DNA of 64,000 nucleotides from Candidatus Electrothrix aestuarii (GTDB lineage Bacteria; Desulfobacterota; Desulfobulbia; Desulfobulbales; Desulfobulbaceae): positions 1,137,001-1,201,000 of the forward strand of contig CP159373.1 of the NCBI GenBank assembly GCA_032595685.2. Reading direction: 5' to 3'. A model generated the notes under the pieces. The model was not told where the DNA came from. It did no database searches and saw only the letters and a program-made list of their open reading frames with translations. Each line of letters begins with the position of its first letter. The stretch's first letter is position 1. The position numbers were made by a program, and so were the translations under genes. This document shows positions 1 to 64,000 of the stretch, piece after piece.

Positions 1-2
1 AT

Positions 3-270
3 CAGACCAGCTCGCTCAAACACCTTGCAGAAAAAATTACATCTCCCTTTTCATCTCGTCAGCACCCCAACCTCTCGCGCCACAGCCCCGAACTTCTCGT
101 TCAGGATAAAACCACAACTACACCTCCTCACTCCCCGACACATTCCCTGCCCAAAAGCACCAGTTGTACTTCCGGGAAAAGAGGAATATACTGCTGACAT
201 TGATCATGAAAAAGAGTGCGTTGTGCTCAACGGCACTAGAATACTCGGCAACCTGTAAAAAACATACATA
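3..270 (+). repeat. Rpn-unit upstream block, copy A
   Basis: About 270 bp in front of the truncated Rpn gene at 271. The same block recurs in front of the Rpn copies at 1754 and 3847, with a degenerate version before 5562. All end in a near-identical leader (CGGCAACCTGTAAAAAACAT) just before the start codon. The block contains an open frame in this copy, but the frame is not kept in the others, so I read it as a repeated non-coding leader that travels with the gene. Seen directly by comparing the copies. Confidence 0.75.
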
Positions 271-411
271 ATGGTCAGCAAAGAACGCTATATCAACCTG
301 TTAACTGATTACGGATTTAAGAAGATTTTCGGTGAAGAACCGAATAAGAACCTGCTCCTGGATTTTCTCAACGAGCTGCTGAAAGAGGAACAGGGAGAGA
401 TCCGAGAGTAA
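271..411 (+). pseudogene. Rpn/PD-(D/E)XK transposase-like gene, truncated copy A
   Basis: The first ~45 codons of the Rpn-type gene, nearly identical to the full copy at 1754 (start MVSKERYINL, then DYGFKKIFGEEPNKN). The frame stops at 409-411, immediately before a REP-like palindrome at 420-444, and all downstream domain sequence is gone. It lacks the catalytic region of the family and is surely non-functional. The truncation point next to a palindrome suggests that insertion or rearrangement removed the rest. Confidence 0.8.
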
Positions 412-419
412 ATAGGGGT

Positions 420-444
420 CAGAGCAAAATTAAATTTTACTCTG
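420..444. repeat. REP-like palindrome at the Rpn copy A truncation point
   Basis: An imperfect palindrome: left arm CAGAGCAAAAT, right arm ATTTTACTCTG (10 of 11 pairs). It is preceded by GGGGT, in the style of REP elements mobilised by TnpA-REP (RayT) transposases. It sits directly where the Rpn copy A stops. No RayT gene is visible in the window, so the assignment rests on shape only. Confidence 0.45.
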
Positions 445-525
445 TAAGAAATTAGCTATCACGGTTCAAATCATCCTCCTTTATCTCCACAAGCTACTCC
501 ACCCGACCGATACACATAATGATTA

Positions 526-687
526 TTACTCTCTTATTAAGTTCCTCGGCGACATCATCAATCGTCCCTTATACTTCTCCTGATATTTTATATAATAAGC
601 AACCAGCTTCCGTGGGTCATGGTCACATTGCACAGATATTGCGTGACGTACTTTTCGAATACGGTCAACCGTCGGATCGGTCTTCAT
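526..687 (-). CDS. small putative antitoxin/partner of PIN-domain protein
   Basis: A 53-residue protein (MKTDPTVDRIRKVRHAISVQ...) read on the minus strand, overlapping the 3' end of the PIN gene by 23 bp in another frame. The charged, helical start (MKTDP-V-RK-R) resembles short proteins that I recall sitting beside PIN-domain genes in many bacteria, where they are thought to act as antitoxins. The order here is toxin first, partner second. Overlap and order support a two-gene operon. No DNA-binding motif can be named with certainty. Confidence 0.55.
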   Translation of the reverse strand: MKTDPTVDRIRKVRHAISVQCDHDPRKLVAYYIKYQEKYKGRLMMSPRNLIRE

Positions 688-1165
688 CGTCTCTATCCTC
701 CTGCATGAGCTGAAAGGGGGTGGTCAAAATCGGGACAGGCAGGCCCAGCAGCGTATTGATGTGTCGGATATGCTCAAACTTATTTGCGTTGGCGAGATGG
801 CGGCAGTTCCAGGTGAGCAGAAACTGGCAATTGTAATACGAAGCGAGCGCAAGGTGAAGCGCATCCCCTGCCGGGTCGTTCGGCATGAGATGGTGCTGAA
901 TATACTCCTGAACAATATCAATCACCTCTTCATTGACAGGCAGCAGCGGCAGGCTTCCGACGAATTGCAGGGTATCCTCTTTGGTCGGATAATCCCCCTG
1001 TTCCAGTTCATCCAGAACCGGCGGAGCAGTCAGAAGCTCAAAGCGGGAACGATGCTCCTCCCACCATTCTCTTGTCCAGAGTCGTTTTGCTGCCGATTCT
1101 GGATCATCCCGTATTTCGTGATAATAGCTCGGAATACTTGTTTCGATATAAACTCTTGGTTTCAT
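665..1165 (-). CDS. PIN-domain (VapC-like) toxin/ribonuclease
   Basis: A 166-residue PIN-domain protein. It starts KPRVYIETSIPSYY, giving the N-terminal acidic position, and carries GDALHLALASYY plus LLTWNCRHLANA, the mid and C-terminal acidic/polar signature of VapC-type RNases. PIN toxins cleave RNA with a metal held by three or four acidic residues, and are neutralised by a small partner. The partner is probably the overlapping ORF at 526-687. The last ~15 residues are very acidic (EDRDDEDRSDG). The gene is intact. The target RNA cannot be told from sequence. Confidence 0.75.
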   Translation of the reverse strand: MKPRVYIETSIPSYYHEIRDDPESAAKRLWTREWWEEHRSRFELLTAPPVLDELEQGDYPTKEDTLQFVGSLPLLPVNEEVIDIVQEYIQHHLMPNDPAGDALHLALASYYNCQFLLTWNCRHLANANKFEHIRHINTLLGLPVPILTTPFQLMQEDRDDEDRSDG

Positions 1166-1268
1166 GGCCTTGCCCTCTGATAAGCTGCTCTCTCTTTAAC
1201 CTTCATAAGGTACAGGCAAGCCCCATAGCTGTAAACAGTAAAATCCAGAATGCCCGTTTTTTCAGGCA

Positions 1269-1490
1269 TCAACAAGAGTTCCTCTCCTCAACCCAACAAT
1301 ACAACACCGGCACCACAAAAACAGTCAGCATGGCAATAATCATCCCCCCAAAAGAAGGAATAGCCATAGGCACCATAATATCCGAACCCCGCCCGGTTGA
1401 GGTCAGAATCGGAATCAGGGCCAGGATAGTGGTGGCCGAGGTCATCAGAGCCGGGCGGATGCGTCGTTGGGCTCCGTGCAGGACCATAAA
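1269..1490 (-). pseudogene. C-terminal fragment of CusA/RND heavy-metal efflux pump
   Basis: The last ~73 residues of an RND permease: VLHGAQRRIRPALMTSATT, then a GSDIMVPMAIPSFGGM turn and a hydrophobic tail ending in VVPVLYCW. This is the typical final membrane segments of CusA/CzcA. Everything upstream is missing. Just past 1490 the sequence turns into the repeated Rpn leader block (copy B, from about 1511), so an Rpn unit sits where the rest of the pump gene should be. Confidence 0.7.
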
Positions 1491-1510
1491 TATATAGCTT
1501 ATTGATATTA

Positions 1511-1753
1511 CGAAAAAATATATCTCCCTTTTCATCTCGTCAGCACCCCAACCTCCCGCGCCACAGCCCCGAGCTTCTCGTTCAGGATAAAACCACAAGC
1601 TACACCTCCTCGCTCCCCGACACATTCCCTGCCCAAAAGCACCGGTTGTACTTCCGGGAAAAGAGGAATATACTACTGACATTGATCATGAAGAAAGAGT
1701 GCATTACGCTGAACCGCCCCAGAATACTCGGCAACCTGTAAAAAACATACATA
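1511..1753 (+). repeat. Rpn-unit upstream block, copy B
   Basis: The second copy of the ~240 bp leader, starting next to the RND-pump fragment and running to the start of the only full-length Rpn gene. It is shorter on the left than copies A and C, so the junction with the efflux gene is likely the insertion edge. Confidence 0.7.
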
Positions 1754-2641
1754 ATGGCCAGCAAAGAACGCTATATCAACCTGTTCACTGATTACGGATT
1801 TAAGAAGATCTTCGGCGAAGAGCCGAATAAGAACCTGCTCCTGGATTTTCTCAACGAGCTGCTGAAAGAGGAACAGGGAGAGATCCGGGATCTGACCTAC
1901 CTGAAGACCGAACAACTCGGCGACACCGATATCGACCGCAAGGCGATCTTCGACCTCTACTGCGAGAATGAACAGGGAGAGAAGTTCATTGTCGAACTCC
2001 AGAAGAGCAAACAGAATTTTTTCAAGGACCGAGCACTCTACTACTCCACCTTTCCCATCCGCGAACAGGCGGAACGAGGGGACTGGAATTTTAAACTTAA
2101 GGCCGTGTATACGGTGGCTATCCTGGATTTTGTCTTTGACGAGGACAAAGACCAACCTGAAAAATACCGCTATGATGTCAAGCTGTCAGATATTGAAACC
2201 AACAAGGTCTTTTATGATAAACTGACCTTCATCTACCTGGAGATGCCCAAATTCAGCAAGGAACTGGACGAACTGACCACCCGGTTTGACAAGTGGCTCT
2301 ATGTGATCAGGAACCTCAACCGGCTGGAGAGGATACCGGATACCTTACGGGAACAGGTTTTTGAGCAGCTCTTTGATACTGCGGAGATTGCACGCTTTAC
2401 CCCGGACCAAGTGCGTTCTTATGAGAAAAGTCTGAAATATTATAGGGACATGAAAAACTCCCTTGATACAGCCTTTGATGAGGGGAGAGTAGAAGGAAAA
2501 GAAGAAGGGAGAGTAGAAGGTAAGAATGAAAGAGATAGAGAAATAGTCCTCAACGGACTTCAGCAAGGATTTGATATCAAAATGATTGCTCAGTTGACGG
2601 GCCTGTCAGAAGAAGAGATTAAGGAAATTGGACAAGGATAA
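1754..2641 (+). CDS. Rpn-family PD-(D/E)XK nuclease/putative transposase (intact copy)
   Basis: A 295-residue protein of the Rpn/YhgA-like group (PDDEXK_2 type), linked to RecA-independent recombination in E. coli. The N-terminus KERYINLFTDYGFKKIFG is the family hallmark. Residues ~67-84 (AIFDLYCENEQGEKFIVELQ) fit the D...E-x-Q nuclease core. The C-terminus has a duplicated EGRVEGKEEGRVEGK linker and a short helical tail (MIAQLTGLSEEEI) common in these proteins. This is the only intact one of four copies in the first 6 kb. The ATG follows the conserved leader. Confidence 0.8.
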   Translation: MASKERYINLFTDYGFKKIFGEEPNKNLLLDFLNELLKEEQGEIRDLTYLKTEQLGDTDIDRKAIFDLYCENEQGEKFIVELQKSKQNFFKDRALYYSTFPIREQAERGDWNFKLKAVYTVAILDFVFDEDKDQPEKYRYDVKLSDIETNKVFYDKLTFIYLEMPKFSKELDELTTRFDKWLYVIRNLNRLERIPDTLREQVFEQLFDTAEIARFTPDQVRSYEKSLKYYRDMKNSLDTAFDEGRVEGKEEGRVEGKNERDREIVLNGLQQGFDIKMIAQLTGLSEEEIKEIGQG

Positions 2642-2675
2642 ACAGGCTCAGAGGGAAGAATAGGGGGCGTAGCAC

Positions 2676-2768
2676 GATACAATACTTGAACAGCTCGCAC
2701 GCCGGGGCGACATTCCCGGCGCATTGGACGTTCTTGAAGTGAAATTTCTGGGTACCCGGTTAGATTAA
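2676..2768 (+). pseudogene. C-terminal remnant, possibly of another Rpn-type gene
   Basis: A 30-codon open stretch (DTILEQLARRGDIPGALDVL...) ending in TAA, with no start of its own, just behind the intact Rpn gene. It is similar in style to the charged helical tails of Rpn/YhgA-like proteins, so it may be the tail of an older or different copy. The assignment is weak and rests on position and composition. Confidence 0.3.
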
Positions 2769-2817
2769 CCCCTTTCTCAGAGCTGTATTTATGTCTACTT
2801 TCCTGCTGAAGAGGCAG

Positions 2818-3101
2818 TTAAACAATAGCAATTTTACAGCCCAGAGCTTCCACCACTTTTTTTACAGTGTCGAACTTCGGAGAACTACCTTCAGACAGAG
2901 CTTTGTAAAGATTCTGCCTGCCGAGTTTCGTTTTTTGGCAATCTCAGTCATGCCTTTCGCCTTGGCAATATCACCCAATGCACATTGGAAGCCTTCAACA
3001 CCATTTTCTTCCAACATAATCTGAAGGTACTCTTTCATCATTTCCGGGCTGTCAAGGTACTCACTTGCATCCCACTTGCTTGTAGTCACGTCCATTATCA
3101 T
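2818..3101 (-). pseudogene. HigA-type addiction-module antidote, frameshifted
   Basis: Begins DVTTSKWDASEYLDSPEMM, then ALGDIAKAKGMTEIAKK, the clear start of the 'addiction module antidote' HTH family. The frame then breaks in a run of six A's on the coding strand. In the -1 frame the expected helix-turn-helix continues (TKLGRQNLYKALSEGSSPKF...) to a stop at 2818. One missing A explains it. Downstream of and adjacent to its toxin gene, which is also frameshifted. Confidence 0.75.
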
Positions 3102-3107
3102 GTGCTC

Positions 3108-3399
3108 CTATTCACCCATAATCGTTTTAGCTCTGGCAATATCCTGTTTCTGTGATGATTTATCACCGCCACAGAGCAGCAGGACAATCTTTTTCCCTTT
3201 TATTGTGTAATAAACACGATAGCCGGAGCCGAAAAAAAAACCGCAATTCAAACAAATTTTGCCCAACCGATTTAACATCACCGAAATTTCCATGTTCGAC
3301 ACGATAAAGCCGAGCAAGAATACGGTTAACAGCAGTTTTGTCTTTCAAACTGTTCAACCAGCTGTCAAAAATATTTGTTTTTTCAATTTCGTATTTCAT
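3108..3399 (-). pseudogene. HigB/RelE-type toxin, frameshifted
   Basis: N-terminal half MKYEIEKTNIFDSWLNSLKD...VKSVGQNLFELRFFF. The C-terminal half lies in another frame (GSGYRVYYTIKGKKIVLLL, then CGGDKSSQKQDIARAK). Together they give a typical ~97-residue HigB/RelE 'killer protein'. The break falls in a run of nine T's on the coding strand; one T fewer restores the frame. As read, the toxin would be inactive. It precedes the antidote by a few bases, the HigBA order. Confidence 0.8.
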
Positions 3400-3579
3400 G
3401 CGCTTATTGTCTCACTTGTAGGACAAGAGGTCAAGCTGATTTTTTGAGAAATAGGAAATAGGGGACACTACTATGATCCGAACAGTATGACAATTATGAT
3501 TTTTTTGTCAAGAATAACTTCCTGATAGACTGCTGTCTTAAAAGGCTAAATTCCCTTGCGCCTCAAGGAAATTTATTAG

Positions 3580-3846
3580 ATCAGCCCGCTCAAACACCTT
3601 GCAGAAAAAATTACATCTCCCTTTTCATCTCGTCAGCACCCCAACCTCCCGCGCCACAGCCCCGAACTTCTCATTCAGGATAAAACCACAAACTACACCT
3701 CCTCGCTCCCCGACACATTCCCTGCCCAAAAGCACCGGTTGTACTTCCGGGAAAATAGGAACATACTGCTGACATTGATCATGAAGAAAGAGTGCGTTGT
3801 GCTCAACGGCACTAGAATACTCGGCAACCTGTAAAAAACATACATA
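3580..3846 (+). repeat. Rpn-unit upstream block, copy C
   Basis: The third copy of the leader block, colinear with copy A over its whole length, in front of the truncated Rpn copy at 3847. Confidence 0.75.
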
Positions 3847-4104
3847 ATGGCCAGTAAAGAACGCTATATCAACCTGTTCACTGATTACGGATTTAAGAAG
3901 ATCTTCGGTGAAGAACCGAATAAGAATCTGCTCCTGGATTTTCTCAACGAGCTGCTCAAAGAGGAACAGGGAGAAATCCGGGATCTGACCTATCTGAAGA
4001 CCGAACAGCTCGGCGACACCGATATCGACCGCAAGGCGATCTTCGATCTCTACTGGAAAAGGGGTCGGATTTATTTTTCGATGAATACTCGTGCAAAATG
4101 TTGA
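3847..4104 (+). pseudogene. Rpn-type gene, truncated copy C
   Basis: Identical or nearly so to the first ~70 residues of the intact copy (MASKERYINL... to AIFDLYW). Similarity ends at about 4055, inside the nuclease core, and the frame runs on to a chance stop at 4104. The break lies at the edge of a REP-like inverted repeat (arms 4066-4079 and 4103-4117), as in copy A. Confidence 0.8.
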
Positions 4105-4117
4105 AAAAGTAAATCCG
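4066..4117. repeat. REP-like inverted repeat at the Rpn copy C truncation point
   Basis: Arms CGGATTTATTTTTC (4066-4079) and GAAAAAGTAAATCCG (4103-4117) pair with one mismatched position around a ~23 bp loop, preceded by GGGGT. Same layout as the palindrome beside copy A, but different arm sequence. Confidence 0.45.
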
Positions 4118-4180
4118 TATTCTTCGTACATACTTCAAGTGTTCCTTGATCCCACCTCAAAAACCTTGTAAATTGAAAAC

Positions 4181-5368
4181 ATGAATTTCAATTTACAAGG
4201 ATACATTAAGCGCCAGCAAGAAAAGAACGTTGCTGATTCCCTGGCTTCCTTTCCAGTAACCGCTTTGCTGGGACCACGCCAATGCGGCAAGTCGACTTTG
4301 GCGAAACACCTGCTCAGTCAACGAGATGACGCTGTCTTTCTTGATCTGGAACGTCCTTCAGACCTGCGAAAACTCACTGACCCTGAACTCTTTTTTCATA
4401 CGCACAGAGACAAGCTGATCTGCATTGACGAGGTACAGATGGGGCCTGCAATATTTCCCCTTTTGCGTGCCACAGTGGATGATGACCGAAGGCCCGGTCG
4501 TTTCTTTCTTCTTGGTTCAGCCTCGCAGGAACTCATACGAAAAAGCTCTGAAACCCTGGCAGGGCGTATCCATTACATCGAACTCACTCCTTTCACCTGT
4601 ACAGAACTTCTTGCCAGTTCCCAATTCTCCAGAGAAAAACTCATGGAACTCTGGGCCAGAGGCGGATTCCCTGAATCCGTACTTGCTGTGTCCGATGCCA
4701 TCAGTCTGACATGGCGGGAGGATTTTATCCGCACCTTTCTTGAACGCGATATCAACCAGTTCGAATTTTCCGTGGCTGCGCAGACCATGCGCCGCTTCTG
4801 GAGCATGCTTGCCCATTATCACGGACAGGTTATGAATTATTCCAAACTCGGTCAGGCCCTCGGGGTAACCCACCCCACAGTGAAACGATATCTTGAGCTG
4901 CTGGAGCAGACCTATATGGTCCGCTCGCTGGCACCCTACAGTGCCAACATCAAAAAAAGATTGGTCAAGGCACCAAAGATATACCTGCGCGACTCAGGTG
5001 TCCTGCATGCCTTACTTGAGATTGACACCCTGGAAGACCTTCTTGGGCACCCGGTTGTGGGCGGTTCATGGGAAGGCTTCTGTATTGAGCAGATTCTTGC
5101 TGCAAAACCAAACTGGCGAGCCAGCTTTTACCGGACGTCTTCTGGCGAAGAAATTGATTTGATCCTTGAACGGGGACAAAAAAGCCTGGCCTTTGAGTTC
5201 AAAGCATCCATGTCACCCAAGGTGTCGCGCGGTTTCAACGCTACCCTTGAAATACTCCAACCGAACCACACCTGGATCATTGCTCCGGTTCCGGAGCCTT
5301 ATCCCTTTCAGCAAAATGTCACTGTCAGTGATATTTTTTCTGTTGTTGAGGAAATTACAGGGTATTGA
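4181..5368 (+). CDS. AAA ATPase with DUF4143 C-terminal domain
   Basis: A 395-residue member of the AAA_14/DUF4143 family. The Walker A is LLGPRQCGKSTLAKHLL (residues ~29-45) and the Walker B is KLICIDEVQMGP (~78-89). An AAA sensor-like segment, FFLLGSASQELIRKSSETLAG, follows. The C-terminal half holds a nuclease-like fold typical of DUF4143 (EEIDLILERG, then AFEFKAS, ~327-344), resembling a restriction-endonuclease core with E-V-D/E-x-K spacing. Family members are widespread and accessory, and their cellular role is unknown. No signal peptide. It stands alone between repeats. Confidence 0.75.
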   Translation: MNFNLQGYIKRQQEKNVADSLASFPVTALLGPRQCGKSTLAKHLLSQRDDAVFLDLERPSDLRKLTDPELFFHTHRDKLICIDEVQMGPAIFPLLRATVDDDRRPGRFFLLGSASQELIRKSSETLAGRIHYIELTPFTCTELLASSQFSREKLMELWARGGFPESVLAVSDAISLTWREDFIRTFLERDINQFEFSVAAQTMRRFWSMLAHYHGQVMNYSKLGQALGVTHPTVKRYLELLEQTYMVRSLAPYSANIKKRLVKAPKIYLRDSGVLHALLEIDTLEDLLGHPVVGGSWEGFCIEQILAAKPNWRASFYRTSSGEEIDLILERGQKSLAFEFKASMSPKVSRGFNATLEILQPNHTWIIAPVPEPYPFQQNVTVSDIFSVVEEITGY

Positions 5369-5448
5369 CCTCCTCGGATATCATTTCATCCCATAGAATA
5401 GTATAAATTGGGGTTAGATTACTCCACCCACATCCCCTGTACCATCAC

Positions 5449-5561
5449 AACAGTTGTACTTCCGTAAAAATAAGAATATACTGATGGCGTTCATACTATC
5501 AGAAGATCGCGACATGGTAAACCGCACCAGAGTACCCGGCAACCCGTAAAAAACACAAACA
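5449..5561 (+). repeat. degenerate Rpn leader, copy D
   Basis: A partial and diverged version of the leader block (GTTGTACTTCCG..., then a spacer and the CCCGTAAAAAACACAAACA tail) before the internally deleted Rpn copy at 5562. Confidence 0.5.
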
Positions 5562-5735
5562 ATGCCCACCAAAGAACGCTACATCAACCTTTTCACCGAT
5601 TACGGATTTAAAAAGATCTTCGGCGAAGGTCCGAACAGGAACCTGCTGCTGGATTTTGCCTTTGACGAAGACAAAGACCAACCCCATCAGATCAATTCCC
5701 AAATCGCCAAACCGTATCCATTGAAATTCCGGTAA
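5562..5735 (+). pseudogene. Rpn-type gene with internal deletion, copy D
   Basis: 57 codons. Residues 1-32 match the family start (MPTKERYINLFTDYG... NLLLDF) and are joined in frame to FDEDKDQP, which lies about 100 residues further on in the intact copy. Both sides of the join carry CTGGATTTT in the intact gene, so the deletion probably arose between these short repeats. After DQP the sequence is unrelated and soon stops. Non-functional. Confidence 0.75.
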
Positions 5736-5812
5736 AAAATAAATATACTGAGAGCGATACGATTTTGAGAGGATAAAATAACACATCGATAGGGTCAGAC
5801 TCGATTGATCTC

Positions 5813-5905
5813 TCACTCCCCCTTATCCAAACTCCCCCCAACCTCAGTATTAACCTTCAACGGCACATCCAACTCCATAACCAATTCTATAGTCTCCTTC
5901 ACCAT
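5813..5905 (-). pseudogene. duplicated 3'-end relic of polA
   Basis: 93 bp that on the minus strand read MVKETIELVMELDVPL... ending SLDKGE and a stop. The last 31 codons of polA (7436-7528) read MVKDTMESVMALDVPL... SLDKGE. By my count about 77 of 93 bases agree. No more of polA is present. The relic lies on the far side of the ATPase cassette (6137-7267) from the complete gene and in the same orientation. Confidence 0.85.
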
Positions 5906-6136
5906 TATAAATTAGGACAGAGACCCCGATTGACTTTTCCTGTTTATTTTCCGTTTAATTGGGCCACCTCTCCTCTTTTGCTCAATTTGTCAGGAGTTAC
6001 TGGGTGAGGAAGCAAGGGCGATAGGGCGCGTAGCTTTCTTTGATTAATTTTCAGGTTGACCAGAAAATTTATTGAGATATATTTCGATTGACCCGAAAAT
6101 TTCACAGACTAATGAGTTAACGATCCATAACGCCTT

Positions 6137-7267
6137 ATGAACAGATATATTAAATCCTCGGTTATTGATGACCTGCACAAAAAAATGGTCTTTATTGGCG
6201 GTCCTCGTCAGGTTGGCAAGACCACTCTTGCCTTGGATATTCTCGGAGGTGATGAGCAGCATCCTGCCTATTTTAACTGGGATCATGCTGACGATAAGAG
6301 AATGCTCCTTCAAGGAGGATTGCCTGCTCGTCAGTCCTTAGTGATTCTGGATGAGATTCATAAGTACAAAAAATGGCGGAATTTTGTCAAGGGGCTCTAC
6401 GATAAAAATAAATCCCGTACTTCTTTCTTAATCACAGGTTCAGCACGGTTGGATTATTACCGCAAAGGTGGAGATTCCCTCCAGGGCCGGTATCATTATT
6501 ATCGCCTCCATCCTTTGTCTCTCTATGAACTGAACCAAAACCCTTCTTCTCAGGATCTGGAGTACCTGCTTAAATTTGGTGGTTTCCCGGAACCTTTTTT
6601 TGCCCACTCAGAACGGGATTGGAAGCGTTGGCAGCGGGAAAGAATTTCCCGGGTGATTCATGAGGATCTTGTCTCCTTGGAACAGGTGAAAGAAATCGGG
6701 CAGCTGGATTTACTTGCTGTGCTCTTGCAGAGTCGGGTTGCCTCACTCCTGTCCATAAATTCTCTGCGGGAGGATTTATCTGCTTCCCATGAGGCGGTGG
6801 ATCGCTGGGTACGGATCCTGGAAAACCTGTACTATTGTTTTCGGATCAGACCCTTTGCAGCGAACCGGATAAAGGCTTTGAAAAAAGATAAAAAGCTCTA
6901 TCTTTGGGACTGGTCTCTTTGCCCTGATCCTGGAGCACGGTTTGAGAATCTGGTTGCAGCAAATCTGCTCAAGTATTGCCATTACTGTGAAGACACCCTT
7001 GGTGACAGCATGGAGTTATGCTTTTTGCGTGATCAGCTGAAACGGGAAGTTGATTTTGTGGTGTTGCGGGATAATGTTCCAATCTTTGCGGTTGAATGCA
7101 AAAACGGGGCACAGTCTTTGAGCAAGCATCTTGCTTATTTTTCCGAACGGACAGATATCCCCTATTTTTATCAGGTACATACCGGAAAGGATGACTATGA
7201 AATGGCTGATCTGCGGGCGCGGGTGTTGCCGTTGACTCGGTTTGTTGAGGAGGTGTTGCAGGTGTGA
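6137..7267 (+). CDS. AAA ATPase/DUF4143 protein in cassette behind polA
   Basis: A 376-residue ATPase of the AAA_14/DUF4143 type, distinct from the one at 4181. Walker A is IGGPRQVGKTTLALDIL (~20-36), Walker B SLVILDEIHKYKKW (~69-82), and a sensor segment FLITGSARLDYYRKGGDSLQGR follows. The C-terminal domain has REVDFVVLRDN and FAVECKNGAQSLSKH (~305-331), a D...E-x-K pattern like PD-(D/E)XK nucleases. It is convergent with polA. The gene is enclosed between complete polA and the 93 bp polA relic, and a short inverted repeat (TTAGGACAGA at 5912 and TCTGTCCTTA at 7347) brackets it. Function of the family unknown. Confidence 0.75.
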   Translation: MNRYIKSSVIDDLHKKMVFIGGPRQVGKTTLALDILGGDEQHPAYFNWDHADDKRMLLQGGLPARQSLVILDEIHKYKKWRNFVKGLYDKNKSRTSFLITGSARLDYYRKGGDSLQGRYHYYRLHPLSLYELNQNPSSQDLEYLLKFGGFPEPFFAHSERDWKRWQRERISRVIHEDLVSLEQVKEIGQLDLLAVLLQSRVASLLSINSLREDLSASHEAVDRWVRILENLYYCFRIRPFAANRIKALKKDKKLYLWDWSLCPDPGARFENLVAANLLKYCHYCEDTLGDSMELCFLRDQLKREVDFVVLRDNVPIFAVECKNGAQSLSKHLAYFSERTDIPYFYQVHTGKDDYEMADLRARVLPLTRFVEEVLQV

Positions 7268-7435
7268 CGGGCGGTTCCGACCTTGTCGTAACCATAGGCT
7301 ACGGTCCGACCACAGATCAAAGGGCTTAGAGTCGATTGATTTTTGTTCTGTCCTTACCATAGTACAGTGGAGTAAGAGCGGGAATGTTTCACTCTCACAA
7401 ATACTGGCAACTACCTTATTTGCCCAACCTCTCAC

Positions 7436-10165
7436 TCACTCTCCCTTATCCAAACTCGGCCCAGTCTCGGTATTGACCTTGAGCGGCACATCCAACGCCA
7501 TAACCGACTCCATGGTATCCTTGACCATAGCGGAAACCGACTCCAGCTCATCCTCTGGCACTTCCAGCACCAGCTCATCATGAATCTGCAAGAGCAGCTT
7601 GGCTTGGGCCTTTTGGGCAATCAACTCCTCATGCACTTTGATCATCGCCAACTTGATGATGTCCGAGGCTGTGCCCTGGATGGGCGTATTAATAGCCATC
7701 CGCTCAGCAAACTGGCGACGGTTGCGATTAGAGGCATTGATCTCCGGCAGCTGCCTGCGCCTGCCCAATAGAGTGGTGACATAACCGTCCACCCGGGCCT
7801 GATCCATGATGCTGTCCATGAACTCCTGAATACCTGGATAATGGACAAAATAGCGATCAATAAAGGTCTGTGCTTCCTTACGACTGATACCCAGCTGCTC
7901 TGACAAGCCAAAGGCGGACATACCGTAAACAATGCCAAAGTTGATGCTCTTGGCCACCCGCCGCATCTCCCCGGTAATCAGGGGCAAAGATACCTGAAAG
8001 ATCTCCGCTGCGGTCTGGCTGTGAATATCCTGCTCGCCTCGGAAGGCCTCCAGCAAAGCTGGATCCTGGCTGTAATGGGCCATAACCCGCAGATCAATCT
8101 GCGAGTAATCGGCTGAAAGCAACAGACTCCCCGGCTGGGCAATAAAGGCAGAGCGAATCCGCCGCCCTTCCTCGGTACGAATAGGGATATTCTGGAGATT
8201 TGGATTACTGGAACTGAGACGACCAGTTGCCGTGCCCCACTGGTTAAACGAGGAATGCACCCGACCGGTTCTCGGGCTGATATGGGTCTGCAATTTATCC
8301 ACATAGGTGGATTTAAGTTTCGCTAAATTCCGGAAACGGAGGATTTTAGCTGGCAACTCATGTTTATGGGAGAGTTTTTCCAGCACCTTCACATCAGTGG
8401 AATAACCGGTCTTGGTCTTGCGGCCCTTAGGCAGATCAAGCTCCTCAAAGAGCACCTCTGCCAGCTGCTGCGATGAGTTGATATTAAAGGAATGACCTGC
8501 AAGCGCATAAATTTCCTGCTCCAACTCATCCAGCCGGGCACCAAATTCCTTGGTCAGGCCTTGCAGCACCTCTTTATCCAGCAGAATTCCGGTTTCCTCC
8601 ATAGCAGCCAGCACCGGGATCAAGAGCCCCTCCACCTCACTGAAGAGCGTCCACAGCTCCTGTTTTTCCAGCTCAGGCTGTTGTTCCTCAAAAAGACGGA
8701 GGCTGCCAAAGACATCCTCACAGCTATAATTTTTAGCAATCTCGGGAGCAACCCGGCAAAAGGCATCTGGTGCTTTATCTCCGTCCACCACCTCGCTGAA
8801 AGGGGTGAGTTTCAGGTCGATTTCCTGGCAGAGATCATCCAGCTTATAAGAACGCCGACCTGGATCAAGGAGCCAAGCCCCGAGCATGGTATCATAGAGC
8901 GGACCAGCTAAACGGATGCCTCCATTCTGCGGAGCAGCCAAGATAGCATAATCGTATTTGAGATTATGGCCGATCTTGGCGAGTTTTGGATCCACCAATA
9001 AAGGGCCAACACAATCGACAATATCCTGGACCGTCAACTGATCTGGCAGCAGAGCCCCTTCCCCATCCCGATGACCGCAGGCCAGATACCAGGCCTGTTT
9101 TGTCTCTGTGCAAAGAGAAACCCCGACCAGTTCCGCCTCCAGGGGATCAAGGGAGGTGGTTTCTGTATCCACTACCAGCTGCCCAGCTCCCTGAAGCTGC
9201 TCACTAAGTTGTTCTACAAGCTGTTCCAGCTCCTCCCGTTGCCGAATCAAGGTGAAACCCTCTGTTGTCACCTTTGCAGCGGGCACATCAGACTTGAGTA
9301 GGGTAAAAAACTCCAGCTCAGTAAGCAATTCCCGCAGGGCCTCGGGGTCTGCTTCCGTTACCTGATAAGCCTGCAAATCGGCTGCAACCTCTGCCTTCTC
9401 CTGAAGGCGTACCAAGTCCCGAGAAAGAAAGGCATCCGTCTTATGGGCAATAAGCCGTTCCTTCATCTTGGACTTTTTCAGGCCATCAACCTGCTCATAG
9501 AGCCCTTCCAGGGTCTCATATTCTGCGAGCAGTTTTTGGGCAGTCTTGGGCCCAACCCCAGGCACACCGGAGATATTATCCGCCGAATCCCCGGTGAGCG
9601 AGAGATAATCAAGGAGCTGTTCCGGCTGAAGGCCGTACTTCTCCTCCACCGCCGCCACATCCATGAGTCGATCATTCATGGGATCCCACATGGTGATGTC
9701 CTCGGAGACTAACTGCAAAAGGTCCTTATCTCCTGAGACAATCACCACCTTGCACCCTTGTTCAACCAACAAACGAGCGGCGGAGGCGATGAGGTCATCC
9801 GCCTCCAAGTCATCCGCCGCCATACTGAGCAGGTTATAGGCAGCAACCATCTTGTGGATATAGGGGATCTGGGGTACCAAATCCTCAGGCATGGGCGGAC
9901 GATTAGCCTTATAATCCGCCGAGATTGCATGGCGAAATACCGGGCCTTTGGTATCAAAGGCCACGGCAAGGTACTCCGGCTCCTTTTCCCGCAAAATACG
10001 GCGCAAGGTGGTAATAAACCCATAGACCGCATGGGTTGGGAGCCCGCTGCTGTTCGTCAAAGGTCTGATGGCATGATAGGCCCGATAAATATAGGCACTA
10101 CCATCAATAAGATAGACTTCTTTCTTTTTCGGAGCAGCAGGAAACAGCTCTGTTTGTTGACTCAT
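7436..10165 (-). CDS. polA: DNA polymerase I
   Basis: 909 residues, usual length. Domains: 5'-3' exonuclease (residues ~15-290, with YLIDGSAYIYRAY, EADDLIA, VSGDKDLLQLV and GVPGVGPKTA), 3'-5' exonuclease (~310-500, VVDTETTSLD at ~332), and polymerase (~530-909). The polymerase has motif A DYSQIDLRVMAHYS, motif B RRVAKSINFGIVYG and motif C QIHDELVLEVPE (His ~862). The DTE of the proofreading site suggests active 3'-5' exonuclease. It fills gaps in repair and replaces RNA primers. Its last 31 codons are duplicated at 5813-5905. Confidence 0.97.
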   Translation of the reverse strand: MSQQTELFPAAPKKKEVYLIDGSAYIYRAYHAIRPLTNSSGLPTHAVYGFITTLRRILREKEPEYLAVAFDTKGPVFRHAISADYKANRPPMPEDLVPQIPYIHKMVAAYNLLSMAADDLEADDLIASAARLLVEQGCKVVIVSGDKDLLQLVSEDITMWDPMNDRLMDVAAVEEKYGLQPEQLLDYLSLTGDSADNISGVPGVGPKTAQKLLAEYETLEGLYEQVDGLKKSKMKERLIAHKTDAFLSRDLVRLQEKAEVAADLQAYQVTEADPEALRELLTELEFFTLLKSDVPAAKVTTEGFTLIRQREELEQLVEQLSEQLQGAGQLVVDTETTSLDPLEAELVGVSLCTETKQAWYLACGHRDGEGALLPDQLTVQDIVDCVGPLLVDPKLAKIGHNLKYDYAILAAPQNGGIRLAGPLYDTMLGAWLLDPGRRSYKLDDLCQEIDLKLTPFSEVVDGDKAPDAFCRVAPEIAKNYSCEDVFGSLRLFEEQQPELEKQELWTLFSEVEGLLIPVLAAMEETGILLDKEVLQGLTKEFGARLDELEQEIYALAGHSFNINSSQQLAEVLFEELDLPKGRKTKTGYSTDVKVLEKLSHKHELPAKILRFRNLAKLKSTYVDKLQTHISPRTGRVHSSFNQWGTATGRLSSSNPNLQNIPIRTEEGRRIRSAFIAQPGSLLLSADYSQIDLRVMAHYSQDPALLEAFRGEQDIHSQTAAEIFQVSLPLITGEMRRVAKSINFGIVYGMSAFGLSEQLGISRKEAQTFIDRYFVHYPGIQEFMDSIMDQARVDGYVTTLLGRRRQLPEINASNRNRRQFAERMAINTPIQGTASDIIKLAMIKVHEELIAQKAQAKLLLQIHDELVLEVPEDELESVSAMVKDTMESVMALDVPLKVNTETGPSLDKGE

Positions 10166-10180
10166 AAAAATTAATCGGAT

Positions 10181-10735
10181 TTAACGTTTGATCTCGGCCT
10201 GCGCGTTCTGCATCAGGCCCAGTAGGTTGTCGGAATCAAGCCCGATAAAATACTTATATCGCTTCGATGGGTAGAGATGATGCATTATCTTGCCATCAGG
10301 AGAAACAGCAAAGGTCCTCGGCACATATCTGCCATCAAACAAATATTCTCGGCTGAGTTTGGGCTGCTGGCGGGTATTCACCCGGATCATAACAAAAGAT
10401 TTTGACGCTTCAACAACACTCTCTTCCCGCAAGACATTCTTATACTTCTTACAAGCAGAACAGGATTCCGAATAAAAGATAATAATTGCAGGCTTTCCCT
10501 CTCTCTTGGCCTGCGCCAATCCATCCTGGTATTCTTTCCAGGCGATCTCATCCCCACCGGAAGAAAATCCGATCAAGGCCAAACTCTCCTTGCCAAAGCC
10601 CAACAGCAAAAAAACAAGCAGAAATGATGTAATGATGTATCGGTGGCTACCTGCCCCCTTCCCTCTTTTTCCTCTTTGTTCTGTACAGTACAACGTCTTC
10701 AATGGAACTCTTCCTCTTTCTTTTCTTCTTTTCAT
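10181..10735 (-). CDS. thioredoxin-fold periplasmic protein
   Basis: A 184-residue frame. Hydrophobic stretch IITSFLLVFLLLGFG (~34-48) followed by SLA looks like a signal peptide, so the true start is probably inside the frame; no internal ATG precedes the stretch, and TTG codons are candidates. The mature part is a thioredoxin-like domain with CSAC at ~92-95 (FYSESCSACKKYK) and a cis-Pro-like segment YVPRTFAVSPDGK. It probably acts in disulfide reduction or isomerisation in the periplasm. It ends 15 bp from the polA start, in the same direction. Confidence 0.65.
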   Translation of the reverse strand: MKRRKERGRVPLKTLYCTEQRGKRGKGAGSHRYIITSFLLVFLLLGFGKESLALIGFSSGGDEIAWKEYQDGLAQAKREGKPAIIIFYSESCSACKKYKNVLREESVVEASKSFVMIRVNTRQQPKLSREYLFDGRYVPRTFAVSPDGKIMHHLYPSKRYKYFIGLDSDNLLGLMQNAQAEIKR

Positions 10736-10774
10736 CTTCTAAGCAGTGCAGGTCTCCTCACCAGACCTGAAGCA

Positions 10775-11734
10775 CTACTCATCCTTTCCTCTATACACAA
10801 GCTCTGGCTGCTTCACCAAAACCTTAGTGTCTGGACCAATGCTCTTGGTCAACCAAACATTACCACCCACAATGGATCGAGCCCCAACCACTGTATCGCC
10901 ACCAAGAATAATCGCACTGGCATAGACAATCACATCATCCTCGATAGTTGGATGACGCTTGATGTCTCTCATCTTCCTGCCTGCTCCTTTGGGAAGCGAT
11001 AAAGCGCCAAGAGTCACGCCCTGGTACAAACGCACCCGATTGCCAATGACACAGGTCTCTCCAATGACCACGCCTGCGCCATGATCAATAAAAAAAGACT
11101 CTCCGATCTCTGCACCAGGATGGATATCAATAGCGGTCCGATGATAAGCGTATTCGCTAAGGATTCTAGGCAGGAGAGGAATGCCTAAGATAAACAGGGC
11201 ATGGGCCAAGCGGTAAACAAACACGGCAAAAAAGCCGGGATAACTAAAAATTACCTCATCTGCATTACGGGCTGCCGGATCGCCCTCAAGGGTTGCCTGA
11301 ATATCCGACTCCAAGTACTCACGAATTTTTGGCAATTCTTTAATAAATCGGCTCGCAAGGGCATGGCTACGAGCATTACAGTTGGAACAGGGCTGATTAT
11401 GGCGAAAGCAGTCATGGCGAATGGCAGAGCTGATCTGCCTGTTCAAATTCCTAAAAAAAATCGTCAGATTATGTCCCAAATGATACTCCAGACTGGAGGA
11501 ATTGAGCATAGTTGAGCTGAAATATCCAGGAAACATGACCCGCTGGGCCTGGAGCACCAGATCAACCACCTCTTTTTTGGTGGGAATAGCAACCGGTTCA
11601 ATATGGCAGGACCACCTTTTTGAGGTAAACCCTTCTGTCAGCTGGCTGACAATGGAAGGGATATAATCATCTTCCAAGGTGACTGTTTGTCTATGCCCTT
11701 CGCATCCGCAGGATTCTTCGTCTTTAAAAGACAT
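10775..11734 (-). CDS. cysE: serine O-acetyltransferase (EpsC/CysE type)
   Basis: 319 residues. The N-terminal helical half leads into left-handed beta-helix hexapeptide repeats at the C-terminus (IDIHPGAEIGESFFIDHGAG, then GETCVIGNRVRLYQGVTLG). The DHGAGVVIGET signature holds the catalytic His/Asp of serine acetyltransferases. The reaction is L-serine + acetyl-CoA to O-acetylserine, the first step of cysteine synthesis. Length and the long N-terminus (with HDCFRHNQPC) fit the EpsC-like branch rather than short E. coli CysE. It runs into galE's end with a 35 bp gap, in the same direction. Confidence 0.88.
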   Translation of the reverse strand: MSFKDEESCGCEGHRQTVTLEDDYIPSIVSQLTEGFTSKRWSCHIEPVAIPTKKEVVDLVLQAQRVMFPGYFSSTMLNSSSLEYHLGHNLTIFFRNLNRQISSAIRHDCFRHNQPCSNCNARSHALASRFIKELPKIREYLESDIQATLEGDPAARNADEVIFSYPGFFAVFVYRLAHALFILGIPLLPRILSEYAYHRTAIDIHPGAEIGESFFIDHGAGVVIGETCVIGNRVRLYQGVTLGALSLPKGAGRKMRDIKRHPTIEDDVIVYASAIILGGDTVVGARSIVGGNVWLTKSIGPDTKVLVKQPELVYRGKDE

Positions 11735-11769
11735 TTTTTCTTCTTACTCCCTGATAAGAGATTGGTAGA

Positions 11770-12789
11770 TTATCCAGCATATCCCTGGGGATTCTTAGAC
11801 TGCCAATTCCAGGTATCCGCGCACATCGCATCAAGGTCCAGTTCAGCCTTCCAGCCCAGCTCCTGGGCGGCAAGGGAGGGATCTGCATAGCATTGGGCGA
11901 TATCACCCTGCCGACGCGGGGTAATGGTATAGGGGACCTTTTTCCCTGATGCTTTTTCAAAGGCCCTGATCATCTCCAACACAGAGTATCCCCGGCCAGT
12001 GCCCAGGTTATAGGTAACCACCCCTGGATTCTCTGTCAGCTTCTCCAAGGCACAGAGATGGCCCTTGGCCAAATCAACTACATGGATATAATCACGGACC
12101 CCGGTTCCGTCCGGGGTGGGATAATCATCACCGAACACAGAAAGCTGCTCCAGTCTGCCCACAGCGACCTGGGAGATATAAGGCATCAGGTTATTAGGGA
12201 GACCGTTCGGGTCTTCGCCGATCTCCCCGCTTGCATGAGCGCCGACGGGGTTGAAATAGCGAAGCAGGCTGATGTTCCATTCGTTATCCGCGATATAGAG
12301 ATCTCGAAGGATGTCCTCAATCATGGCCTTGGTGCGACCATAGGGATTGGTGCATGCAAGCAGGGGAAAATCCTCTGTGATGGGCACCGAAGCCGGGTCG
12401 CCGTACACGGTGGCGGAAGAGCTGAAAACCATATTCTTTACTCCGTTCCGCTGCATACATTGGCAAAGGTTAATGGTGCCGGTGAGGTTATTTTGGTAGT
12501 AAAGCAGGGGCTTGGCCACAGATTCACCCACTGCCTTGAGACCGGCAAAATGGATAACCGCCGTAGCATCCTCGCTCTGGCGAAAGACAGAGTCCAAGGC
12601 ATCCGCATCCAGGAGATCAACCTGAAAAAAACTCACCTTCTTGCCAGTAAGCTTTTCCACCCGCCGCAAGCCTTCCCGACTCGCATTGCAGAGATTATCA
12701 ATCACGGTGACATCATGACCGCTTTCCAGGAGCTCCAGACAGGTGTGACTGCCGATATAACCGGCTCCGCCGGTAACTAAAATATGCAT
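11770..12789 (-). CDS. galE: UDP-glucose 4-epimerase
   Basis: A short-chain dehydrogenase-like epimerase. [19 protein letters not shown] is the NAD-binding loop, SSSATVYG carries the catalytic Ser, and NPYGRTK the Tyr-x3-Lys. The C-terminal segment [18 protein letters not shown] is typical of GalE. It interconverts UDP-glucose and UDP-galactose for surface glycans. I chose ATG at 12789 (MHILVTGG), preceded by GGAG at a proper distance, over an upstream in-frame ATG. 339 residues, normal length. Its upstream region contains the 23-bp tandem repeats. Confidence 0.93.
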
Positions 12790-12920
12790 GCGTTTCTCCA
12801 CAAATCTTTGGCCCGCCATTACAACGATGGGCTATGGTCAATCGTCCTTGCGGGACGAAGGTGTATCTATGGTTTGGTATGGTTGAACCTATCCCTGGGT
12901 ATACTTCAAGGTTTTGTCTT

Positions 12921-13101
12921 TCAAAAGCCCTGGGTTCTGCCTATCAAAAGGCATAGGTTTTTCCTATCAAAAGCCCTGGCTTCTACCTATCAAAAGGCAT
13001 AGGTTTTTCCTATCAAAAGCCCTGGCTTCTACCTATCAAAAAACCTCCCTTCTATATATCAAAAGGGAGGGTTTTATATCTCAAAAGGGAGACCTTTTGA
13101 T
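12921..13101. repeat. 23-bp tandem repeats upstream of galE
   Basis: Eight units, each starting TCAAAA, at 12921, 12944, 12967, 12990, 13013, 13036, 13059 and 13081. Spacing is 23 bp throughout except 22 bp for the last step. Units 1-5 alternate between two types: TCAAAAGCCCTGG(C/G)TTCT and TCAAAAGGCATAGGTTTTT. Units 6-8 diverge, and the last folds back (TCAAAAGG...CCTTTTGA). The period is not a multiple of three, so this is not coding. Spacers are absent, so this is not a CRISPR array. Confidence 0.85.
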
Positions 13102-13361
13102 ACACAGAAGGGTAGGCTTTTGAATAGGGGACGAAAGGGATGAAGGTTGACCAACGCCCTGGATACGCTTTTGTCGGCATCCATTAAAAATCTTTTTAAA
13201 ATCGCCGCCTGATTTTCTTGTTTTTTATAGCGGAAATTCAGGAGTAAGGCACTAAAACTGGAAGAAATAGCCAAAAAAGATTCTGTCATCAAAATGTAAA
13301 CAACAAGAGTTACTGACAGAAGAATCAATAATACTTTTTTCAGTTGATTTTCGGCAATCAT
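13074..13361 (-). CDS. hypothetical small membrane protein
   Basis: A 95-residue frame starting MIAENQLKKVLLILLSVTLVVYILM, with one clear transmembrane segment at residues ~8-26 and a basic C-terminal half. No family recognised. The last ~10 codons run into the 23-bp repeats, and no good ribosome site is visible before the ATG, so it may be spurious. It is the only open frame of note between galE and the DUF493 gene. Confidence 0.3.
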   Translation of the reverse strand: MIAENQLKKVLLILLSVTLVVYILMTESFLAISSSFSALLLNFRYKKQENQAAILKRFLMDADKSVSRALVNLHPFRPLFKSLPFCVSKGLPFEI

Positions 13362-13920
13362 ATCTCAACTTGTTGTCGTTAATGTTTTTTCCGATTGTAC
13401 TACATACATCATTTACAGCAGATCAACACCCACGGCAAACGCATGACTTCTATAATATCCAGTATAAAATATGAAGTTTCAATCTGTTTTTTTTGCAGAA
13501 ATATGGAGAGTATCTCACCCGTGGGCTTTCTCCACGCAATCTTCCAGGCTAGGACCGATCATGTCAGAAAGACTGTCCCGCAACACTTTCCGCCAACAGA
13601 GATATAGCGCATAAAGATGTATAACAGAGATTCTCAGCGACTTCAAACGAAACAACAATGACAGGAAGACGCCCTAAAACGTAGCATCACACTGAAGCTC
13701 GGTATTTTCTCTCCCCTTCCACCCTTTCGCTCGCCGTAATCCACTTGCTATTTCTGAGGTCATACGATAACATCACGGCTTATATCACAGTGGAAGCCCT
13801 GCTGGTATATACAACAGACAACGTACACTATATATCAGCTCCGCCCTTGCAAACAGCGGCTTCCATTTTTCCCATATAAGCTGAAAATTATATCAACACA
13901 ATATCATATCGACGTTCTTC
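13362..13920. other. intergenic stretch without recognised content
   Basis: About 560 bp between divergent transcripts. I see no convincing gene, RNA or repeat. It is AT-rich just before 13921 and may hold the promoters of the plus-strand DUF493-ispH group. Confidence 0.4.
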
Positions 13921-14202
13921 ATGAGTGAAAAAATACCACAGCAGGCATTAGAAGGCTGCAAACCAGAGATTGACTATCCCTGTGTCTGGCAGTACAAGGT
14001 TATCGGCATGGAACAAAAGGCTGTGCAGGCAGCTCTTTCCGAACAACTGGGGGATGCGCCCTATTCGCTGTCCGAATCTCGGACCTCCAGAAAGGGAAAG
14101 TATATCAGTCTCAATCTGGAACTGACCGTGCATAATGAGGAGCAGCGACTCCAACTGTACAGCTCGCTGACCGCCCACCCCTCGATTAAGCTGGTCCTAT
14201 GA
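13921..14202 (+). CDS. DUF493/YbeD-like protein
   Basis: 93 residues. IDYPCVWQYKVIGMEQKAVQAALSE and GKYISLNLELTVHNEEQRLQLYSSL fit the small alpha-beta DUF493 (YbeD) fold, including the final HPSIKLVL. YbeD-type proteins are thought to be regulatory domains like those in ACT-type proteins; no activity is known. The stop overlaps the next start by ATGA, so translation is likely coupled to the gene at 14199. Confidence 0.8.
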   Translation: MSEKIPQQALEGCKPEIDYPCVWQYKVIGMEQKAVQAALSEQLGDAPYSLSESRTSRKGKYISLNLELTVHNEEQRLQLYSSLTAHPSIKLVL

Positions 14203-14741
14203 ATCAGGCGGTACAAAACGCCCTTGAAGAAGCCTCTCCAGCCCTTGATTCAAAAATCATCCCAGTTATGCGAGAGGCTATTACCACGGTGCAGATAGTT
14301 CTTTTTCAGCAGCTGAAAGAGAGCGTTTCCCGGCGTTATCCCCAATACGCCGAGGAAGAACGAATCCGTTTGACCGGTGCCGTGGTCAATAATCTCTACG
14401 GCACCGAGGCGCTTGATCCACAGGTGAATCATTTTGCCCGTGATCACCGGGAGCTCATCGAAGAGGAACTGCGAGGTCTCCGCACCCAGGTACCGGAGCT
14501 GATCCCCCATATCACCGACAGCCTGCGTATGCAGACCCTTTGCGACAACCACGAAGGAGTGCATTCCATTCCCTGCCTTTTACTCGCCAGGGAGCTAGGC
14601 CTTCTAGAAGAAAATCGAGAACTCCCCCTCCCCTCCACCTTTATGCTCTCGGTGCGAAAACTCGGGGCAACAAGCGGTCTGGTCAAACCTCTGCAAACGA
14701 ACCCTCCATCAGCAGGGCAGGAAACAAAACAAGGAGAGTAA
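14199..14741 (+). CDS. conserved hypothetical protein upstream of ispH
   Basis: 180 residues, soluble and mostly helical (acidic, Leu/Glu-rich), with no signal peptide or membrane segment. I do not recognise a named domain. It overlaps the DUF493 gene by 4 bp and ends 2 bp before ispH, so the three form one operon. The C-terminal 20 residues are low-complexity (TNPPSAGQETKQGE). Confidence 0.7.
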   Translation: MNQAVQNALEEASPALDSKIIPVMREAITTVQIVLFQQLKESVSRRYPQYAEEERIRLTGAVVNNLYGTEALDPQVNHFARDHRELIEEELRGLRTQVPELIPHITDSLRMQTLCDNHEGVHSIPCLLLARELGLLEENRELPLPSTFMLSVRKLGATSGLVKPLQTNPPSAGQETKQGE

Positions 14742-14743
14742 TC

Positions 14744-15664
14744 ATGGAAATAATCCTTGCCCAACCAAGAGGATTCTGCGCTGGTGTCAACAGAGCTATC
14801 AATGTGGTGAACAGGGCCTTAGAGGTCTATAAGCCTCCTGTCTATGTCCTACATGAGATCGTCCATAACACCCATGTCATCAGAGAGTTAGAAGAAAAAG
14901 GTGCTATTTTTGTTGAACAACTTGAAGACATCCCCACTGGTGCAATCGCTATTTTCAGCGCCCACGGAGTCTCCCAGGAAACCAAAAAGCAGGCCAGTGC
15001 TCTCAAACTGAAGACGATAAACGCGACCTGCCCCTTGGTTTCCAAGGTGCATCGCCGTGTAAGCCTCTTAAATAAAATTAATTATGACGTGGTGGTTATC
15101 GGTCATAAAGGACATCCTGAGGTTGAGGGCACCTGTGGTCATGCCTCTGGAGCTGTGCATGTGGTTTCTTCACCAGAGGAAGTTCAGCGTCTTCAGGTTA
15201 ACGATCCAAGCCGCGTAGGCTATGTGACGCAGACCACGCTCAGTGTTGATGATACGGCGGTAATGCTGGAGGCTCTGCGCAAACAGTTCCCTGAAATCAG
15301 CGAACCCTCCCGCACAGACATCTGCTTTGCTACCAGCAACCGACAGAGCGCTGTTCGCGAACTCAGCGAATCAGTAGATCTCCTCCTGGTTGTCGGCTCA
15401 AAAAACAGCTCAAACTCCAACAGACTCCGTGAGGTCGCGAAAAACAATAATATCTCTGCTTACCTGATTGATCATGCAGAAGAAATTGATCCCGATTGGC
15501 TGGTTGGAAGCAAGCGAATAGGTATAACAGCCGGGGCTTCGGCACCGGAATATCTTGTTACGGAGCTGATCACTTGGCTGCAGGAAAGATACGACGTGGC
15601 AAAGGTGCAGGAAATGGACGGAGTGGATGAGACCATCTGTTTCCAGATGCCTGAGATAGAATGA
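14744..15664 (+). CDS. ispH: 4-hydroxy-3-methylbut-2-enyl diphosphate reductase
   Basis: 306 residues from the ATG at 14744 (MEIILAQPRGFCAGVNRAI), preceded by AAGGAGAG; an upstream in-frame start would overlap the previous gene. The three cluster cysteines are visible in GFCAGV, NATCPLV and DICFATSNRQ, along with HxxxH-type (IVHNTHVI) and GHKGHPEVEGT signatures. This 4Fe-4S enzyme makes IPP and DMAPP in the last step of the MEP isoprenoid pathway, which also feeds the undecaprenyl carrier used by MraY and MurG. Confidence 0.95.
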   Translation: MEIILAQPRGFCAGVNRAINVVNRALEVYKPPVYVLHEIVHNTHVIRELEEKGAIFVEQLEDIPTGAIAIFSAHGVSQETKKQASALKLKTINATCPLVSKVHRRVSLLNKINYDVVVIGHKGHPEVEGTCGHASGAVHVVSSPEEVQRLQVNDPSRVGYVTQTTLSVDDTAVMLEALRKQFPEISEPSRTDICFATSNRQSAVRELSESVDLLLVVGSKNSSNSNRLREVAKNNNISAYLIDHAEEIDPDWLVGSKRIGITAGASAPEYLVTELITWLQERYDVAKVQEMDGVDETICFQMPEIE

Positions 15665-15753
15665 CAACCCCATCCCGCCCCATAAGAAGCGGGACAAATA
15701 AAGCATACGAGTCAGGCGACTCGAAGAGCAGCCTGTAACAAACGAGAAAAAAA

Positions 15754-16788
15754 TTAAAAAGAGTAGCCCATACTTATATAGGCCGAAGCCTGATTGCTCT
15801 CAACCTCCTGATCAATCTGCCCTAAGGGTTCTCCTGCGAGCACCTGATACTGATCCCCATCAACTGAGATATAGGCAAGCTGTACACCTCCCTTCACGAA
15901 CCACCAGGGGGTAATCAAAAATTTTCCACTCATCTCAAGCATTGTAGCCATCCCTTCCATATCTCCGGTGGAGGCCTTACCTGAGTAGAGATGATGCAGT
16001 TCATCTTCTGAAGAGGCAAAGGGTGCCACGGAAAATTTCCCTGCAAGCTCAAACTGTGGGGTCAACTGCATGTTCGCTCCCAACAGGAAATAAAACATAG
16101 AAAAGGTATTATCATAGGTAACAGCTGTGGAGCCGTTGCCTATATAATTATATCCCGAAATGCCCGTAGGAGAGTACTGTATGATCAGGTCGCCCTCATA
16201 CTCAAATTCCTGCTGGAGATACCCCACACCGACCGATAAACTCCAAGGGCCCTGCTGGAAATAGGTCCATTCCAGGTCAATAGCCAGAATAAAGGCATCT
16301 GAAGAGGAAATACTGCTTTCCGAGTAGATATCTGCCGGTCCACCAGCAGAAAACCAATCCCGATCAATCATATTTTCTTCTGGGTCACCCAAAGCTGTTT
16401 TCATAGTGGCGTTGATGCGCCACAGGGGATTCAGCTCCAACGAACCATCAAAACGGGCCAAGGTGATATCCATCGGCCACTCAAGCTCACTAATCGGAAA
16501 AAAGGTCGCCTCATTTTCTCCATTGGCATGATTGATTTCGCCACCGATGGAAGATGTCAGGTCACCGTTCATCCCTTCAAAGCCAAAGAAAAAATCAAGA
16601 TGTATAGGACCGGCCTGGTAATACGGATCAAGAGAAGCAGCAGCCTGGGCCTGCGATAGCAGCATACCAGTACCGATGACTCCTGCAGCCAAGCCAAGAA
16701 GCCCTTTCCCTTTTCTTCCCCTCTGTATAATCTTACTCTGCATTTCTTTTCTCATTCTTTTTTCTTTTCTCCCGTTCCCGTTGAACAT
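15754..16788 (-). CDS. omptin-like outer-membrane barrel (candidate protease)
   Basis: 344 residues with an N-terminal signal peptide (GLLGLAAGVIGTGMLLSQAQA, cut near residue 50) and a C-terminal aromatic end (YISMGYSF) typical of outer-membrane barrels. The barrel resembles OmpT. NMIDRDWF (Asp 142 and 144 in this frame) matches the NMVDQDW catalytic Asp pair, and SSEDELHH (262-266) lies where OmpT has its Asp-His dyad. Such proteins cut peptides at the cell surface. The true start may be a later ATG (16755 or 16743). The match is by motif memory only. Confidence 0.6.
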   Translation of the reverse strand: MFNGNGRKEKRMRKEMQSKIIQRGRKGKGLLGLAAGVIGTGMLLSQAQAAASLDPYYQAGPIHLDFFFGFEGMNGDLTSSIGGEINHANGENEATFFPISELEWPMDITLARFDGSLELNPLWRINATMKTALGDPEENMIDRDWFSAGGPADIYSESSISSSDAFILAIDLEWTYFQQGPWSLSVGVGYLQQEFEYEGDLIIQYSPTGISGYNYIGNGSTAVTYDNTFSMFYFLLGANMQLTPQFELAGKFSVAPFASSEDELHHLYSGKASTGDMEGMATMLEMSGKFLITPWWFVKGGVQLAYISVDGDQYQVLAGEPLGQIDQEVESNQASAYISMGYSF

Positions 16789-16800
16789 ATTCTCACGCCC

Positions 16801-18531
16801 TTAATCTCCACACACACCGCAACGGCGGCAGCGGCTGGTGTCGCAGGGCGGGGTTATTTTTCCAGTTAAAGAACGCTCCAGCTCCTTGGCAAGATATCCC
16901 GTCTCAATACCATGATCAAGCACCTGCCAGCAAAAAAGCTCGTTGCTCTCTCGCGGCCTGACAGCATATTGCCAGGAAGAGAGTTTATGCTTTTTCATGG
17001 CCTGCTTAAAAGAACACTTTCCCATGCCGATATCCAATAAGGCTGGGGCAATACGACGATCTGCCCGGGAAAAAACCGCCTGGGCAAGGACCTTATCTGG
17101 ACGATCGACCTTGATGTGCAGGTTATCCATCTTGGTAAAGGCCTTTTTTAGATATTTAATTTTCTTTTTTAGATGCAGGACGGCCTCTGTGCAGTCCTGA
17201 TCCTGTACAGCCTGCGCCCTCTCCTGCCCACCAAAAGAAAGGTACTGAAACGGAGTCCAGGGCTTGGGAACAAAAGAATTCACCGAGAGGATCAGCTCGC
17301 AAAGACGTCCTTTCTGCTGTCCAAGAGGCAAGATCGCCGCCCGGATTTTTTGCACCAGCTGAACAAACTCTTCTAGATCCTGCTCAGTTTCCGTAGGCAG
17401 ACCGACCATCACATAAAGCTTCAGGGTATAGATTCCGGCCTCCACAAGGGAGACTGCTGCTGCAAATAAATCTTCTTCTGACAAGCCCTTATTAATGATT
17501 CTCCTGAGGCGCTCTGAGCAGCCATCAGGGGCTATAGCAACCGACTTCAGGCCTGAATGCGCAAGGAGCTCAAGCAATCGGGGAGATATCCGATCAGCGC
17601 GCAGTGAGGAAAAGGAAAGGGAGCAGGCGTTTGCTTGCAAAAAATTGGCAATCTCATCCAACAGCGTAGGGTCTGCCATCTCCATCCCAAGCAGCCCCAC
17701 CCGATCGCTCTCAGGAGGACGTTGAGCAAGGCCTTCTAGCACCGCCTCTGCTGACCACAATCGCGGAGGACGATAGATAAAGCCCGCTGCACAGAAACGG
17801 CAGCCACGGCTACAGCCTCGCCCCAATTCAGTCATGTACATCCCCAGTTCCGCCTCTGGGGACAGGAGTTCAGAATGAGCTGCTAAGGGCGATTGCTCTA
17901 AATAAACCCGCTGAACTTGACGAGGCAAGCCGTCGGGGCGTGTTACCTCCTGCACCCGGCCATCACTATCATAGCTGAAGCGATAGGCTGATGGAACATA
18001 GCAGCCAGGAATGGTTGCTCCAATTTCTTTTAGCGCACGCCTATCGGTCAACTCGACCAATACAGGCAATAAGCGGGGAAAGATAGCCTCAGCCTCACCG
18101 ATCACCATCAGGTCGGCAAAAAGCGCTAAGGGCTCTGGATTCATAAAGACAGCAACCCCACCCAGTACGACTAAAGGTGAGCCCGCAGCTATTTCCTGGG
18201 GACGATCTGCCGCATAGGGCGCTACCCCACCAGCGGCCAACATAGCTGTCAGATGGGCATAATCGTGCTCAAAACTGATTGAGCCAAAAACGAGGGAAAA
18301 GTCTGCTAAAGGACGGCTGGATTCCAGAGAGCGGAAAGGCTCTTGACCTTGAGGGTAGACAAAACGCTCACAAACAATGTCTTCTGAAGCGTTCAGAAGG
18401 CGATACAGGAGTTGAAAACCAAGGTTGGAAACCGCAAGGGGATAGGTGTTGGGATACAAAAGGGCCACTGGTAAGCGGCCCTTCCATTTTTTGCGGACTG
18501 TCCCGGTCTCTGTTTGAAGCAGGGGATGCAA
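16801..18531 (-). CDS. radical SAM protein (B12-binding-domain-like, TIGR03960 type)
   Basis: 576 residues. The N-terminal ~200 residues form a cobalamin-binding-like domain (LPVALLYPNTYPLAVSNLGF, then SFEHDYAHL and LVVLGGVAVFMNPEPLA). The radical SAM core carries GRGCSRGCRFCAAGF (CX3CX2C, ~239-253), and the C-terminus has an extra cysteine cluster CDTSRCRRCGVCGD. Related proteins are annotated as TIGR03960-type radical SAM enzymes of unknown substrate. It follows ftsZ by ~60 bp in the same direction and may be co-transcribed. Confidence 0.8.
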   Translation of the reverse strand: MHPLLQTETGTVRKKWKGRLPVALLYPNTYPLAVSNLGFQLLYRLLNASEDIVCERFVYPQGQEPFRSLESSRPLADFSLVFGSISFEHDYAHLTAMLAAGGVAPYAADRPQEIAAGSPLVVLGGVAVFMNPEPLALFADLMVIGEAEAIFPRLLPVLVELTDRRALKEIGATIPGCYVPSAYRFSYDSDGRVQEVTRPDGLPRQVQRVYLEQSPLAAHSELLSPEAELGMYMTELGRGCSRGCRFCAAGFIYRPPRLWSAEAVLEGLAQRPPESDRVGLLGMEMADPTLLDEIANFLQANACSLSFSSLRADRISPRLLELLAHSGLKSVAIAPDGCSERLRRIINKGLSEEDLFAAAVSLVEAGIYTLKLYVMVGLPTETEQDLEEFVQLVQKIRAAILPLGQQKGRLCELILSVNSFVPKPWTPFQYLSFGGQERAQAVQDQDCTEAVLHLKKKIKYLKKAFTKMDNLHIKVDRPDKVLAQAVFSRADRRIAPALLDIGMGKCSFKQAMKKHKLSSWQYAVRPRESNELFCWQVLDHGIETGYLAKELERSLTGKITPPCDTSRCRRCGVCGD

Positions 18532-18587
18532 GAGATTAACGGTAGATCATGCGAAGAGGGGAAGCATGAAGACAGTCCGAAAAAATT

Positions 18588-19802
18588 CTAGTTAGCTTTT
18601 TTGCGGATATACGCAGGCTCATCCCATTCTGCCAGATCATTCTGTTCATCAAAGATCGGGGTCGGCATGGGACGTAATCCTTTGGGTACCGGATTAGGGC
18701 GAGCAAAGCTGGTCGGCTGATTACGCGGTGGACGTTGTTGGTCCAAATCAATTCCCCCTTTGCTTCCAGTATTGAGAGATTTCACCTTATTCTTACCAGC
18801 GCGACTCACTACATCAAACTCAGAAATAGTCTCCGCAGAATCCTCAAAATTCGCAATACCCGTGGCGATGACGGTTACGCGCAACTCATCCCCCATATTC
18901 TCATCAAACAGGGCACCGATAATGATATTGGCATCCTCATGGGCCTTCTCCTGAATCAGGGCAGAAGCCTCCATGAACTCACCCATAGTCAGAGAGTTGG
19001 TGGCGGAAATATTGATCAGGATACCTAAGGCACCATCAATCCCCACATCTTCCAGCAACTGGTTATCAATAGCTCGTTTGGCAGCCTCAGTGGCACGATT
19101 TTCTCCAGAAGCTGAGCCAGAGCCCATAATGGCCGGACCAACTTCCTTCATAACGGTCTTCAAGTCGGCAAAGTCGACATTGATATGGCCGGGCAGGTTA
19201 ATAAGATCAGTGATACCCTTAACTGCTTGTAAAAGGACATCATCCACCATCTTCATCATATCCACCAAGGTGGAATTTTTTTGCATCAGGCCGAGCAAAC
19301 GATCATTGGGAACCGTGATAATGGTATCAGAGTTTTTCTTTAACTCCTCCCAACCAGCCTCGGCATTATGCATGCGTTTCTTGGCTTCAAAATAAAACGG
19401 TTTGGTGACAACAGAAACCGTCAGCGCGCCCTGCTCTTTACTGAGCTTGGCAATAATCGGTGCTGCTCCTGTTCCGGTTCCACCGCCGAGACCGGCGGTA
19501 ACAAAGACCATATCCGCACCGGATATGGCATTGGCCAAGTCATCCAGACTTTCCTGAGCTGCATCTCGTCCCATAGAGGGATCAGCACCAGCCCCCATAC
19601 CCTTCGTAATAGTCGGTCCCAATTGGATACGAATATCCGCTTTGGAGTTTTCCAATGCCTGCATATCTGTGTTTGCAGCGACAAATTGCACACCGGTCAG
19701 CCGATTATCGACCATAGTGTTAATGGCATTACCTCCGCCACCACCAACTCCGATCACCTTAATAGTCGCCACCGATTCTTCTTCTGCCATTCTATATGAC
19801 AT
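18588..19802 (-). CDS. ftsZ: cell division protein FtsZ
   Basis: 404 residues from the ATG at 19802 (MSYRMAEEES), preceded by GAGGGGG at a proper distance; an in-frame start lies 30 bp upstream. GTP-binding parts: KVIGVGGGGGNAINTM, GLGGGTGTGAAPIIA (tubulin signature) and VTVIATG. The C-terminal conserved peptide is WDEPAYIRKKA, which binds FtsA. It forms the division ring. Last gene of the dcw cluster. The linker between the GTPase core and the tail is of ordinary length. Confidence 0.97.
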   Translation of the reverse strand: MSYRMAEEESVATIKVIGVGGGGGNAINTMVDNRLTGVQFVAANTDMQALENSKADIRIQLGPTITKGMGAGADPSMGRDAAQESLDDLANAISGADMVFVTAGLGGGTGTGAAPIIAKLSKEQGALTVSVVTKPFYFEAKKRMHNAEAGWEELKKNSDTIITVPNDRLLGLMQKNSTLVDMMKMVDDVLLQAVKGITDLINLPGHINVDFADLKTVMKEVGPAIMGSGSASGENRATEAAKRAIDNQLLEDVGIDGALGILINISATNSLTMGEFMEASALIQEKAHEDANIIIGALFDENMGDELRVTVIATGIANFEDSAETISEFDVVSRAGKNKVKSLNTGSKGGIDLDQQRPPRNQPTSFARPNPVPKGLRPMPTPIFDEQNDLAEWDEPAYIRKKAN

Positions 19803-19920
19803 GCTTTCCCCCTCAAGCACTTTGCTCCCCACAGCAAATCAAATAATTAACTTTTGGTAAAATACAACGACTCTTTGTAAACACTTTAACTATAAAGCTG
19901 TCGCAGAATCTTTTCCAGTA

Positions 19921-21219
19921 CTAAATAATATTTTTCAGAAAACTCCTCAGCCTACTCAAAATGCCATCATGTTCAACTGGGATTATTTCCTTATTATTAC
20001 TTCCATATAAAACAAGGCCGACAGCGGTCGTACAGCGCGGCGATTCAACATCTTCTATTCTCCCCCCAACTCCACGGGGAAAGCTGACCCGTACCGGCAT
20101 ATCAAACACCTGCTCTGCCATATCAACAACATTGGCCAACAGGGCGGTTCCGCCGGTGATCACCATACCTGCATTAATCCGGTTTCTATACCCGGATCCA
20201 CAGATTTTTTTATTCACCACCTGAAGTATTTCTTCCATTCGGGCCTCAAGGATCTCCACCATCACCCGCTGCGAGACCTTACGGGCCTTGCGATCACCGA
20301 CAGTGGGCACCTCGATGATATGATTTTCCTTGACCAAAGAAGAAACAGCACCGCCATAGCGATATTTGAGCATCTCCGCCTCCTGCAAAGGGGTACGGAG
20401 CCCTACGGAAAGATCATTGGTCAGATTATTACCGCCCAAAGCCAGTTCCCAGGTATATTTGATCGTACCATTACAGAACACGGCCAAATCTGTGGTTCCT
20501 CCACCGATATCCAGCAAGGCCACACCGAGTTCCATTTCATCTTGAGTCAGGACCGCCCGGGCTGAAGCCACGGACTCCAGGACCACCTCAGCAACATTCA
20601 GGCCAGCCCGACTACAACTGGTAACCAAGTTATGCAATGAGGTGACATCAGCCGTCACAATATGAACATTAGTCGCCAAGCGAACCCCGGTCATTCCCAA
20701 GGGATTCTGAATACCAGTGTGGTCATCAACCATGTATTCCTGGGGCAGAACATGAATGATTTGCTGATTATCAGAGATCTTCACAGTCTGGGCAGCGTGA
20801 ATAACAGCCTGGATCTCTTTCTGCCGTATCTGCTGATTATTAATCGCGATGATTCCCGGCGAGTTGAAGCCCTTAATATGGGTTCCGGCTATACCGACAT
20901 AGACCGTCTCGATATCGCAACCAGCCATATCAGAAGCACTATCAATGGCCTGACGAATCGCTTTGACCGTGGCTTCAATATTGACCACAACGCCCTTCTT
21001 CATCCCTGAAGAGGCAGCAGTCCCCACCCCAATAATATTTACACAGCCGTCTTCAAAAACCTCACCGATGACTGCACATATTTTGGTGGTACCGATATCC
21101 AGCCCGGCAACCAGTTCTCCGGTGCCACGACTCGGCTCGACTCTCTTGGGTTCTTGCGGCTGCTCCGTTTCCTCCACTTCAGCTGCAACCTTTATATCCA
21201 GCTCTTCCATTGCGCACAT
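19921..21219 (-). CDS. ftsA: cell division protein FtsA
   Basis: 432 residues. Actin-like ATPase with LVAGLDIGTTKICAVIGE (phosphate 1, residue ~37), LLDIGGGTTDLAVF (phosphate 2) and VITGGTALLANV (adenosine loop). The C-terminus ends RLRSFLKNII, an amphipathic membrane-targeting helix. It anchors FtsZ filaments to the inner membrane. The N-terminus has a ~30-residue acidic/proline extension. Starts 4 bp after the ftsQ stop. Confidence 0.96.
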   Translation of the reverse strand: MCAMEELDIKVAAEVEETEQPQEPKRVEPSRGTGELVAGLDIGTTKICAVIGEVFEDGCVNIIGVGTAASSGMKKGVVVNIEATVKAIRQAIDSASDMAGCDIETVYVGIAGTHIKGFNSPGIIAINNQQIRQKEIQAVIHAAQTVKISDNQQIIHVLPQEYMVDDHTGIQNPLGMTGVRLATNVHIVTADVTSLHNLVTSCSRAGLNVAEVVLESVASARAVLTQDEMELGVALLDIGGGTTDLAVFCNGTIKYTWELALGGNNLTNDLSVGLRTPLQEAEMLKYRYGGAVSSLVKENHIIEVPTVGDRKARKVSQRVMVEILEARMEEILQVVNKKICGSGYRNRINAGMVITGGTALLANVVDMAEQVFDMPVRVSFPRGVGGRIEDVESPRCTTAVGLVLYGSNNKEIIPVEHDGILSRLRSFLKNII

Positions 21220-21222
21220 CGC

Positions 21223-22158
21223 CTAAGGCTCTGATCTGGCCACAAGAATACGGCCATCATGATAATCCATTCGAATTTCTTTAATCCCCTCTATTGTTTT
21301 CTTTCGATAAAACCGCCCAAGCAATTTCACGAGCTGATAATATCTTTTTTCGACATTACCATATCCTATATAAATAGGAAAGGGATGTTCAACAAGATAA
21401 ACAATAATTCCTTTTTCCTGCCTCGCATGTATTTCAGAGATTGATTGCAGAGGCAGGATAGGATTGCCTCTCGCAGCAACATGCAAAAATTCACACACCT
21501 CTCTTGTCCGTGCGTCCTCGCCCAGCTGAAACGCTCCTTCTTCATCCACCCCGTCCGGTGGCGCTATCCCGGTGACAACGGGATAGTCAATATCTTGCAA
21601 AGGATCCACAGGCACAAAAACCTCACCCTGATAATCAAGATAATACAGTCCCTGCTGCTCACCTTCGATATTAATCATCGCCAGTGGTCGGTGCTCAATA
21701 ACCCGTACGGTCAGCGTATCCGGCCAAACACGCTCTACCTCGACCTGGTCAATCCAGGGATGCTGGAGAATACGCGCTGCAACTTCCTCGGCAGTTACAT
21801 CAAAAAGCTGAACGCCTGGTTGAATATCAGCAAGGCTACGTATCTGAGCCTCGTTGCTCATGCGATTTCCCTGCACCGTCACCCGGCGCACAGAAAAAAC
21901 TCCTGAGCTCTCCAAGGTGCGAAAACTCCAACGAGCAGCAAAAAGAAGCAGTAGAATCAGTATCAGCGCAAAAATGCCTTTCCTGATCAGAAGGCGATTC
22001 AGCTCAGGCTTATGGGCAGCAGAGCTTGTTTGCTGATAACGCCCAATATTAACCCGAATCCGCAACTGGGAAGGTCGTACATAATTGGAGCGAAATTGGC
22101 GTAGCATAGGTGAACGCCCTGCTCTCTGTCGCCTATATCGTATTTTTTTTCGAGCCAC
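21223..22158 (-). CDS. ftsQ: cell division protein FtsQ
   Basis: 311 residues. Long basic cytoplasmic tail, one transmembrane helix (FALILILLLLFAARW, ~62-76), a POTRA domain (VFSVRRVTVQGNRMSNEAQI, then AARILQHPWIDQVEVERVWPDTL) and the beta domain. It binds the FtsB/FtsL complex and regulates septal synthesis. Sits between murB and ftsA in the usual order. Confidence 0.92.
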   Translation of the reverse strand: MARKKIRYRRQRAGRSPMLRQFRSNYVRPSQLRIRVNIGRYQQTSSAAHKPELNRLLIRKGIFALILILLLLFAARWSFRTLESSGVFSVRRVTVQGNRMSNEAQIRSLADIQPGVQLFDVTAEEVAARILQHPWIDQVEVERVWPDTLTVRVIEHRPLAMINIEGEQQGLYYLDYQGEVFVPVDPLQDIDYPVVTGIAPPDGVDEEGAFQLGEDARTREVCEFLHVAARGNPILPLQSISEIHARQEKGIIVYLVEHPFPIYIGYGNVEKRYYQLVKLLGRFYRKKTIEGIKEIRMDYHDGRILVARSEP

Positions 22159-22237
22159 GAATTCCCGCTTTTATCCCCCTGCTTCTCCTGTTCCTCCTTC
22201 CTGCCAGACTGCTTCAAATGCCCACAGCAGAGGTCAC

Positions 22238-23188
22238 CTAGATAATTTCCACTTCCGGCTCCAACCTGACAGCGAACTTCTGAAAAACCCTGTCCTGCAC
22301 CAGTTCCATCAAATTCAGGATGTCTGTTACTGTCCCTTTCCCGGTATTGACAATAAAATTTGCATGCACCGGAGACACCATCGCCTCTCCACAATAATGT
22401 CCCTTCAGACCAGCAGCCTCAATCAGACGGCCAGCAGCATCCCCGCTCGGATTCTTAAAAAACGAACCTGCCGAAGCCACTCCAGCAGGCTGCTTTCCTT
22501 TCCTCTGCGCTAGAAGTCCCGCACAGCGGGAACGTATTTCTTCCTGTGTATCAGGGCGCAGAACAAAACAGGCAAAAGCAATAATCAATGCATCAAGATC
22601 CTTGTCGGCAAGCTCAGCCTTGCGATACGAGAGATGCAGGTCCGACCTTGGCACCGTGATAATCTTGCCCTGACCATCAAGCAACACAAGACTCTGCAGA
22701 CGATCTCCAATCTCTCCGCCCAAGGCCCCGGCATTCATCCGCACTGCACCGCCCACCGACCCTGGAATACCCGTCATAAACTCCAGCCCAGCCAGCCCCT
22801 GTTGAGTACACCAGGAGAGAAATCGGGCCAGCGAACAACCGCCTCCTACCTTGAGCAGCGGTCCCTCCTGAACGACATCTCCCCTTCGGGCATCTTCGGC
22901 AAGCTCAATCTGCTCAAATTCTCCTTTCAGGCGAATAATCACCCCAGGAAAACCCTTATCTGTGACCAGAATATTGGAGCCGCGCCCTATCACCCGAAAG
23001 ACAAGTTGCTCTTCATGCAGTTGTTCAAGAAGAAACCGCAAATCGGCAAGACTATACACATCAATCAAGGCTGCAGCCTTCCCCCCTGCTCGCAGAGTGG
23101 AATACGAGGCCATAGACACATCAAACTGTATCGCTGTGGGCCAATCTTTTACTAGCTCAGCCAAGAGTTCTCGCTGCTGCTGGTTCAT
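22238..23188 (-). CDS. murB: UDP-N-acetylmuramate dehydrogenase
   Basis: 316 residues of the short (type II, Gram-positive-like) MurB. FAD-binding half with YSTLRAGGKAAALIDV and GRGSNILV, then LEFMTGIPGSVGGAVRMNAGA, and a C-terminal domain with SAGSFFKNPSGDAAG (Ser proton donor) and HANFIVNTG. It reduces UDP-GlcNAc-enolpyruvate to UDP-MurNAc. Follows murC closely in the cluster. Confidence 0.96.
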   Translation of the reverse strand: MNQQQRELLAELVKDWPTAIQFDVSMASYSTLRAGGKAAALIDVYSLADLRFLLEQLHEEQLVFRVIGRGSNILVTDKGFPGVIIRLKGEFEQIELAEDARRGDVVQEGPLLKVGGGCSLARFLSWCTQQGLAGLEFMTGIPGSVGGAVRMNAGALGGEIGDRLQSLVLLDGQGKIITVPRSDLHLSYRKAELADKDLDALIIAFACFVLRPDTQEEIRSRCAGLLAQRKGKQPAGVASAGSFFKNPSGDAAGRLIEAAGLKGHYCGEAMVSPVHANFIVNTGKGTVTDILNLMELVQDRVFQKFAVRLEPEVEII

Positions 23189-23205
23189 ACCGGACGTCCC
23201 CTCTT

Positions 23206-24588
23206 TTACCCCAGCAGATTCAGTAACTTTTCACCAATATGCACGACGCTTCCTGCCCCGAGGGTCAGCACCAAATCCCCTTCCAGAATAAAGTCAAGCA
23301 AGCCATGCGGCAGCGTGGACAAATCAGCATGATAATAGGCATTCCGCTGACCATGTTGTTTAATTGCCCCCAGCAGAGCCTCACTCGTCACCCCTTCTAT
23401 GGGCTGTTCACTGGCAGCATAGATATCCGTCAAAATCAGGACATCGGCCCGATAAAATGCAGTGGCAAACTCCTCAAAAAGCCCCTGGGTCCTGGTGTAA
23501 CGATGGGGCTGAAAAACCACAACCAAACGCCGATCCGGCCAACCGTCCCGGATAGCATCCAGGGTTGCACGGATCTCCGTGGGATGATGTCCGTAATCAT
23601 CAATCACCAGGATACCCTGCTTCTCCCCTTTCACCTCCAGTCTCCTCTGGACACCCTCAAAATTCTCAATAGCATGGGCGACTACTGGAAACTCTATCTC
23701 CAACTCCAGGGCAACAGCAATGGCGGCCAGAGTGTTGTACACGGTATGGCGACCCGGCGCATTGCGCCTGATGACGCCCAGTTCTTTGCCCTGGTACATG
23801 ACCGTGAACTCGTTGGTACGCCCTTGCACCGAGATCTTTGTCGCCTGAAGGTCTGCCTGTTCCGTCAGGCCATAGGTGATCTTCCTTCGTTGGATCTGCG
23901 GAAGCAGGCTGGCAAGATTATTATCATCAAGACAGACCACCGCAACCCCATAAAAGGGTATTTTATTGATAAATTCAATAAAGGTTTCCTTGATATGATC
24001 CAGATCGCGGTAATAATCCAGATGCTCCAGGTCAATATTGGTGATGACCTCAATAACCGGAGAAAGCTTCAGAAAGGAGCCATCACTCTCATCAGCCTCA
24101 GCCACCAAGAATTCACCATCACCCAGATGGGCATTACTGCCGCCAAAGCAGTCAATCTTACCCCCCACCACAACAGTGGGATCTAAACCAGCCTCATCAA
24201 GAATAGCCGCGACCAAGGACGAGGTAGAAGTCTTGCCGTGGCTACCAGCAATGGCGATGCCGAATCGCTTCAGGCGCATGAGTTCGGAAAGCATTTCCGC
24301 CCGTTGAATGATTGGGATCTGCTCTTCCCGTGCCGCCACCACCTCAGGGTTATCCTCACTCACAGCATTTGAAACCACCACCACATCAGCCCCAGATACC
24401 CTGTTCCCCTGATGTCCTTGGTACACCGTTGCCCCGGCCACCTCCAGGCGATAGGTGAGATCTGTTTTGTGCAGATCAGAGCCCGTGACCTTATAGCCCA
24501 AATGCAGCAGCAGTTCGGCAATTCCTGACATGCCGATGCCACCTATTCCAACAAAGTGGATATGTTTATGTTTCTTTGTCTTATACAT
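23206..24588 (-). CDS. murC: UDP-N-acetylmuramate-L-alanine ligase
   Basis: 460 residues. N-terminal Rossmann part HFVGIGGIGMSGIAELLL, central ATP-binding IAGSHGKTSTSSLVAAIL (~107-124), and C-terminal ligase domain with DDYGHHPTEIRATLDAI and QPHRYTRT. It adds L-Ala to UDP-MurNAc. Starts 1 bp past the murG stop, so translation is likely coupled. Confidence 0.97.
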   Translation of the reverse strand: MYKTKKHKHIHFVGIGGIGMSGIAELLLHLGYKVTGSDLHKTDLTYRLEVAGATVYQGHQGNRVSGADVVVVSNAVSEDNPEVVAAREEQIPIIQRAEMLSELMRLKRFGIAIAGSHGKTSTSSLVAAILDEAGLDPTVVVGGKIDCFGGSNAHLGDGEFLVAEADESDGSFLKLSPVIEVITNIDLEHLDYYRDLDHIKETFIEFINKIPFYGVAVVCLDDNNLASLLPQIQRRKITYGLTEQADLQATKISVQGRTNEFTVMYQGKELGVIRRNAPGRHTVYNTLAAIAVALELEIEFPVVAHAIENFEGVQRRLEVKGEKQGILVIDDYGHHPTEIRATLDAIRDGWPDRRLVVVFQPHRYTRTQGLFEEFATAFYRADVLILTDIYAASEQPIEGVTSEALLGAIKQHGQRNAYYHADLSTLPHGLLDFILEGDLVLTLGAGSVVHIGEKLLNLLG

Positions 24589-24589
24589 G

Positions 24590-25687
24590 TCAGTTTCCGA
24601 TAAGTTCCATGCAGCTGTCCAGAATTCTTTGGGTGGCCTCAGGCTGCCCCATGTCTCTCATAGCGAGAGCCATTTTTTTCAGCTTATCAATATCACCTAA
24701 TAATTGCGAAAGGATTTTACCCAATATCTCTGCATTCAGTTCAGATTCACGATACATTACAGCCCCGCCACCAGCAACATAGTATTCAGCATTCTTGGCC
24801 TGATGATCGTCGGCTGCATAGGGGTAGGGAATCAGCACAGCAGGCAGGCCCATCACGGACAGCTCAGCCAAGGAAGTCGCTCCTGCTCTGGCCAGGACAA
24901 GATCTGCCTGACTGTACAGGGAGGCCATATCAGTAAAAAATGCCCGCACTTCAGCCTGAACCTTGGCTGCCTCATATCCGTCCCGAACCTTTTCCTCATC
25001 CGCTGTACCGGTTTGATGAATCAGTCGCACAGCCTTTTTCTGTTCACCATCAAGTTGCGCCGCTACATCAAGCATCAGCATATTAATACGATGGGCCCCA
25101 AGGCTACCGCCCATAACCAGCAAGGTCAAGGGCTGGTCGTCTGTTTTATTATCGTTTTCCTGTTGTCGACGCTCTGCTGCGGCCAAAATTTCCTGCCGAA
25201 CCGGGTTTCCTGAAACTACGGTTTTCTCTTCTGGGAAGGGATACTCTCCTGGAATGGAGACGAAAATTCTACTGACAAAACGAGAAATCATCCTGTTGGC
25301 CAGCCCAGGAATAGAATTCTGCTCATGGATACAGGTCGGCACGGAACGCAGACGAGCCGCCAGCAAAACCGGCCCGGTGACATAGCCTCCCACACCGAAA
25401 ACCAAATCCGGTTGAAAACGCCGTATGATCTTCCACGATTCCAGCACCGCTGTGGGCAGACTCAGCAGGCTCTTGAGGCGGTTCTTCAGCCCCATGCCCT
25501 TTAATCCCATGCAGGCGATGGACTCCTGTTGAAAATTACGTCCGGCCAGGGCCTTTTGGTCAAGCTGCCGCTGCGTTCCAATGAAGAGTATTTCGCAGCC
25601 GGGATATTTTTGCTGCAAGGCGGTTCCTAAGGCGATACCGGGAAAAAGATGGCCGCCGGTTCCGCCACCGGTGATGATTATGCGCAT
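24590..25687 (-). CDS. murG: MurG N-acetylglucosaminyltransferase
   Basis: 365 residues, GT28 fold. ITGGGTGGHLFPGIAL at the N-terminus is the membrane-face loop; GVGGYVTGPVLLAA, HEQNSIPGLANR and VLARAGATSLAEL are the acceptor and UDP-GlcNAc site motifs. It converts lipid I to lipid II at the inner membrane. Normally preceded by ftsW; here the upstream neighbour is the HEPN-motif gene. Confidence 0.97.
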   Translation of the reverse strand: MRIIITGGGTGGHLFPGIALGTALQQKYPGCEILFIGTQRQLDQKALAGRNFQQESIACMGLKGMGLKNRLKSLLSLPTAVLESWKIIRRFQPDLVFGVGGYVTGPVLLAARLRSVPTCIHEQNSIPGLANRMISRFVSRIFVSIPGEYPFPEEKTVVSGNPVRQEILAAAERRQQENDNKTDDQPLTLLVMGGSLGAHRINMLMLDVAAQLDGEQKKAVRLIHQTGTADEEKVRDGYEAAKVQAEVRAFFTDMASLYSQADLVLARAGATSLAELSVMGLPAVLIPYPYAADDHQAKNAEYYVAGGGAVMYRESELNAEILGKILSQLLGDIDKLKKMALAMRDMGQPEATQRILDSCMELIGN

Positions 25688-25715
25688 AACATCAATTTAT
25701 TTATACATAGTACCT

Positions 25716-27050
25716 TCATGATTCTTCTCTATCAACTTCCCCAAATATAGCTTCAGGCAACGTCAACTTTTCATGCTGTGCAATCTTTTCGATCTCCTGC
25801 CTTTTACTCGGATTTGATTTAAAGAACATGTACAATCCAGCAGACATTTCAGGTTCCGAACCATCTTCATGAAGCAACTCATGAAGCCTCTTCTCTTGAT
25901 CGTACAGAACGCACATCATCCGAACAGTTTGAACTGAAATTTCGTGTGATTCTAAATACCAGCAAATTATTTTTATATTCCCCTCAACCCATCGATTTTT
26001 TTCAACGATTCCAATTGAAGTTCCTGCTCCCAGTCTTCCTATTTTTTGGAATACATCGGCAAAAAAATCGTTTTGCTTGAGTGTCAATTCATCTTCTAAA
26101 CTCAGGCTATCTTCTCTCACATAAGGAAAGGCCTTGCTGTTTGCTTCTGCTTTTTCTTCCTGAGGAATTAAATCAGCACGCAACAAAGCTACAAACACTT
26201 TCATGTCATTATGATAGCCAGAAAAACCAGAAAAAAGGTGCTTTCTCCATAGACAACGCACTGTCTGTGGATTTTGCTCAAGAAGAATCACATGCTGCGG
26301 AAATTCCCGAAGAAAATTTACAAGGCAATTCTCGCTAGTTACAAGAAAATCTTTGAGCGCATTCACAGTAGAGTCGTTGGTGACACGAATGACCGTATCT
26401 AATACTCGGTTTACCAGTCGATTTATACGATAATCTTCATCAAAAATTGATGATATTCCTGTGACGACACCTTCAAAGAATTTAACCAACTCATCAGTAT
26501 CTACACAATAGGGGATTCGTTCAATGATGGGATCAAGAGGAGTATCAGGGGGAGTAACATTCAAATCAAAATAGAGAATAATTTCATTCTGGAGAGAAGC
26601 AGTGCTCCCGTTTGGCACAAATTTTCCCAAATTTGAGAAGATGAATTGCCAGAAAGATTCAACATGTGAATGATCAATCTCATTCGTTTTAAAATGGGCG
26701 CAGTCATTGCGTCTATCTTTCCAATAGCGGACCTGATGTCGCAAATCTTCAGAAACAAGAAAAACGGGGGCTGGCTTTTGCTGTTGTACCAGATCAAACA
26801 CTTCATGGTCCCATGAATCTTCACGGCGTAGTTTAGCCAAGTTTTTTTGCCATTGCTTCGAGTTAATCCCGGCTGGGCATGCAGATCTCAACAAACGCGC
26901 TCGGAGAGCGAGCCCCCAGCCTATATAAGAAAATAGTAAAGCTGCGCGATAAGCCCCGGCACGATAACAAGTCTCCGCCTCTTGGAAAGGAATGATAGTT
27001 TCTTCTGGAAGGGGAAAAATCTCCTGTATTCTAGTCAGCAGTGTTTTCAT
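25716..27050 (-). CDS. HEPN-motif protein of unknown function in the ftsW position
   Basis: 444 residues, no membrane segments. The N-terminal ~140 residues are helical and carry RYWKDRRNDCAHF, which gives R-x4-H (Arg114-His119), the RNase motif of HEPN domains. The first part (CYRAGAYRAALLFSYIGWGLALR) also looks like a HEPN helix pair. The rest is unrecognised. HEPN proteins are often RNA-cleaving toxins or defence parts. It lies between murG and murD with short gaps (28 and 21 bp), exactly where ftsW sits in most dcw clusters. Its codon use is more A/T-rich than its neighbours', suggesting transfer. Confidence 0.65.
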   Translation of the reverse strand: MKTLLTRIQEIFPLPEETIIPFQEAETCYRAGAYRAALLFSYIGWGLALRARLLRSACPAGINSKQWQKNLAKLRREDSWDHEVFDLVQQQKPAPVFLVSEDLRHQVRYWKDRRNDCAHFKTNEIDHSHVESFWQFIFSNLGKFVPNGSTASLQNEIILYFDLNVTPPDTPLDPIIERIPYCVDTDELVKFFEGVVTGISSIFDEDYRINRLVNRVLDTVIRVTNDSTVNALKDFLVTSENCLVNFLREFPQHVILLEQNPQTVRCLWRKHLFSGFSGYHNDMKVFVALLRADLIPQEEKAEANSKAFPYVREDSLSLEDELTLKQNDFFADVFQKIGRLGAGTSIGIVEKNRWVEGNIKIICWYLESHEISVQTVRMMCVLYDQEKRLHELLHEDGSEPEMSAGLYMFFKSNPSKRQEIEKIAQHEKLTLPEAIFGEVDREES

Positions 27051-27071
27051 TTATGTTCAGCACAAAAAAGT

Positions 27072-28460
27072 CTATCCGATATTGCCTCTTTCCACCATTC
27101 CTCTAACACAGCGACTAAACTCATCCCCCCGCTGCTCATAACTCCTGAACATATCAAAACTGGCGCAGGCCGGGGCCAGAAGCACCGTATCGCCTGGAGA
27201 TGCGGCAGCAAAGGCCATTGCAACCGCCTCTTCCATATCAGCGGCAAACTGATACCCAACACCGGCCTCATCGGCAACGGCGGCCAGATCCGGCGCAGAC
27301 TCACCGATCAGCACGACGTGTTTGACATGCTGACGAAATACCGGCACCAAGGCATCAAAATCGCCCCCTTTATTCCTTCCCCCGGCAATCAGGATGACCT
27401 CTTTTTCAGCACCCATCCCAAAGCCTGCTAAGGCCGCAACCACAGCTCCCACATTAGTCGCCTTAGAATCGTTAACAAAACGAACGCCGTTTATCTCGCC
27501 TACAGGAGTCATCCTATGCTGGGGCGGTTGAAAATCGGTCAGTCCGGCCTTAATATCCTGCTCGTTGCAGCCAAAGGCCCGGATTGCAAGGATAGCTGCA
27601 GCGGCATTGTACAGATTCACCCTGGAATGCAGCCGCGTCTCTGCAAGCTCGTACAACTCACCCGTACCTTCAGGCCCGAACTCCGGTTCCACGCGCACAG
27701 CTTTTCCTTCTACCCTGGCGCGACAACCGGGCTGGGTACCAAAGCTATATAATTTCTCACCAGCTGTGGGTGGTGCTGCCGCAAGCAGCACATCGTCCGT
27801 TCCGATAATCGCTGTATCGCCCCTGCCTTGACAGGCAAAGAGCTGCATCTTCGCGGCAACGTACTCCTCAAAACTGCCGTGGCGGTCAATATGATCCGGG
27901 GAAAGATTAAGGAGTAGGCCGATATTAGGCCGAAAATAGCCAGCCGCTTCTAACTGAAAACTGGACAACTCCAGCACCACGACCTCAGCGTCTCCCGGCT
28001 CCAGAAGGTACTCCAGGATCGGGGTGCCGATATTACCGCCCACAAAGACCTTTTTGCCGCAAGTCCGCAAGAGATGACCAATCAGGCTGGTCACGGTGGT
28101 CTTGCCGTTGGACCCGGTCACGGCAATCACCGGCACCTGAATACGTCCGGCGGCCAAGGCCAACTCTCCAACGACGGGTACACCTTGTGTGCGAGCAGCC
28201 GCCAGCACCGGCAAGTTTGCTGGAACCCCAGGACTGGGGACGATCAAGTCCGCATCGGCAAAAAAGGCAGCCCTATGGCCGCCAGTTTCTATGTTTGCAT
28301 TGCATTGCCTGAGCACGGCCTGTTCTTCCTCCGGGATATGCTCCCGAAATTCAGAAACCGTAACCTCCAGCCCCTGTTGATGCAGATAGCGTACTGCTGC
28401 CAACCCGGATTTCCCCAGACCAACCACTACGGACTTCATGCCCGCCTTTAATTCAATCAT
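27072..28460 (-). CDS. murD: UDP-N-acetylmuramoylalanine-D-glutamate ligase
   Basis: Mur ligase with KSVVVGLGKSGLAAVRYL at the N-terminus, VIAVTGSNGKTTVTSLIGHL (ATP loop) and VNDSKATNVGAVVAAL (C-terminal domain). It adds D-Glu to UDP-MurNAc-Ala. I place the start at 28460 (MIELKAGMKSV); the longer frame to 28514 would overlap the antiporter gene. About 460 residues, usual length. Confidence 0.95.
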   Translation of the reverse strand: MIELKAGMKSVVVGLGKSGLAAVRYLHQQGLEVTVSEFREHIPEEEQAVLRQCNANIETGGHRAAFFADADLIVPSPGVPANLPVLAAARTQGVPVVGELALAAGRIQVPVIAVTGSNGKTTVTSLIGHLLRTCGKKVFVGGNIGTPILEYLLEPGDAEVVVLELSSFQLEAAGYFRPNIGLLLNLSPDHIDRHGSFEEYVAAKMQLFACQGRGDTAIIGTDDVLLAAAPPTAGEKLYSFGTQPGCRARVEGKAVRVEPEFGPEGTGELYELAETRLHSRVNLYNAAAAILAIRAFGCNEQDIKAGLTDFQPPQHRMTPVGEINGVRFVNDSKATNVGAVVAALAGFGMGAEKEVILIAGGRNKGGDFDALVPVFRQHVKHVVLIGESAPDLAAVADEAGVGYQFAADMEEAVAMAFAAASPGDTVLLAPACASFDMFRSYEQRGDEFSRCVRGMVERGNIG

Positions 28461-28491
28461 AATTGAGTAACCGAGATAATCTCTCTTACAT

Positions 28492-30342
28492 TCAAGATAC
28501 AACCTGCCCCGCATCCGAACCCTGGATCGGCACCAAACTCTGCGACGTCTGTTGGATAATACTGATCAGCACATCCCCGGCAACCGGGTCTACCGGACTG
28601 TCAATAGTGCAAACCTCTATCGAACGATTCGGCTTGAGAACAAACAACACGATCGCTGTATCACCGTACTCGGCCCTGAAAGCCTGATAATCAAACTCCT
28701 TGGTCAACTCAGTCCGTTTGATTTTCGGATCACTGCCAAAGGCATCATTGAGCCGAAAATAACCCAGTCCCTCGCCAAAGAGCAGACGACCATGCTGCTC
28801 CTGCGGAATTGCTTCATGTCGGCTATCCTCTTCTACAAAAGGAAAGGACAATTGATAGACCTCCTGCCGACCAAAATCTTCCAGAAAATGGGAACAGGTC
28901 AAGGCATTGACCGCATCATTGGCTGTCATGGCAAGCATACGGCCCAAGCCGCCGTAATCAATTTCCTCCCGGGTCTTTTTCGCCAAAGCATTTCCATAGA
29001 TAGCAGGCATACCCGCCATCCGGGAAAGGGCGACATTCTCCCGATCAGTGTCGATCAGCACAACAGAGAAACCTTCATTCATGATAGCCTGAGCCATTGC
29101 CCTTGCCCCCTTATGGGCACCAACAAAAAGAATCCCCTGTGGATTGGCCCGCGACAGACCGAACTTTCGTGACAGCGGTACCGCAGAAAGACCGTAAATC
29201 AGCACGGTGGCAAAAACCATCAGAAAGGTAACAGGAACAAGTTCAAGCGCCTCTGGATACCCTTTGTCCGCCAGCTCCAGCGCAAACACAGAGGCCACTG
29301 CCGCAGCCACAATACCGCGTGGGGCCATCCAGGCCATAAACACCCGTTCCCGGCAAGGCAAAAACGAACCAGCTGTGCCCGCCAGAATAGAAAGCGGACG
29401 TACTACCAGAATCATAAACGCGACAAAAAGAAAGCTATCCCAACCAAGCCCTCTGATATCCTCCGGCTGGAGACGAGCCGCAAGAACCACAAAAAGACAG
29501 GAAATCAGTAAGGTTGTCAAGGTTTCCTTAAACTCGATAACATGCCGGATGGAAACCCAGTTCTGATTAGCAAGGGTGATCCCCATGACGGTCACTGCTA
29601 ACAAACCAGCCTCATCCTGCACAACATTGGCTGCTGCAAAGGAGGCAAACATCAGCATCAGAGAGACGGGGTTATGCAAGGCATCAGGCAACCAAAATTT
29701 CCGGAGCACCAAGATCAGCACCGCAGCGGCAATAAAACCGAAAGACACGCCCACCACAAAGGTGAGGCCAAAATCGATGAGTGCCTCTTCAAGACCATCA
29801 CGAAGCCTGCTGTGCCGCACTACCGTGAAGACCAAGACCGCCAGGGTTGCACCCAGAGGGTCAACAACAATGCCCTCCCATTTCAGGAGCGAGCTGACGC
29901 GACCACGGAGCCGAAGATGCCGCAGCATAGGACCAATAACAGTAGGCCCGGTCACAACCAGAATTGCCGCCAACAAGGCCGCAACCGGCCAAGGAAAGCC
30001 GATAATATAATGAGCTGCAACCGTACCCAGCACTAAGGATATCAGCACCGCAAGGGTCAATATCTGGAATAAAACGCCCTGAATCTTCTGCTTACGCAGC
30101 TCCCGAAAGCGCAGATTCATGCCCCCTTCGTAGAGAATAACCGCAACTGCAAGAGAGACCATAGGAAAAAGCAGGTCGCCGAAGAGCTGGTCAGGATGGA
30201 GCAGTCCAAAACCTGGCCCGACAAGCAGGCCAGCAACCAGCAGGAAAAGAATAGACGGCAGGTGCAGCTTCCATGCTGTCCACTGGGCCATGATACCCAG
30301 AATAAAAATTCCAGTAAGTTGTATGAGTATATCGTGCGACAA
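28492..30342 (-). CDS. cation:proton antiporter with TrkA-N domain
   Basis: 616 residues. About 12 membrane segments (residues 1-400), with GPTVIGPMLRHLRLRGRVSSLLKWEG and DPLGATLAVLVF, as in CPA1 (NhaP) Na+/H+ antiporters. A cytoplasmic Rossmann domain follows (ILFVGAHKGARAMAQAIM, ~400-520; TrkA-N), then a C-terminal tail with conserved polar segments. It probably exchanges Na+ or K+ for H+ with nucleotide gating. It lies in the 9 kb insert in the dcw cluster. Confidence 0.85.
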   Translation of the reverse strand: MSHDILIQLTGIFILGIMAQWTAWKLHLPSILFLLVAGLLVGPGFGLLHPDQLFGDLLFPMVSLAVAVILYEGGMNLRFRELRKQKIQGVLFQILTLAVLISLVLGTVAAHYIIGFPWPVAALLAAILVVTGPTVIGPMLRHLRLRGRVSSLLKWEGIVVDPLGATLAVLVFTVVRHSRLRDGLEEALIDFGLTFVVGVSFGFIAAAVLILVLRKFWLPDALHNPVSLMLMFASFAAANVVQDEAGLLAVTVMGITLANQNWVSIRHVIEFKETLTTLLISCLFVVLAARLQPEDIRGLGWDSFLFVAFMILVVRPLSILAGTAGSFLPCRERVFMAWMAPRGIVAAAVASVFALELADKGYPEALELVPVTFLMVFATVLIYGLSAVPLSRKFGLSRANPQGILFVGAHKGARAMAQAIMNEGFSVVLIDTDRENVALSRMAGMPAIYGNALAKKTREEIDYGGLGRMLAMTANDAVNALTCSHFLEDFGRQEVYQLSFPFVEEDSRHEAIPQEQHGRLLFGEGLGYFRLNDAFGSDPKIKRTELTKEFDYQAFRAEYGDTAIVLFVLKPNRSIEVCTIDSPVDPVAGDVLISIIQQTSQSLVPIQGSDAGQVVS

Positions 30343-30436
30343 AATTGACCTCAGATAAACAAATTCTCCCTACAGGATCGCCACTGTAGTACAGATAAAA
30401 AAGGAAGGCCGTATAAGACGCCTATGGCCAACGTCT

Positions 30437-31252
30437 TCACCCCAGGGCCACATCAAGAATCATCATGACCGTAAAACCAAGCATTGTCATCATAGTAACT
30501 AAGTCGATATTCTCATTAACTCGCTGCGACTCAGGAATGAGTTCTTCGACAACAACAAAGATCATTGATCCTGCGGCAAAACAGAGGGCATAAGGCAGGA
30601 TATGTTGCATTTTGAGAACAAAATAGGCCCCGATAACTCCGGCAATAGGCTCCACCATTCCAGATGCCTGCCCCAGCATAAAACTTTTGCCCCGACTCAT
30701 CCCCTCACGCCGCAAAGGCATTGCCACGGCTGTTCCTTCTGGAATATTTTGAATCCCGATACCAAGGGCCAAAGCCAACGCCCCACCAATGGTCGCAGAA
30801 GGAAGATCCGCTGCAACAGCACCAAAGGCAACACCAACAGCAAGGCCTTCAGGAAAATTATGAAAGGTTATGGCAAGCACCAAGAGGGTACTCCGTTGCC
30901 ATGACGTTTTGACCCCTTCCCTTTTATCCATGCTGAGACCCGGATGGAGATGGGGAAGAAACTTATCAATCACGCGCATGAAAACGCCGCCACCCAAAAA
31001 ACCGATGGTCGCTGTTAACCAGGAAATCTGCCCCATCTGCTCGGCCATATCAATTCCAGGTGCAAGCAGAGACCAAAAACTCGCAGCAATCATAACTCCG
31101 GCGGCAGAACCAAGCAGAGAATCCATCAATTTGTGATTCACTTTCTTGGTGAAAAAAACAAGGGTTGCACCGAGAGCCGTCATTGCCCAGGTGAAAAGCG
31201 TTGCAAGCAAGGCCTGGGTTACAGGGCTATACTGCTGAATAAATTCAATCAT
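30437..31252 (-). CDS. ZIP-family metal transporter
   Basis: 271 residues, eight membrane segments. HNFPEGLAVGVAFG (TM4) and GIQNIPEGTAVAMPL (TM5) are the metal-binding motifs of ZIP (ZupT/GufA-like) transporters. The loop HLHPGLSMDKREG holds two histidines. It likely imports Zn2+ or similar divalent ions across the inner membrane. Same strand as the antiporter, with a 94 bp gap. Confidence 0.9.
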   Translation of the reverse strand: MIEFIQQYSPVTQALLATLFTWAMTALGATLVFFTKKVNHKLMDSLLGSAAGVMIAASFWSLLAPGIDMAEQMGQISWLTATIGFLGGGVFMRVIDKFLPHLHPGLSMDKREGVKTSWQRSTLLVLAITFHNFPEGLAVGVAFGAVAADLPSATIGGALALALGIGIQNIPEGTAVAMPLRREGMSRGKSFMLGQASGMVEPIAGVIGAYFVLKMQHILPYALCFAAGSMIFVVVEELIPESQRVNENIDLVTMMTMLGFTVMMILDVALG

Positions 31253-31314
31253 GACCGTCTTATCCTTTCATACGATTTATTGCAAGGAGATGGTGAGAGA
31301 TATTCATCCAAGAA

Positions 31315-32133
31315 CTACTCACCCGCAGCAGCGCCTTCGGGCTCCACTTCTTCTGTATCTTCTGGCACCTCAGGAGCTTCTTCATCCACTATAGACTCTT
31401 CCTGCTCAATCTCTTCTTGCCCAGCGCTAACCTCATCATCCACGGCAGAATCTTCCTGATCTACATCCTCTTGCTCCGCGGTAACTTCCTCGTCGTCAAC
31501 AGGCCCTTCCTGTTCTACCGACTCTTGCTCAGCACCCATTTCTTCATTCACGACAGAGTCTTCCTGTTCTGCATCCTCCTGCTCAGTACTCATTTCTTCA
31601 TCATCTATGACAGAATCTTCTTGCTCCACTGCCTCTTGCTCCGCAGTAGTTTCTTCATTCACAGCAGGAGTACTCTCATCTATATTCTCTTGATCCGCAC
31701 CAACGTTCTCATTTCCACCAGGATCGTTCTGGTCTATGAACTCTTGTGTCACGGCGACGTCTTGATTCATAGTAGGACTGTTCTGTTGTCCAGAGGGGTT
31801 TATCTTTTTTTCAGCTCGTTTCATTTTGCGATACAAGCTGAACCGGCCATAAACAAAATCATAGAGCACTGATTTATCCTCAAGATACTTAAACCCTTTT
31901 TCAGCAACCACCCCACTTTTCTTCCAGTCTCCCTGAGCATAGTAAAAATCACTCATGATCAGATATCTATGAAAATAGGCATCAACTGAGGCATAGCAAA
32001 TCGCTATAAGCGCTACAGCGAGGAACACCTTCTTATTTTTGCTGCCTTTGGGGGCCTTGATAAAAAGGATGAAAAAGAGAGGAACAAAGAGGAAAAACTG
32101 CACAAGGAAAACAATCAAATGAGTTATAGACAT
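31315..32133 (-). CDS. membrane-anchored acidic repeat protein
   Basis: 272 residues. Two membrane segments near the N-terminus (residues ~4-24 and 37-50), a short basic region (KMKRAEKKI), then ~150 residues made of 18-19-residue repeats of the pattern VDDEE-x-AEQE-x-xEQEDS-x, at least five in tandem. The C-terminal half is nearly all Glu, Asp, Gln, Val and Ser. Unknown family. The strong negative charge could bind cations; it sits beside a ZIP transporter and an antiporter. No known domain. Confidence 0.6.
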   Translation of the reverse strand: MSITHLIVFLVQFFLFVPLFFILFIKAPKGSKNKKVFLAVALIAICYASVDAYFHRYLIMSDFYYAQGDWKKSGVVAEKGFKYLEDKSVLYDFVYGRFSLYRKMKRAEKKINPSGQQNSPTMNQDVAVTQEFIDQNDPGGNENVGADQENIDESTPAVNEETTAEQEAVEQEDSVIDDEEMSTEQEDAEQEDSVVNEEMGAEQESVEQEGPVDDEEVTAEQEDVDQEDSAVDDEVSAGQEEIEQEESIVDEEAPEVPEDTEEVEPEGAAAGE

Positions 32134-32201
32134 TTCTTCTTACCTCAAAAATTAAATTATTATCGCACAAGATGTGCGTAGGGATAAGTACTCAACCATA
32201 T

Positions 32202-32271
32202 ATAATCGACACTCCTATTTAGCTCTTAAGCTGACCTGTAGGCAGGTTGCACTACAATAAGTGTCGATTAT
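32202..32271. repeat. 70-bp nested inverted repeat
   Basis: Perfect 12-bp outer arms ATAATCGACACT (32202-32213) and AGTGTCGATTAT (32260-32271), with a smaller hairpin inside (ACCTGTAGGCAGGT). It lies between the acidic-repeat gene and yjdM. It could be a small mobile repeat or a bidirectional terminator. No flanking duplication is seen. Confidence 0.55.
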
Positions 32272-32322
32272 TCAAAGTGACCTACTTATATCTCTCAATA
32301 CCACGAAGCTAGCTGCATCCAC

Positions 32323-32664
32323 TCACGCTTTTTTCACAAACTCTGATTTGAGCTTCATCGCGCCTATTCCCGGAATCTTACAATCAATATCATGGTCACC
32401 GTCGACCAGGCGGATATTCTTCACCTTGGTTCCAACCTTTACGACAGAGGAGGAGCCTTTCACTTTGAGGTCTTTTATCACCACGACTGCATCACCATCG
32501 CTCAGCGGGGTGCCATTGGCATCCTTTACTGCGGCTTCGTTTTCTTCTCCGCTTTCTGCGGCATTGAGCACCCATTCGTGGCCGCATTCCGGGCAGACCA
32601 GCATTGCTCCGTCTTCATAGGTATATTGGGAGTTGCATTTGGGGCAAGGGGGGAGTTCACTCAT
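32323..32664 (-). CDS. yjdM: YjdM/PhnA-like zinc-ribbon protein
   Basis: 113 residues. N-terminal zinc ribbon [14 protein letters not shown] and [10 protein letters not shown], then a C-terminal SH3-like part with [23 protein letters not shown] and ending [16 protein letters not shown]. The sequence is typical of YjdM (formerly PhnA), whose function is not known; the old link to phosphonate use is doubtful. Normal length. Confidence 0.9.
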
Positions 32665-32788
32665 AGGTATATCTCTTTTATATTGTTTATCAAATAGTAA
32701 TAAGCCGAAACCAGTTATCCCTTATTCAATCTAACAAAGGGACAGCTGTATCCGGCTTTTTCGCTACAAATCACGCTGAAATCATCCC

Positions 32789-33040
32789 GATTTGAATTTA
32801 AATCAACATATTTTACGCTTCAAACGGCCTGATGTACATTTGAATCGGGGTAATTTCAATTTAAATTGCCTTGATTGAAGTGTGAATCGGCCTGATTTGA
32901 ACTTCAATTGACCTGATTTACATTTAAATCGCCTTGATTGAAGTGTGAATTGGCTTGATTCAAGTTTAAAATGGATTGATTTAAATTGGAATCGGGATGA
33001 TTGAAGTGTGAATCGTGTTAATTCAAATTGACTTTGGAGT
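32789..33040. repeat. twelve tandem 21-bp degenerate repeats
   Basis: Twelve consecutive 21-bp units start at 32789, 32810, 32831 and so on in exact steps to 33020. The consensus is GATTnAAnTnnnAATCGnnTT. Each unit has dyad symmetry (GATT...AATC). Three units share the longer form GATTGAAGTGTGAAT (32873, 32936, 32999). Because 21 is a multiple of three, a frame of seven-residue repeats is open on the minus strand (TTG start at 33054), but there is no sign that it is expressed. Confidence 0.85.
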
Positions 33041-33084
33041 GATGTAAGCGGCAAATTCTTGCCGTCAAGAAGGCCGTTATCCGG

Positions 33085-33267
33085 TTAATCTAACTTCTGG
33101 AGATTTTTATACTGGACATATCGTATCCCAATATCGCCATCATCATCTGCTTCAATCTTTACCCGTTTTTCAGTGAATCCTAAAACCTTGCCCAAAACGG
33201 GATACACATAATCACCACCAGGTATTCGCTTGAGCCAGACGACTTTGTCACCGATTTGGAGTTCCAT
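33085..33267 (-). CDS. small hypothetical protein (SH3-like)
   Basis: 60 residues from the ATG at 33267 (MELQIGDKVVWLKRIPGGDY). A series of beta strands and Gly/Asp turns (VLGKVLGFTEKRVKIEADDDGDIG) suggests a small SH3- or KOW-like barrel. It lies directly downstream of the RT-protease gene on the same strand (~30 bp gap) and may be its partner. No family can be named. Confidence 0.5.
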   Translation of the reverse strand: MELQIGDKVVWLKRIPGGDYVYPVLGKVLGFTEKRVKIEADDDGDIGIRYVQYKNLQKLD

Positions 33268-33296
33268 AATAAATAATTCTATACTCAAACAATAAG

Positions 33297-34803
33297 TTAT
33301 TTATTATTTGTGACTTCAGGCACCTTACTTAACTCGTTAATTGATATTACGGCATTGTTACCTGATTCCTTTCGCGCACCTTCAGCTGCTATCCCCACAA
33401 CTTCTTTTTTCGCATTTAGCACTGGACCACCGCTATTACCTTCCCTAATCTGAGTCGTTATCTCAAATTTTTGAATTCCATGAGTGGCAAATTTAGAAGC
33501 TATCTTGCCGTCTGCAACATATGGTGTTTGTCCAGTTTTATATGCTGGAAATCCATACAATGAAATAGGATCTTTCTGCTTAATATCATCGGAAGAAGGC
33601 GAAAGATGTTCTGAAATCTTAACTGACTCTTTATTTGTTCGGGAACAGAGCTCCACAATAGCTAAATCCCTTTTAACACAAAACTTAGTTACCTTTATTG
33701 TGTACTTTTCATGTGGTCGGTCATGCCTAAATGCTTCAGTTATTTTGTGTATATCTTCCCCCTTAGCAACAACATGAGCACAAGTAACCAAACCAACATC
33801 TTTAAACATGAATCCGGTACCATGATTGGCAATCATTTCTCCATGTTCGTCATCATATAACGTTTCTAGAACCCATAGAGTATTGAAAATATCTTTATCC
33901 TCATCAGTTGCCTCTACGTAAGGAAGGGGCCGTTCTTTTACTGGTATCAGTTTGTTAAAACGTTTTGCTAAATTAATATATATTTTATCCCTATTACCTC
34001 TAACCATATGAAGAAATAACAGTTTCCCCCTGACAACGTTCTTGAATGATGGTTTTTGATCACTCCCCCGGTTATGAAAGTACCATCGACTATGAAATTC
34101 AATTTCAGCTTTCTCATACCCATGTTCTTCCCAAGCGTAGATCATTGATTTAATCTGCTGAACAAACGCCCTTCTTACATTTGGAAATTCATTAACAGTT
34201 ATCCCTGTAACTTCAAAGCGGTTACTTCCTGTGCATAGCCTGCTTTTTTTATTATTTATTTTAAACCCATTTTCTTTTATTTTATTTATCAATTTTTCTC
34301 CAGGCTCTATTCCTCCAGATGGTCTAACAATAATAATATCTCTGGGGAGCCGATTTTGGCGACATGTGAATGAAAAAGAAATATCATCCGCATACCGTGT
34401 ATAAGTACCACTATGTTTTTTAGCCAATTCTTGCAACGAAGTGTCTAGTTTCCTGCATATTAAATTTGAAATTATTGGTGAAGTGGGAGCACCTTGGGGC
34501 AACATATTATCAAAAAACCCGAGCCAACACCTGTTGTATCTCTTTGATCTTCCTGTTAGGTGCATAGATGATTCTAGTGCCACCGCTCCTTTTGCTTACT
34601 TCAAATCTTCTATACTTGTATTTCTTTGGCGTCTGATAAAATATTTCTGAAATTTCTTTATAAGTTTTGCCGAAAAACGCCGCAACTTGGTTTGCTGTTT
34701 CTAATTCAAGGAAATCTTCAGCTGTTGGCATTTTTAATAACTCAGTAATAAATGGGAACGGATGCATATTGGCCAAAATTTCACTTGTACCCCGAGAGGA
34801 CAT
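33297..34803 (-). pseudogene. retron-like reverse transcriptase fused to trypsin-like protease, broken
   Basis: The first frame (34803-34510) covers RT fingers: YRRFEVSKRSGGTRIIYAPN and RKIKEIQQVLARV. The second frame (to 33297) resumes at DNMLPQGAPTSPIISNLIC (motif B) and YTRYADDISFSF (YADD). About 100 residues, including the motif-A Asp, are missing at the junction (~34508-34520), and the frame is shifted there. The C-terminal ~180 residues are a trypsin-like protease: LVTCAHVVA (His), KRDLAIVEL (Asp), REGNSGGPVLNA (Ser). RT-protease fusions are known among retron-like RTs, as I recall. As read, it cannot copy RNA. An IS lies right at its start codon. Confidence 0.75.
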
Positions 34804-36280
34804 ACAGTAATGACAATTTCTTTCCCTGTATGCTCAGTAATTTTAAATTTTATTATTATCAAGTCGATAGCCTTTTAATCTCAAGCTGTTCAAACATAAA
34901 ATTTATCAGCTGAGACCAATTACTGAAAAATAAATATTTGGTTAATGCTTTCAGGTCATTAAAAAATGTTTTCCGGACAGACAAGACCGATCTGACGGCT
35001 TTGTATTTTTTATCAACAAATTCCAGGAAAGTATGGGCCAGAAATGCGACCAAGTTGAGAGTCAGCAAGGTGTTCGAGAAAAATTTATCACCATGTCCGA
35101 AATTGTGATCTAAATGATAGCCTTTTGTTTTAAGGATATTATTGTTTTCATTTTCCACTTTCCATCGAGTTCTTCCGGCTTGTACTATAGATTGAACATT
35201 GGTTCTGTCTATTTTAAAATCAGTGATAAAAGAATTCTTGTACAGAACCTCTTGTGTTTTGGTGTTGATGACGGTCAACTCAACCCAATTGACAAAAGGA
35301 GCGTCATCCCCCGCTTGAGGGGTAAGTTATTAGCATAACGATAAGTATGAAGCTCGTGAAATTTTCCGTTCCATTTTCTTTGAGAAATTACTGTAATACC
35401 ATCTTTCTTTTCAAGTTCGGCAACATATTGGTAAAGGGTCGTATGTGAGGAGGGTTTGCAAATCAGGATAAAGCGAAAATCGTGTGCTAATAATAAGTTG
35501 CAAAACGGCCCTCTGGAAAACAAATCGTCTCCCAGGATGATAACTTTTCGAGCGGATAAAGAGGAATTCCGTTCAATCCAGCGTTTAGCAGCATTCAACT
35601 CGCAATCCTGTTTTGCAGAACCATCCTGAGGGGTGACGAATTCTGGTTCCAGAGCGATGACCTTGTTGTTGTCCGGTGCAGCTACCACCGGGGTAAGAAC
35701 CTTATGGGAATAACTTACCGTTCCGTTGGAGTTACGAGTAACGGAACAGTTTTCACAATGTATTTTGGAGGAACGAAAAAATTCTGTACCATCTATCGGA
35801 ACCAACAAATAATCATCCAGCACTCTATAACGATCCAAGTGTCCAGCACTTTCAAGCCGATCAAAAGTTTCTGAAAAAATTGGATAAAAATTATCAGAAG
35901 TAAGGGTGTCAAGAAGATTGCGGGTCTGATTGTCCGACATGATTTGTGTTATTCCGAACAAACTTTGAGCATTATTATGCCCGTGAGCCTGCTGCATTGC
36001 CCGCTGATGAGATAAGAATGATGGGGATTGGTTGAAAAACATGGAAAACGCACCTAACGCCGCATCCTTCATTGAATATGTGAGGTTTGGGCTGAATTTC
36101 CGGTAATCCGGGAGTTCATCAAATATGCTATGGATCTGATTGACAAACGTATCGAATGTTAATTCGTTGGTAGCTGAAGGCATAAGCAGAGAACTCGTGT
36201 GATATTGATCATGCCTTTCAATAACACATATTCGTTAAATAAAATAGTATGTTGTCAAATTTATAATTGCTGCCTGTATG
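34801..36280 (-). mobile_element. insertion sequence with DDE transposase
   Basis: About 1.48 kb bounded by short inverted ends: CATACAG at 34801 and CTGTATG ending at 36280, with further imperfect matching inward. It contains one transposase reading in two frames. No target duplication is evident. The left end coincides with the ATG of the RT gene, so the IS has removed or displaced anything upstream, including any retron RNA gene. Confidence 0.6.
34859..36183 (-). pseudogene. IS4-like DDE transposase, frameshifted
   Basis: Two overlapping frames, 36183-35275 (302 codons) and 35278-34859 (139 codons). DDE residues: LVPIDGTEFF (first Asp), VIILGDDLFSRG (second), and RTRWKVENENN (Glu, in the second frame). 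The N-terminus (LPDYRKFSPNLTYSMKDAAL) is typical of a widespread IS4-like group. The break falls in a run of five G's on the coding strand; six G's would give one protein. It is either dead or made by -1 slippage. Confidence 0.75.
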
Positions 36281-36376
36281 CTAATATGGTTAAAATTTTA
36301 GTGGCCGCCGCAGATAGTCAGCGGAAATTAATTTGTTGACCAATATACACCCTATACATGTTCCCGATTCTTAAAT

Positions 36377-36475
36377 TTATCTCAACTTCAACGTCGCTAA
36401 GGCCATCAACCCAAAAATAATAGAAATAACCCAAAAGCGTATCACCACCCTGGGCTCTGCCCACCCCTTCTTCTC
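36377..36475 (-). pseudogene. duplicated 3'-end relic of mraY
   Basis: 99 bp on the minus strand reading [20 protein letters not shown], then the same [12 protein letters not shown] end and a stop, against [20 protein letters not shown] with [12 protein letters not shown] at the end of mraY (37197-37295). I count 9 base differences in 99. Similarity stops sharply at 36475. The relic is separated from the complete gene by a two-gene cassette (36488-37200). Confidence 0.9.
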
Positions 36476-36487
36476 AGCTTGTTACCT

Positions 36488-36898
36488 TTACTGCCCCTGA
36501 ATAAACACCAAGGGAGACACATTAAACCTGGCACTTAACTTCGTTATCTGTCTGATATTCAAGTTCCTCTTCCCCTTTAAAACCTCAGAGACCACCCCCT
36601 GACTCCCAATTTCAGGAAGATCGGATTGTTTTAAACCATGCTCACCCATTAAATAGCGCAATGCATCTACAGGAGTACCGTATTGCTCTGGGAAATTATT
36701 CGCTTCGTATGTTTCAACCAAATTCCCGATTGACTCCATAAGCGAGGACAACGGGTGATTCTCATTTTCACCAATCTCATCAATCAGGCTATCGAGCAAA
36801 GAGACTAAATTCTCATACTCTGCCTCTGAGTGAGGGACGGAAAATATATTTTTAATAGACGGCCAAACATGAGCTATGTTTTCAAGTTGCGGTTCCAT
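36488..36898 (-). CDS. HigA-like HTH antitoxin/transcription factor
   Basis: 136 residues. N-terminal ~60-residue helical part (SEAEYENLVSLLDSLIDEIGE) and C-terminal XRE-type HTH (YLMGEHGLKQSDLPEIG, then VVSEVLKGKRNLNIRQITKLSARFNVSPLVF). This is the YgjM/HigA2-type 'helix-turn-helix domain antitoxin'. No HigB toxin is next to it; the upstream neighbour is a small membrane protein. It may bind its own promoter. It lies within the cassette between mraY and its relic. Confidence 0.8.
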   Translation of the reverse strand: MEPQLENIAHVWPSIKNIFSVPHSEAEYENLVSLLDSLIDEIGENENHPLSSLMESIGNLVETYEANNFPEQYGTPVDALRYLMGEHGLKQSDLPEIGSQGVVSEVLKGKRNLNIRQITKLSARFNVSPLVFIQGQ

Positions 36899-36906
36899 CG
36901 TCAGCC

Positions 36907-37200
36907 CTATCTTGCTATATACTCTTTATCGTAATAATTTTGAAACGGGAAAACCCATTTTGCTGAAAGCTCAACACCATACATGTGCCTGACTTTATCA
37001 CCATCCTCCGTCGTCACGTGTGAATACCATATCGTATCCAGATCCTCATCATACCTCTCAATTTTCAATTCTTTCAGAGTAGGATCCGACATAGATTTAT
37101 GCTCGATAAATTCGTTCGGAATTGGCAGCCGATAGCATGCAAAATAAAAAAGAATGAGAAGAAGCAAAGCAACCAAAGATGCTATCAACACCTTCCTCAT
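36907..37200 (-). CDS. small single-pass membrane protein at mraY 3' end
   Basis: 97 residues from the ATG at 37200, overlapping the mraY stop as ATGA, so translation is probably coupled. N-terminal membrane helix ([20 protein letters not shown]), then a ~70-residue extracytoplasmic part with charged and aromatic residues ([19 protein letters not shown]). No family recognised. It is followed 8 bp later by the HigA-like gene. Probably arrived with the cassette. Confidence 0.55.
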
Positions 37201-38276
37201 CGCAACTTCAACGTCGCTAGTGCCATCAACCCAAGAATAATAGAAATAATCCAAAAACGAATCACCACCCTGGGCTCTGCCCATCCCTTCTTCTCAAAAT
37301 GATGATGAAACGGTGCCATGAGAAAGATGCGTTTACCGCCGGTCATCTTGAAATACCCCACCTGCATAATCACCGACAGCACCTCCATCACAAAGATACC
37401 GCCAGCAATGGCGAGGAGAAACTCCTGCTTAATAATGATCGCCACCGCGCCCAAGGCCCCGCCCAAGGCCAGCGAGCCCACATCTCCCATGAAGATCTGC
37501 GCCGGATAGGAGTTGAACCAGAGAAAACCAAGACAGGCCCCGACAATGGTGCCGCAGAACACGGCCACCTCACCGGCACCCAGCACATAAGGAAGCTGAA
37601 GATAATCCGAGATCAACACATTACCCGCTGCATAAGCAAAGATAAAATAAACCGCCGCAGTGATCATCACCGTGCCGGTGGCCAAACCATCCAGTCCGTC
37701 AGTCAGATTCACCGCATTGGAGGAGCCGACAATCACGGCCACGGCAAAGGGGATATACCACCAGCCAAGGTCCGGCTGAATCCATTTAAAAAAGGGCAAA
37801 CTCAGGTTCCCGTCATAGCCGGGATGAAGATGAAGAAAAAGACCGACTATACAGGCACCGGTCACCTGAAGGATCAACTTACCACGAGCCGACAAGCCAT
37901 CGGTGTTACTCTTTGTCACCTTTTTCCAATCATCAACTGAGCCGATGAGGCCGTAAAACAGGGTGAGCAACAAACAGGTCCAGACCAGGCTATTGCTCAG
38001 ATCTGCCCAGAGCAAGGTTGAGCCTGCAATGGCAACTAAGATTAAGAGTCCGCCCATGGTGGGTACGCCCTTCTTGCTGAAATGGCTCTCCGGCCCGTCG
38101 TCGCGTACCACCTGCCCAATCTGCTTGCTTTTCAACCAACGGATAAACAGCGGCCCGGAAAGAAAGAGGATAAGAAAGGCCGTGACTGCCGCACCAATGG
38201 AACGAAAAGTCAGATAACGGAAGACATTAAAGGCACTGAAATAAACGTGCAGGGGGTACAGCAAATGGTACAACAT
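37197..38276 (-). CDS. mraY: phospho-N-acetylmuramoyl-pentapeptide-transferase
   Basis: 359 residues from the ATG at 38276 ([12 protein letters not shown]); the frame extends upstream but this start has a GGAG about 11 bp before. Ten membrane segments. Active-site features: [24 protein letters not shown] (catalytic Asp), [11 protein letters not shown], and [12 protein letters not shown] near the C-terminus. It joins UDP-MurNAc-pentapeptide to undecaprenyl phosphate, giving lipid I. The last 33 codons are duplicated at 36377-36475. Confidence 0.96.
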
Positions 38277-38406
38277 GGTTAGAGAACTCCTATCCCGGCT
38301 CACCGGGCCGGAACAACAAAACATGAAAGAAGGGAAGCTTGGCGGCTTTACCGATCATTTTCATATAAATATCTATCTCACCCCTGGGATGAAACAGCAA
38401 AAGATA

Positions 38407-38442
38407 ACAAAAAATAAACGACCCCGACCCAAGGGCCGGGGT
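38407..38442 (-). terminator. rho-independent terminator between murEF and mraY
   Basis: On the minus strand, a GC-rich hairpin (ACCCCGGCCC - TTG - GGTCGGGGT, 38421-38442) is followed by a T-rich tract (38407-38419). It would stop or weaken transcription coming from murEF before mraY, so mraY probably has its own promoter. Confidence 0.6.
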
Positions 38443-38556
38443 GTTGAAAAACATCCTGCTTTTACACCGCAAACAGCGGAGTATCAGACCCGAAATACCA
38501 GGCCAGGAACTTCGCCATGAAATGGAAACTATGAATCAAGCCCCCACCGACTCCCT

Positions 38557-41500
38557 TCATGCAAATTCCTTCTCATTGATGCCAGTGGCAAAACGATGCT
38601 CTATCTCCTGCAACACCGCCTCCATCCGCATACCACGAGATCCCTTGAGCAGCAGCCAGTCATCGGCCTTCACTCCGGCCTGAATCATCTCTTTATAGAG
38701 CCAATCCGCCATAGTATGGGTATCAGTAAAGACATGTACCTGCTCTTCTGCCATTCCTGCTTTCTGGGCGCCTTGAGCCACTTGACCTGCAAAATTGCCA
38801 GTAACAGCTAAGTGATCATAGCCCAGTTCTGCGGCCTGACGTCCGATCTCGGCATGGGCGGTCTCGGCCTCAGCACCCAGCTCCAGCATATCCCCCAACA
38901 GAGCGATGTGACAGCAATCATGACCAAAACCACTCACCGTACGCAGAGCCGCAGACATAGAGCCGGGATTGGCGTTATAGCAATCATTGAGCACCCTCAC
39001 CCCACCGGGCAGAGTCATCATCTGCATCCGTTTATCCGCACTCTGAAATTCACTCAAAGAGGTGACGATGGTTGCCGGGGTAACGCCGCCTGCATGAGCC
39101 ATTGCCGCAGCAGCCAGACAATTACTCACATTATGCATACCCGGAGCCCGCACATTGATCCGCTCCTGCCAATCTCCGATATGGAGGGTAAAGCGCATGC
39201 CTTCTGCCCCGCGATCCTGAATCCGGGTCGCTTTGACAGTGGGCTTATAGCGACGCCCAGCAGAAGTAGAGGCAAAGCCGATAATTTTCTCCGATTTTTT
39301 GGGGAGCCTGCGCACATGGGGATCATCATAGTTGACCACCGCCACCGTGTCGGGCCGCATACCGGCAAAGAGTTCCCCTTTGGCCTGGGCAACCCCTGCA
39401 ATACTGCCCAGTCCCTCAAGATGAGCTGCCTGCACATTGGTGATACAGGCAATATCCGGATCAGCAATGGCCGTGAGTCGTTCGATCTCACCGAACTGGT
39501 TCATGCCCATTTCCATGATCGCGATTTTATGCTCGGCTGTCACTGGCAGCAGGGACAGGGGCAGGCCGATCAGGTTATTAAAATTGCCCCCGGTCTTGAG
39601 CACAGGGTCCACGCTGCTTGGTGTGCCCTCAGCCGCCTTAAAATGACGATGATAAATCGCTGCTGTCATTTCCTTGACAGTGGTCTTGCCGCAGCTCCCG
39701 GTAATTCCGACAAGAGGAAGATTTTGCCCCAGCAGCCTGCGTCGATAGGCAGCCAAGTGCCCCAGGGCCACCAAGGTATCAGGAACCTTGAGGACAACAA
39801 CGTGATTGGGTAGTAGGGGCGACCGGCCGGTTGCCCCTCCCCGCTCCTGCTGCACAATGACCACCGCAGCTCCGGCCTCAGCCGCAACACCCAGATAATC
39901 GTGGCCATCAAAATTCTCCCCAGCCAAGGCGACAAAGATATCTCCAGAGGCAATGCTTCTGGTATCCGTGGATATTTGCCCGAAAAGACCACGCTGTTTG
40001 CCCTGCTGAAGAACCTCTGTATCCGGTAAAACCCTGTGGAGATGAGGGACAGTCCAGCGCAGGAGACCATTGAGCCCCTCTATCCGGTCATCAAAAAAAA
40101 TCCGCTCCTGACCAATCACCTGATAGTCCTCATGCCCTTTACCGGCCACCAGAACCATATCACCCGGCCCAACCAAGGCACAGGCGAGATGCACAGCACG
40201 TTTTCTATCTTCTACACAGACAAACCCGGGAAAATCACCGTCCAAAACTGGTTGATCACCGAACAGATCTTCAACTACTCGTTCAACAGCACCGGCAAAA
40301 CTGACGCCCTCCGCAACCTGCCGGATAATCTCTGCCGGGTCTTCTGAGCGAGGATTATCGGAGGTCACAATGGAAAGGTCGGCAAATTCTGTGGCAACAG
40401 CGCCCATCAAAGGACGTTTTCCCTGATCCCGATCCCCCCCGCAACCAAAGACACAGATCAACCGTCCCTCCACCAAAGGCCGAAGGGTCTGGAGGACGTT
40501 TTTCAGGGCATCCGGGGTATGGGCATAATCAACTAAGACGCAGGGCTGCTCGTCAATGCTCAGGCCTGGAAGCTGCACCCTCTCCAAGCGACCCGGCACC
40601 TGACCAACCTCCTGCAGGCCACGAAGAACATCCTGGGCCTTCATCTGTAAGACCACACCTACTCCGGCTGCTGCCAACAAATTCAGGACATTATACTTGC
40701 CTGTCAAACGGGAGTGTAAAGACATCTGCTGACCGAGCAAAGTGAGTTCACAGGAAAAACCATTGATATCCTGGCTCAGCTCACTGGCATTGACTGCTGC
40801 CTTGGAATGCAAAGCACAATCCGTCACCGCAACAGCATGCTTTTCAAGCAGTTCTTTTCGCAACCGCTCACCCCAATTTTCTCCTTCCCTGCCACTGGGT
40901 TCGGTGACAATAACGGCCCGCCCCTCTGGCTTGAGATAGCGGGTGAAAAGGAGTTTTTTCGCGGCAAAATATTCTTCCATGCCACCATGATAATCCAGAT
41001 GATCCCGGCTCAGATTGGTGAAGACAGCAACATCAAAAAAAAGACCTGCCAAGCGCCCCTGTGCAATGGCATGAGAGGAGGTCTCCATAATCACATGGGT
41101 TACCCCCTGATCTACCATCTGGCGGAGAAGACGTTGGAGCTGAACTTGCCCCGGTGTGGTCAGGGGAGCCGGTTCAATAACCGTTCTGCCTTCCTCATCC
41201 TGATAGCGATAATTTACCGTGCCGATCACCCCAACTTGATGACCTGCACTGGTGAGCATCTGCTCAAGCATCCAGGAAATCGTGGTCTTGCCGTTAGTCC
41301 CGGTCAGGCCGATGAGGCACAGGGATTGCACGGGAAAATCATAAAAAGCAGACGCCAGCCACCCCAAAGCCTCCGAAGTATCCTGCACCCGGACCACGGT
41401 GACATTGGCTAGAGGGCCTGGATCATCCTCGACCAGCAGAACCTGACTTCCTTGAGCCACGGCCTGGGGGATAAATTGATGCCCGTCTGCCTGCGCGCCT

Positions 41501-41670
41501 TTAATAGCCACAAACAAACTTCCTGGTCCGGCCTCTCTGGAGTCACAGGTAACTCCGGTACACATTCCCGAAGCCCCATTATAAAGAACCTCCGCAGCCA
41601 AATTGGCCGGGAGGCAGGAGAGTAAGGCATCAAGACCCTTTGTAACGGGCCTATTCATGTTCTGTTTCAA
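38557..41670 (-). CDS. murEF: fused MurE-MurF (UDP-MurNAc-tripeptide and pentapeptide ligase)
   Basis: 1037 residues with two complete Mur ligases. MurE part (1-~540): IGLTGTNGKTTISWMLEQ (~121), and SDNPRSEDP (~437-445), the motif that selects meso-diaminopimelate. MurF part (~560-1037): STDTRSIASGDIFVAL at its start, VGITGSCGKTTVKEM (~654) and LNDCYNANPGSMSAAL. No stop or start lies between, and the linker is ~25 residues. The fusion makes the last two cytoplasmic amino-acid additions to UDP-MurNAc. Sits in the usual murE and murF places. Confidence 0.95.
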   Translation of the reverse strand: MKQNMNRPVTKGLDALLSCLPANLAAEVLYNGASGMCTGVTCDSREAGPGSLFVAIKGAQADGHQFIPQAVAQGSQVLLVEDDPGPLANVTVVRVQDTSEALGWLASAFYDFPVQSLCLIGLTGTNGKTTISWMLEQMLTSAGHQVGVIGTVNYRYQDEEGRTVIEPAPLTTPGQVQLQRLLRQMVDQGVTHVIMETSSHAIAQGRLAGLFFDVAVFTNLSRDHLDYHGGMEEYFAAKKLLFTRYLKPEGRAVIVTEPSGREGENWGERLRKELLEKHAVAVTDCALHSKAAVNASELSQDINGFSCELTLLGQQMSLHSRLTGKYNVLNLLAAAGVGVVLQMKAQDVLRGLQEVGQVPGRLERVQLPGLSIDEQPCVLVDYAHTPDALKNVLQTLRPLVEGRLICVFGCGGDRDQGKRPLMGAVATEFADLSIVTSDNPRSEDPAEIIRQVAEGVSFAGAVERVVEDLFGDQPVLDGDFPGFVCVEDRKRAVHLACALVGPGDMVLVAGKGHEDYQVIGQERIFFDDRIEGLNGLLRWTVPHLHRVLPDTEVLQQGKQRGLFGQISTDTRSIASGDIFVALAGENFDGHDYLGVAAEAGAAVVIVQQERGGATGRSPLLPNHVVVLKVPDTLVALGHLAAYRRRLLGQNLPLVGITGSCGKTTVKEMTAAIYHRHFKAAEGTPSSVDPVLKTGGNFNNLIGLPLSLLPVTAEHKIAIMEMGMNQFGEIERLTAIADPDIACITNVQAAHLEGLGSIAGVAQAKGELFAGMRPDTVAVVNYDDPHVRRLPKKSEKIIGFASTSAGRRYKPTVKATRIQDRGAEGMRFTLHIGDWQERINVRAPGMHNVSNCLAAAAMAHAGGVTPATIVTSLSEFQSADKRMQMMTLPGGVRVLNDCYNANPGSMSAALRTVSGFGHDCCHIALLGDMLELGAEAETAHAEIGRQAAELGYDHLAVTGNFAGQVAQGAQKAGMAEEQVHVFTDTHTMADWLYKEMIQAGVKADDWLLLKGSRGMRMEAVLQEIEHRFATGINEKEFA

Positions 41671-43612
41671 GTATCAGCTCACAAATTTCTGTTTCATCAA
41701 GCGGCTCACCAGGAGCCGGTTTTTGTTCGATTATACGACCGCTTCCCTTAATCTGTATCTTGATATTATACCTGTTCAGCTGCTGTAAGCCCTTACGTAG
41801 ACTGAGCCCAATTAAGGAAGGCATGACCAAATGAGCACGGGCAAGGGTTTCCTTGACCTCAGCAGCATTATGCTTCTTGCTGTAAAAGTACCGCTTCAGA
41901 TTGGCAGGGTTTTTCTCCGCAGAGGGCGCCGTAAAGGTCTCAACCTGCCCGCCATATCCGACAAGAAGAGGTAACACATTTTTGCCTATCCCGAGCAAAC
42001 CTTGCAGATCCCGTTTTTCCACCTCAGAAGGATAAGGAGCAAGTGTATCGTAATTAGCGGTGAGGAGCAATAAAACCTCAGGTTTTTCTCGTGGAACAGC
42101 AACCACCAGGAGATCCTGAACAAGCTGCCTACTCAATCCCTTTTCCTTGGAGACCTTCGTAATCATGTCTGCAAAGAGAAAACCTCCCTCGGCAGAAGAA
42201 AATGAAGCGCCAAGCAGCGTATTCCCTAGGCGTTTTCCTTGCGCTGGAGAGAGTATTCGTGCCTCTGGAGATCCAGCAAAATCACGGAGGAAAAAGCGCT
42301 CTTCCGTATGATCATACAATCCGTTGAGAAACCAAGGCACAACCCTATGTCCACCATTCAGCAACGTTGCCAGCCCATACACAATCTGCACCGGACTCAG
42401 CAGATTGTTGTCTCCCATATCCTGAGCCGAAGCCCTGCCCTGCGCCGATGAAAGCGGAAGAAAATCTGGAATCGGCAGCCCCATATCCAGCCTGAGCCAA
42501 TACTCTTGCAACAGGTCCTCGGACAGACCATAGTCAGGCACACTGAGCGTGACAGGGAGTAAATCCCTATCCATCCCCATCTCTAAAGTAGCGGCGGCCC
42601 GCACCAATAAAGGTCGTACTAATTCCTGGTCATAGCGGGGGGCAAACAGGGCTTTATGCGCCTGCAACTCATCTGTCTGCCAGAAATAATTGGGATCAAA
42701 CCCCGGCTGGCTGATCATGGCCAGAATTCGACCGGAATCAGGGGCGATGGCTATGGCACTCCCGCCACTTGCCCCTTTCCGTTGTCGGTACTCTGCAAGG
42801 ATCTGGTCAAGCTGCCGCTGCAAGGCCATATCAATGGTCAGGACTATATCAGCAACCGTTTCGCCCAGGGCATCATGCCCGGCAAAATTCACCACCGGAA
42901 TATTAACCGGCCTGAATTCACCAGGCTCCAATACGGTATCATACAGGGCTTCAACACCGCTCAGACCAGCATTCCCACTAACAAAACCAAGCACTTGCCC
43001 CGCAACTCCATGATCTGGATAATACCGTACCTCCACTGGTCGGCAATGAATACCCGGCAGGTGCAGGTCTTCTATAGCCTCAACCTGGTGCATTTCCAGG
43101 TTATCAGCCAGCTCTGTCATCCCATCTGCATACTGAAGCTGTTGCAGAATTTTCTCTTTTTCCCGCTCCAGAATCAGGGAGAGCTGCTCAGCAACTTTAT
43201 TCCTATCCGGTAATTCAGTGGGCTGAACCAAAAGGGAGAAGAGCCGATAAGAAACCGACATCTCCTCCATATTTCGATCATAAATTGTCCCACGCAGGAT
43301 CGGACGATCCTGTTGATCTTCAGCATTTTCCTCTCCGAGCACGTCCTGGCCAATTGCTTTGGAAATGCTGGCAGGCAGGCGCATAACATTTGTCAGCCCC
43401 TGCCAGGAAAAGGGAGGAAAAAAAACGAGCCAGCAAAAGACAAGGACCAGCAGAATCAGCAGAAAAGTAAAGCAAGCATCTTTCCTGCTTCTTTGTAAAG
43501 GACGTCCCGGAAGTGTATAGTTATAGCCACTTCTCGGCAGCGCATCCTTTTTTTTACCGAAAATCTGGCGAAACAGGCTTGTTAAACGCCCTATCATCAA
43601 CATAGGCCGCAA
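41651..43612 (-). CDS. ftsI: FtsI-like penicillin-binding protein lacking catalytic motifs
   Basis: 653 residues. Cytoplasmic tail, membrane helix (~46-66), PBP dimerisation region (RGTIYDRNMEEMSVSYRLFS... GLSGVEALYD), a transpeptidase-like domain (GGSAIAIAPDSGRILAMIS onward), and a C-terminal PASTA domain (VMPSLIGLSLRKGLQQLN..., ~597-650). The nucleophile motif STFK is replaced by ELVR (330-333), followed by PLLVRAAATLE. I find no SxN at the expected place, and the KTG strand reads ITKV (~485). The fold-level landmarks LLSPVQIVYGLATLLNGG are kept. Probably a structural pseudoenzyme. Overlaps murEF by 20 bp. Confidence 0.85.
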   Translation of the reverse strand: MRPMLMIGRLTSLFRQIFGKKKDALPRSGYNYTLPGRPLQRSRKDACFTFLLILLVLVFCWLVFFPPFSWQGLTNVMRLPASISKAIGQDVLGEENAEDQQDRPILRGTIYDRNMEEMSVSYRLFSLLVQPTELPDRNKVAEQLSLILEREKEKILQQLQYADGMTELADNLEMHQVEAIEDLHLPGIHCRPVEVRYYPDHGVAGQVLGFVSGNAGLSGVEALYDTVLEPGEFRPVNIPVVNFAGHDALGETVADIVLTIDMALQRQLDQILAEYRQRKGASGGSAIAIAPDSGRILAMISQPGFDPNYFWQTDELQAHKALFAPRYDQELVRPLLVRAAATLEMGMDRDLLPVTLSVPDYGLSEDLLQEYWLRLDMGLPIPDFLPLSSAQGRASAQDMGDNNLLSPVQIVYGLATLLNGGHRVVPWFLNGLYDHTEERFFLRDFAGSPEARILSPAQGKRLGNTLLGASFSSAEGGFLFADMITKVSKEKGLSRQLVQDLLVVAVPREKPEVLLLLTANYDTLAPYPSEVEKRDLQGLLGIGKNVLPLLVGYGGQVETFTAPSAEKNPANLKRYFYSKKHNAAEVKETLARAHLVMPSLIGLSLRKGLQQLNRYNIKIQIKGSGRIIEQKPAPGEPLDETEICELILETEHE

Positions 43613-43699
43613 CTGGGCATCAGCTGTGACTGTGCCGTCCCCGAAAAAACACTCTTGTTTTTGCCGCTACCGAAAAAAAATCGACAGACGGCCTTTGCC

Positions 43700-44059
43700 T
43701 CAGTACAGATAATGTTCCTGATCCTTTTCAGGAAGATGGAGATCTAATTGAACGGCACCAAGAGCCACGAGACGGGGCTTGGCAAGCAGGTGGTCTCGCC
43801 TGGACTCCAAGCGAGCCTTTTCACGGCTCAGGTTTTCGTAAACAAGCTGCTGCTGCGCAAAGCTCGCTTTTTCTCGACCTATATTCCAGGAAAAGAACAG
43901 GCTTACGATAAAGAAAACCAAGAAAACCGCACCCAAGGTATACACAGACAAACGAATAAAATCCTCTGAAAAACCGTCTCTCTTTCTGAACACTGTCATC
44001 TGCCTGCGCAGACTGAACGAGAGAGCAGGTGTTCGTATTGAGCGAACATTCTGATTCAC
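43700..44059 (-). CDS. ftsL: FtsL-like cell division protein
   Basis: 119 residues: ~35-residue cytoplasmic tail, one membrane helix (VYTLGAVFLVFFIVSLFFSW, ~39-58), then a coiled-coil (QQLVYENLSREKARLESRRDHLLAK) and a short end. Size, topology and place between rsmH and ftsI match FtsL. Sequence conservation of FtsL is low, so position carries the call. Confidence 0.8.
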   Translation of the reverse strand: MNQNVRSIRTPALSFSLRRQMTVFRKRDGFSEDFIRLSVYTLGAVFLVFFIVSLFFSWNIGREKASFAQQQLVYENLSREKARLESRRDHLLAKPRLVALGAVQLDLHLPEKDQEHYLY

Positions 44060-44101
44060 ACCAGATCCTCCTTTTGTACCGACAGACTCCTCATCATGCC
44101 G

Positions 44102-45028
44102 TTATAATCTCTCAGCCACCCGCAATTTTGCACTGCGAGCCCGTGCATTGCTCCTCACCTCTTCCGCTGTCGGCAGGACAGGCTTATTGGTCAACACTCT
44201 GTAATAGGGTGTTTTGGCAAAGGCCTGTTTGACAATACGGTCCTCCAGTGAGTGAAACGTTATAATACAAAACCGTGCCCCCGGCTTGAGGAGCTTTGGC
44301 CCATCTGTCAATAAACGGGTCAGGTTCTCCAGCTCCCGGTTGACAGCAATACGCAAGGCCTGAAACACCTTGGTGGCAACATGAATTTTCTTGGGATGGT
44401 ATTTTTTCGGTATTGACAAGGCAACAAGGTCTGCCAGCTGCCGAGTCGTCATGACTTTTTCCTGTTCCCGAGCCTCGACAAGAAAACGGGCCACCCGCCG
44501 GGCTTGCCGTTCTTCTCCATAATGGAAAAAGATATCTGCAAGCTCTTCCTGGGAAAGCCGGTTCACCAGTTGCTCCGCTGTCACTTCCCGTCTGGTGTCC
44601 ATCCGCATATCCAATGGCGCCTCTTCCCGAAAGCTGAACCCTCGTTCCGGGCAATCCAGTTGGAGAGAAGAAACACCAAGATCAACCAGAATACCGTCAA
44701 CTAAGCCATCAACTCCGTTCTGCCCCTGATGCTGTATTTCTTCAGCCATGTCTGCATAGGAGGCGTGAATGAGCTGAAACCGCTCTCCAAACCCAGACAA
44801 ACGCTTTGCCGCAAATTCGGCAGCCTGGGCGTCCCACTCAAACCCCAGCACCCTTCCTTCCGGTGCGGACTGCTCCAGAATCAGCTCGGTATGCCCACCC
44901 AGCCCCAAGGTCCCATCCACGTAGCACCCGGGTGAACAGGGCTGAAGCCATTCCAGGACCTCCTGAAAAAGTACCGGGATATGCAGATCCCTCGCATCTT
45001 GCTGAGCAAAAACAGACTGTGTGGTCAC
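44102..45028 (-). CDS. rsmH: 16S rRNA m4C1402 methyltransferase
   Basis: 308 residues. HIPVLFQEVLEWLQP, then YVDGTLGLGGHTELIL (SAM loop), GILVDLGVSSLQLD, and the closing signature RFCIITFHSLEDRIVKQAF. It methylates 16S rRNA at C1402. The GTG start overlaps the mraZ stop by one base, indicating coupling. Confidence 0.96.
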   Translation of the reverse strand: MTTQSVFAQQDARDLHIPVLFQEVLEWLQPCSPGCYVDGTLGLGGHTELILEQSAPEGRVLGFEWDAQAAEFAAKRLSGFGERFQLIHASYADMAEEIQHQGQNGVDGLVDGILVDLGVSSLQLDCPERGFSFREEAPLDMRMDTRREVTAEQLVNRLSQEELADIFFHYGEERQARRVARFLVEAREQEKVMTTRQLADLVALSIPKKYHPKKIHVATKVFQALRIAVNRELENLTRLLTDGPKLLKPGARFCIITFHSLEDRIVKQAFAKTPYYRVLTNKPVLPTAEEVRSNARARSAKLRVAERL

Positions 45029-45498
45029 TACAAAATACCCAATGAAGACAAGCCTTCACGAAAACTGGTGAAATCTTCCCTGGTACGGCGAACCTCATTC
45101 TGCCAGGCCCCTTTATCCCAGATCTCAAAATGATCTAACATACCGTTCAACACCACGTCCTTGCTGATACCGAACTCATTCCGCAGAGACCCGGGCAGGA
45201 GAATTCTGCCCTGTTTATCCAAAGAACATTCAATAACACCGGAAATAACATAACGAATAAAGGCACTCATGCCTGGCTGGCTTCGCCCCTGGGTTAATAA
45301 TTTCTCTTCCAGGGTTTCCCACTCAGCAACAGGATAAGCCTTCAGACTTTTCTGCCAATTAGTAACAATAAGGGCATTGCTATAGACCTCGGACAATACC
45401 TCCCGAAAGCGAGTAGGGATATTCAGGCGCCCTTTTGCATCCAAAATATGCTCAGAACGGCTGCGAAAACGCAATCCAGCAATTTTTTCTTTTGTCAT
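45028..45498 (-). CDS. mraZ: transcriptional regulator MraZ
   Basis: 156 residues with the tandem SpoVT/AbrB-like folds: FRSRSEHILDAKGRLNIPTRFRE in the first half, ECSLDKQGRILLPGSLRNEFGI in the second, both with the DxKGR motif. It binds repeats in its own promoter and represses the dcw cluster. First gene of the cluster here. Confidence 0.95.
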   Translation of the reverse strand: MTKEKIAGLRFRSRSEHILDAKGRLNIPTRFREVLSEVYSNALIVTNWQKSLKAYPVAEWETLEEKLLTQGRSQPGMSAFIRYVISGVIECSLDKQGRILLPGSLRNEFGISKDVVLNGMLDHFEIWDKGAWQNEVRRTREDFTSFREGLSSLGIL

Positions 45499-45526
45499 CC
45501 TACCGCCAAGAACGCTTTCGCCATCA

Positions 45527-45551
45527 ACCCATCTTTCCCCACTCTACACCA
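45527..45551 (-). promoter_or_regulatory. MraZ box (three TGGNN repeats)
   Basis: On the minus strand, TGGTG, TGGGG and TGGGT follow each other with exactly five bases between each (TAGAG and AAAGA). In E. coli, MraZ binds three TGGGN repeats spaced by five bases, so this is a good candidate operator. It lies 28 bp upstream of the mraZ start. Confidence 0.7.
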
Positions 45552-45773
45552 CCTTTTATCTTTTTATCCCACCAAAACTTTTCCGTCAAGAAGAATAAGG
45601 CAGAATATCAAGAGGTTCGTACCGGCCCAAACAAGAGTATAAACAGGCTGAACAACGAGACTCTCGCGGCCTATCCAGCCCTCAAGGCACTGGATAAAGA
45701 ATATGCTGAGATCAGAACAGAAGAGAGAGGGGAAAAATGTGGGGCAGAATGGAGGGAATGGAGCTCAAACAGA

Positions 45774-45812
45774 AAAAGCGTAAGCCCGGCGAACAACCCG
45801 ACTTACGCTTTG
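45774..45812 (-). terminator. rho-independent terminator after panB
   Basis: 10-bp perfect arms AAAGCGTAAG (45776-45785) and CTTACGCTTT (45803-45812), with a run of five T's at the far end on the minus strand. It lies ~50 bp past the panB stop and insulates panB from mraZ. The rest of 45499-45862 shows no other feature apart from the MraZ box. Confidence 0.7.
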
Positions 45813-45862
45813 ACGAATCTACTCCCTGTCTCTTCAGGAAATTAGTGGAGAGATCAACTCGG

Positions 45863-46693
45863 TCACTTCAGTAACCCGGAAAAATCTTCTTGAACAGCAA
45901 AGCTATGCTCTTCCGCCGGAAAGACTCCCTCCTGAAGATCCTGGATATAGGCCTGTACCCCCTGTTTAATATCCGGGGCGAGGTTGCAATACTGCTTAAC
46001 AAACTTAGGGGTAAATTTTTCAAAAAGACCTAACATATCGTTAACAACCAAGACCTGCCCGTCACAATCAGGTCCTGCGCCAATACCGATGATGGGTACT
46101 GTAACTTCCTGGGTAATAATTTTCGCCAAGGGAGCCGGAACTGCCTCCAGGACGATAGAAAATGCCCCGGCTACCTCCAAGGCCTTGGCATCAGCAAGCA
46201 GCTGACGGGCTGTCTCCATATCCTTTCCCTGTACTTTGAAGCCACCCAGCTGACCAGCGGTCTGAGGTGTCAGACCGAGATGCCCCATAACCGGCACACC
46301 TGCCCGCACCAACCCGCGCACAGCATCGCAAACTTCTTCGCCGCCTTCCAGTTTCACGCAATCGCAGCCTGCCTCTTTAAGAAAACGGGTTCCGTTGGCT
46401 ATGGCCTGCTCCACAGAAACCTGATAAGAACCAAAGGGCATATCAGCGATGACCAAGGCCCGTTCTGTCCCCCGCCTGACTGCCGCAGCATGATGGAGCA
46501 TCTCCTCCATTGTCACCGGAACCGTGGAGTCATACCCCAGCACCACCATACCCAGAGAATCTCCCACGAGCAAAGAATCCACTCCAGCTTGATCCAAAAG
46601 CCGGGCCATAGAGGCATCATAGGCGGTAAGCATGGATATGGCATGATCACTGCCCTTCATTTCCCGAAAATCTTTCACTGTTATCTTCTTCAT
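45863..46693 (-). CDS. panB: 3-methyl-2-oxobutanoate hydroxymethyltransferase
   Basis: 276 residues of the PanB barrel: ISMLTAYDASMARLLDQAGVD, LLVGDSLGMVVLGYDSTV (metal Asp), LGLTPQ, and GIGAGPDCDGQVLVVNDMLG. It makes ketopantoate from ketoisovalerate in the pathway to pantothenate and CoA. Complete and of normal length. No panC beside it. Confidence 0.95.
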   Translation of the reverse strand: MKKITVKDFREMKGSDHAISMLTAYDASMARLLDQAGVDSLLVGDSLGMVVLGYDSTVPVTMEEMLHHAAAVRRGTERALVIADMPFGSYQVSVEQAIANGTRFLKEAGCDCVKLEGGEEVCDAVRGLVRAGVPVMGHLGLTPQTAGQLGGFKVQGKDMETARQLLADAKALEVAGAFSIVLEAVPAPLAKIITQEVTVPIIGIGAGPDCDGQVLVVNDMLGLFEKFTPKFVKQYCNLAPDIKQGVQAYIQDLQEGVFPAEEHSFAVQEDFSGLLK

Positions 46694-46776
46694 ACCACTT
46701 TATATCTCCAATCTACGGGGTTCTTGATTCCACGCCAACTCGCGTCCCTTCCCTCCAGGAAGAACACATTGAGTCA

Positions 46777-47184
46777 CTACATTTTTTTAAATTTATTCGA
46801 TTTTTTGCCATCAATCTTATCAGCTTGCTGGATCCCAGCAACCTGAACCAACTGCGCACCAATACTGATAAATCCTTTCACGATAGCAGCGAATATATTC
46901 ATGACGAGCAAGCCTATAATCCCGAAAAAAACATATTGCAGGGCAGGTGACAGGTTAAACTCAAACTTTGTCGCCTCAAAAAAACCTCGCAGATAAAATT
47001 CATGCTTATCCGCCTGCGCCGCCAACCATTTAACAAGGGCAACACCCTCCGGGTCTCTGATAATATCAACAGCTACTATCGCCAGTCCCAGCAGAGCAAT
47101 TACTCCAGTAACAATCAAAGCCACTCCTGTCCAGAAGATGGCATTCCTCATCTTATCAGCTCCACTTTCTTCCTGTTCCCACAT
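46777..47184 (-). CDS. hypothetical membrane protein
   Basis: 135 residues with two membrane segments (IFWTGVALIVTGVIALLGLAIVAV, ~15-38, and YVFFGIIGLLVMNIFAAIV, ~83-101) and a basic end (KKSNKFKKM). Good ribosome site (GAGGAGGT) before the ATG. No family recognised. Confidence 0.6.
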   Translation of the reverse strand: MWEQEESGADKMRNAIFWTGVALIVTGVIALLGLAIVAVDIIRDPEGVALVKWLAAQADKHEFYLRGFFEATKFEFNLSPALQYVFFGIIGLLVMNIFAAIVKGFISIGAQLVQVAGIQQADKIDGKKSNKFKKM

Positions 47185-47193
47185 ACGACCTCC

Positions 47194-47397
47194 TCATTCA
47201 TATGAAAAAATAGACGAAACGCAACGCTCACTTTCTTCCCAGATCAGGATATCACGGATTCTCATCCTCGCTCTCCTCCGACAAAGTCGGATACGGTACC
47301 AGCAGCCTTTCCAGCGTATAAAAGCCTGCCGCGATTGGAGCAACACTGAAGCAACTACTTTTCCTGTTTTGCCAAACCCGATGATACCAACATCCAT
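47194..47397 (-). pseudogene. fragment starting with a nucleotide-binding loop
   Basis: 67 codons: MDVGIIGFGKTGKVVASVLLQS looks like the first strand and loop of an NAD(P)-binding enzyme, but the rest is arginine- and isoleucine-rich with no fit to a Rossmann fold. Probably the front end of a gene that has lost its body. It ends ~10 bp from the start of the membrane-protein gene at 47184. Confidence 0.35.
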
Positions 47398-47628
47398 GCT
47401 GATTGCCTCCTTTTTCTTTCACTTACCCATTCCAGCCACCTGACATTTCCTTCTTCATTCTTCCTCCCCTCTCCGTCAGGGTGGCTCCACAAGTCACCCC
47501 GGCACTTTCTTGCAGAACAATCGAACAGAGAGAGAGTAAACAGCAAAAAAAACTTTCAATCCTCTGAACAGTTGTGTATCCTCAAAGTACAAATTATTTG
47601 ACTTTCCATCTTAAAAGGAGGATACACC

Positions 47629-48021
47629 TTGAAAAAGCTTGTAATTATCAGCTTCTTAATATCTGCAAACCTAGTCTTCACCAGTGAACTTTTCGCTAAA
47701 TGCCAAGCTAATTTAATCAACTATGCCGATACAGTTCACATCTTTAAAGAAACAATGTGCAGCGAGGCAATGGGCAATTGTTACGTGCAGTTGGCTAAAC
47801 TTCAATCATCTGATCCGGGTAAATATTCTTATGCCTACTGTGATATTGGCCCAACCAAGAGAGTTACTAAAAAATATGACCATTGCCAGAGTAAGGATAT
47901 GGTGCGTTGCTCAATAGAATGGTCTGATGGAACCATTGATAGTTATGATGAATTTTGCCAAGGCTGTATTGGCGAAGGCATGCCTGCTACAAGGCCTTGT
48001 GATTGGTCTTGTCCTTTTTAG
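47629..48021 (+). CDS. secreted cysteine-rich protein
   Basis: 130 residues from a TTG start at 47629 (KKLVIISFLISANLVFTSELFA), with a strong AAAGGAGG ribosome site just upstream. Signal peptide cleaved after LFA. The mature chain has ten cysteines, so disulfides are likely and the protein is probably periplasmic or exported. No family recognised. Confidence 0.6.
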   Translation: MKKLVIISFLISANLVFTSELFAKCQANLINYADTVHIFKETMCSEAMGNCYVQLAKLQSSDPGKYSYAYCDIGPTKRVTKKYDHCQSKDMVRCSIEWSDGTIDSYDEFCQGCIGEGMPATRPCDWSCPF

Positions 48022-48172
48022 ACAATTCCTGATCCGTGACGCCAATGCGATCAACTTGACTCAAGCATGCAATCAGGGCACACTAGTTCCGTTTAGTTCC
48101 ATAGCAGGATAAATCAGCCGGTTATGTTTCATTCCGGCAAGACCGGAACCCAACGGAACCAATGGGAGCAAT

Positions 48173-48310
48173 GGGAGCATTCCCAAAAAACAGGTCAAAC
48201 GATACTTGCGGCCTTTAGAAAAAAAACATGCTCTCTCAACATGTTCCATCGGCCAGCTTTAATTTTAAATTCTACAACGTGACGTGCAGAATGTCGGTGG
48301 GAATGCTCCC
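48173..48310. mobile_element. MITE-like element (GGGAGCATTCCC ends)
   Basis: Arms GGGAGCATTCCCA at 48173-48185 and TGGGAATGCTCCC at 48298-48310 enclose 138 bp without coding potential. The same 12-bp end occurs at 62625 and, with one change, at 63850. Lies in the 414-bp gap between the cysteine-rich protein gene and trpD; I see nothing else there. Confidence 0.55.
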
Positions 48311-48435
48311 TGTGGATATTTTTTCAAAAATAGGTGTTACTCTCCCAGAGGATGGGTATTATGCATCGCCAGCATAGCGCTCAAAAGTACTTGAGATGAC
48401 GTCCTCTTCTCACACAGTAAAATGCAAACAGGAAG

Positions 48436-49464
48436 CTATCCCTTGCAAAAAGCAACCAGCTGGTCAAGCTTCTCCAGGGCTGCGCCGGAGGCGATGATCT
48501 CCCGTGCCTGCTCCACTCCGGCCTGGAAATTATTCACCTTACCCGCAGTCATTAACGCTGCTCCCGCATTGAGCAGAACCATGTCCAGGCGTGCTCCTGG
48601 GGTATTACTGAGTACCTTACGAACTAGGCTCGCAGATTCCTCAGCAGTGGCTCCACCCCGGATATCGTCAATGCTTGCCCGACTCAGACCTACGTCTTCC
48701 GGGTCCACGGTGTAGCTTTCCACCATGCCATCATGGGCCTCAGCCACATAAGAGGTGCCGGTAACGGTCATCTCATCCATATTGCCCTCACCCCAGACCA
48801 CCAGGGTTCGTTTCATGCCTAACCTAGCTAGCACCTCGGCAATGGGTATGGTCAGTTCCTTGGCAAAAACACCGGTGAGTTGGACATTGCTTCCGGCTGG
48901 ATTGGTCAGCGGCCCAAGAATATTGAAGATAGTGCGAATGCCCAACTCACGCCTGGGGCCAATGGCGTGTTTCATAGCCCCGTGCAACATAGGAGCAAAC
49001 AGGAAGCCTATTCCCACGGTGCGTACACATTCTGCCATTTTATCGGCAGGCATGGAAAGATCAACTCCGAGTGCCTCTAATACATCGGCGCTACCGCAGG
49101 AAGAGGAGACTGCCCGGTTGCCGTGTTTCGCCACCGGAATCCCGGCACCTGCCACAACAAAGGCCGTAGTCGTGGAGACATTAAAGGTGCCTGAGCCATC
49201 ACCACCAGTGCCCACGATATCCATGAGAAGCTCTCCAGCGGCGGTGTCCACCCCGGTATCAACAAAGGTGGCCTTTTCCCGCATCACCCGAACTGCTCCT
49301 GCGATCTCATCGATGGTCTCACCTTTCATACGCAGGGCGGTGATAAAGGAGCCTATTTGAGCATCCGTGGCCTCGCCGCTCATGATCTCCTGCATGGTTG
49401 CGGTCATTTGCTCTTCATTAAGATCTTGCCCGGTAACCACCAGGGATATTGCTTCTTGTATCAT
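48436..49464 (-). CDS. trpD: anthranilate phosphoribosyltransferase
   Basis: 342 residues. DIVGTGGDGSGTFNVSTTTAFV (PRPP-binding), AKHGNRAVSSSCGSADVLEALG, GPLTNPAGS. It joins anthranilate and PRPP in tryptophan synthesis. Complete. No other trp genes adjoin it in the window. Confidence 0.96.
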   Translation of the reverse strand: MIQEAISLVVTGQDLNEEQMTATMQEIMSGEATDAQIGSFITALRMKGETIDEIAGAVRVMREKATFVDTGVDTAAGELLMDIVGTGGDGSGTFNVSTTTAFVVAGAGIPVAKHGNRAVSSSCGSADVLEALGVDLSMPADKMAECVRTVGIGFLFAPMLHGAMKHAIGPRRELGIRTIFNILGPLTNPAGSNVQLTGVFAKELTIPIAEVLARLGMKRTLVVWGEGNMDEMTVTGTSYVAEAHDGMVESYTVDPEDVGLSRASIDDIRGGATAEESASLVRKVLSNTPGARLDMVLLNAGAALMTAGKVNNFQAGVEQAREIIASGAALEKLDQLVAFCKG

Positions 49465-49716
49465 GGCTCAATTTCCTCAGACTAATCGTTTCTCATATTT
49501 TCTCATTAACTCAACAAAAGGGTAGGTAATCCAGAACTGTACAGCAATCGTCTTACCTTTGCAGTAAAAAATAAAGCCAAAAAAAAATGGGCGTCTGGTA
49601 AAAAAAATAATTTATGTGTTAGTGATGCGACTTTGTAGTTTGAAAAAATTTGCTAACCACTGTACGCTAACAACGCTACAACTTCTCTGTATAAAAAAAG
49701 AGCTAAAGAAGGAACA

Positions 49717-50829
49717 ATGAAGAAAGCCTTAATAAGTGGTATCACCGGGCAGGATGGCGCCTATCTCGCTGAATTTCTTTTGGATAAGGGATACGAAGTA
49801 CACGGCATCAAACGGCGAGCCTCCTCCTTTAATACCGAACGAATTGATCATCTCTATGAGGATCCCCACACAAAAGGACGTCGTTTTATCCTGCATTACG
49901 GCGATCTCACAGACAGTTCCAACCTAATACGGATTATCCAACAAGTTCAACCGGATGAGATTTACAACCTAGCTGCTCAGTCGCATGTCAAAGTTTCCTT
50001 TGAGTCGCCAGAATACACGGCGGATGCCGATGGACTAGGTACTTTACGCCTGCTTGAGGCCATCCGCATCCTCGGACGGGAGGAAAAGACCCGTTTCTAT
50101 CAGGCATCCACTTCCGAGCTCTATGGCTTAGTGCAGGAAATACCGCAGAAGGAAAGCACGCCGTTTTATCCGCGTTCCCCGTATGCCTGTGCTAAGCTCT
50201 ATGCTTACTGGATTACGGTCAACTACCGGGAAGCCTACGGCATGTATGCCTGTAACGGAATTCTTTTTAATCATGAGTCCCCTGTTCGTGGCGAGACCTT
50301 TGTGACCCGGAAAATAACCCGCTCTTTATCTCGCATCTCTCTCGGCTTACAGGAATGCCTCTACCTTGGCAATATGGACGCATTGCGCGATTGGGGCCAT
50401 GCCAAAGATTATGTGCGGATGCAATGGATGATGCTGCAACAGGATGCGCCGGAGGACTTTGTCATCGCCTCTGGGGAACAGCACTCCGTACGCGAATTTG
50501 TAGAAACCGCAGCACAGGAGTTGGGATTTAGCATTGCATGGTCAGGAAAAGGAGAGAAAGAAGTCGGCATCGTCTCCGAAGTAACCGCTGATAGCCTTTC
50601 TCTCAGTCCTGGACAACAAATTGTAGCTATTGACCCAAGGTATTTTCGCCCAACAGAGGTGGAAACGCTACTCGGTGACCCCACACGAGCCAAGGCAAGA
50701 TTGGGCTGGGAACCCCAGATTTCCTTCAATAAACTTGTCCGAGAAATGGTACAAAATGATCTGGAAATAGCAAAGCGAGACAAACTGTGTTCGGATGCTG
50801 GCTTTGCGGTGTGTGCGTATCATGAATAA
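49717..50829 (+). CDS. gmd: GDP-mannose 4,6-dehydratase
   Basis: 370 residues. Short-chain dehydrogenase fold: [19 protein letters not shown], then [21 protein letters not shown] (Gmd-specific NADP site), [24 protein letters not shown] (Tyr-x3-Lys) and [19 protein letters not shown]. It makes GDP-4-keto-6-deoxymannose, the precursor of GDP-fucose, GDP-rhamnose or perosamine. First gene of the polysaccharide locus; AAGAAGGA precedes the ATG. Confidence 0.96.
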
Positions 50830-50940
50830 AGATTAAAAATAAATTGTGCAAGTCATAATGAGTTCTGTTGATTGCTTTCGACTCTATAGGAAGGGAGAAG
50901 CTTGACCCAGTGAGCGACTGAACGGAAAACGATACTATAT

Positions 50941-52779
50941 ATGAAATCTAAAAAAACAAAACAGTTGCCCACAGACGGCCTGATCGCCTCTTTAAACCGC
51001 CTGCGCTTTCTCTTTAACCAGCGGGACAAGATCATTTTTCTCTTTCTTTTTCTTGGTATGATCACGGGCGCACTGCTGGAGACTTTCAGCATTGGCATCA
51101 TTCCGGCGTTTATCGGTGCGGCCATACAGCCGGAAAAAATCATGCAATATGCCCCGGCAAAAGCTGTGCTCGAATTTCTGGGCATCACGGACACCCGAAG
51201 CCTTCTTCTCTGGGGATGTTTGGGCCTGCTGGTTGTTTTTGCTCTCAAAACCGTATTTTTATGTGTTCAGTACTATTTTCAGATCAAATTTGTACAAAAC
51301 CGGAGGTTCCGCCTCACCCACCGGCTGTTTACTGCGTATATGACAGCACCCTATCAGTTTCACATTCAGCGCAATTCATCCGAGCTTTTCAGCAACACCA
51401 TCAATGAGGTCGCACAAATCATGAGCACAGTGTTGATGCCTGTTTTAATGCTGACCATGCAGACCGTTATCATGACCGCCATTCTGGTGATGCTATTTGC
51501 AGTTCAGCCGGACATGACACTTGTAGCCATCTTGCTTTTGGGCATTGCTGGCGGGGGATTTCAGTGGGTGGTCAAAAATAGGCTTATTACTTACAGCCGC
51601 ATCGCACAGGAGCACAGAAAACGCATGATCCAGTCCATACAGCAGGGTCTGGGGGTGATCAAGGAATTGCAGATTCTGCGGCGGGAGAAAAATTTTATAC
51701 AGGCTCTGAAGTGCAGCATGTGGAAAACCATTAAAGCCGGACGCTTCCAGGCACTGACAAACAGGGTCACTACGCCCTACATGGAATTTGTGGCTGTGTT
51801 TAGCCTGTTGTCTGTCACCATCCTGCTGCTGCTCACCGGGGCAAAACCCCAAACTGTTGCCCCCACCCTAGCCCTGTTTGCGGTATCTTTTGTCAAGCTC
51901 AAGGCCAATATCAGCCAGATTGTCAACGCTGTGAACCAGATCCGGTTTGGTCTGGTCAGCATTGACCCGGTCTATAACGACCTGAAGCTTTTGGAACGCA
52001 GCAACGAAAAAGTATCCCTTGCAACCACCAGTGCCCTTCAGCCACTGCATTTTTCAACCGATATCCGGGTGGAAAACGTCAATTACCGGTATCCAAACTG
52101 CGAGGAATATGCCCTAAAAAATATTGACCTCTGCCTACCCAAAGGCCGGTGCGTCGCCTTGGTGGGCCAGACCGGATCCGGCAAAACCACTCTGGTGGAC
52201 ATTATCCTGGGCCTATTGGAGCCCGAATCCGGCTGCATTACCGCAGACAATTGCAACATTCAAGCAAATCTGGCTGCCTGGCAAACCAATATTGGCTATA
52301 TCCCCCAGTTCATCTACCTTACAGACGATAGCATCCGCCGCAATATTGCCCTTGGCATTGATGATGGTCGGATTGATGAAAATCAGGTGGGATCCGCCCT
52401 CAGGGCGGCTCAGCTGGAATCTTTTGTCCAGACTCTTCCTCAGGGCCTGGACACTATTGTCGGGGAGGGAGGTGTCAAGCTCTCCGGGGGCCAGCGCCAG
52501 CGCATTGGCATTGCCCGTGCCCTGTACCACAATCCAGACATCCTGATCATGGATGAGGCCACCTCGGCCCTGGACAATGCCACGGAAAAAGCCGTTGTTG
52601 GCGCCATCAACCAGCTTCGGGGGGATAAAACCATCATCATGATCGCCCATCGGCTGTCCACGATTCAGAACAGTGACACACTTTATTTTATGAAAAACGG
52701 GCGAATTGAGATGAGTGGTACCTATGAAGAACTCATCAAAGATCACAACGGCTTCAGAAAAATGGCGCAAGCAGGTTAA
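50941..52779 (+). CDS. ABC transporter, fused permease-ATPase (MsbA-type)
   Basis: 612 residues. Six membrane segments (~30-330), then an ATPase domain: Walker A ALVGQTGSGKTTLVDIIL, signature VKLSGGQRQRIGIARAL, Walker B DILIMDEATSAL. Half-transporter of the exporter class, working as a dimer. In a surface-glycan locus it could flip a lipid-linked sugar or export glycan. It ends in a normal D-loop/H-loop (IIMIAHRLSTI). Complete. Confidence 0.88.
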   Translation: MKSKKTKQLPTDGLIASLNRLRFLFNQRDKIIFLFLFLGMITGALLETFSIGIIPAFIGAAIQPEKIMQYAPAKAVLEFLGITDTRSLLLWGCLGLLVVFALKTVFLCVQYYFQIKFVQNRRFRLTHRLFTAYMTAPYQFHIQRNSSELFSNTINEVAQIMSTVLMPVLMLTMQTVIMTAILVMLFAVQPDMTLVAILLLGIAGGGFQWVVKNRLITYSRIAQEHRKRMIQSIQQGLGVIKELQILRREKNFIQALKCSMWKTIKAGRFQALTNRVTTPYMEFVAVFSLLSVTILLLLTGAKPQTVAPTLALFAVSFVKLKANISQIVNAVNQIRFGLVSIDPVYNDLKLLERSNEKVSLATTSALQPLHFSTDIRVENVNYRYPNCEEYALKNIDLCLPKGRCVALVGQTGSGKTTLVDIILGLLEPESGCITADNCNIQANLAAWQTNIGYIPQFIYLTDDSIRRNIALGIDDGRIDENQVGSALRAAQLESFVQTLPQGLDTIVGEGGVKLSGGQRQRIGIARALYHNPDILIMDEATSALDNATEKAVVGAINQLRGDKTIIMIAHRLSTIQNSDTLYFMKNGRIEMSGTYEELIKDHNGFRKMAQAG

Positions 52780-52901
52780 ATATTTAAATAATTAATTAAC
52801 ATTTTGTGTATCCACGCATTTCGAGGGTCACCAAAATAAAAACGGGCTGAACTTATTTAATCGACAGGAAAAACGGCTAATTTTGGCTTTTTTTCTACAT
52901 T

Positions 52902-53298
52902 TTGAAAACGTCAGTGGAGAAAATTGTGCTTAAAAACAAAAAAGTTTTTATTACCGGTGGTGCCGGTTTTATCGCCAATAGGATTATTGGAGAATTGATT
53001 GAAGAAAATAAAATTATAGCCTTCGATAATTTCCATAGAGATACCTTATCAAGCAGTGCATATGCTGAACATCCTAATTTAAAAAGGCTACCAACTTAAG
53101 CCGGGACAGCCTGTAAAGTTAGGTAATTGCGCAGACCGGAGCAAGCGGCTCATAGCGGCACTTTTGCCGAGTTCAGAGACCTCAAGGCCCGAGCTTTTGT
53201 CCCGGCTTAAGTTGGTAGCCTTTAAAGAGTATGGATATGGAAAAGAGCCGTCAGATACTACAATTTTAAAGCAACTGATATACGGAGAGATACAATAG
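52902..53298 (+). pseudogene. NAD-dependent epimerase/dehydratase, broken
   Basis: N-terminal ~55 residues of an SDR epimerase (KKVFITGGAGFIANRIIGEL, then IIAFDNFHRDTL) run into a 141-bp inverted-repeat element at 53083. After the element, ~25 residues remain (FKEYGYGKEPSDTTILKQ...) and stop at 53298, one base before the methyltransferase ATG. The central ~230 residues of the enzyme are missing. Once probably a sugar-nucleotide enzyme of this locus. Confidence 0.7.
53083..53223. mobile_element. MITE-like element with 26-bp perfect inverted ends
   Basis: Arms 53083-53108 and 53198-53223 are perfect reverse complements (AAAGGCTACC... through CCGGGACA). 141 bp in all, no coding potential. Flanks share TTTAAA at both edges, which may be a target duplication partly overlapping the arms. 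It sits inside the broken epimerase gene. Confidence 0.8.
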
Positions 53299-54222
53299 AT
53301 GGATTTTATACCTCAACATGATAGATGTCCATTGTGCCAGGCAGATCAATTACGGACATTTCAAGCCTATGCATCAGATATGTCAGGGGCGGTACGTGTT
53401 AATATCGTGGAATGTAGGCGGTGTGTGTTTGCCTGGCAATACCCTTTGGGACGGAATGAACAACAAAGTGTAGAGTTTTTTGAAACCGTATATGCTGATG
53501 AGGAACAAGCTCCGTCTGAATATTTTACCTCCGAGTATAAACGAAAGATTGCTCAACTGGAGTATGAATTTGTCGCAGGATTACCTGAAAAAGGCAAGAC
53601 ACTTCTGGACATTGGCGCGGGACCGGGGATATTTGCGGAGGTCGCCGCCGAACATGGTCGAACGGTGACTGCTGTCGATCCTGCCTTAGATGTCGAACGG
53701 CTTCAAAAGAAGCCTTCGATAACAGCCATAAAAGGCACTGTAGATTCTATTCAGCCTGAACAGCTTTTTGATGTCGTGACAATGTGGGATGTCATCGAGC
53801 ATACGACAGATCCGGTAGCACAAATCTTGAAAGCTAAGCAGCGTCTTCGGGAAGGAGGATGGCTTGTACTTGAGACCGGAAATTATAAAAGCGCCTTTCG
53901 GGTTCATAAAGGCCCCCGTCATTGGATGTATCAGGTGGAACACCGATGGTATTTTTCTCCGGAATCACTCAAAAAACTCCTTCAAAAGACAGGCTTTTCC
54001 GAATGTATTTTCTCCGATAGGATGTTGCGTCCCGGATGGACCGGCAGTGCAGACTATAAAGGGCCATCCGCACGTCGTACAGTGAAATCCATCCTGAAAG
54101 ATCCATTTCATCTGCCTCAGCATCTTTCACGATATATCTCTTTGCTCAACGTGAAGAACTGGGACAGAGCCGGAATAGAAATTTTTGCTATAGCCGCCAG
54201 GGCACCTAAAGTCGAGGCATGA
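53299..54222 (+). CDS. class I SAM-dependent methyltransferase
   Basis: 307 residues. N-terminal four-cysteine zinc-ribbon-like part (CPLCQADQ and CRRC), then a Rossmann methyltransferase core: TLLDIGAGPGIFAEVAAEHG (SAM loop, ~97-116) and VVTMWDVIEHTTDP. The C-terminal part includes YFSPESLKKLLQKTGF. Zinc-ribbon methyltransferases of this kind occur in sugar and lipid modification. Likely decorates the locus's glycan. Confidence 0.8.
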   Translation: MDFIPQHDRCPLCQADQLRTFQAYASDMSGAVRVNIVECRRCVFAWQYPLGRNEQQSVEFFETVYADEEQAPSEYFTSEYKRKIAQLEYEFVAGLPEKGKTLLDIGAGPGIFAEVAAEHGRTVTAVDPALDVERLQKKPSITAIKGTVDSIQPEQLFDVVTMWDVIEHTTDPVAQILKAKQRLREGGWLVLETGNYKSAFRVHKGPRHWMYQVEHRWYFSPESLKKLLQKTGFSECIFSDRMLRPGWTGSADYKGPSARRTVKSILKDPFHLPQHLSRYISLLNVKNWDRAGIEIFAIAARAPKVEA

Positions 54223-54283
54223 ATTCGCCCAGAAAGACGTTCTCAATACGAGAGGAGCTTTAAACATCAAAGGAAAAGAGGAT

Positions 54284-55483
54284 ATGCCTTCTGTAACAGA
54301 AAACAAGACGATGATTGTCTATACAAGTTCCTATATCGCTTCGAGCGAGGTGTGGGTCGGGCGCCAAGTTGCGATGCAAAAACAGTATCAGCCCATTGTC
54401 TGTTGCATCAAGAAAACCCATACGGATTTGTATCAAGGGGAAAGGGTGATTGCCTTAAAACCGTTATCACGAAAAAAACTTCGGATTGAGCAAGTACGCT
54501 ATGTCCTGTCTGGGCGAGGATGGCCGCGTTCGAAGTATCTCCGGGCCTGGAAGTTAGAGCAACAAATCGCCAGGTGGAAAGCCAAGCTTATCCATGTCCA
54601 CTTCCTCTGGAATGGAGTCATCCCGTTGCAAGCACGGCAGAAAAGCCAGATTCCCATCGTCTTTACCGCCCACGGCACTGATGTGAACAAGGCGCGTGTT
54701 GATATGGAGTATAGACGGTATTTACAGGAGTCTGTCTTTCCGAATGCCACATATATCTTGACCGGCTCCAATTTTTTAAAAGACAAGCTCCAGGAATTCG
54801 GCTGTCCGCCTGAAAAACTCCGAAATCATTATCAGGGCGCTCCAATTCCCTTCGAATGGAGGCAACAGCGGGATAATACGTCTGGTACCATCCGCATCGT
54901 GTGCGTGGCGTTGTTTAAGCCGGTGAAAGGCCATACCTATCTGATTGCAGCATTTCATAAGGCCATTCGGCAGAACCCGCGCCTTCGTTTGACATTAGTT
55001 GGCGACGGGCCGGAAAGAGACGAACTTGAGCGCCAAATTGCGCACCTGGGATTGACAGAGCAGGTAAAACTCACAGGCTGGCTTCCTCCACAGGATGTAC
55101 AAAAAATATTCCACGACTCTGACATGTGTGCGCAAATGAGCTATACCTTTATGCAAAAGGACGATAATATGGTGCTATCTGAAGAAGGACTGCCGGTCAG
55201 TCTGACAGAAGCCGCAAGTTACGGACTTCCCCTTCTGACAACGGATAGTGGCGGCATTCGTGAAATTTGCAGGCATGGCATCAATGGTTATCTGGTTCCG
55301 GAATGTGATAGTGACGCAATGGCGGAACGGATGCTTGAACTGGTCGAGAACCAGGAGCTATGTAAACAATTTGGACAAAAAAGTAGGGAGATTGCAGAAA
55401 GAGAATTCGACTGCCAGAAACAAGTTGACACATTAGAAACTCTGTATAACCAAATACTTGAGAAAAAGGACAGTTCTCTATAA
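54284..55483 (+). CDS. glycosyltransferase family 4
   Basis: 399 residues, GT-B fold. Acceptor half with IPIVFTAHGTDVNKARVD, donor half with RIVCVALFKPVKGHTYLI, LVGDGPERDELE and the retaining-GT4 signature SLTEAASYGLPLLTTDSGGI. It transfers a sugar from a nucleotide donor to a growing glycan. Complete. Confidence 0.9.
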   Translation: MPSVTENKTMIVYTSSYIASSEVWVGRQVAMQKQYQPIVCCIKKTHTDLYQGERVIALKPLSRKKLRIEQVRYVLSGRGWPRSKYLRAWKLEQQIARWKAKLIHVHFLWNGVIPLQARQKSQIPIVFTAHGTDVNKARVDMEYRRYLQESVFPNATYILTGSNFLKDKLQEFGCPPEKLRNHYQGAPIPFEWRQQRDNTSGTIRIVCVALFKPVKGHTYLIAAFHKAIRQNPRLRLTLVGDGPERDELERQIAHLGLTEQVKLTGWLPPQDVQKIFHDSDMCAQMSYTFMQKDDNMVLSEEGLPVSLTEAASYGLPLLTTDSGGIREICRHGINGYLVPECDSDAMAERMLELVENQELCKQFGQKSREIAEREFDCQKQVDTLETLYNQILEKKDSSL

Positions 55484-55510
55484 CATGCGTCCTTTCTTAC
55501 AAAAGACTCT

Positions 55511-55832
55511 ATGAAACTGCAACATGTGATACGAGGGAAATTAGGCTGTATCAAGCAAGAAATCTATGCCTATTGGAGTGACGTCATGTATCCTCTCCGG
55601 GAGGAACAGGTCAGAGCAGTCATCATCGCGCAAGGGCGAAGTGGAAGTACGGTTTTTGAGGATATTCTCTGTTCATCCGGTCATTTTACAGGTCATGGGG
55701 AGTTGCTTCGCAAGAAAGTTTTATTCCCACAGAAGTTCGTTGTCGGGTTCGCCAATGCCTGTGAGGGAAATTTTATTTGTCATGTCAAAATGGTCGGCCA
55801 TCAATCGCATCAAAAAAATCCGTCCCCTGTAT
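55511..55832 (+). pseudogene. sulfotransferase, N-terminal fragment
   Basis: About 105 residues with the PAPS 5'-phosphosulfate loop AVIIAQGRSGSTVFEDIL and HFTGHGELL. The frame runs into a MITE-like element at 55833 and then stops. The remaining ~150 residues of a normal sulfotransferase are absent. Confidence 0.7.
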
Positions 55833-56079
55833 TAGACATTATCGGAAATAAAAGTTTTTGACAATAAAAGAGTTAAGCATGTTTTCGTCTTTTATTTAAA
55901 ATGCCACCATGTGGCACAGCAAACAAGTTCTTTCGGGATTTTGGGCATTATTTGAGAAATTTCTGACCCAAATGCCCTCAAAATAGCATTTTAGATACCA
56001 CATTGTAAATGTTGAAACAAAAGACGAAAATGCAATTAAGTCATTTTTTTACAATAAGATTTATTTCCGATAATGTCTA
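55833..56079. mobile_element. MITE-like element with TA at both ends
   Basis: Arms 55833-55852 (TAGACATTATCGGAAATAAA) and 56060-56079 are perfect reverse complements. TA at both edges fits a TA target duplication, as in IS630/mariner-type elements. A second hairpin lies in the middle (GGGCATT...AATGCCC). 247 bp. It separates a sulfotransferase front fragment from an amidotransferase back fragment. Confidence 0.75.
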
Positions 56080-56521
56080 TTATATCGACCATAATAAAGA
56101 AAAAGTTAAAAAATTTCTCTCGGAGGAATTGGGCTGGAAGTGGTACGGCGGACACCACATGGAAAACCGCACGGCATACTTTACGAACAATTACTGGCTG
56201 CCGAAAAAGTTCAACATCGATCTGCGGTATTGTGAATTTTCCGCCCTGGTACGTTCCGGCCAGATGATGCGCGATAATGCGCTGGCACAGATTCAAGAAC
56301 CGAAACCTTTTGATCCCGGCATTTTGGAAGAAGTTAAGAAGCGACTGAGCCTGACCGATGAAGAATTCGAACAGATCATGGACGCCCCTAATAAAAGCTA
56401 TCGGGATTATCGGACGTATAAACAGCGTTTTGAAAAGATGCGTCCGTTGTTCTGGCTCATGTATAAATTGGACATGGTGCCGAAAAGTTTTTATCTGAAA
56501 TATACCCGGCGCTACGAATAA
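56080..56521 (+). pseudogene. N-acetyl sugar amidotransferase, C-terminal fragment
   Basis: The remaining end of a WbpG/PseA-like amidotransferase: LGWKWYGGHHMENRTAYFTN, then LPKKFNIDLRYCEFSALV and RSGQMMRDNAL, followed by a helical tail to RRYE. The N-terminal ATP-pyrophosphatase domain (about 220 residues) is missing, replaced by the element at 55833-56079. The family works with glutaminase subunits in amidino-sugar synthesis for O-antigen; no such subunits are seen. Confidence 0.7.
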
Positions 56522-56582
56522 CTCTGCTGGCCTATTGACAACGTAAAATTAACTCGCATGAAAAAACTATAGCAGAATCCAT

Positions 56583-56774
56583 ATGACTTGATACGATTTT
56601 TGTAACACATATCAGCGAAAATTTTGATACGTTTGGTAGGAGGATTGATGTGATTATAAACTGTCACCTTTGACCTTGAGCAAATCAAAACTCTCACAGA
56701 ATATAACGTATTGTGTTGCAAAAATCGTGATGCTTTTTGCTTTCAAACGCATTCAAAAAATCGTATCAAGTCAT
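56583..56774. mobile_element. MITE-like element with 19-bp inverted ends
   Basis: Arms ATGACTTGATACGATTTTT (56583-56601) and its exact complement (56756-56774) around 150 bp of AT-rich non-coding DNA. It lies in the gap between two gene fragments (56522-56892); nothing else is seen there. Confidence 0.7.
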
Positions 56775-56892
56775 TCGGTTATTGCTATATAAATATTCTC
56801 TTGACAAATTTCGGATGGTGCAGAACGGAGTTAGTTGAAAGCGCAGTGTATTAAGCTATAAGAGGCGACTCAACTAAACTCATGCAAGTACA

Positions 56893-57162
56893 TTGAAGGA
56901 AGATGGTATGCACTCAGGTTCATTGACATCATCCGGGATGAGCTTGATTTCATCGGCGAGTATTCTCCAAAAAGTGTATTTTCCCAGGCTTATTGTGCCG
57001 ATTGTGCCAGCGTTGAACAAACTTCTTGATTTCGTTGTCGCGTTCTTTATGCTGGTGATTTTAATGGTATGGTTCCGAATTCTGGAACGAACCCTCGATT
57101 CGAATGTTGTCCCCGATTACGAGCCCAATAGACCGTTGCATGATCCACGAGAGAATCCATAA
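56893..57162 (+). pseudogene. ABC-2 polysaccharide-export permease fragment
   Basis: A ~60-residue piece (LTSSGMSLISSASILQKVYF, then PRLIVPIVPALNKLLDFVVA) that matches the middle of Wzm/KpsM-type permeases. Both ends are lost, and after VWF the sequence turns to charged filler. The matching Wzt ATPase is not in the window. Confidence 0.65.
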
Positions 57163-57176
57163 AGAGAGGTTTAATA

Positions 57177-58037
57177 ATGTGTTCCCCAAGCTACCAGCAT
57201 TTTCTTATTACCCGGTTTAACGCACCCCTAGTGGAACTAGATGGAAGACTCCCCGATCATGACTGGCTTGTTCACCGATTTGCACTTTTCGACGAGTTTT
57301 GTTTTCCGTCCGTGTGTGCTCAGACAAACAATGCTTTCGTATGGTTAGTCTTCTTCGACGAAAAGACGCCGAAGGAGTTCCGTCATCGGATCCAAAATTA
57401 CCGTGAACTTCCAGCGTTCACACCATGTTTTGTGGAATATCTGGATCAGTACGTCCTCCAGAGAGTGATAACTGAACATCGCAACGGTTCAAGATGGGTC
57501 ATATCATCGCGACTCGACAACGATGATGCGATTTGCTGCCGCTTTATTGAGAGGGTGCAGGATGAATTCCGACCAGAGCATCTGCGATTCTTGAACTTCC
57601 GGTACGGATACTACTGGCATGCGGACCGGATCTACCGCATGGAGGACATGTCAAGTCCTTTCGTTTCGCTTATTGAGGAAGGACAACGAGTTACCAGTGC
57701 AATGTCGTACGACCATACCGCAATACGAAAGACCGGACCCGTTTTTCAGATTGAGGATATCCCTGGATATCTTCAGGTAATCCATGATCGGAACCTGGCG
57801 AACCGGCTCCCGAGGTCGGCTTGGCGCGTACCAAGGAGCTTTTTGAGTGAGCTGTTTCCGTTACCGGTGCTGAGAGGGAGGGATAATCAGTTTGAGATCT
57901 GGCTGGATTGGTGCGACAGCTTTCTCAGAACATGCGTGCGTAGCGTGCTTCCATCGCGAGTAAGGCGTCTAATTCTTCTTCGTCGAATCGGTTCGACTGG
58001 GGCGGCTTCTCCCACAGAGCAAGAAGAAAAATTGTGA
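57177..58037 (+). CDS. putative rhamnosyltransferase-like protein
   Basis: 286 residues. QHFLITRFNAPLVELDGRLP at the N-terminus and WVISSRLDNDDAICCRFIER, with the Asp-rich DNDD likely at the donor site. Resembles the 'putative rhamnosyl transferase' (Rhamno_transf, PF11316) group. Soluble, no signal peptide. Its codon use is more G/C-rich than that of the next gene, a sign of separate origin. Confidence 0.65.
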   Translation: MCSPSYQHFLITRFNAPLVELDGRLPDHDWLVHRFALFDEFCFPSVCAQTNNAFVWLVFFDEKTPKEFRHRIQNYRELPAFTPCFVEYLDQYVLQRVITEHRNGSRWVISSRLDNDDAICCRFIERVQDEFRPEHLRFLNFRYGYYWHADRIYRMEDMSSPFVSLIEEGQRVTSAMSYDHTAIRKTGPVFQIEDIPGYLQVIHDRNLANRLPRSAWRVPRSFLSELFPLPVLRGRDNQFEIWLDWCDSFLRTCVRSVLPSRVRRLILLRRIGSTGAASPTEQEEKL

Positions 58038-58126
58038 GCGAATATTCCATGCTAATTGTAAGTGTTGTGCGTGAATTGGCTGGTTTGGACTCTTAACTTA
58101 ATGATATTGCGCGGGCGCTCTAAAGT

Positions 58127-58813
58127 ATGAATGATATGTTTAAGACAGTAGTGCGGTTGATGCAGTATCATCCTGACGAATTGCTTCATCGAGTAAAAAT
58201 AAGATATCGAAGCCTTTACCGTGAAATAGTGTTTATGCATATACCTAAAAATGCCGGCACCAGTATAAAAAGACTATGTAGATATAACGGAATTACTATT
58301 CATGGTCATGATATACGCTCTGAGGGATATGTCTTTCTTGATGAATATATTAAGACACGGAGAATAAGACCTTACGTATTCGCAATCGTGCGTAACCCGT
58401 GGGATCGTGTTGTGTCAAGTTATTTTTATCTTGTTTCAGGTGGTTACGGCCTCACAGATCAGATGGACAAGGAAAAATATCTCCAGGGATTAGGTGCTAA
58501 GGATTTTGAAAAGTTTGTAATGACTGTTTTAGCTGAACGTAAAATATTAAAGCAACTTCATTTCAAGCCTCAGGTAGACTGGGTGTATTTCGGTGGAAAA
58601 AGTATAGTGGATAAGGTGTATAAATTTGAAAACTTAAACGATGGGATGCGGGATTTAGGTAAAAAATTTAAGCTTGATGTGAGTGAGCTAACACGTATAA
58701 ATAAATCAGATCATCTGGACTATAGGACATATTATAATCGTGAGACTATCGAAATTGTAGGCAACATTTATAGTAAAGATATCGAAATGTGGAACTATAA
58801 GTTTGATAGTTGA
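58127..58813 (+). CDS. sulfotransferase (Sulfotransfer_2 type)
   Basis: 228 residues. IVFMHIPKNAGTSIKRLCRY is the PAPS 5'-phosphosulfate loop, and VFAIVRNPWDRVVSSYFYLV the 3'-phosphate strand (Arg-Ser type). Complete and of usual length. It transfers sulfate from PAPS to a glycan. AT-rich against its neighbours. One of two intact sulfotransferase genes here; a third is broken. Confidence 0.85.
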   Translation: MNDMFKTVVRLMQYHPDELLHRVKIRYRSLYREIVFMHIPKNAGTSIKRLCRYNGITIHGHDIRSEGYVFLDEYIKTRRIRPYVFAIVRNPWDRVVSSYFYLVSGGYGLTDQMDKEKYLQGLGAKDFEKFVMTVLAERKILKQLHFKPQVDWVYFGGKSIVDKVYKFENLNDGMRDLGKKFKLDVSELTRINKSDHLDYRTYYNRETIEIVGNIYSKDIEMWNYKFDS

Positions 58814-58963
58814 ATATGAAAATCGAATTAAATATAAGTCATAGGGTGGTGTACTTGTTTTGCGGTCATGTGAAATCAAGTCGTCGTTGGATGATTCCGA
58901 CAGCTACTAGCGAGTGTTACGATAGTAGAGGATTGAACAATACAAAGACCCAGGTTGGGTATT

Positions 58964-60040
58964 ATGCAAGAATATTGTGCCATGTTGGATGAACAAAATT
59001 CTGGATGGATGCAATCAGGATGCAGTAAGGGTTTGTTTTCTGTGATTGTGCCCACTTACAACCGCAAGAAGCTGCTTTTAAGGGCACTGGATTCCGTGAA
59101 ACACCAAACATATCGACCCATTGAGGTGGTGGTGGTAGACGATGGGTCCACGGATGGCACAGCGGAGGCAGTCCAGGACTGGAAGCGTAATGCGTGCTCA
59201 GACGGGCAACTCGACCTGAAGTATATTTACCAGGATAATCAGGGGGCGCCTGTCGCCAGGAATCGTGCTCTCCAGGAATCGCAAGGTGAGTTCATCCAGT
59301 ATCTTGATTCAGATGACGAGCTGTATAAGACGGGACTGGCTGATGCCTTTGAGATGTTCAGGAAATATCCAGAATACGACTGTATCCACTCGGGGTTCGA
59401 CCGGGTTTGCGGACAATGCGGACAGGTGTTGGACTCGTATACTCCCAGGTCTATGAACAACGCTCTGGAGGGCTACATGAAGGGCGCTCTCTGGGGAAAT
59501 ACTTGCGACTTTGCAGAAAGACGCTCGTTTGTCATGCGTGTCGGGCCCTGGGATGAGGAGCTCATTGTGGCTCAAGACCTGGACTACACGCACCGTCGAT
59601 TACTACTGGCTCGAAATGTCGGCTTCTTGGCCAGACGACAATTTGTGTGTTACCGTGGGGCTGCCTCACAGATTAGCGATCACCGTTATACGCGTGACGG
59701 CTGGGCAATCCGCTTGATGATCGAAGAGCGTTTTGTGGATGCGTTATCTCGCAGAGATGACATTGATCAGGAAGCACGTCGGGTATACGCGGAGAAACTG
59801 TACTACATCGCTGTCAGAGTATCAGGTGAAGGAGCGCCGGATATTGGTAGACGGTACGGAGAACTCGCCGAGCGGGTATACTGCTTACCGTTGAGCAGCG
59901 GAGGTAAGCGGATGAGACTCCTTTGGCGAGGTGGAAAAACGGTGTGCAGGATGTGGGGCTTCGGTCGGAAAGTCAGGAGGTGGATACGCCAGCGTAGGGG
60001 GCTTGTTAAACCGCCGCACGTCTGCGGCACTATTAACTGA
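58964..60040 (+). CDS. glycosyltransferase family 2, copy 1
   Basis: About 358 residues from the ATG at 58964. GT-A core: FSVIVPTYNRKKLLLRALDS, VVVVDDGSTDGT (donor Asp), GEFIQYLDSDDELY (DxD), NTCDFAERRSFVMRVGPWDE. The C-terminal ~100 residues are helical and basic. Similar over its whole length to the next gene, so the two are likely tandem duplicates that have diverged. Confidence 0.88.
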   Translation: MQEYCAMLDEQNSGWMQSGCSKGLFSVIVPTYNRKKLLLRALDSVKHQTYRPIEVVVVDDGSTDGTAEAVQDWKRNACSDGQLDLKYIYQDNQGAPVARNRALQESQGEFIQYLDSDDELYKTGLADAFEMFRKYPEYDCIHSGFDRVCGQCGQVLDSYTPRSMNNALEGYMKGALWGNTCDFAERRSFVMRVGPWDEELIVAQDLDYTHRRLLLARNVGFLARRQFVCYRGAASQISDHRYTRDGWAIRLMIEERFVDALSRRDDIDQEARRVYAEKLYYIAVRVSGEGAPDIGRRYGELAERVYCLPLSSGGKRMRLLWRGGKTVCRMWGFGRKVRRWIRQRRGLVKPPHVCGTIN

Positions 60041-60156
60041 AGTTGACAACGCGTCACGATGAGCGTCACAGGATTAGTTGAAGATAGCACATAAAGACGG
60101 CAACTACGAGGATTGGCAGGAGTCTGGCACCAACAGCATATTTGCGGGACAGCACA

Positions 60157-61227
60157 ATGAATATGGGGACACGACGAATCAAGAAAGATTACGTGCAAAA
60201 TCTGATATCGGTTATCATGCCGACCTACAATCGGGCGAACCTTATTGTTGAAGCACTCAATTCGGTTATGCGTCAAAGTTATCGTCCGATTGAAATACAG
60301 GTGGTGGATGATGGCTCGACGGATGCGACGTCGGAGGTCGTGCGTGATTGGGAACGAAAATATTCAGAAAATAACGATCTCGTGTTGAGATACCACTATC
60401 AGGAGAATGCAGGCCCTTCGGCAGCCAGAAATAAGGGATTACTCCAATCACAGGGGGAATATATTCAGTTTCTGGACTCAGACGACCTGATTTCTCCCGA
60501 AAGGCTGGAGATTTTGGCCGGTATTTTTCAGCAGGATCCAGACGTCGATTTTATTCACACCGGGTTTGACGGGTTCTGTGCTGACTGTGGGGAGGTAATT
60601 GAAACACACTATGGCAAGCCGGATCAAGATCAACTGGAAGTGGCATTAAAAGGCAGACTGTGGCCCAATACCCTGCGATCCGCGTTCAGGCGGTCTTTAG
60701 CCGCCGCTACCGGTCCTTGGAATGAAGAAATGACCTGCTTTGAAGACTATGAATATGTGGTCCGAGCCATTGGTAAAGCCAAAAAATGTGTGGCGTTGCG
60801 TGAAATTCTGGCCTCAGCCCGCCGGGGCGGGGGGATGCGGGTCAGTGACAATTTACGCACTTATCAGGGAAGGACTTTTCGGATTATGTGTGAATCTGCG
60901 TTATTGGAAGTAATTCGGGAGAGAACCGACATTCCTCTATACGCGAGACAAGAATTTTCATCTCGACTCTACGGTTTGGGGTTACGTTGCAATGCCAGAG
61001 GGTGGTCAGATTTAGGAAAACGTTGTGCCAAAATAGCAAAAAAAGCTTCTGCCGGGGGGCTTGATGCAAAGGGGCAAAGGAGGCGTTTAGCATATTGGTT
61101 AGGTAAATGGGGCGGACTCTCCTATAAATTTGTCGGAGATCTTAAATATCAGTTGACAGCCTCAAAATCAATAATAAATACTGATCATGTATGTAGCGAG
61201 AAAACAAAGAAAAACATTGAAGCGTAA
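60157..61227 (+). CDS. glycosyltransferase family 2, copy 2
   Basis: About 356 residues from the ATG at 60157 (MNMGTRRIKK). LISVIMPTYNRANLIVEALN, IQVVDDGSTDATSEVV, GEYIQFLDSDDLIS, then LRSAFRRSLAAATGPWNEEM. Same order of motifs as copy 1, including FDGFCADCGEVIETH matching FDRVCGQCGQVLDSY. Likely adds a related sugar. Confidence 0.88.
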   Translation: MNMGTRRIKKDYVQNLISVIMPTYNRANLIVEALNSVMRQSYRPIEIQVVDDGSTDATSEVVRDWERKYSENNDLVLRYHYQENAGPSAARNKGLLQSQGEYIQFLDSDDLISPERLEILAGIFQQDPDVDFIHTGFDGFCADCGEVIETHYGKPDQDQLEVALKGRLWPNTLRSAFRRSLAAATGPWNEEMTCFEDYEYVVRAIGKAKKCVALREILASARRGGGMRVSDNLRTYQGRTFRIMCESALLEVIRERTDIPLYARQEFSSRLYGLGLRCNARGWSDLGKRCAKIAKKASAGGLDAKGQRRRLAYWLGKWGGLSYKFVGDLKYQLTASKSIINTDHVCSEKTKKNIEA

Positions 61228-61507
61228 ATAAACAACCTACGTCGCCAATCCAGTACCTCCAGAGCTTGAGGCGTATAACAAAAACTGATAGTCATTCTGC
61301 TGGTTGTTGTCATTGACCGCTCGAATGCTTATTTTTCAGTATATGAGATAGTTAGTGCTGGAAGGAGAGCGTTATGGCTGAACTTGCAAAGATAGGTACT
61401 TTTTTCCAAATCCTGTTTGCCCTGATTATGAACAGCTACAGGAAAGCAGAAACAATAGGTTCTATTTGTTAACATCGTCAGGTGGTATGAAAACACAAAG
61501 AGGGCAC

Positions 61508-62185
61508 ATGGAGAAGCCAAAAATATTTGGAATAGGTCTAAATAAGACTGGAACGACAACCTTGGGACAATGCGGAGAAATTTTGGGACTCCGTTGCACT
61601 GGTTGTAACCCAAGGCTTCTTGAAGATTTTGTTGTCAGAAACGATTTTTCCCGAATCGTTCAACATGTAAGCCGGTATGATTTATTTGAAGATTGGCCAT
61701 GGCCTCTGATTTATAAACAACTTGACGAGATGTTTCCAGGGAGTAAGTTTATTCTTACAGTACGTAGTTCAGCGGAAACATGGCTTGAGAGCCTAAAAAA
61801 ACATTCTATGCGGACGCATCCTACAAAACATTGTCGAAAACTAGCATATAATTTTAATTTTCCGCACAAGCATGAGAAAGAGCACGTTGAATTCTATATA
61901 AAGCACAATGACTGTGTCCGCTCATACTTTGATAATCGGAGAAACGACTTCGTGGAATTGTGTTGGGAAAATGGTGATGGGTTTGAAAAACTATGCAACT
62001 TCTTGGGGTATGATGTTCCTGATGTTCCATTTCCGCATGCTAACAAAGGAATAAATAATCAAGTAGGGAAGAGGCGATTGCTGACAAATAAGTTGTTGAG
62101 CAAAATAGATAGACAGGACAGTTGGTTAACTCAACAAATTATTGCACTGGTTCTTTACTCCGTTGCGCTTCGTAAGAAAAAGTGA
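61508..62185 (+). CDS. sulfotransferase-family protein
   Basis: About 225 residues from the ATG at 61508 (MEKPKIFGIGLNKTGTTTLG), with AAGAGG just before; an in-frame ATG at 61487 is possible. GIGLNKTGTTTL is the PAPS loop, FILTVRSSAETWLESL the Arg-Ser strand. C-terminal FEKLCNFLGYDVPDVPFPHANKG is typical of Sulfotransfer_4-like enzymes. Confidence 0.82.
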   Translation: MEKPKIFGIGLNKTGTTTLGQCGEILGLRCTGCNPRLLEDFVVRNDFSRIVQHVSRYDLFEDWPWPLIYKQLDEMFPGSKFILTVRSSAETWLESLKKHSMRTHPTKHCRKLAYNFNFPHKHEKEHVEFYIKHNDCVRSYFDNRRNDFVELCWENGDGFEKLCNFLGYDVPDVPFPHANKGINNQVGKRRLLTNKLLSKIDRQDSWLTQQIIALVLYSVALRKKK

Positions 62186-62254
62186 GTTCAAACGTTAGCC
62201 GCATAACCTGACATTGAACTGATTGGGCTTGGTTCTAAGTTCGGCCAATCTCCT

Positions 62255-62359
62255 CTAAGCGGCCATAGCCAAATAATTCCTCGGACGTGGCGGATAGTCC
62301 ATATTGTTCAAGAGGTGCTCAAAAAGATTCCCATGTTCGTCCTCGAAAAATCTCAAAGC
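62255..62359 (-). pseudogene. transposase C-terminal remnant
   Basis: 34 codons on the minus strand ending in a stop: RFFEDEHGNLFEHLLNNMDY, then PPRPRNYLAMAA. Asp/Glu-His and Pro-Arg patterns look like the tail of a DDE transposase that I recall in IS of related bacteria. No upstream part is present. The assignment is by pattern only. Confidence 0.4.
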
Positions 62360-62447
62360 AGGAGTCTATTATCTTCCCATTCGCTCACTTAAAATTAGGA
62401 AAAATTAATTCTGAACAGGACTTGTAAAATTTCAAGCAGAGCCTATT

Positions 62448-62625
62448 GGGCGCATTCCCTGATTCTTAATCGCTGAATAACTACTTGTAAAACCATTAGC
62501 TATATTGGCCAAAAAACTTACCGGGGCTTATTTCCTCTCTATTTTTATAAAAAAATATCTCTCTTATCGTAATATTTGCAGTGTGTTGATGTGGTAGAAT
62601 AAATTAATAAATAGGGAATGCTCCC
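62448..62625. mobile_element. MITE-like element, second copy of GGGAGCATTCCC family
   Basis: Left end GGGCGCATTCCCT at 62448 and right end AGGGAATGCTCCC finishing at 62625; 19 of 23 bases of the ends agree in inverted order. AT-rich, non-coding. Together with the copies at 48173 and 63850 it marks a repeat family. Confidence 0.55.
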
Positions 62626-62679
62626 GAGCCTATTTGGGTATGAAATTGAGCTGGAACTCTTTTTTTACATTTAACAGCT

Positions 62680-62700
62680 ACCCGCCTAAAGGCGAGGGGG
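62680..62700 (+). repeat. IS200/IS605-like end hairpin
   Basis: ACCCGCCTAAAGGCGAGGGG followed by GTTTAA: a small hairpin (CGCC-TAAA-GGCG) as seen at the right ends of IS200/IS605 elements and their remnants. No TnpA or TnpB gene is near, so this is at most a remnant. It lies just before the methyltransferase start. Confidence 0.35.
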
Positions 62701-62728
62701 TTTAACCTTGGAAAAGGACGAATAAATT

Positions 62729-63733
62729 TTGCAAAGACATACGCCTCCTACAAAATCAATTGCCGATCTTCCAGACATTAGGGAACGAATCATTTGTCCT
62801 ATTTGCCAACATCATACCACTTACTCTACGACTTCTGTCAGATGTATGAATGTTGAATGTGAAACTGAATTTCCAGTGACAGGAGGAATACCTATTTTAA
62901 TCAATGAATCAGAAAGCTTATTCACAATAGAAAAATTTTTAACTCATCAACAAAAAAAATATCAAGCTATAACTACTAAAAATAGCGCAACTACCAAAGT
63001 AAAACAGTTTGCCAAGCGTATGAGGGGCATGCTCCAACCCTCACTGAGTCTTAACTTGAGCTACAAACGCAACTTCAATATGTTGAATAGGTTATTATCG
63101 CACCAGAAAAATCCAAAAATTTTGATTATTGGAGGAGCAATTATTACAAGTGGAACAGAAATGCTCTTTGCCCCTGAACGAACTATTGTTGAAAGTGATA
63201 TTTATATTGGGCCGAGAACGCAAGTTATTATTGATGCTCACCACATTCCATTTGAAGATGAAACCTTTGACCTTGTCATATTTCAAGCTGTACTAGAGCA
63301 TGTTCTTGATCCGCCACAATGTGTTGCCGAAGCACATCGGGTACTTAAGAATGATGGAATTATATTTGCTACGACACCATTCATGCAGCAGGTCCATATG
63401 AAAGCATACGATTTTACGCGATATACGCAGTTAGGTCACAGGAGACTCTTTCGTGCTTTTGAACAAATGGACTCTGGAGTCATTGCGGGAACAGGCGTTG
63501 CTTTAGGATGGTCTATTCGCTATTTTTTAAATTCGTTGACAACAAATAAATATGCACGTTCTTCGTTGCTGTTGATAGCATCTTGGCTATTTTTCTGGTT
63601 AAAATATATTGATTATATCACTTATAAGAATAAAGCAACTATCAACGGTGCGTCAGGCTTTTATTTTATTGGGAAAAAAAGTATATGTATCTTGGACGAT
63701 AAAGAATTGATCAAGATGTATCGGGGGATATAA
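62729..63733 (+). CDS. class I methyltransferase with N-terminal zinc-ribbon-like segment
   Basis: 334 residues, TTG start. RIICPICQHHTTYSTTSVRC and CETEFPVTGGIPILIN (Trm112-like start), a hydrophobic SAM strand ILIIGGAIITSGTEML, then FDLVIFQAVLEHVLDP and HRVLKNDGIIFATTPFMQQV (Methyltransf_11 pattern). The C-terminal 60 residues are hydrophobic (RSSLLLIASWLFFWLKYIDY) and may associate with the membrane. AT-rich. It lies between MITE-like ends in inverted order (62601-62625 and 63850-63874). Confidence 0.72.
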   Translation: MQRHTPPTKSIADLPDIRERIICPICQHHTTYSTTSVRCMNVECETEFPVTGGIPILINESESLFTIEKFLTHQQKKYQAITTKNSATTKVKQFAKRMRGMLQPSLSLNLSYKRNFNMLNRLLSHQKNPKILIIGGAIITSGTEMLFAPERTIVESDIYIGPRTQVIIDAHHIPFEDETFDLVIFQAVLEHVLDPPQCVAEAHRVLKNDGIIFATTPFMQQVHMKAYDFTRYTQLGHRRLFRAFEQMDSGVIAGTGVALGWSIRYFLNSLTTNKYARSSLLLIASWLFFWLKYIDYITYKNKATINGASGFYFIGKKSICILDDKELIKMYRGI

Positions 63734-63745
63734 TAAACTGACACT

Positions 63746-63850
63746 ATGAACAAAAAAATAATTCTTATTCTTGGTGATTATGAAATTTTCCTGATGGTCA
63801 AAAATAAGTATCGATTCCGGGCCGGAATCGAGGCGACTATGTTACAATAG
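63746..63850 (+). other. short open frame, probable gene start remnant
   Basis: 34 codons (MNKKIILILGDYEIFLMVKN, then RFRAGIEATMLQ) followed by a stop. The first residues look like the start of a glycosyltransferase or methyltransferase, but the frame ends at the left edge of a MITE-like sequence. A small palindrome (GATTCCGGGCCGGAATC) lies inside. No further gene is visible to the end of the window. Confidence 0.25.
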
Positions 63851-63874
63851 GGAGTATTCCCTATTTATTAATTT
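63850..63874. repeat. left end of a third GGGAG(T/C)ATTCCC element
   Basis: The reverse complement of 62601-62625 with one mismatch in 25 bases. The element would run beyond 63874; its other end is outside the window. Confidence 0.5.
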
Positions 63875-64000
63875 TTCGGCACAATGTTAATAGATTGTAA
63901 ACATTGATATATTCAGGTGTGTGTGGGGGGAGGGGGATCTGGTTTGTAAAAACAGGGGGCATTAAGCCCTGGTCGCTTTTGTATCAATTCAGCTAATGGT

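Follow-up and report, generated by a model that had tools for sequence, protein, structure and literature searches.

The FtsW-FtsI septal synthase is treated as essential for the division of nearly all walled bacteria (PMC10693644). Clostridioides difficile is described as carrying out its growth division without the canonical FtsW/FtsI pair, with a class A penicillin-binding protein (PBP) able to perform septal synthesis, while the SEDS protein and PBP encoded in its dcw cluster, SpoVE and SpoVD, remain enzymes for sporulation (PMC10693644). In Bacillus subtilis, the catalytically inactive PBP 2B S309A is reported to support assembly of the division complex still, this being a laboratory mutation in which PBP 3 supplies the activity (PMC5656894). 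The PASTA domains of Staphylococcus aureus PBP1 are reported to bind the wall, to contribute to interactions with DivIB and FtsW and to be essential for division, as is the transpeptidase activity of the same protein (PMC9426605); certain second-site mutations are described as letting S. aureus divide without that activity (PMC7617827). The absence of ftsW, together with ftsN and zipA, from four Desulfobulbaceae genomes (two Ca. Electrothrix, two Desulfobulbus) is already published (Geerlings 2021, PMC7873302); that report's passages on division take FtsI as present and recruited, imply an E. coli-like activity and do not mention a loss of motifs. A search of the open-access literature returned no report of a dead FtsI, or of lost FtsI motifs, in this group, and subscription journals could hold one.

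The window analysed here is a 64,000-nt stretch (positions 1137001-1201000) of the 5.1-Mb, single-contig genome of Candidatus Electrothrix aestuarii, a member of the order Desulfobulbales (NCBI), which takes in the cable bacteria and Desulfobulbus. A 653-aa protein encoded in the ftsI slot of its dcw cluster resembles FtsI/PBP3 of the FtsW-FtsI synthase in dcw position, membrane helix, pedestal, transpeptidase fold and PASTA domain, but it has none of the SxxK, SxN and KTG motifs and no FtsW was found in the host genome. Like PBP 2B S309A it appears to be a dead class B PBP, with a scaffold role suggested here by sequence, whereas its loss is natural and spread over the sampled order, and neither a second division PBP nor FtsW was found. 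As in C. difficile, the host has no canonical FtsW/FtsI pair; unlike there, the dcw SEDS gene is gone, the dcw PBP is without motifs and the class A PBP that might act as core septal synthase is a candidate only.

The ftsI gene of the dcw cluster and its active site

On the minus strand the cluster runs mraZ, rsmH, a short ftsL-like gene, ftsI, a fused murE-murF and mraY, and continues past mobile and other genes with murD, murG, murC, murB, ftsQ, ftsA and ftsZ (Table 1; most of these names were assigned by us from sequence). By place, between rsmH and murE, and by descent the gene is ftsI. Its frame is open over 653 codons from a TTG at 43612, and the true start may be M4 or M6 instead. The gene is 68% identical to its counterpart in E. 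aarhusensis, 70% in E. marina and 58% in E. gigas.

Table 1. Features of the dcw cluster and of the FtsI-derived protein (window positions).
Feature	Position	Strand	Basis or remark
mraZ	45028..45498	-	named from sequence
rsmH	44102..45028	-	named from sequence
putative ftsL	43700..44059	-	label from position and length alone; Pfam gives no FtsL match
FtsI-derived protein without catalytic centre, 653 aa	41651..43612	-	ftsI slot of dcw cluster
membrane helix, about residues 47-65	43418..43474	-	Kyte-Doolittle 3.02; model helix 43-64
pedestal (PBP_dimer), residues 107-213	42974..43294	-	Pfam 46.7 bits
transpeptidase-like fold, about residues 254-557	41942..42853	-	
ELVR, residues 330-333, replacing the SxxK nucleophile motif	42614..42625	-	alignment; start of model helix 333-344
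ITKV, residues 484-487, near the KTG place	42152..42163	-	model strand 478-490; exact register uncertain
PASTA domain, residues 596-640	41693..41827	-	Pfam 28.3 bits
fused murE-murF	38557..41670	-	Pfam Mur ligase domains twice; names murE and murF from sequence
mraY	37197..38324	-	named from sequence
murD	27072..28514	-	named from sequence
444-aa gene at ftsW's usual place between murD and murG	25716..27050	-	no Pfam match
murG	24590..25687	-	named from sequence
ftsQ	21223..22158	-	Pfam POTRA_1 FtsQ-type and FtsQ_DivIB_C
ftsA	19921..21219	-	named from sequence
ftsZ	18588..19832	-	named from sequence

A sequence-only reading of the locus had held that the protein keeps the FtsI layout while its active site is lost. 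The layout is confirmed by Pfam, hydropathy and a structure model, which give a single N-terminal membrane helix, a pedestal, a transpeptidase fold and a PASTA domain. Conservation of the pedestal is roughly equal to that in triad-bearing FtsI, with low model confidence in places; the PASTA domain, matched in 30 of the 31 members of the order alignment, is better conserved in the order than in triad-bearing FtsI. The Pfam Transpeptidase match scores just 22.6 bits (cut-off 22.1), its best stretch covering profile positions 159-194 of 299. The fold itself is still predicted, and a second look with VIA-align agrees, in a model that is moderate to weak overall (mean pLDDT 59.3, pTM 0.48, 10 sequences) and drops below 50 in many loops and in part of its pedestal.

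The loss of the active site stands as well. YDQELVR of the window protein aligns with EPGSTFK of 19 dcw FtsI proteins picked for having the triad, placing ELVR where these have STFK. SxN and KTG are likewise absent in register with the 19 proteins, ITKV lies near the KTG place and no K[ST]G occurs anywhere in the 653 residues. What that reading missed is that the loss is common to all sequences of the order that were read: these are 57 FtsI sequences, the host's included, from 56 genomes and 15 families (50 longer than 550 aa, seven partial). When SxxK, SxN and K[ST]G were sought at catalytic spacing, independently of any alignment, none of the 57 had them and 30 of 30 of the order's MrdA loci did, S-x-D also being accepted for the latter. 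In the nucleophile columns, S and K do not occur together in any of the 50 full-length sequences, and conservation of the active-site stretch is poor. A looser triad test had flagged two of the 57 (L112 and L120), their first motifs lying far upstream of the pocket, along with two sequences of family f28 outside the order (G069 and G105); strict spacing removed all four.

The open frame and a loss common to 57 of 57 sequences, seven of them partial, lead us to reject a frameshift and make a sequencing error or chance very unlikely. Because the defining motifs were looked for and are absent, the protein does not belong functionally with the class B PBPs; judged from its sequence, it almost certainly lacks transpeptidase activity.

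SEDS proteins and other PBPs in the genome and the order

The host genome holds one PF01098 match, RodA at 362517-363566, beside MrdA, and no cognate FtsW. A PF00905 search of the genome with a loose prefilter, in which the window gene scored below threshold, returned just MrdA and two class A PBPs, and no second motif-bearing FtsI elsewhere. MrdA beside RodA is thus the sole motif-bearing class B PBP left; this, and the missing FtsW, had also gone unnoticed in the sequence-only reading. The class A PBPs measure 718 and 1134 aa and both bear the motifs, those of the long one identified by eye. A DivIC/FtsB-family protein is encoded elsewhere in the genome, and FtsQ inside the window.

Among 197 genomes of the class at least 85% complete (a class represented in this collection, as sampled, by this order only), 189 give a PF01098 match, a single one in 184 of them. 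The five genomes with more than one match show fragments, a split gene or, in G231 (8% contaminated), two RodA each beside MrdA. All 30 SEDS loci tested for kind are RodA (30 loci plus a few, out of the 189). Eight genomes have no SEDS match, among them G032, which is rated 99% complete and also has no full MrdA-like match; these are probably assembly gaps. In G014, a one-contig genome of the family, the sole SEDS gene is split into two frames (L286 and L289, contig 137697-138757).

Outgroup clusters carry a SEDS gene after murD or before murG, and none was seen between these genes in the 11 order clusters where both were read. Altogether ftsW appears to have been lost in this order.

FtsW and the FtsI motifs across the phylum

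In a phylum sample of 148 genomes, the 141 outside the order comprise 111 with at least two SEDS matches, 28 with one and two with none. Several other families of the phylum have a single SEDS gene, beside MrdA wherever examined. Reading of 51 loci gave 45 clusters in which an ORF in the ftsI slot was recognised by BLAST. The triad is absent from 25 of 25 clusters from genomes without ftsW, 14 of them from the order, and kept in 18 of 19 with ftsW. The 45th cluster (G101) has the triad, and its contig stretch ends in murE, short of the ftsW place. Loss of FtsW and decay of FtsI are tightly linked. In the one exception (G063, locus L258, family f22), ftsW is present and ftsI lies in two open frames of 428 and 257 aa; two trees place this lineage beside the FtsW-less families f35 and f65. 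A single SEDS gene per se is not what accompanies a dead FtsI, since G070, G074, G118 and G145 keep the triad with the dcw ftsW as their sole SEDS match.

FtsW-less families outside the order have ftsI-slot proteins of 643 (f28), 569, 560, 538, 457 and 440 aa. The f28 protein reads ELAG at the place of the nucleophile motif, and the 440-aa ORF (G081), unrecognised by BLAST, is also without the triad. In families f35 and f65 the slot holds proteins of 248-329 aa only. Pfam, run on four of these five short forms, finds PASTA alone, exceeding the cut-off in one; a hydrophobic helix and a match to the PASTA end of the order profile are common to all five.

The two trees, built on RsmH, MurE, MurF and MraY from the 45 of 51 loci with at least three of the four genes, set the FtsW-less lineages in separate places. 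The second implies three changes, of which the starred branches force only one, and the AU test (p 0.10) does not reject a single FtsW-less clade. G118, which has ftsW, lies inside an FtsW-less group in the first tree and outside it in the second. On balance we lean slightly towards the view that FtsW-FtsI was dismantled in the whole order and in further lineages of the phylum, possibly on several occasions. In each case FtsI would have become a septal protein without enzymatic function, mostly with PASTA, reduced at the extreme to a membrane anchor and a PASTA-like end, with RodA-MrdA or class A PBPs taking over division. The genomes and loci of the class A PBP, SEDS-MrdA neighbourhood, short-form profile, DivIC/FtsB and multiple-SEDS checks, and the sequence sets of the conservation and hydropathy comparisons, were picked by hand and not at random.

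The clusters read also differ in murE and murF. The window's fusion is a single 1037-aa frame; the two genes are fused too in order families f1, f4 and f12 and, outside the order, in f66 and f76, and separate in families f3, f5, f13, f14 and f15.

The FtsI-derived protein in division and the source of the septal wall

Loss of ftsW would have deprived the transpeptidase of its polymerase and freed FtsI from an enzymatic partnership. What is kept, namely the membrane anchor, the pedestal, an emptied transpeptidase fold and a conserved PASTA domain, would then serve as a division scaffold, probably joining FtsQ to the nascent septal wall. The structural place in the divisome that the sequence-only reading proposed is likely; we infer it, as we do the lack of activity and the identity of the septal synthase.

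With FtsW-FtsI activity gone, septal wall synthesis must fall to a different enzyme. RodA-MrdA is the most parsimonious candidate and would serve elongation and division both, possibly assisted by the long class A PBP of the order. We favour it since the FtsW-less lineages read have it in common and no other SEDS-class B PBP pair was found; its genes lie beside others read as mreBCD, which speaks for elongation, and class A PBPs would suit the septal role equally well. That RodA-MrdA is the main septal synthase is in our estimate an evenly balanced proposition. The account as a whole, a dead FtsI as non-enzymatic scaffold with another synthase (RodA-MrdA likeliest) making the septum, we hold to be reasonably probable.

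The order with the cable bacteria and Desulfobulbus thus seems to divide without FtsW or FtsI activity while keeping the FtsI protein, probably building the wall between daughter cells by a route other than the textbook one. Natural evolution would here have uncoupled what FtsI does structurally from its catalysis, which opens RodA-PBP2 or a class A PBP to test as septal synthase. If true, the response to beta-lactams should be odd: FtsI-directed drugs would have no effect on division, and PBP2-directed drugs would block it. Annotation of the order's proteins as active FtsI would be wrong.

A less probable alternative, though one to be taken seriously, leaves the dead FtsI scaffold as it is and assigns the septal wall to a class A PBP, the candidate being the 1134-aa protein. 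A precedent is reported in C. difficile PBP1 (PMC10693644). The protein has a strong glycosyltransferase domain and STLK, SEN and KTG read by eye. Relatives that span it wholly or for the most part were found in each of the 24 order genomes searched (the host's included; in a few, in pieces), and in 32 other chosen genomes of the phylum the best matches were no more than partial, at 31-46% identity. Such a spread may merely mark the order, however, and we know of no link between this protein and the divisome. Moreover, FtsW-less families outside the order yielded no relative of full length, and for them the protein cannot be the general solution. The gene lies at L133:942-4343 (G000 chromosome 2243941-2247342), and a long insert splits its transpeptidase domain, owing to which the spacing pattern missed its motifs.

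An enzyme outside the families searched, for example L,D-transpeptidases acting with a class A glycosyltransferase, might instead crosslink the septum. Nothing speaks directly against this, but with RodA-MrdA and two motif-bearing class A PBPs present we consider it very unlikely.

Slightly less likely again is that the protein is a functionless relic, decaying and on its way out. The poor conservation of the active-site stretch would fit such a reading, as would the two FtsW-less families outside the order that retain only the short forms. Against it, dN/dS is 0.15-0.17 between the window gene and four congeners and 0.15-0.30 in eight of nine pairs compared, dS being saturated in the ninth; together with the open frame, this agrees with the sequence-only reading, which had seen no sign of decay. 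The protein is also kept in the dcw slot of the clusters read, its PASTA domain is conserved beyond that of triad-bearing FtsI, and even the shortest forms retain the helix and the match to the PASTA part of the profile. Among congeners, dN/dS is 0.04-0.16 inside the transpeptidase region and no lower in PASTA (0.14-0.31).

Hardly credible is a hidden active site in which a shifted or unusual nucleophile sustains transpeptidase or hydrolase activity: the fold is still predicted and its region is under purifying selection, but across the 31-member order alignment that region has no invariant or near-invariant Ser, Cys, Thr, Lys or His (the sole invariant Ser, S604, lies within PASTA), and the triad at catalytic spacing is found in none of the 57 sequences.

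The interrupted part of the dcw cluster carries further genes. Between mraY and murD there is an apparent transposase gene in two adjoining frames (34859-36183), the larger without a Pfam match. An open frame at 33297-34583 combines a reverse-transcriptase part with a trypsin-like domain, and a small gene at 36488-36898, with an HTH_3 match just under the cut-off, resembles an antitoxin, presumably of the HigA kind.
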